Shown piece by piece: positions 1 to 20,310 of a DNA stretch of 20,310 nt. Each line of letters opens with the position of its first letter. Position 1 is the first letter of the stretch. Where the stretch lies: IMG/VR virus record IMGVR_UViG_3300006735_000347, positions 1 through 20,310 of that record, one strand, 5' to 3'. The notes below the pieces were generated by a model. The model worked only from the letters and a program-made list of their open reading frames with translations, was not told where the DNA came from and ran no database searches. The stretch is from a virus. The translations under genes and the position numbers were made by a program.

Positions 1-30
1 TAACTCTTAACTTAAACCTAAAGGAGACTT

Positions 31-258
31 ATGATGGGAAAAAATGAAAAGACCCCAATCACAGTCAACGATAAAGAATATCTAATCGACGACATGACTG
101 ATAAACAGAAGGCTTTGCTGAACCACGTTAACGATCTAGGGCGCAAAATGGACAACGCTCAGTTTAACTTAGATCAGCTTGCCGTAGGCCGTCAGAAATT
201 CGTTGAGCTATTGGCTGACGCTCTGGAAAATCCAGAAGAGGCTGAAGTCGTAAACTAG
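31..258 (+). CDS. Small DUF6447-like phage protein of unknown function
   Basis: A 75-residue acidic, soluble protein with no signal peptide or membrane segment. Residues 10-17 (ITVNDKEY) look like a short beta hairpin, followed by two predicted amphipathic helices (about 23-45 and 47-68). This layout resembles the DUF6447 family of small phage and cyanobacterial proteins as I remember it, which has no assigned function. A strong Shine-Dalgarno AAGGAG lies at 21-26. The frame opens with two consecutive ATGs (31 and 34); the second has the better spacing (7 nt), so the true protein may be 74 residues. It ends 9 nt before the tail hub gene and is probably co-transcribed with it. That the gene is real is fairly safe; the family name is from memory. 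Confidence 0.75.
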   Translation: MMGKNEKTPITVNDKEYLIDDMTDKQKALLNHVNDLGRKMDNAQFNLDQLAVGRQKFVELLADALENPEEAEVVN

Positions 259-267
259 GAATGTCAA

Positions 268-2382
268 ATGCCGCTAACCAAACTCCAGTTTCGCCCTGGA
301 ATAAACAAAGAGACTACGTCGTACTCTAATGAGGGCGGTTGGTTTGACATGGACAAGGTCAGATTTCGGTTTGGCTTTCCTGAAAAAATAGGGGGTTGGG
401 AGCCCACGTCTCCCAACTACTTTTTAGGTACGTGCCGCGCTTTACATCCTTGGGTGTCCCTTGAAGGGGACAGGTACTTGGGAGTCGGTACGCACCTAAA
501 GTATTACATTAATGAGGGCGGGGCGTATGAGGATATTACACCTATACGTCTTACCACTTCCGCAGGGGATGTTACGTTTGACGCTTCAGCCAACACGCTT
601 TCGTCTGGGGTTGACGCGGTTGTTACAACAATACCGCTAACAAGTGGTAGTGGTTTTCCCGATACGGGGATCATTCAAATCGGTTCTGAAACTATCAGTT
701 ACGCCCTATTGGTAGGAAACAACCTGACGGGTTGTGTTCGTGGTTTTAACGGATCAACAGCAGCGTCTCATAGCTCTAGTGCAGCGGTTAAATGCTCTAC
801 AATAATTGTTACGGATACCGCCCACGGCGCATTAGAACATGATTTTGTTACTTTTTCTGGAGGGGCTACGTTAGGCGATGCGGTAACGGCTAACGTTCTA
901 AATCAAGAGTATCAAATATTTTACATCAAAAACGACAATTCGTATTATATAAACGCCCGCGCCGTAGCTTCAATTCAGAGTATTACGACGACAGATGGTT
1001 TGAGCAACTCGTATGTGTTCGCAACAACTTCAGACAGTGGGAATGGTGGATCTAGTGTTGTTGGCGCATATCAAATCAACACTGGCTTGGACACAACTAT
1101 AACAGGCACTGGCTGGAACGCTGGATCTTGGAGCCGTGGAACTTGGGGTTCAGGTGCATCTTTACTCGTTTCAGGACTGACCTTGCGTATTTGGTCACAC
1201 GACAATTTTGGAGAAGATCTCCTGATAAATGTTCGTGACGGCGATATATTCTATTGGGACAAGACCAATGGTCTGGACACACGGGCCGTGAAACTTTCAT
1301 CTTTGGCGGGGGCTGCAACAACCCCGACTATAGCTAAACAGGTATTGGTATCTGATCGTGATCGCCACGTCATAGCGTTTGGGTGTGACAGTGAACTAAA
1401 CCCTGGAGTGCAAGATCCATTGCTTATACGGTTCTCGGACCAAGAATCTTTAACAGAGTGGAACTCTACAGCGACCAACACTGCGGGGGACTTGCGCCTC
1501 GGTTCTGGGTCCGAGATTATCACGGCTGTTGAGACACGGCAGCAAGTATTGGTGTTTACAGATGTTTCGCTCCACGCGATGCAGTTTCTTGGACCACCCT
1601 TCACATTTGGTATTACTACTCTGTCAGAAAACATAACTATTGCGGGGCCGTTGGCGGCAATCGCCGTTGAGGACCAGGTTTTCTGGATGGGCGCTGAAGA
1701 GTTTTATGTCTTTGGTGGCGCGGTGCAGCGCCTGCCCTGCACTATTCGTGACTACGTGTTTAGCAATATTAACTCTGGTCAGTTGGAAAAGGTTACGGCG
1801 GGCACTAACACGGCTTTCTCTGAGGTGTGGTGGTTCTATCCTTCTGCTTCCAGCACCGAGAATGACAGCTATGTTGTGTTCAACTACCAGCAGCAGATTT
1901 GGTATTATGGGTCTTTGAACCGGACATGCTGGCTAGATCGAGGGGTTGAATCCTTACCTATTGCCGCTGCTTCAGATCAAGTTCTTTATTACCAAGAGAT
2001 AGGGTTTGATGACGGAAGCACAAGGCCAGCTACGGGGATAGATGCTTATATTGAAAGCAGTCAGATAAGTTTAGGAGAGGGCGATCAGTTTGCATTTTTA
2101 AAACGCATGATCCCTGATTTAACTTTCCGCGACAGTACAAATGAAAGCCCGCAAGCTACGATGACGTTGAAAGCCCGCAACTTCCCTGGGGGCACATATC
2201 TGCAAAGTAACTCCAAGAGTGTAGAAAAAACAGCAACGGTTCCTGTTGAGCAGTTTACAGATCAAGTTCATGTTCGGCTAAGAGGCAGATCGTTTGCGTT
2301 TAAAATACAGACCACGGAAACAGGTACAACGTGGAGGCTGGGATCTCCAAGGGTGGATGTTCAGCCTGATGGGATGCGTTAA
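268..2382 (+). CDS. Tail hub/nozzle-like protein (P22 gp10 / T7 gp12 type) with inserted beta modules
   Basis: A 704-residue, beta-rich, Cys-poor virion protein. Its core resembles the P22 gp10 'stabilisation' or T7 gp12 nozzle family: an N-terminal strand segment (1-95), then repeated blade-like segments at about 360-500, including DRHVIAFG (366-373), LLIRFSDQ (385-392), VLVFTD (427-432), LHAMQFLGPPFTF (435-447) and VFWMGAEEFYVFGG (471-484). A C-terminal beta region ends in a strand like the gp10 tail end. P22 gp10 is about 470 residues, so this copy is roughly 230 longer. The extra length lies mainly at 95-300, where two small modules can be seen: 121-176 (GFPDTGIIQIGSE...GCVRGFNGS) and 184-232 (TAHGALEHDFVTFSGG...). 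By family it would sit in the short tail below the portal. No enzymatic motif is visible. TAGGAA precedes the ATG. The stop overlaps the next start (TAATG). Confidence 0.72.
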   Translation: MPLTKLQFRPGINKETTSYSNEGGWFDMDKVRFRFGFPEKIGGWEPTSPNYFLGTCRALHPWVSLEGDRYLGVGTHLKYYINEGGAYEDITPIRLTTSAGDVTFDASANTLSSGVDAVVTTIPLTSGSGFPDTGIIQIGSETISYALLVGNNLTGCVRGFNGSTAASHSSSAAVKCSTIIVTDTAHGALEHDFVTFSGGATLGDAVTANVLNQEYQIFYIKNDNSYYINARAVASIQSITTTDGLSNSYVFATTSDSGNGGSSVVGAYQINTGLDTTITGTGWNAGSWSRGTWGSGASLLVSGLTLRIWSHDNFGEDLLINVRDGDIFYWDKTNGLDTRAVKLSSLAGAATTPTIAKQVLVSDRDRHVIAFGCDSELNPGVQDPLLIRFSDQESLTEWNSTATNTAGDLRLGSGSEIITAVETRQQVLVFTDVSLHAMQFLGPPFTFGITTLSENITIAGPLAAIAVEDQVFWMGAEEFYVFGGAVQRLPCTIRDYVFSNINSGQLEKVTAGTNTAFSEVWWFYPSASSTENDSYVVFNYQQQIWYYGSLNRTCWLDRGVESLPIAAASDQVLYYQEIGFDDGSTRPATGIDAYIESSQISLGEGDQFAFLKRMIPDLTFRDSTNESPQATMTLKARNFPGGTYLQSNSKSVEKTATVPVEQFTDQVHVRLRGRSFAFKIQTTETGTTWRLGSPRVDVQPDGMR

Positions 2383-2678
2383 TGTCTAGGAATCTTGCGC
2401 TCCCGTTTTTCCCCATAGCTCCAGAAGAGTATGACCAACAGTACTTGGCAGAGGTTGTGCGGTCTTTTTCTGTGTACTTGACGCAAATGCAGAACCCTGG
2501 GGAGGGGCGTAATACTTTTTCAGTGTTTACTAACCTTCAAACTGATGACAGCGGCTTAGAGCCTGGGGCTATCTTTAGTCACGATGGATATGTTAGAGTA
2601 CCTTTAGAGTATTCTCCGTATGTCCGTGGATCTCAAGCTACGGGCGCTGTCGGTACAACAACGGTGACAATTACATGA
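2382..2678 (+). CDS. Hypothetical virion-module protein, 98 aa
   Basis: A 98-residue protein I cannot assign. It starts with a hydrophobic stretch (residues 5-13, LALPFFPIA), continues with a probable helix (17-38, ending SVYLTQMQNP) and ends in a beta-prone, Thr/Val-rich tail (GTTTVTIT, 91-98). There is no cleavable signal peptide because no basic N-region precedes the hydrophobic stretch. Its start codon overlaps the hub stop by 1 nt and its stop overlaps the next ATG by 4 nt, so it is likely made by translational coupling alongside the hub. The position between the tail hub and internal proteins suggests a minor structural or assembly role; this is inference only. Confidence 0.7.
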   Translation: MSRNLALPFFPIAPEEYDQQYLAEVVRSFSVYLTQMQNPGEGRNTFSVFTNLQTDDSGLEPGAIFSHDGYVRVPLEYSPYVRGSQATGAVGTTTVTIT

Positions 2679-2896
2679 CTATACTTACGATGCCTGATGG
2701 ATCACGCTGGAAACCTTCGACGAGTTCTGATATGGTTTATTGTGTAAACTGTGATAACGCAGTAGACACGCCCGAAGAAGTTGAAAGCTACCCCGCAGGG
2801 AATTGCCCTGAGTGTGGGCAGGCTTGGACAGGCGCTGAGATTCGAAGCACTTCAATAACGGTGACGGCGCCCGAAGCTATTAGAGGGGAAGCGTAA
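2675..2896 (+). CDS. Small zinc-ribbon protein, 73 aa
   Basis: A 73-residue protein with four cysteines arranged CVNC (23-26) and CPEC (44-47), a C-x2-C-17-C-x2-C spacing expected to bind one zinc ion in a zinc-ribbon fold. A short beta segment precedes it (residues 3-12) and a Thr-rich strand (58-65) follows. It begins within the stop of the 98-aa gene (ATGA overlap) and ends in a TAATG junction with the next gene, so its expression is tied to the virion genes. The role is unknown. The fold could bind nucleic acid or simply stabilise a small structural protein. The family is not recognised beyond the zinc ribbon. Confidence 0.75.
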   Translation: MTILTMPDGSRWKPSTSSDMVYCVNCDNAVDTPEEVESYPAGNCPECGQAWTGAEIRSTSITVTAPEAIRGEA

Positions 2897-3555
2897 TGGG
2901 TTTTTTAGGAGATATTTTAAAAGGCATTGTTGGCGGCGGCGGCGGCGGCGGTGGTGGTCTAGGCGATCTTTTTAAAGATATCTTAGGCAGCACAATTAAA
3001 AACGCAATCGCGGACAAGGTGTTCAAGCGTGAGGATCGTGGTTCAAAGGGCGGCATTGGAAGTCTTGTAGATTTTAATAAAGGCCCTGACCGACAAGAAG
3101 GTTGGGACGACAACCTGTATAAGTCTAAATACATTGATCCTGTCACTGGAGAATCTCCGGCATTCAACACGGCGGAGGAAAGAGATGCGTATGATCGACA
3201 GTATATAACCAAATATCAATCGGCGGCGGCACAACCTGCTGTCGAAAAAGTTTATTCGTCAGACGTAGAAAGGATGTCTCAAGGAGGGATCGCGCAGTTT
3301 GTAGAAGGCGGCTTGATCCGTGGACCAGGGACCGTGACCAGTGATTCCATACCAGGTATGATCACACAAAATGGTCGCCCTGTTGAAGAAATCTTGGTAG
3401 GCAACGGGGAAGTCATACTATCGGGAAAAGATCTCGCTGCCATGGATCCTGACGGGAATATGAAACGAGCAGGGATGCGCCTTGGCGGCGCTGCGAATGG
3501 AACAAGGGGCGCTGAAGCAGCACGAATGTATGCTGAAGTGGCTAGGAAAGGCTAA
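2896..3555 (+). CDS. Probable virion protein with poly-glycine run and GPGT-SDSIP motif, 219 aa
   Basis: A 219-residue protein. An N-terminal amphipathic helix (MGFLGDILKGIV) runs directly into nine glycines (13-21), then a second amphipathic segment (LGDLFKDILGSTIKNAI). The central part is polar. The C-terminal part holds GGIAQFVEGGLIRGPGTVTSDSIPG, then VEEILVGNGEVILSGKDLAAM and a helical end (GAEAARMYAEVAR). I recognise the GPGT-x-x-SDSIP plus 'GE-hydrophobic' pattern from many phage virion-module proteins of uncertain function, often next to internal virion proteins. Two amphipathic helices separated by a flexible glycine hinge would suit membrane contact or passage through the tail, but this is inference. 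The start is fixed by the TAATG overlap with the zinc-ribbon gene. Confidence 0.7.
   Translation: MGFLGDILKGIVGGGGGGGGGLGDLFKDILGSTIKNAIADKVFKREDRGSKGGIGSLVDFNKGPDRQEGWDDNLYKSKYIDPVTGESPAFNTAEERDAYDRQYITKYQSAAAQPAVEKVYSSDVERMSQGGIAQFVEGGLIRGPGTVTSDSIPGMITQNGRPVEEILVGNGEVILSGKDLAAMDPDGNMKRAGMRLGGAANGTRGAEAARMYAEVARKG
2932..2958 (+). repeat. (GGC)6(GGT)3 in-frame trinucleotide run
   Basis: Six GGC followed by three GGT codons encode the nine-glycine hinge of the 219-aa virion protein. The run is a perfect period-3 tract, so length change by slippage would add or remove glycines without breaking the frame. Confidence 0.9.
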
Positions 3556-3560
3556 CTGCA

Positions 3561-4565
3561 ATGGCAACTCAAACTACAACTCAAACTTCCGTCGCAGATC
3601 TTCCCGAGTGGCAGAAGGCGTATATGAGGGAAATCCTTGACAGAGCTCAAGGTCTTGGAAAACAAAATTACACGCTCCCTGCTTATCAGGTTGCAGCGCG
3701 TAATCCTTTGCAACAACAGGCTACTGAGTTAGCGCAACAAGGCGTAGGATCCTACACTCCCATGTTGCAAGCTGGCGCGGCAAGCGTCGGGACGGGGATT
3801 GAGGCGGCGCAAGCGGGGTTTAATCCTCTGTCTGCTTCTATTACTTCGGCGGGAGATATTGGTTCAACAACCGCGGCTAACATACTGAATCCATACGCTG
3901 CTCAAGCCTATATGAATCCTTATGATCAGGCGGTTGTCGATCAGACTATGCGGGATATTCAACGCCAAAGTGATATTCAGCAACAAGGGTTATCGGCGCA
4001 GGCGGTTGGAGCGGGAGCTTTTGGTGGTTCTCGTCAGGGTATTCAAGCGGCAGAGCAACAACGCAATACAATAGACGCGCAGGCTAGAGCTGCTGCGGGA
4101 TTACGACAATCTGGGTACGCTCAAGCGCAACAGCAGCAACTTGCTCGAGCGCAAGCGGCGGGGCAAGTTGGTTTGCGGGGAGCCGAGCTCATGCAAGAGG
4201 GAGCCTCTCGGTACGGGCAACTCGGTCAGGGCATTGGTAGTTTGGGTATGCAACAGGCTAAACTTGGAGAAGCATTCCAAGGTTTAAACATCAACGATAT
4301 TAATACGTTGTCCAGCTTCGGTGGTCAAGAGCAGCAGCAACGGCAGTCCGAGCTTGATGCTCAACGCCAGACTCAATATCAAAACGTTATGCAGCCGTAT
4401 CAGCAACTTGGATTTTACTCTGATATCTTCCAGGGTATGCCGACTTCGCAGTCCACGTTTACGCAACAGCAAAAACCAGGTCCAAGCCCGATATCTCAGT
4501 TTGCAGGGTTGGCGGGCGGACTGTATAGTCTTGGTAGGGCAGGTATGTTTGGAGGCAATCAATGA
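3561..4565 (+). CDS. Gln/Ala-rich phage virion protein, 334 aa
   Basis: A 334-residue protein very rich in Gln, Ala and Gly and predicted mostly helical. Seen in order: LPEWQKAYMREILDRAQ (14-30), a YTLPAY..A segment, an MNPYDQAVVDQTMRDI helix (about 117-132), the QAVGAGAFGGSRQGI segment (about 146-160), long Gln-rich helices, and a C-terminal Gly-rich hydrophobic tail (AGLAGGLYSLGRAGMFGG). The same order, including the 'GAFGGSR' turn, is familiar from proteins encoded next to the internal virion proteins of many podovirus-like phages, where it is a structural component of uncertain function. An AGGAAAGG about 10 nt upstream may serve as ribosome binding site. The stop overlaps the next start (ATGA). 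It could be an ejected internal protein comparable in position to T7 gp14 or gp15; that equivalence is not shown by sequence. Confidence 0.72.
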   Translation: MATQTTTQTSVADLPEWQKAYMREILDRAQGLGKQNYTLPAYQVAARNPLQQQATELAQQGVGSYTPMLQAGAASVGTGIEAAQAGFNPLSASITSAGDIGSTTAANILNPYAAQAYMNPYDQAVVDQTMRDIQRQSDIQQQGLSAQAVGAGAFGGSRQGIQAAEQQRNTIDAQARAAAGLRQSGYAQAQQQQLARAQAAGQVGLRGAELMQEGASRYGQLGQGIGSLGMQQAKLGEAFQGLNINDINTLSSFGGQEQQQRQSELDAQRQTQYQNVMQPYQQLGFYSDIFQGMPTSQSTFTQQQKPGPSPISQFAGLAGGLYSLGRAGMFGGNQ

Positions 4566-7279
4566 GTGCTTTAAACCGCAGAATGTTTTCCAATCGAGAC
4601 GCTCGGGTCAAGCTGGCTAATATGGGCGGAATCATATCGTCTTCCCCAGAACTTCTTGGCGCGGCTCAGATGTACGCTGAAGGCGGGAATGCAAGTGCGC
4701 CAGAGGTTGAACAGTATGTTGCAGTTATACCGGGCGTAAACGAAAGTCGCCCGGTTCGGATGCGGGCTGATACCCTTGCACGGTTGCAGGAGATTGCCCC
4801 TGGGGTCATGGCTAAATCCTTTGTGATGGACAGCGCTATGGCGGTGCAAAATGGTATAGACGTTATGAATTTGCGCCCTGCCGACGCGTTTGTGGAACGT
4901 CAGCTTTCAGAACAAATGCCTGAGAGTGTGGCTCCGGCTTCGGACTCTCAGAGCGCAGGATATAGGCCCCCGAATATTGGCGCAACGGAGCTCAACACCC
5001 CCGCTATTCGCACTGCACTAGCAGAGCTATCGAACCCTGATCAAGGTGTTTCAGGGGTTCTTTCAAATATATCCAGAGAAACCCTTGAGCCGCCCATTAA
5101 CCTCCCAGGTATTTTGGCTTTAGCTCAGATGACCGACGATGAGAAAAATACTCTTTTTCAAAATCGCGAAGACTCTATGTTTTCAAATGTTAGCCCAAGT
5201 AGCCTTTCTTATGGTAAGCGTCTCCTTGAAACTCTTATTCCCGCATCTAGGCTAGTTACCTCTGCTGATAGTTCTGAGAATCCTGTTAGCACAGAAAGCG
5301 GTCTTGAGCGTTTTGAACGTCAGAACATAGAAGAAAACCCTGTATCTGCTGCCGCTAAAAGGGCTGAAGCAGCCGAGCTTTATAGCAAAGGCCAACGTAT
5401 TCGAAATAGAGTCGTGGATGAAGGTGTAAAGGCAGTAAATGATTTAGATGTTCTTTCAGGAAGGGGAGTAGACTTAGGTCTCGCGGCATCTTTGCTTGGC
5501 AACAAGTTTGCAAAAACGGGTGCGGGGGTTCTCAACCTTCCTATGGGAAGCATGGAGTATCTTCAAGATCGGAAAGAAACTTTCGACGAGCGCAAAGCCA
5601 GACTTGGCGGCGATGGTGATGTGCGATTATCTAATTTATTTTCGAAAGGGGATCCTGGTCCAAGTATCCAAGATCAAATCAGAGACGCTTCTCTGGCGGC
5701 TGACGCTAGAGGTTCAGGGGGAGATACCCTTGCAATGACGCCGACAGAATCAGAAATCCTGATTCAAGCTCGGAGGGCCGACGCTCCTGTGACGGCTACA
5801 GGCATAGGGCCAGGGCCGAATAGCGTCCCCACATCAGCGTCGATGGGCGCTCCTCGCTCCTCTGATCTTGCTGCCCCTAACGTAGCGGCTCTTAATCTTG
5901 GTGCTGGTATGGGTGATCCTGCACAACGGCCCTTGCTCCGAGATCCTCGCTTGGAAGCAGAACAAGATGAGGTATTTAAAGCCCGTCTTGAACAGGCTGA
6001 TCGAGACAACACGTTTTCTAAGAACAACCCAGTGTATTCCCGAGAAGAAATCGACGCTGCCAATCCGACCCTTGAAGCTAACCAAGAACTTTTCGAGAAA
6101 ATTCCAGCAGGGCGCCCACAAGAGGGTCTTCCTGTTACTGGTCCGGTACTGGAGTTTACAGAATCCAATCCTCTTTTGGTAGATCCAAGACTATCTATAC
6201 CTACGGGAAAGGACGCCTCTGGGGGTACGATGCCTGTTGCACCTCCTGTTGCAGATGATGCTAAACAATCAATTCAGGGAAACCCCAAGCAAGAGTACGT
6301 TCCCATACCCGAAGATGTTGAAACTTACGCTACAGGGGAAGCTGTACCCTTCAACATTTTTGATGGCCCAGATGGGGTCGGCAACGACCGAGGCCCAAAA
6401 CCATCTACGGAAGAGAGGAAAATGAAAGAGGCGCTTTTCGTTGCTCCGGAGAAGGAGCCAACCAGAAAGGAAAAAATAACAAGGGCAAATGAAGTAACTA
6501 ATAATACGCTCGGACCAGATGGTTTGAAACGACAGGTCGATAGTGTCACAGAAGAACTAAAGATGAATCCGACTGTTAATCCAAACACGATTACTTCTAA
6601 AGCAGTGTTAGATTCAGCAGGCATTGATACGAAAAATATGACAACCAAGGAGCGTATTCTCGCACAAAAGAAACTTCTAAGTGACCTCTTGGGTCGGACA
6701 GACGCGGATAAAAAAGAAGAGTTTTGGATGAACATGGCTATGATGGGATTTGCTATAGCCGCTGGAGAAAGCCCCAATGCGATACAAAACATTTCAAATG
6801 GATTACTTACAGGCGTAGCATCTATACAAAAAGGTAAGGCCGCAGATCGTAAGCGAGACGATGATCTCACTCTTGCTGCTTTTCAGAACATACTATCTGA
6901 AGATGCGGCAACAACGAAGTTCAATAGACAGGTGATACTTGCTGATAAACGTGCAGGAGCCAAATCGGCGTTCCCGACCGTAGATCGTCTTTGGTCTACA
7001 GTGTATAAAGCTAACATGGATTCGTATAGAGAAGCGGTAGAGGATGAGCGAATGTCCCGCGACGAGGCTCATAGACGATCTTCAGAAGCGGCTAGTCAGA
7101 TTTCCCCTGATTCACAGTTTGCTAAAAACTCAGCCTCTGTAACAGACTCTCAAGAAGCGGCTATCGCCGCCGCCCGCGCCGCCGCTCACGAAGCGGCTAA
7201 CGCTGCTGCCCTCGCCGCGGGGCAAAAAGAATACAAGGTGCCTGGAGATCCTAACTCCTATAAAACACAGGAGGTTTAG
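4562..7279 (+). CDS. Large low-complexity internal virion protein candidate, 905 aa
   Basis: A 905-residue protein in the internal-virion position. The N-terminus (MFSNRDARVKLANMGGI, then SPELLGAAQMYAEGG to residue 42) is a pattern I associate with structural proteins of uncultured marine phages. The middle (about 90-700) is polar, Pro/Glu/Asn-rich and probably disordered; it carries two PLL-x-DPRL motifs (457-464 and 537-544). A more ordered helical part follows: MNMAMMGFAIAAGESPNAI and the next 20 residues (about 723-758) could contact membrane. An Ala-rich helix (about 863-888) lies near the end. No catalytic motif, lysozyme or peptidase signature is visible. The start overlaps the previous stop (ATGA). 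The stop codon directly abuts the next ATG, and AGGAGG for the next gene lies inside this reading frame at 7270-7275. The internal-protein role is inferred from position and composition. Confidence 0.65.
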   Translation: MSALNRRMFSNRDARVKLANMGGIISSSPELLGAAQMYAEGGNASAPEVEQYVAVIPGVNESRPVRMRADTLARLQEIAPGVMAKSFVMDSAMAVQNGIDVMNLRPADAFVERQLSEQMPESVAPASDSQSAGYRPPNIGATELNTPAIRTALAELSNPDQGVSGVLSNISRETLEPPINLPGILALAQMTDDEKNTLFQNREDSMFSNVSPSSLSYGKRLLETLIPASRLVTSADSSENPVSTESGLERFERQNIEENPVSAAAKRAEAAELYSKGQRIRNRVVDEGVKAVNDLDVLSGRGVDLGLAASLLGNKFAKTGAGVLNLPMGSMEYLQDRKETFDERKARLGGDGDVRLSNLFSKGDPGPSIQDQIRDASLAADARGSGGDTLAMTPTESEILIQARRADAPVTATGIGPGPNSVPTSASMGAPRSSDLAAPNVAALNLGAGMGDPAQRPLLRDPRLEAEQDEVFKARLEQADRDNTFSKNNPVYSREEIDAANPTLEANQELFEKIPAGRPQEGLPVTGPVLEFTESNPLLVDPRLSIPTGKDASGGTMPVAPPVADDAKQSIQGNPKQEYVPIPEDVETYATGEAVPFNIFDGPDGVGNDRGPKPSTEERKMKEALFVAPEKEPTRKEKITRANEVTNNTLGPDGLKRQVDSVTEELKMNPTVNPNTITSKAVLDSAGIDTKNMTTKERILAQKKLLSDLLGRTDADKKEEFWMNMAMMGFAIAAGESPNAIQNISNGLLTGVASIQKGKAADRKRDDDLTLAAFQNILSEDAATTKFNRQVILADKRAGAKSAFPTVDRLWSTVYKANMDSYREAVEDERMSRDEAHRRSSEAASQISPDSQFAKNSASVTDSQEAAIAAARAAAHEAANAAALAAGQKEYKVPGDPNSYKTQEV
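5942..5961 (+). repeat. Exact 20-nt repeat, copy 1 (encodes DPRLEAE)
   Basis: This 20-nt sequence recurs exactly at 8699-8718 in the adjacent gene. In both places it is in the same frame and encodes DPRLEAE, and the following codons (gaa-caa versus gag-cag in context) keep the peptide DPRLEAEQ. In the 905-aa protein it is residues 461-468. Confidence 0.9.
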
Positions 7280-10200
7280 ATGGCTAAAGAGTTTGTGCCT
7301 ATTCTAGCGAATCGAGGTAATAATACTTTTGTTCCTATCCCAGCGAATCGAGTTGAGTCTGAAACCGAAGAAGAATCTGACCAGACGGTGATTGGTTCTA
7401 TTGCTCGGGGTACGGGCGCTGGGCTTGTTAACATAGCTCAAGGGATCTCGGAACTTGGCGCTGCGGGTTTAGAGGCTACAGATTTAGTAGAAGAGGGATC
7501 TCAAGAAGCTACAACTAAAGCCTTTGAAGATTTTAAAACATCTTTTGGTTTGACCCCCGAGAGGACTGCGGGGAAGATCACTGAAACCATTGTAAACTAC
7601 GCCACTCCAGGGCTCGGAGTATTTAGCTGGGTGTCTAAAGCAGACAAGGCCCGCAGAGCTTTAAAGTCTGGCACTGCGATTGCCGATGCCCGTACAAGGA
7701 TTGGTAGGTCAGCGCAAGCTTTTGGCAGAACTAACCTTGGTAAAGCCACGACTAGCACTGGTGTAGGACGTGCAGGTTTGACCACTATAGGCACTGGCGT
7801 AGCTGATGTCTTGGTGTCTCCTAGCACTAACACAACATTGGCTGATAGCTGGGATGCCATGCCTGATGAGTTGCGAACTGAAGACGAAGAAGGTCTTACA
7901 GGCATGGACTTGTCGGGAGTTAGACTTAGAAATAAGTTTAGACTTGGAGTCGAAGGTATGATGTTTAACGCCGCAGGGGAAGCCGTGCTTCCTGTTGCAG
8001 GGGCGTCTATTAAAGCTATTGGGAATGTCCCTGGTGTTCCCGCGTTAGCTCGTGGGATATCAAACGGGTTGGATTTCCTAGGAGACGGAATAAAAAACAT
8101 ACCGTATGTTGGGCCTCGGGTCCAAAAGTTTTTGACTCCTGACGGGCTTGCCCCTTCAGAGGTCATGACTGCCGTAAGAACGGCAGACGGGATTACAGAA
8201 AACGAACAAAGAATCGCTGCTGGTCATCTTAGAGATTACGATAGAGCCACAAAGAAACTTATCAGTTTGCAAAAAGTTCCAGGGCTTGGGAAAGCTAGAG
8301 CTCAGAGAACACACAATGAGACATTTGACTTTCTTACAGGCGAGATGACTCCAGAAGATTTTAGTAAAGCGCATGGGAAAAAAGCTTTAAAAGCAGCGGA
8401 GGCTATGCGTGATCAAATCGTTCGTCTGAGCGACACGATGAAAAAATCCTTACGGGACTCTAATTTATCTGAGGAGGAAGTAGTTAGAATTGCGGGTGTG
8501 TTTGAGGCTAACCAAGGGCAATACTTGCGTAGGCTTTATGAAATTAACCTTCGCCCAGAAAAGTTCAGAGGGTTGATCGTAGAAAAAATGCCTAACTACA
8601 AAGGCGCGTTAGCCGAGGTAGAACAGGCAATAATAAACAAGAACAGAAGGTTAGACACACTTCCGGAAGGCCACCCTGGTCGAGCTCAGATTGTAGGGGA
8701 TCCTCGCTTGGAAGCAGAGCAGATGATGCAAAAACGGTTTAACCAAGTGCTGGAAAATCAAGGGGTGCTGGCTCCGGATGCAAAACAATCCAATGTCTAT
8801 TTGGCAAAGGGCGCGGAAGAAGTTCGAAACAAAGCCCGTGGAGATTTGTTTAAGCTGTCTACCAACATGTTGGAAAGCAGGTCTGGTATTCTTGACGAGT
8901 CTCCAATGTTCAGAGAAATGATGGGAGAGATCAAAGACCCCAGAGACGCGTACCTCCACACTATTAGCGACATGACAAACACTATTGTGTCGCAGCGTCT
9001 GTATCAACAGATACTGGATGATGTTGGATCAACAGGGGTTAATGACGGACTGGCTAGACTTCGCAGTGGTCAAGGGGCTCGGCCTATTATTGAGGGAGCG
9101 GATATAGCGGACGACTCTCCTCTTTCCAATCAGATAAAAGGATACGGTTATACTAAACTATCCGAGTTTGTGCCTGCCGAGAAAGCAGCGGACGATGCCG
9201 CAGAAGGTATGGCGCCTAATATTGAAGGAGCGTTTGGCGGAAAGTATGGCGCCTTGTCTGGGAAGTTTGTACCCAATGAAATCTACAACTCTTTGACCAC
9301 ACCTATCCGGGCTAACAACGCTGCCCAAGAGGCCCTTGCTGTAGCATTGCAGCTTAAAGGCTTGTCTCAGATGTCCAAGACAGTTCTGAACCCGTTGTCT
9401 CAGGTCCGCAACTTCTTATCAAACACATTTGTTATTGGTGCCAACGGTCTCCTTGGCAGGAACATGGGTGTGTTTGAAAGCGCAGAAGTGCTGACATCTG
9501 GTCTTGGTAGCCCAGAGCAGTACAAACTTTTGAAAGCTATGTCTGAAGAAGGAGCTATCGGTCAGAACATTCAACTCAACGAACTGCAACAACTGCTAAA
9601 AGAGCAGACCGAAATAGGCGTCTCGGCTCGGTTACGACAAGGTGGAGAAGCTTTCAAGAAAAGCGCATTAGGAGCCCCTGTTAGATTTATGCAGAAGACC
9701 TATCAACTAGGGGATGATTACTGGAAGGTGGTCGGTGCTCTTGGGGAGAAAGCTAGATACGGAGCAGCATTGCGCAAGGCTGATTTAGATATTGATGCCT
9801 TAGATGATGCAACGCAACAAGCACTTGTCAACGTGGGTATTGTTCCTCGAACCTCGTCCATTGCGGGTACGGACTTTGGCAATCTTCTAGCAACAGATAT
9901 CGTCAAGCAGACCATGCCAACATACTCAATGGTTCCAGAAGCAATAAAATCTTTGCGCCGGATTCCCGTTATGGGTAACTTCATGGCATTTCCAGCGGAG
10001 ATCATCCGTACATCAGGGAACATTGTGAACCGTTCAGTTAAGGAAATGGGGATAACAGCGAACGACCTGATTAAGGCTGGGATAAAAGACCCTGCTCAAG
10101 CTAGGATTCTGGCTCGTCAAATTAGGGGGATAGGTGCGCAACGGCTTACTGGGTACATCTCAATGGCAACTGTTGCGCCTGTGGCAATGCGAGATGCGGC

Positions 10201-11476
10201 GCATAGTGTGCTAGAAATAACCCCTGAAGAAGAACAACTTCTTGAAGAGAACAAACCATACTGGTCTTTGGGCAGCATAATGATGTACCTGACAAAACCC
10301 AAAGATGGCAAAGCTGAGTACGCGGATTTATCTTACATGCTCCCTTACGATTTCATGCTTGCTCCAGCCCGCGCTGCGTTGGAGGTATACAGCCGTACTG
10401 GAGAAGTGTCTGACAGCACCTCTGAGCAAATATTTAAGGGGGCGTGGGAGGGTTTTAAAAAGTTTGCCGAACCATTTGCGTCGGAGGCTCTGGCAACTGA
10501 ACGCTTGCTTGATGTTACCATACGTCAAGGTAAGACCCAGACAGGCTCTAAGATATATGAACCTGCTGAAATGTGGGGGGATAAGTTTTCCAAGTCCATG
10601 ACACACATGGTTGGAGCATTCATGCCTGGGATCTTGGATCAACTTGTTACCGTTAAAAGTGGGAAGTTTGAACCGGGTCGTGCTACTCGCGCAGCCGTGG
10701 GACTACCGTCTGCATCCGGAGACCCATACATTGTTGCGGAGGAAGCTGGATCTATGCTTACAGGTATCCGCCCCATGAAACTTAATGTATCTCGCAGTCT
10801 TGGATACGACGGGGGAGCGTATCTTGCAAATAGAACATCAGCATCATCGATCTTTACTAGAGTTGCCGATGACAACGATGTAACAGAACAAGACGTTCTC
10901 GACGCGTATGTACAAGCTAATGAGGCTAGAAGACGGCACCAGGGTGAATTGAAAGTTCAGATCGACAAGGCTATGGCAGCAGGCATGAGCCGAGGAGAAG
11001 TTTTTCAAGCTTTTAAACAAACGGGTGTCACTAGAAAAGAACTAAGAAACATTTTAAATAATCGTTTTGATCCCATCAAGGTTAGCCGGAGCTTGATACG
11101 AGAAGTCGCCCGAGAGGTAAACGTCAAGAGAGAAAATCGTATTCTTAAACGTGTACCCACTCAAGCTATTAATGCGGTTCGCCGCACCTATATCAACACT
11201 CCTATTATTACGACAGAATCAGAAACAAATATCGCGCCACCAGTACAATCTGGTTTTGTTCCCATACTTTCCAACAGACCAACCCAACCTGTCGCGACCA
11301 CACCAGCACCTCAACCTGCTGAATCCTTCCTTGATCGAGCAACAGGCGGGATCACAGACATGGCAGGGGACACGTTCCAGAGGATACAATCCATAGCGCC
11401 CACGATACTGGGTGGAGATATTGCGACGCAGTCTGCTAACACAGAGATACTACGCCGCAGTCAGCAAGGTCAGTGA
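7280..11476 (+). CDS. Giant internal virion / DNA-ejection protein candidate, 1398 aa
   Basis: A 1398-residue, mainly helical protein, the last gene of the virion operon, occupying the place and size class of large podovirus internal proteins such as T7 gp16. Two FVPI-x-x-NR motifs open it (5-12 and 17-24), and a third lies at 1326-1333 before a Pro-rich linker and a C-terminal helix. Residues about 40-75 are Gly/Ala-rich (GSIARGTGAGLVNIAQGISELGAAG split by polar residues). The segment SQVRNFLSN (near 9400-9425) and PVMGNFMAFPAEIIRTSGN (near 9965-10020) are motifs I recall from giant virion proteins of marine phages. A hydrophobic stretch around 10150-10200 (SMATVAPVAM) may contact membrane. 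I see no lysozyme, transglycosylase or protease active site. AGGAGG at 7270-7275 is the ribosome binding site. The gene converges on, and overlaps by 7 nt, the end of the replication operon. Function is inferred. Confidence 0.68.
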   Translation: MAKEFVPILANRGNNTFVPIPANRVESETEEESDQTVIGSIARGTGAGLVNIAQGISELGAAGLEATDLVEEGSQEATTKAFEDFKTSFGLTPERTAGKITETIVNYATPGLGVFSWVSKADKARRALKSGTAIADARTRIGRSAQAFGRTNLGKATTSTGVGRAGLTTIGTGVADVLVSPSTNTTLADSWDAMPDELRTEDEEGLTGMDLSGVRLRNKFRLGVEGMMFNAAGEAVLPVAGASIKAIGNVPGVPALARGISNGLDFLGDGIKNIPYVGPRVQKFLTPDGLAPSEVMTAVRTADGITENEQRIAAGHLRDYDRATKKLISLQKVPGLGKARAQRTHNETFDFLTGEMTPEDFSKAHGKKALKAAEAMRDQIVRLSDTMKKSLRDSNLSEEEVVRIAGVFEANQGQYLRRLYEINLRPEKFRGLIVEKMPNYKGALAEVEQAIINKNRRLDTLPEGHPGRAQIVGDPRLEAEQMMQKRFNQVLENQGVLAPDAKQSNVYLAKGAEEVRNKARGDLFKLSTNMLESRSGILDESPMFREMMGEIKDPRDAYLHTISDMTNTIVSQRLYQQILDDVGSTGVNDGLARLRSGQGARPIIEGADIADDSPLSNQIKGYGYTKLSEFVPAEKAADDAAEGMAPNIEGAFGGKYGALSGKFVPNEIYNSLTTPIRANNAAQEALAVALQLKGLSQMSKTVLNPLSQVRNFLSNTFVIGANGLLGRNMGVFESAEVLTSGLGSPEQYKLLKAMSEEGAIGQNIQLNELQQLLKEQTEIGVSARLRQGGEAFKKSALGAPVRFMQKTYQLGDDYWKVVGALGEKARYGAALRKADLDIDALDDATQQALVNVGIVPRTSSIAGTDFGNLLATDIVKQTMPTYSMVPEAIKSLRRIPVMGNFMAFPAEIIRTSGNIVNRSVKEMGITANDLIKAGIKDPAQARILARQIRGIGAQRLTGYISMATVAPVAMRDAAHSVLEITPEEEQLLEENKPYWSLGSIMMYLTKPKDGKAEYADLSYMLPYDFMLAPARAALEVYSRTGEVSDSTSEQIFKGAWEGFKKFAEPFASEALATERLLDVTIRQGKTQTGSKIYEPAEMWGDKFSKSMTHMVGAFMPGILDQLVTVKSGKFEPGRATRAAVGLPSASGDPYIVAEEAGSMLTGIRPMKLNVSRSLGYDGGAYLANRTSASSIFTRVADDNDVTEQDVLDAYVQANEARRRHQGELKVQIDKAMAAGMSRGEVFQAFKQTGVTRKELRNILNNRFDPIKVSRSLIREVAREVNVKRENRILKRVPTQAINAVRRTYINTPIITTESETNIAPPVQSGFVPILSNRPTQPVATTPAPQPAESFLDRATGGITDMAGDTFQRIQSIAPTILGGDIATQSANTEILRRSQQGQ
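8699..8718 (+). repeat. Exact 20-nt repeat, copy 2 (encodes DPRLEAE)
   Basis: Second copy of the 20-nt sequence at 5942-5961, in the same reading frame of the 1398-aa gene, residues 474-481 (DPRLEAEQ). The flanking protein sequences are otherwise different: the 905-aa protein continues DEVFK, this one continues MMQKR. Confidence 0.9.
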
Positions 11477-11676
11477 TCGGCAGGGGTTGTTGTTACCCCC
11501 ACACCTCCGAACAAACGGACTAGCTCATCTGCGCTCGTCTCCATGTCGTTAAAGATTTCTTGATCGTCTACCATCGCAGCGATAGATAGCGCGTCGCCTA
11601 TGAAATCCATCAGCGCCATAACCTGCATCGGGTGCATTTGGCGTAAGCCAAGTGTCTTCATGTTCTTCTCAATCAT
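11470..11676 (-). CDS. Small protein at the end of the replication operon, 68 aa
   Basis: A 68-residue protein translated from the ATG at 11676-11674, which overlaps the PolA stop as ATGA and is preceded by GGGGAG at 7-nt spacing. A longer frame from a TTG at 11691 is possible but has no such support. The N-terminal half is Met-rich and helical (MKTLGLRQMHPMQVMALMDFIGDALSIAAMV) and the rest is acidic (DDQEIFNDMETSADELVRLF) with a Gly/Val/Thr tail. One hydrophobic helix (about residues 17-35) is too weak to call a membrane span. The function and family are not recognised. The translational coupling suggests expression with PolA, but the position does not prove a replication role. Confidence 0.65.
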   Translation of the reverse strand: MIEKNMKTLGLRQMHPMQVMALMDFIGDALSIAAMVDDQEIFNDMETSADELVRLFGGVGVTTTPADH

Positions 11677-13643
11677 TCTATTTCTCCCCAATCATCCTTA
11701 ATATCTACATCGATTTTTGATGGGACCTTGAGCGGAATCCCTGTTTCCATAATCTCCTTTATTCTAGCAGTCTGCTCTGGACTATCTATGTTGAAGCATA
11801 ACTCGTCATGAACCGTGAGCATAGGAGTAAGACCCTCCTTGTAGCAATCAAGCATCGCCTGTTTGGTTTGGTCGGCTGCTGATCCTTGGATCAAACGGTT
11901 GAGTGCCTTGTATGTAAACGCTCGTTTAATGGCTGACCCATACTCCTTGTGAGCGGCGTCGTGGGCCATAGGCTTGCCTACTCCAAACTTCTTGGGCTCC
12001 CACATAGGAAACCTACACTTACGTCCCAGAAGGGTGCGTATGTGCCCGTTCTCGTCGGCTCTCTTGGTCGCCATATCGGCAAGCTGCTTAACAAACGGAA
12101 CCTTATTGCGGTGCCTATAGATCAAATCCTTGGCGTCATCCGGAGGGATTCCTAGCTGGTCGGCAAGCTTTGCTACGCCCATGCCGTACATGATCCCCAG
12201 GTTCACGGTCTTAGCTTGCTTACGCGTGATCCCTGCAAGGTCTGCAACCATCTGGTGTAGATCAACGTCGCCGCTATTGAACTCCTCTACTACATCATCG
12301 ACCACATGGCTCCGCATTGCGGAAGGAACGCTTGCTGCAAAGTGCACCAAGAGCCGCGGTTCTTGGCTCGAGTAGTCAAACGATCCCCACTTCATGCCAT
12401 CCTCTGGAATAAACAAACCTCGGATCATCTTCTTGATGTCTGGATCCCGAGCGGGGATCTGCTGTAGGTTGGGGTTGGATGAAGAGAACCGCCCTGTTAC
12501 CGTACCGCCCTCGTCCCTACGTGTAGAGTGGAGCTCTGTGTGGATGCGTCCGTTGTGCTCGTGCCGTAAGATGCTGTCGATAAACGTAGCGTCTGCCTTA
12601 TCAAACTCCCGCAGCTTAACCAGCGTTTGGCATATCTCAGCGGGGTGATCATTGAGCCAAGACTTTGTAAAGGACGGAGCGTCTCCAGAACGGCTGACTT
12701 CTTTTTCCTCAATCGTGCCGTTCTCTAGTTTTACGTCTTCAGTCTGTATCTTGAGCGGTGTTCTTGGGTACTCCATGCCCAGCTTGTCAAACATTTTAGC
12801 TATGGATGCAGAGGCCCAGATGTCCACCTCCATCCCTGCTTCTTTCTCTATCTTACCGCGCAGTAAATTGGACTGCTTGCGGATCAGCTTCTTGTTCTTT
12901 TCTGCTTTGTCCAGGTCAACACGTACACCGTTGGTCCGCATGTCCAACATGCAGGGTATTAAACCGTTCTCAATGTCCCATATGTGCCAGAGTTCTTCCT
13001 CATCGAGCCTTACCTTCAGCGCATCCCACAGCTTGAGTGTAGCAACCGCGTCCTGTTCGGCGTATGCCCCGACGTACTTAGGTGGAAGCTTGTACATTCC
13101 TGACTTAGGGTCAACGCCCCAGTCCTTCCCAGCGGCTTGCAGGAGCCTCTCGTTCTTACGCATGGAAACAAAGTCACGAGCCATCGCATCGAGGCCAAAG
13201 GACCAGCGGTTCTCGTCCACCAGTGCGCCTGAGATCATCGTGTCAATGATCCGACCCTTGACCTCTATGCCCTCGGCTCTCAGCCAGCCAGCGTCGTAGG
13301 TTGCGTTGTGCATAATTACGTTCATCTCAGCTACAGACAACTGTTTCTTGAGCCAGCGCATGGTGAACTTTGGATCTAGGTTGTGTGAGTTCTCGTGTCG
13401 GATAGGAAAGTACCCCTGGTATTCCCCCGCTGCCACAGCAATCCCTATTATGTGACCGTCCTTACGGGCCCACCCAGGTCCGAGGGTCTTGATGTTAGGG
13501 TCGTAGGTCTCCAGATCAATGGCGACCTCCCTGTATCCGGTTAGGTCTGGGTATTCTGTTGGGATGTTCCAGTCTTGATCTATTAGATCCAGTTCGTTCT
13601 TGATCTGGTGATGCAGGGCGCTGCCAAATAAATTACTTTGCAT
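11673..13643 (-). CDS. polA: Family A DNA polymerase with 3'-5' exonuclease, Leu762-type
   Basis: A 656-residue replicative DNA polymerase: a proofreading exonuclease followed by the polymerase domain, with no 5'-nuclease domain, as in T7 gp5-like phage enzymes. Exonuclease motifs are complete: ExoI D43-x-E45 (AIDLETYD), ExoII HNATYD (112-117) and ExoIII YAEQD (194-198). Polymerase motifs: TVTGRFSSSNPNLQQIP (381-397), motif A DYSSQEPR (423-430) with catalytic D423 and steric-gate E428, motif B RKQAKTVNLGIMYG (474-487), motif C VHDE (611-614). In motif B, Leu482 replaces the usual Phe (E. coli Phe762). A short polar insertion (about 294-322) lies between the domains. All catalytic carboxylates are present, so the enzyme should be active. 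The start overlaps the DUF6378-like gene by 11 nt and the stop overlaps the 68-aa gene (ATGA). The family assignment is secure. Confidence 0.97.
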   Translation of the reverse strand: MQSNLFGSALHHQIKNELDLIDQDWNIPTEYPDLTGYREVAIDLETYDPNIKTLGPGWARKDGHIIGIAVAAGEYQGYFPIRHENSHNLDPKFTMRWLKKQLSVAEMNVIMHNATYDAGWLRAEGIEVKGRIIDTMISGALVDENRWSFGLDAMARDFVSMRKNERLLQAAGKDWGVDPKSGMYKLPPKYVGAYAEQDAVATLKLWDALKVRLDEEELWHIWDIENGLIPCMLDMRTNGVRVDLDKAEKNKKLIRKQSNLLRGKIEKEAGMEVDIWASASIAKMFDKLGMEYPRTPLKIQTEDVKLENGTIEEKEVSRSGDAPSFTKSWLNDHPAEICQTLVKLREFDKADATFIDSILRHEHNGRIHTELHSTRRDEGGTVTGRFSSSNPNLQQIPARDPDIKKMIRGLFIPEDGMKWGSFDYSSQEPRLLVHFAASVPSAMRSHVVDDVVEEFNSGDVDLHQMVADLAGITRKQAKTVNLGIMYGMGVAKLADQLGIPPDDAKDLIYRHRNKVPFVKQLADMATKRADENGHIRTLLGRKCRFPMWEPKKFGVGKPMAHDAAHKEYGSAIKRAFTYKALNRLIQGSAADQTKQAMLDCYKEGLTPMLTVHDELCFNIDSPEQTARIKEIMETGIPLKVPSKIDVDIKDDWGEIE

Positions 13644-13968
13644 TCTTCGCTCTCATTCTATCGATGATCTCCGAAACACTGGCCTTGTCCCGAGCCGTGT
13701 GCTCTGCTCCCAGGGCACTATACCCACACTTATCCACCCACGAATCCTGATGATCGATGTTTTCAACAAGCCTCGCGCTCTTTACCCAGTCCATCATCAA
13801 TGCCACATGCGATGGGGTCAGGTGACCGTGGCTCTTTAATGCGCCGCTGATAATAATATTCCAGCCTGAAGCGATGCGGCTGTGGTTATCGTATGCATCT
13901 CCGTAGTCCTGGGCCCTCTGACCATTGATCAACTCTTTGGCTGTATCTAAGACTTCATCACGTTTCAT
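13633..13968 (-). CDS. DUF6378-like phage protein, 111 aa
   Basis: A 111-residue, mainly helical soluble protein. Residues 1-30 (EVLDTAKELINGQRAQDYGDAYDNH), 50-67 (LTPSHVALMMDWVKSARL) and 76-92 (SWVDKCGYSALGAEHTA) follow the pattern of the DUF6378 family: an 'RAxDYG' motif, an 'HV/DVALMM' helix and a 'D-x-WVD-x-x-GYxALG' motif. That family is common in phage genomes near nucleotide and replication genes and has no established activity. Its conserved Asp, Glu and Lys residues recall all-alpha nucleotide-hydrolase-like folds, but I cannot show this. The start is an ATGA overlap with the SF1 helicase stop, and the end overlaps the PolA start by 11 nt, so it is coupled to both. Confidence 0.8.
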   Translation of the reverse strand: MKRDEVLDTAKELINGQRAQDYGDAYDNHSRIASGWNIIISGALKSHGHLTPSHVALMMDWVKSARLVENIDHQDSWVDKCGYSALGAEHTARDKASVSEIIDRMRAKNAK

Positions 13969-15494
13969 AGCGTGTACCTGTATTTATTGTTGCTCTGTAG
14001 AATGTACAACGTGTGCCTTGCTCTGGTCACCCCGACATAGAACGCTCGATGCTCATCGTCTGGATGGTCACTGTTCACACACGCTGCGGTGGACGCCGTA
14101 TATACGACGCAGTTATCATCTTCCCCGCCCTTCATAGCATGGAAGGTAGACAGTTTGATACGTGGCTCTGATAGAAGATCGTCTCCTCTTCGCATCATAG
14201 CCGCGATATACTCTTTCTCGGCCTTGCCAATCCGCAACACCTCCGACGCAGACTGATCTGCCCCAACCAACAAGCCGTGTTCTTTTTGCAGTTGCTCCAT
14301 GGTGAGCTCCGAATCAGGAGCTAACACATCTAACATCTGTGTGGATCCCCGCTTAACAACAGCGTTCTGCCCCTGCTTTGGAACAGATGAGTAGAAGTCC
14401 TTGATCCTTTGTAACGACACCGTCTTGTCAGCGCAAAGATCCTGCCAAGTAAATATGTTTGAAACCAAGGTAGCCGACACACTGGGCCGTCCCTTGATTG
14501 AATACTTAAACCCTAGTTTCTTTATGTGCTCCGCCAAGTCAATGACGTAGCTGTTAGTCCGAGCCATGATGGTCCACGATCCCTCGTACAAGGGGATATC
14601 ATCCAAGTGATAGACAAACTCCACCACCCCCTCCTCGTCCCTGGGCTCAAACTCTTTCTCATGCCGTTCGGATATACGTTCGGATATGTCGTTCGCCAAA
14701 CGATGCACGGCCTTGGGAATACGGTAGGATTTCTCCAGAACTTTTACCTTATCCGTACTCTTGTTAAACAGTTCGACCTCTACACCTGTCCACCTGTGGA
14801 TAGCTTGGTCATCATCTCCTGCAATAAACACCTGATCGGCATTGTCCGCTATCTTCTCAGCCATCTGCCATTGCAGCGGAGTAAAGTCTTGAGCCTCGTC
14901 GATAAACATGAAGTCCAAGTTTGGCACCTCTCCCAACGGTATGTACTTCTCAATCATATCCACGAAGTCGTACTTGTTAGTCGCCGACTTGTACTCTTCG
15001 ATCTGCTTGGATAACTGCACAAGCTTCGGGAAAAACAAATCTCGGTCACCCGCATCATTGAACTCACGGTCCAGATCAACCATGCGCAGCCGCGCTCGGT
15101 TTTCCAGTTGCAGATATTTGGACCCTGATCCTCCAATCGTAGGTAGGGACAAGCCGTCCTCTAGGGACATCCGCATCTTGCCCTCAAACGTCAGTCCAAT
15201 CTCACGCCCGATGTTGTCGTAGTCCTCTTTGTTCATGATATCTTGAGGCTGCAACCCCAGACCGTGGAACCCGAACGAGTGACTGGTCTTCATGTAAGGA
15301 AAGTTCTTCGGCTCCAAGTTAAACTCTGCACAAGCTCTCTCCACCATTTCTTCAATGGCTTTGCGGGTAAACGAGATCACCCCAATCCGTGATGGATGAG
15401 TGCCGTTATCCAACGCCTCCTTGATCCTCTGGATTAAATAGTAGGTCTTGCCCGTCCCTGGGGGACCCAGAACCAGCTGCGCTTTCGGTATCAT
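13965..15494 (-). CDS. SF1 (UvrD/Rep-like) DNA helicase, 509 aa
   Basis: A 509-residue ATP-dependent DNA helicase of superfamily 1A. Motifs in order: Walker A GPPGTGKT (10-17), Ia ISFTRKAIEEM (40-50), Walker B FIDEAQDF (197-204), III AGDDDQAIHRWTG (225-237), IV-like SYRIP (256-260), V STFHAMKGGEDD (449-460), VI VGVTRARHTLYI (487-498). It is shorter than UvrD (about 720 residues): the 1B and 2B accessory regions are reduced, nearer to phage Dda-like or compact UvrD-like enzymes. The family unwinds DNA 3'-5' (UvrD) or 5'-3' (Dda); polarity cannot be read here. It probably serves replication or repair of phage DNA. The start overlaps the AlpA-like gene stop (ATGA) with AGGGGA upstream, and the end overlaps the DUF6378-like gene (ATGA). 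Confidence 0.93.
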   Translation of the reverse strand: MIPKAQLVLGPPGTGKTYYLIQRIKEALDNGTHPSRIGVISFTRKAIEEMVERACAEFNLEPKNFPYMKTSHSFGFHGLGLQPQDIMNKEDYDNIGREIGLTFEGKMRMSLEDGLSLPTIGGSGSKYLQLENRARLRMVDLDREFNDAGDRDLFFPKLVQLSKQIEEYKSATNKYDFVDMIEKYIPLGEVPNLDFMFIDEAQDFTPLQWQMAEKIADNADQVFIAGDDDQAIHRWTGVEVELFNKSTDKVKVLEKSYRIPKAVHRLANDISERISERHEKEFEPRDEEGVVEFVYHLDDIPLYEGSWTIMARTNSYVIDLAEHIKKLGFKYSIKGRPSVSATLVSNIFTWQDLCADKTVSLQRIKDFYSSVPKQGQNAVVKRGSTQMLDVLAPDSELTMEQLQKEHGLLVGADQSASEVLRIGKAEKEYIAAMMRRGDDLLSEPRIKLSTFHAMKGGEDDNCVVYTASTAACVNSDHPDDEHRAFYVGVTRARHTLYILQSNNKYRYTL

Positions 15495-15706
15495 AATGCT
15501 TTTCCCCTAGGTCTGGTATTCACCCAGTCCTCAACCTCGGACAAAACCCATCGGCTCGATGACCTCCTGTTTGTCTCGTCCCCTAAAACGATTGGTTTCG
15601 GAAAATCCTCATGTGTTTGGGCCAGCTTATAGACGTAGGATCGAGACACACCCAGTAGGTCCGCAACCTCTCCTATCCTAAGTAGTCGATTAGAATGGGA
15701 TGTCAT
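15491..15706 (-). CDS. AlpA/excisionase-like winged-helix DNA-binding protein, 71 aa
   Basis: A 71-residue basic protein with an N-terminal MerR/AlpA-type helix-turn-helix: RIGEVADLLGVSRSYVYKLA (10-29), followed by FPKPIVLGD (35-43), a wing RRSSSRWVLSEVEDWV (47-62), and a basic tail. The arrangement 'FPKPI..G...RWxxxEVxxWV' is the AlpA/excisionase signature; such proteins act as transcriptional activators or as recombination directionality factors. An open frame extends 37 codons upstream inside the primase gene, but the ATG at 15706-15704 has AAGGAG at 7-nt spacing and begins right at the domain, so I start there. It overlaps the primase end by 17 nt and the helicase start by ATGA. With no integrase in view, a regulator is as likely as an excisionase. 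Confidence 0.85.
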   Translation of the reverse strand: MTSHSNRLLRIGEVADLLGVSRSYVYKLAQTHEDFPKPIVLGDETNRRSSSRWVLSEVEDWVNTRPRGKAL

Positions 15707-17216
15707 TTGAAATCTCCTTAACAGGCAATTCGGTTTCATCTTCTTGGAAGGCTGGGACATACCAACACCGTATGGTTGTCCGCTGGCCTTTCTTTTTAGT
15801 AACATGTTGCTTTCCACTGTCGCCGCCCATGTCGCGTATCATCTGGATGATTTGAGCTCGGGTCTGACCAACAAACCTGCGGTGGTGCAGAAACTCCAAC
15901 AGACCTTCCAACTTAAACTTCGTCACACCACCATCGGTCCACGGCTTATTCATCTCAATCTCTTCGGGAGCCATGGCACGAATGTGACTGGTGCAATAGG
16001 AGAACAGGTGCTCTTTGAACTGACCCGCAATCGTTTCCTCATACGGAACATCGATGTACGTTGCTTGGCTCATCAAACCGTTGACCATCTTCTGCCAATT
16101 CTGTGGTTTGGTGGTCGGCGGCATGAAGTTGCATTGCTCCATACATGCTCTCTGCCAGAGCGTCTGGTTCTGTAGTTGCTCCGAACTCAACTGAATCCGT
16201 AGTCCGTTTACATCCATGAAGTACAACCGCGGCTCCGACAACATGATCGTCAACCCACCAACCTGTGGTGCATCGGGAGAGTCATCGGTGATACCATGCT
16301 TTGCAACCACACAAAGAGATGGGTCACAGTAGGACTTGAAAGGCTCGTCTTTACAGGTATACCCCCAGTCCTTCTTGTCATGCTGCTTGATCACAGTCAG
16401 CACCTCTGAGGATGGAAGGGGCGGAGAGAATAACGTGCGGTTGTATTCTTCCAGGGAAGCTTGCCAACTATCCGGAAACTTCTTCTTGCAGTACACACCC
16501 ATAAAGAACAGCAGCTTGTTCCTGGGTTCGCTCTGTGGTCCATCGGAGAAAATGTTGCGGATGCATGGGGGACCATCAGAGAAATGCTTACGCGTTTGCG
16601 TTGTAGATCTTATGGCTTCCAGATCGGACAGGTTTACCCTGGCTTTATTCGCCGCAACTAAGAACTCATCGAGTTCCATGGACTCTGTCTTCCGGTCGTA
16701 GCAAAACCGTTGCGGGGTTTCTGCATCAAAGTATGGCATGTTTATGAAGTTGCCCACGTCTCCTCGCTCTACGATGATTGAGTCCTGCTTGGGGAATATC
16801 TCTGCTCCGCTGTGACCCAGCATAATCGCCATCTCTGTCAGATACTCTCTAGCTACAGACGCTTGCTCCCACTCTTTAAGGAATAGATACAGGTGGGCGC
16901 CGCCGGACTTGGACCTACACTGAAGCAGCGGAAGCTTTAGCTTTTGGATCCTGTCTTGTAATTCTTTTTGATTTAAATCGTACACATCAATGTCGATAGC
17001 CCCGAACCGACACGCGTTGTCCTCGTTGATAGGGATCGCGCCAACACCCTGCTTCCCATCGATGTGATCTTGTACAAGCTTCTCGGTCAGAGGCTCTCGG
17101 ATAATCTTACTTTTTGAATCTGCTTTTCCATTGCGACCCACTCTCCCAACAGAGGTGGTGCCATGCGCGTTCTTTGCGCCTGCAAAAACGGCAAGCAACT
17201 TCTTTGCCTGTGACAT
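15690..17216 (-). CDS. Archaeo-eukaryotic-type (AEP, TOTE-like) DNA primase with SSB-like tail, 508 aa
   Basis: A 508-residue primase candidate. The N-terminal AEP catalytic core shows GAIDIDVYD with the D75-x-D77 metal pair, then CRSKSGGAHLYLFL (100-113), whose GGxH (105-108) is the nucleotide-binding motif, and GAEIFPKQ (137-144), typical of the TOTE/phage AEP group. After it, C218 (PPCIRNIF), C288, C297 and C302 could form a four-Cys metal or Fe-S site like that of primase large-subunit domains. The C-terminal region (about 320-480) is not assigned; no helicase Walker A is present, so unlike T7 gp4 this is not a primase-helicase fusion. The last residues NDIPF resemble the bacterial SSB tail. 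GAGGAG lies 6 nt before the ATG. It would start DNA synthesis for PolA. Confidence 0.87.
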   Translation of the reverse strand: MSQAKKLLAVFAGAKNAHGTTSVGRVGRNGKADSKSKIIREPLTEKLVQDHIDGKQGVGAIPINEDNACRFGAIDIDVYDLNQKELQDRIQKLKLPLLQCRSKSGGAHLYLFLKEWEQASVAREYLTEMAIMLGHSGAEIFPKQDSIIVERGDVGNFINMPYFDAETPQRFCYDRKTESMELDEFLVAANKARVNLSDLEAIRSTTQTRKHFSDGPPCIRNIFSDGPQSEPRNKLLFFMGVYCKKKFPDSWQASLEEYNRTLFSPPLPSSEVLTVIKQHDKKDWGYTCKDEPFKSYCDPSLCVVAKHGITDDSPDAPQVGGLTIMLSEPRLYFMDVNGLRIQLSSEQLQNQTLWQRACMEQCNFMPPTTKPQNWQKMVNGLMSQATYIDVPYEETIAGQFKEHLFSYCTSHIRAMAPEEIEMNKPWTDGGVTKFKLEGLLEFLHHRRFVGQTRAQIIQMIRDMGGDSGKQHVTKKKGQRTTIRCWYVPAFQEDETELPVKEISNDIPF

Positions 17217-17239
17217 TTACTGCTCCTCACGTTGAAGTC

Positions 17240-17271
17240 GAGGACGGCGAATAGATCCAGCCGCCGTCCTC
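17240..17271. other. Perfect 10-bp inverted repeat between SSB-like and primase genes
   Basis: GAGGACGGCG (17240-17249) and CGCCGTCCTC (17262-17271) form a GC-rich 10-bp stem with a 12-nt loop, filling most of the 63-bp gap between the SSB-like stop (17280) and the primase start (17216). In leftward transcripts it would fold just after the SSB-like stop codon and end about 18 nt before the primase ribosome binding site. No U-tract follows on either strand, so it is not a standard intrinsic terminator. Possible roles are an mRNA 3'-end stabiliser, an RNase processing site or a partial attenuator. Confidence 0.8.
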
Positions 17272-17279
17272 TAGGCTAC

Positions 17280-18083
17280 TCAAAACGGGATTTCGTCCTC
17301 GTTTTTGTCAGAAGTACTGTCACGGGAGGAGGAGTCTCCCTCTTCTGGCGCAGCCTTTACTTCGCCCGCAGCGATACTCTCGCGGAAGGCTTTTGCCTCA
17401 AGCATAAGATCGCGGTTCTGAACCAACCCAACCTTTTCAATATGGTAGTTGAACCACGTACCTTGGTCATTGCTCTCCTCAACAGTGGTAAACTTCCACT
17501 GAGTGGCAAACAACGGAGGCAAAACCATCTGCCCTGTCTTTGGGTGCTTGATCTTTTGCATCGCAATCTGGGTCTTCCAACGACGGCTGACCTTCAACTG
17601 GCTAGACTTCATGTCGATCACAACAGGTTGTGTGATCCCGTCCTCACCAATCACCAAGCAGAAGTGCTGATCCGACTTGACCAACTCGTTGCCGTTAGGA
17701 AGAATTTCCTTGGCCCCTGATCGTGTAGTCTTTTGCAAGACAGGGTCAGTTGCAGGGATCTCTCCTTGAAATCCTCCACCTTGGTCACGCGGAATAAACT
17801 CCAAATACTTGACGGTCTGGAAGCAAGGCACAACAACGATGCCCTTCTCTCCAGTGAACAGTTCCATGGTGACGTTGTTAAACATATCACCCTGCTCTGA
17901 CCCATGAATGTAATCAGATTCACGCTTCTTGAGTTGAGGGGACATTGCTTGCAGGATACGAACGAACGGTATCAGCATCTCGGAACTGTCAAAGGACGCG
18001 CCTTCACCAGCAAACTCTAGGATGTCGTCCATGACATCTGTGCTTAACTCTGCACTTTTTTTCTTAGCAACTGCGTTACCCAT
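17280..18083 (-). CDS. Probable single-stranded DNA-binding protein, 267 aa
   Basis: A 267-residue protein of a phage family I recall being annotated as ssDNA-binding. An N-terminal helical part (10-28) precedes IPFVRILQAMSPQLKKRESDYIHG (38-61). Beta-rich segments follow (GIVVVPCFQTVKYLEFIPRD 81-100; SDQHFCLVIGED 137-148; PVVIDMKSSQLKVSRRWKTQI 153-173; QWKFTTVEE 195-203). A Ser/Glu-rich disordered tail (244-262) ends in DEIPF, closely resembling the DDDIPF tip of E. coli SSB that recruits replication proteins. The frame is open upstream to 18284, but GGAGG lies 7 nt before the ATG at 18083, which follows the previous stop by 1 nt (TAATATG), so this start is preferred. The adjacent primase and polymerase fit a single-strand coating role at the fork. 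The assignment is probable, not proven. Confidence 0.72.
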   Translation of the reverse strand: MGNAVAKKKSAELSTDVMDDILEFAGEGASFDSSEMLIPFVRILQAMSPQLKKRESDYIHGSEQGDMFNNVTMELFTGEKGIVVVPCFQTVKYLEFIPRDQGGGFQGEIPATDPVLQKTTRSGAKEILPNGNELVKSDQHFCLVIGEDGITQPVVIDMKSSQLKVSRRWKTQIAMQKIKHPKTGQMVLPPLFATQWKFTTVEESNDQGTWFNYHIEKVGLVQNRDLMLEAKAFRESIAAGEVKAAPEEGDSSSRDSTSDKNEDEIPF

Positions 18084-18084
18084 A

Positions 18085-18642
18085 TTACTTCCTCCGAATT
18101 TGTGCTCTGCTTGAAATGAATGCCCCGAACATATCGAGGTCAACTGGTTTGCCTTCAACGACACGCTCTTTGATGAACGCTTTAAGTGTGGAAGGGTGAA
18201 CGTGGGTCTTGGTCTTCGGATCAAAGCCACGATCTTGTAGCAGTCCGACAACGTCTCCCGCCACGTTATCCTCGCCCTTACCAAAGGACACAGTTATGTC
18301 GTTCTTAATAATGTCGTCAAGGCGGTTGTCGCGAAGCCAGTTAAAAGCCTCCTCTTTCCGCGCAACTGGTATGGACGCAGAGACAATCATCTTGCGCTCA
18401 ACGGTACACCCGTCAACATCAACGCGCTCGACACCCATCTCATCCATCAATGCAGGTATGTTCTCGACCGAGAGCTTGTGCTTCTCCTGCACTAAAGATT
18501 TGATGTGGGCCTCTGCATCTCCGATCTCTTGCTCAACTTTGCGCAAGGATCGAACCAGTTGACTAAGCTGTTTCCCAGTACCAGAATCAATAGACGCTAG
18601 GGCCTCTGATTCGTCGTATAAGTCTTCGAATATATCACTCAT
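18085..18642 (-). CDS. Conserved phage protein of unknown function, 185 aa (first gene of the replication operon)
   Basis: A 185-residue protein. The N-terminus is acidic (MSDIFEDLYDESEA), and a heptad-like helix at about 25-60 (KQLSQLVRSLRKVEQEIGDAEAHIKSL with following residues) is probably a coiled coil. After ENIPALMDEMGVERVDVDG (60-78) come a beta strand (CTVERKMIVSASIP), ARKEEAFNWLRDNRLDDIIKNDITVSFGKGED, and a C-terminal part HPSTLKAFIKERV...DMFGAFISSRAQI. I have seen this order in many phage genomes immediately before an SSB-like gene, without an assigned function. GAGG at 9-nt spacing precedes the ATG, and the start sits at the edge of the divergent promoter region, so this is the operon's first gene. 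A role as a partner of the SSB-like protein is inference from position only. Confidence 0.78.
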   Translation of the reverse strand: MSDIFEDLYDESEALASIDSGTGKQLSQLVRSLRKVEQEIGDAEAHIKSLVQEKHKLSVENIPALMDEMGVERVDVDGCTVERKMIVSASIPVARKEEAFNWLRDNRLDDIIKNDITVSFGKGEDNVAGDVVGLLQDRGFDPKTKTHVHPSTLKAFIKERVVEGKPVDLDMFGAFISSRAQIRRK

Positions 18643-18719
18643 AAAGTTTTTCCTCTTCAGGGTTGATTTGTACGAACGCCGTATGCTATCCGTAACGAAG
18701 ACAATAGTGGAGGTATGTG
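18643..18719. promoter_or_regulatory. Divergent intergenic region, probable promoters for both replication operons
   Basis: The only divergent gap in the window: 77 bp between the 185-aa gene (leftward) and the SNF2-type helicase (rightward). It must hold, or lie downstream of, the promoters for both directions. Candidate elements are weak. On the + strand, TTGATT (18663-18668) lies upstream of TATGCT (18682-18687), but with a short 13-bp spacing. On the - strand, TTACGG and TACAAA are 17 bp apart but match the sigma-70 consensus poorly. The sequences may instead be for a phage-specified or activator-dependent polymerase. The rightward ribosome binding site GGAGG is at 18709-18713. Confidence 0.5.
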
Positions 18720-20189
18720 ATGGTTGTCAACTACAAATATAAGCTCCCGCCGTTTAATCACCAGGCAGATGCTTTGGAGTACGGCTGGGACAGGAATGAG
18801 TTCGGTCTGTTCATGGAGATGGGCACTGGGAAGTCAAAAGTTTTGATCGATAACATGGGTATGTTGTATCAAACTGGTAGGATTAATTTCGCTTTGGTCA
18901 TCGCACCCAAGGGTGTTTACCGCAACTGGGTAGCCAAGGAAATCCCCGAGCATATGTCCGACGACATCCCCCATCGCGTCATCCGTTGGGTGTCTGGTCC
19001 TAACAAAAAACAAACCGAGGAGATGCGCTCAGTCAAAGATAAATTCAACGGCCTAACTATATTTGTCATGAACGTGGAGTCGTTCTCCTCGATCAAGGGG
19101 AAGAATGCTGGGGAGTGGATGTCTCGTGCGCTTGGCAAGAACGGCCTGATCGCAATCGACGAATCAACAACTATCAAGAACCATAAAGCCAAGCGCACTA
19201 AAGCTCTAATGAAAATCGCTGCGGGGTTCAAGTATAGAAGACTCTTGACAGGCTCACCTATAACAAAAAGTCCGATGGATATCTATTCGCAGTGCGAGTT
19301 CCTCCGCCCTGGGCTGCTAGGTTACGAGTCATACTACGCATTCCAGGGACGATACGCTGTAGTGCAGCGCAAAACCATGGGCCAGGCAGCGTTCCAACAG
19401 ATCATCGGGTTCAAGAACATCGATGAACTGACTGGCAAGATCGACAGGTTCTCCTTCCGCGTACTAAAGAAAGACTGCCTCGATCTCCCCGACAAAATCT
19501 ACACCGCTAGATATGTCGGCATGACCGCGGAGCAGTTCAAGATGTACGAGGATGTACGGCGCCACGCTATGGTTCTGCTTGATGATGGCGAAATGGTCAC
19601 CGCACCTGCCGTGATTACCCAGATGCTCCGGCTACAACAGATCATGTCCGGTCATTTGAAGACCGACGACGATGAGATGATGTACTTCCCATCCAAACGA
19701 ATGGATGCTCTGACCGAGATCATGAACGAGCATGACGGTAAGGCTATCATCTGGTCACGGTTCCGCTATGACATCAAACAGATTACGCAAATGCTAAACG
19801 ATAAGTTCGGGGCAGGTTCCGCTGCGGCATACTTCGGGGACACAACCGACGACGACCGCAACAACATCGTCAAGAATTTCCAGAACCCTGATCACCCGCT
19901 CCGGTTTTTCGTAGGCAACCCAGCTACCGCTGGCTATGGTCTGACTTTAACCGAGGCAAACCTCGTGGTATACTACGCCAACGACTTCAACCTGGAGACG
20001 CGCATTCAATCAGAGGATCGAGCGCATCGAATCGGGCAGAAGAACAACGTAACATACATCGATCTGATCTGCGAGGGCAGCATCGATGAACGCATAGTCA
20101 AGGCCCTCCGTACCAAGATCAACATTGGGGCCAAGGTGCTAGGTGAAGAGGCAAGAGAATGGCTAAGTCTAAAACCCACGATGAAATAA
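18720..20189 (+). CDS. SNF2-type SF2 DNA helicase/translocase, 489 aa
   Basis: A 489-residue SNF2-family ATPase. An N-terminal Q-like segment PPFNHQADALEYG (10-22) precedes motif I MEMGTGKSK (32-40), Ia VIAPKGVYRNW (60-70), motif II IDEST (146-150; the usual DEAH is altered to DEST), motif III LLTGSP (175-180), motif IV-like KAIIWSRF (341-348), motif V ATAGYGLTLTEA (402-413) and motif VI QSEDRAHRIGQ (430-440). Both RecA-like lobes are complete. Such phage enzymes are ATP-driven duplex DNA translocases; some remodel forks or displace bound proteins (T4 UvsW is a functional parallel, not an identified homologue). The frame is open from GTG at 18717, but the ATG at 18720 has GGAGG at 6-nt spacing and is preferred. 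It is transcribed away from the replication operon and overlaps the next gene by 31 nt. Confidence 0.93.
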   Translation: MVVNYKYKLPPFNHQADALEYGWDRNEFGLFMEMGTGKSKVLIDNMGMLYQTGRINFALVIAPKGVYRNWVAKEIPEHMSDDIPHRVIRWVSGPNKKQTEEMRSVKDKFNGLTIFVMNVESFSSIKGKNAGEWMSRALGKNGLIAIDESTTIKNHKAKRTKALMKIAAGFKYRRLLTGSPITKSPMDIYSQCEFLRPGLLGYESYYAFQGRYAVVQRKTMGQAAFQQIIGFKNIDELTGKIDRFSFRVLKKDCLDLPDKIYTARYVGMTAEQFKMYEDVRRHAMVLLDDGEMVTAPAVITQMLRLQQIMSGHLKTDDDEMMYFPSKRMDALTEIMNEHDGKAIIWSRFRYDIKQITQMLNDKFGAGSAAAYFGDTTDDDRNNIVKNFQNPDHPLRFFVGNPATAGYGLTLTEANLVVYYANDFNLETRIQSEDRAHRIGQKNNVTYIDLICEGSIDERIVKALRTKINIGAKVLGEEAREWLSLKPTMK

Positions 20190-20310
20190 TCGAAACCATG
20201 GTAGACTTTAAGAAAGGGTTGAGAACCTTGGACACCGGATCCAGGGTTCTCGCCGAGCAAACTGGGCTTGAGGATGACGTAGCTAGGGCCTTGCTCCGTG
20301 GAATGAAGAA
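20159..20310 (+). CDS. Partial gene at the window end, unknown function (at least 50 aa)
   Basis: A reading frame opens at ATG 20159 and runs out of the window without a stop (50 full codons seen). GAGG at 20148-20151 gives 7-nt spacing to the ATG, and the start lies 31 nt inside the SNF2 gene, so translation is probably coupled. The visible protein starts MAKSKTHDEIIETMVDFKKG and continues with a charged helix-rich segment (GSRVLAEQTGLEDDVARALLRGM) that has a helix-turn-helix-like pattern. I do not recognise a family. The end, length and function are outside what can be seen. Confidence 0.65.
   Translation, partial: MAKSKTHDEIIETMVDFKKGLRTLDTGSRVLAEQTGLEDDVARALLRGMK

Follow-up and report, generated by a model that had tools for sequence, protein, structure and literature searches.

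The primase encoded in the marine phage DNA analysed here, a stretch of 20,310 nucleotides that we call the window, ends in a short peptide resembling the C-terminal tip of bacterial single-stranded DNA-binding protein (SSB), and a second tip of this kind is carried by the product of the gene directly upstream, a Pam3_Gp34-like protein that is a candidate phage SSB. Among the 17 called genes of the window, these two alone bear such a tip. Judged from its evolution, the primase tip is under strong selection at the amino-acid level and is very probably a real docking peptide or tag. We tentatively propose that both tips dock at one shared site in the replisome, most likely on a phage-encoded protein. 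The features that carry this proposal are:

15690 to 17216, minus strand: AEP-type primase of 508 amino acids (sequence, PF22548, AF2 model, alignment)
15690 to 15707, minus strand: C-terminal tip NDIPF of the primase with its stop codon (sequence, conservation, low-confidence AF2 tail)
17280 to 18083, minus strand: Pam3_Gp34-like protein of 267 amino acids, candidate phage SSB, directly upstream of the primase (PF23977, E 1.8e-65)
17280 to 17300, minus strand: second SSB-like tip, EDEIPF with stop codon, of the Gp34-like protein, after a variable linker that is predicted to be disordered (pLDDT below 50)

The preliminary description of a 508-residue AEP primase ending in NDIPF is borne out by the translation of 15690-17216, which closes with PVKEISNDIPF and a stop. 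By profile and fold the enzyme is an archaeo-eukaryotic primase (AEP/Prim-Pol), for which primer synthesis is predicted. PF22548 (AEP-TOTE) matches residues 37-163 in a Pfam profile search (E 4.5e-16), a PHROG search assigns the protein to phrog_21866 (primase), and a Foldseek search with its AF2 model found the Prim-Pol domain in the CRISPR-associated Prim-Pol structures 7nqd/7nqf (TMt 0.68-0.71, prob 1.00). The metal-binding acidic pair and the conserved His motif (DxD, SxxxH) are present, with D75, D77, S104 and H108 invariant in 52 diverse homologues; four cysteines of the middle region (218, 288, 297 and 302) and the terminal F508 are likewise invariant in this set. The protein is thus laid out as an N-terminal Prim-Pol domain, a middle Cys region, a folded C-terminal part and a flexible stretch of about 20 residues, the last ~18 of which are modelled with low confidence (pLDDT 52-58, a proxy for disorder).

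Scans of IMG/VR yielded several hundred relatives. The clade of the window (C1, 42-100% identity) contains 123 non-redundant complete primases. The preliminary description had proposed to check a docking tail by the conservation of the IPF end in close homologues, and the outcome is decisive: all 123 proteins have PF as their last two residues, preceded in 121 of them by D or E at position -4, while position -3 is I in 90, V in 17 and P, A, T or S in the remainder. Because this check was passed, a docking tail is well supported. Homologue counts are phylogenetically non-independent, and the numbers of changes on a tree are the safer figures. On a 121-taxon tree, for which the C-terminal 70 columns were left out of the alignment, Pro-2 has no amino-acid change against 19 codon changes and Phe-1 none against four, whereas each of the linker positions -6 to -18 has changed its amino acid 15-40 times. 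The primase tail therefore has the two hallmarks of the bacterial SSB tip, a terminal acidic-I-P-F that is kept while the linker varies, and a position within a low-pLDDT segment. Given the residue frequencies of the window, a C-terminus should read [DE][IV]PF with a frequency of 2.5e-5, and 2 of the 17 called genes do so; an origin of the tip by chance is ruled out by this comparison, by the changes on the tree and by a census of open reading frames in relatives.

The tip of the Gp34-like protein (phrog_2402, function unknown in PHROG), which the preliminary description did not mention, reads KNEDEIPF. In C1, 112 of 115 Gp34-like proteins end in PF after a variable linker, and in the AF2 model the last 20 residues have pLDDT values below 50, again a proxy for disorder. 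The census covered reading frames of at least 60 amino acids in two long relatives of 55.8 kb (G001) and 45.6 kb (G002); PF ends were found in 2 of 245 and 2 of 187 frames, in both cases the primase and the Gp34-like protein and no other. At position -3 the raw counts for an I-to-V association between primase and Gp34-like protein in C1 are 81:0 versus 10:21, which we do not count as proof of co-evolution because they trace to very few branches of the tree. The family itself is widespread, with 503 phage records matching PF23977/phrog_2402.

We propose the Gp34-like protein as a candidate for the phage SSB because no match to the canonical SSB family was found in 18 relatives, and its gene neighbourhood and tail point the same way. 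The PF00436 profile matched none of these 18 records, which include the complete 61.5-kb genome of phage DSL-LC04, so that a canonical SSB encoded elsewhere was not found in them; in a control the same search matched in 10 of 14 named genomes. For the Gp34-like protein itself PF23977 (Pam3_Gp34) is the sole Pfam match, PF00436 does not match, and neither NCBIfam nor a sequence search of the PDB gave a match. The core is predicted to be beta-rich (AF2, pLDDT 84.8). Foldseek comparison of this model with the PDB returned no significant match (best E 0.027), the weak ones including bacterial SSBs, other OB-fold proteins, PrgE and MCM/CST chains, and among the viral structures of BFVD no match annotated as SSB was found.

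Both genes lie in a replication cluster with the order SNF2 helicase (divergent), gp33-like, Gp34-like, primase, AlpA-like HTH, UvrD-like helicase, DUF6378 and PolA; the annotation of phage DSL-LC04 has much the same order from gp33-like to PolA. The further members considered here are:

18717 to 20189, plus strand: SNF2-type helicase, candidate tip receptor, without tip
18085 to 18642, minus strand: gp33-like protein (PF23984, DUF7307) of the same cluster, without tip
15491 to 15706, minus strand: AlpA-like HTH gene, 71 amino acids (PF05930), with its ATG inside the codons of the primase tip (A-ATG-ACATCCCATTC)
13965 to 15494, minus strand: UvrD-like helicase, candidate tip receptor, C-terminus YRYTL, without tip
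11673 to 13643, minus strand: family A DNA polymerase with 3'-5' exonuclease domain, candidate tip receptor, C-terminus WGEIE, without tip

A tip on UvrD, PolA, gp33 or SNF2 is ruled out by their C-termini. Outside the cluster, the window encodes a 905-aa protein without PHROG match (4562-7279) and, following it, a virion-type protein of 1398 aa whose PHROG match is only partial (phrog_22602; 7280-11476), both of which are probably podovirus internal or ejection proteins. Prophage copies, sought in genome contigs to learn the host, were not found.

In more distant relatives the tips drift. In C2 (DSL-LC04-like, ~37% identity to the window) 66 of 70 primases end in SPF, on tails that are net basic, and 59 of 68 Gp34-like proteins end in xPF. 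The corresponding ends are E(N/H/D)F and TPY in C3 (023Pt-like) and [EQ]NIV-type and [QE]DIV in C4 (HTVC027P-like); they are diverse in C5 (ct3Et533-like), mostly acid plus aromatic on both proteins. Acinetobacter and Providencia phages have SEF or AEF on the primase and GEF, DEY or SEF on the Gp34-like protein. Our prediction, set beforehand, that phages with AEF/SEF primases have acid-plus-aromatic Gp34-like ends held for SH-Ab 15497, JeffCo and Kokobel2 and failed for PSA28; a scan with the Kokobel2 primase as query returned no matches. In the record of ct3Et533 (MW202510, L083:3050-3886) the Gp34-like gene lies on the plus strand just before the primase, where a minus-strand reading frame is annotated, likely a misannotation.

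Several phages carry the tip on one of the proteins only. The primases of Nanhaivirus (L092, L089, L090) are longer and lack it, a natural tip-less comparison, and the Gp34-like proteins there end in EVPF or EIPF; HTVC023P likewise has the tip on the Gp34-like protein and not on the primase. In the cultured Dinoroseobacter phages R5C and R26L the primase is without the tip. Gp34-like proteins of Pbunavirus-type relatives end in EEF, EQF or DNF, and no AEP primase is annotated in the regions read. This survey shows that the Gp34-like tip is the more widespread and that the primase tip is confined to some clades. A P[FY] tip is found on both proteins in 16 of 42 clusters at 60% identity, on neither in 14 and on one only in 12 (6 and 6), an association with a Fisher p of 0.012 when phylogeny is ignored, compared with p 0.18 for the terminal-aromatic class alone. 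The two tips are associated, not strictly coupled.

SSB-like tips also occur on other phage proteins. In Vibrio phage K300 the Gp34-like protein has no aromatic end, and a separate tip-bearing protein of 159 aa is annotated as SSB; since the E. coli-type SSB of NCBIfam matches it over the C-terminal 42 residues only, the annotation of this type of protein may rest on the tail. Phages with PurZ/Z-genome genes encode such a protein, of 99-159 aa and adjoining PolA, that ends in DDDLPF, DDDIPF or DDGIPF (L420:5878-6177, L421:5337-5660, L423:5368-5694, L417:8146-8625). The two of these that were compared with Pfam gave no match, and a small PolA-adjacent tip protein of this kind was absent from 17 C1/C2 records in which it was sought.

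What do the tips dock on? According to the model that we prefer, both would ride on flexible linkers and, with the terminal Phe-carboxylate, the Pro and the acidic residues as contacts, bind one common replisome site, most likely on a phage-encoded polymerase or helicase. The primase and the putatively ssDNA-coating Gp34-like protein would share this receptor or hand it over, in the manner of the T7 gp2.5 and gp4 tails on gp5. We infer the common receptor, its phage origin and the hand-over, and give the model as a whole a chance slightly below even. One argument is that the tips of the two proteins depart from the bacterial type in pairs, SPF occurring with xPF, ENF with TPY and NIV with DIV. 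This drift would favour a shared docking site in the phage replisome at least as much as host SSB partners, and the partner of the primase tip may well be phage-encoded. There are also observations that speak against a shared phage receptor: the C1 tip is exactly bacterial, a likeness that docking inside the phage replisome alone would not call for, and the pairing is imperfect, as seen in the 12 of 42 clusters with a single tip.

The exactly bacterial type of both C1 tips, [DE]IPF with an acidic flank, is what one would expect if they bound the host readers of the SSB tip (DnaG, PriA, chi, RecQ, ExoI), thereby recruiting or titrating them; the E. coli tip DDDIPF has more than 14 binding partners including DnaG (PMC5872125). 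Host mimicry is possible, though we regard this reading as rather unlikely. The phage's own adjacent Gp34-like protein bears the same tip, and some homologues, those of Nanhaivirus, have no primase tip at all. Moreover, the tips of related clades (KKGSPF, QIENF, STPY, KENIV/KQDIV) no longer resemble DIPF and are, to our knowledge, unlike any known bacterial SSB tip. The SSB-tip pocket of DnaG is basic (K447, R452, K518; PMC5872125), and the net basic tails of C2 argue for a poor fit to it. Since the tips of both proteins drift from DIPF and C2 primase tails are net basic, the host SSB pockets are probably not the target for the family as a whole.

A further reading is that the Gp34-like protein itself receives the primase tail, in the groove that its own tail would fill, so that the primase would be recruited to coated ssDNA and the coat more easily displaced. 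The two genes are adjacent and their tips co-occur, and there is a parallel in another AEP, human PrimPol, which an acidic C-terminal motif brings to a basic cleft in the OB fold of an SSB (PMC5457501). Furthermore, the acidic tail of T7 gp2.5 competes with ssDNA for the protein's own binding surface, according to a title cited in PMC5686142. We nevertheless consider such docking improbable. The Gp34-like protein is only a candidate OB-fold SSB whose model has no significant fold match in the PDB, and the Nanhaivirus primases lack the tip despite a tipped Gp34-like protein, so that docking of this kind is not obligatory.

An acidic tail with a terminal Phe on a DNA-binding enzyme, with no defined position in the AF2 model, could alternatively regulate the primase intramolecularly by occupying its own DNA-binding surface, the likeness to SSB tips being a convergence on a basic groove. 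We hold this to be very improbable, as it leaves unexplained the twin tip on the neighbour and the restriction of the tip to these two proteins.

An explanation of the tip as a by-product of the AlpA-like gene, whose start it overlaps, has next to no likelihood: an out-of-frame ATG does lie within the last five codons of 90 of the 123 C1 primases (in the window it is the HTH start) and, by overlapping there, accounts for the usual N/D/Y at position -5, but an origin of the DIPF core from it is refuted by the 33 primases without this ATG, all of which end in PF, by the free choice of codons in C1 (Pro through all four, Phe through both) and by the Gp34-like gene, which bears the same tip without such an overlap. 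The AlpA-like gene, which also overlaps the start of the UvrD-like helicase gene, is kept in many relatives, and its product is possibly a regulator within the replication operon.

Going further than the preferred model, the AEP primase and the Gp34-like protein might form a replisome pair with a lineage-specific tip at a shared site, PF23977 being an unrecognised SSB family and the tip of the window's lineage, whether convergent with the bacterial SSB tip or derived from it, also engaging host SSB partners; this wider picture is doubtful. Should the tail act in the proposed way, it would couple primer synthesis with the coating of ssDNA in phages that have no recognised SSB and would provide a testable function for PF23977, a large family of unknown function. 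With their several diverged tip pairs, the phages would also offer a natural system of two proteins in which to study how the specificity of tips and pockets evolves, and would allow one to ask whether phages tap the SSB interaction hub of the host. In the open-access papers searched, no AEP primase with an SSB-like tip was found described, and this speaks weakly for novelty.

The catalytic AEP domain is shared with CRISPR-associated Prim-Pol (CAPP) and the TOTE AEP (PF22548; 7nqd/7nqf fold), which differ in their C-terminal part, and we know of no SSB-like tip on them. The tips in the window resemble the E. coli SSB C-terminus (DDDIPF) in the acidic residues and the Ile-Pro-Phe at the extreme C-terminus after a variable flexible linker, but are located on a primase and an uncharacterised Gp34-like protein instead of a PF00436 SSB. 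An SSB-like tip that docks on a phage-encoded partner is found in phage HK620, where NDYPPF of the SSB binds and recruits Sak4 (PMC5928155); there, however, the tip belongs to a genuine SSB and binds a recombinase of the single-strand annealing type, and no primase is involved. Human PrimPol is similarly an AEP primase that reaches SSB-coated ssDNA through an acidic/aromatic motif in its C-terminal region, with D519 and F522 as key residues and the basic cleft of RPA70N as target (PMC5457501), yet this motif is internal and not a free C-terminal IPF, and RPA is eukaryotic. In T7 the acidic tails of gp4 bind basic patches on gp5, a family A polymerase (PMC12593628), and the acidic tail of gp2.5 is likewise implicated in binding this polymerase. 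By homology the two systems differ: T7 has a TOPRIM primase fused to a hexameric helicase and a T7-type SSB, whereas the window has a lone AEP primase, an unrelated candidate SSB that matches only PF23977, and an IPF tip. They are alike in that the primase of the phage ends in a tail and its SSB probably does so too; with the Gp34-like protein taken as SSB, the window has terminal-aromatic tails on primase and SSB, just as T7 does.
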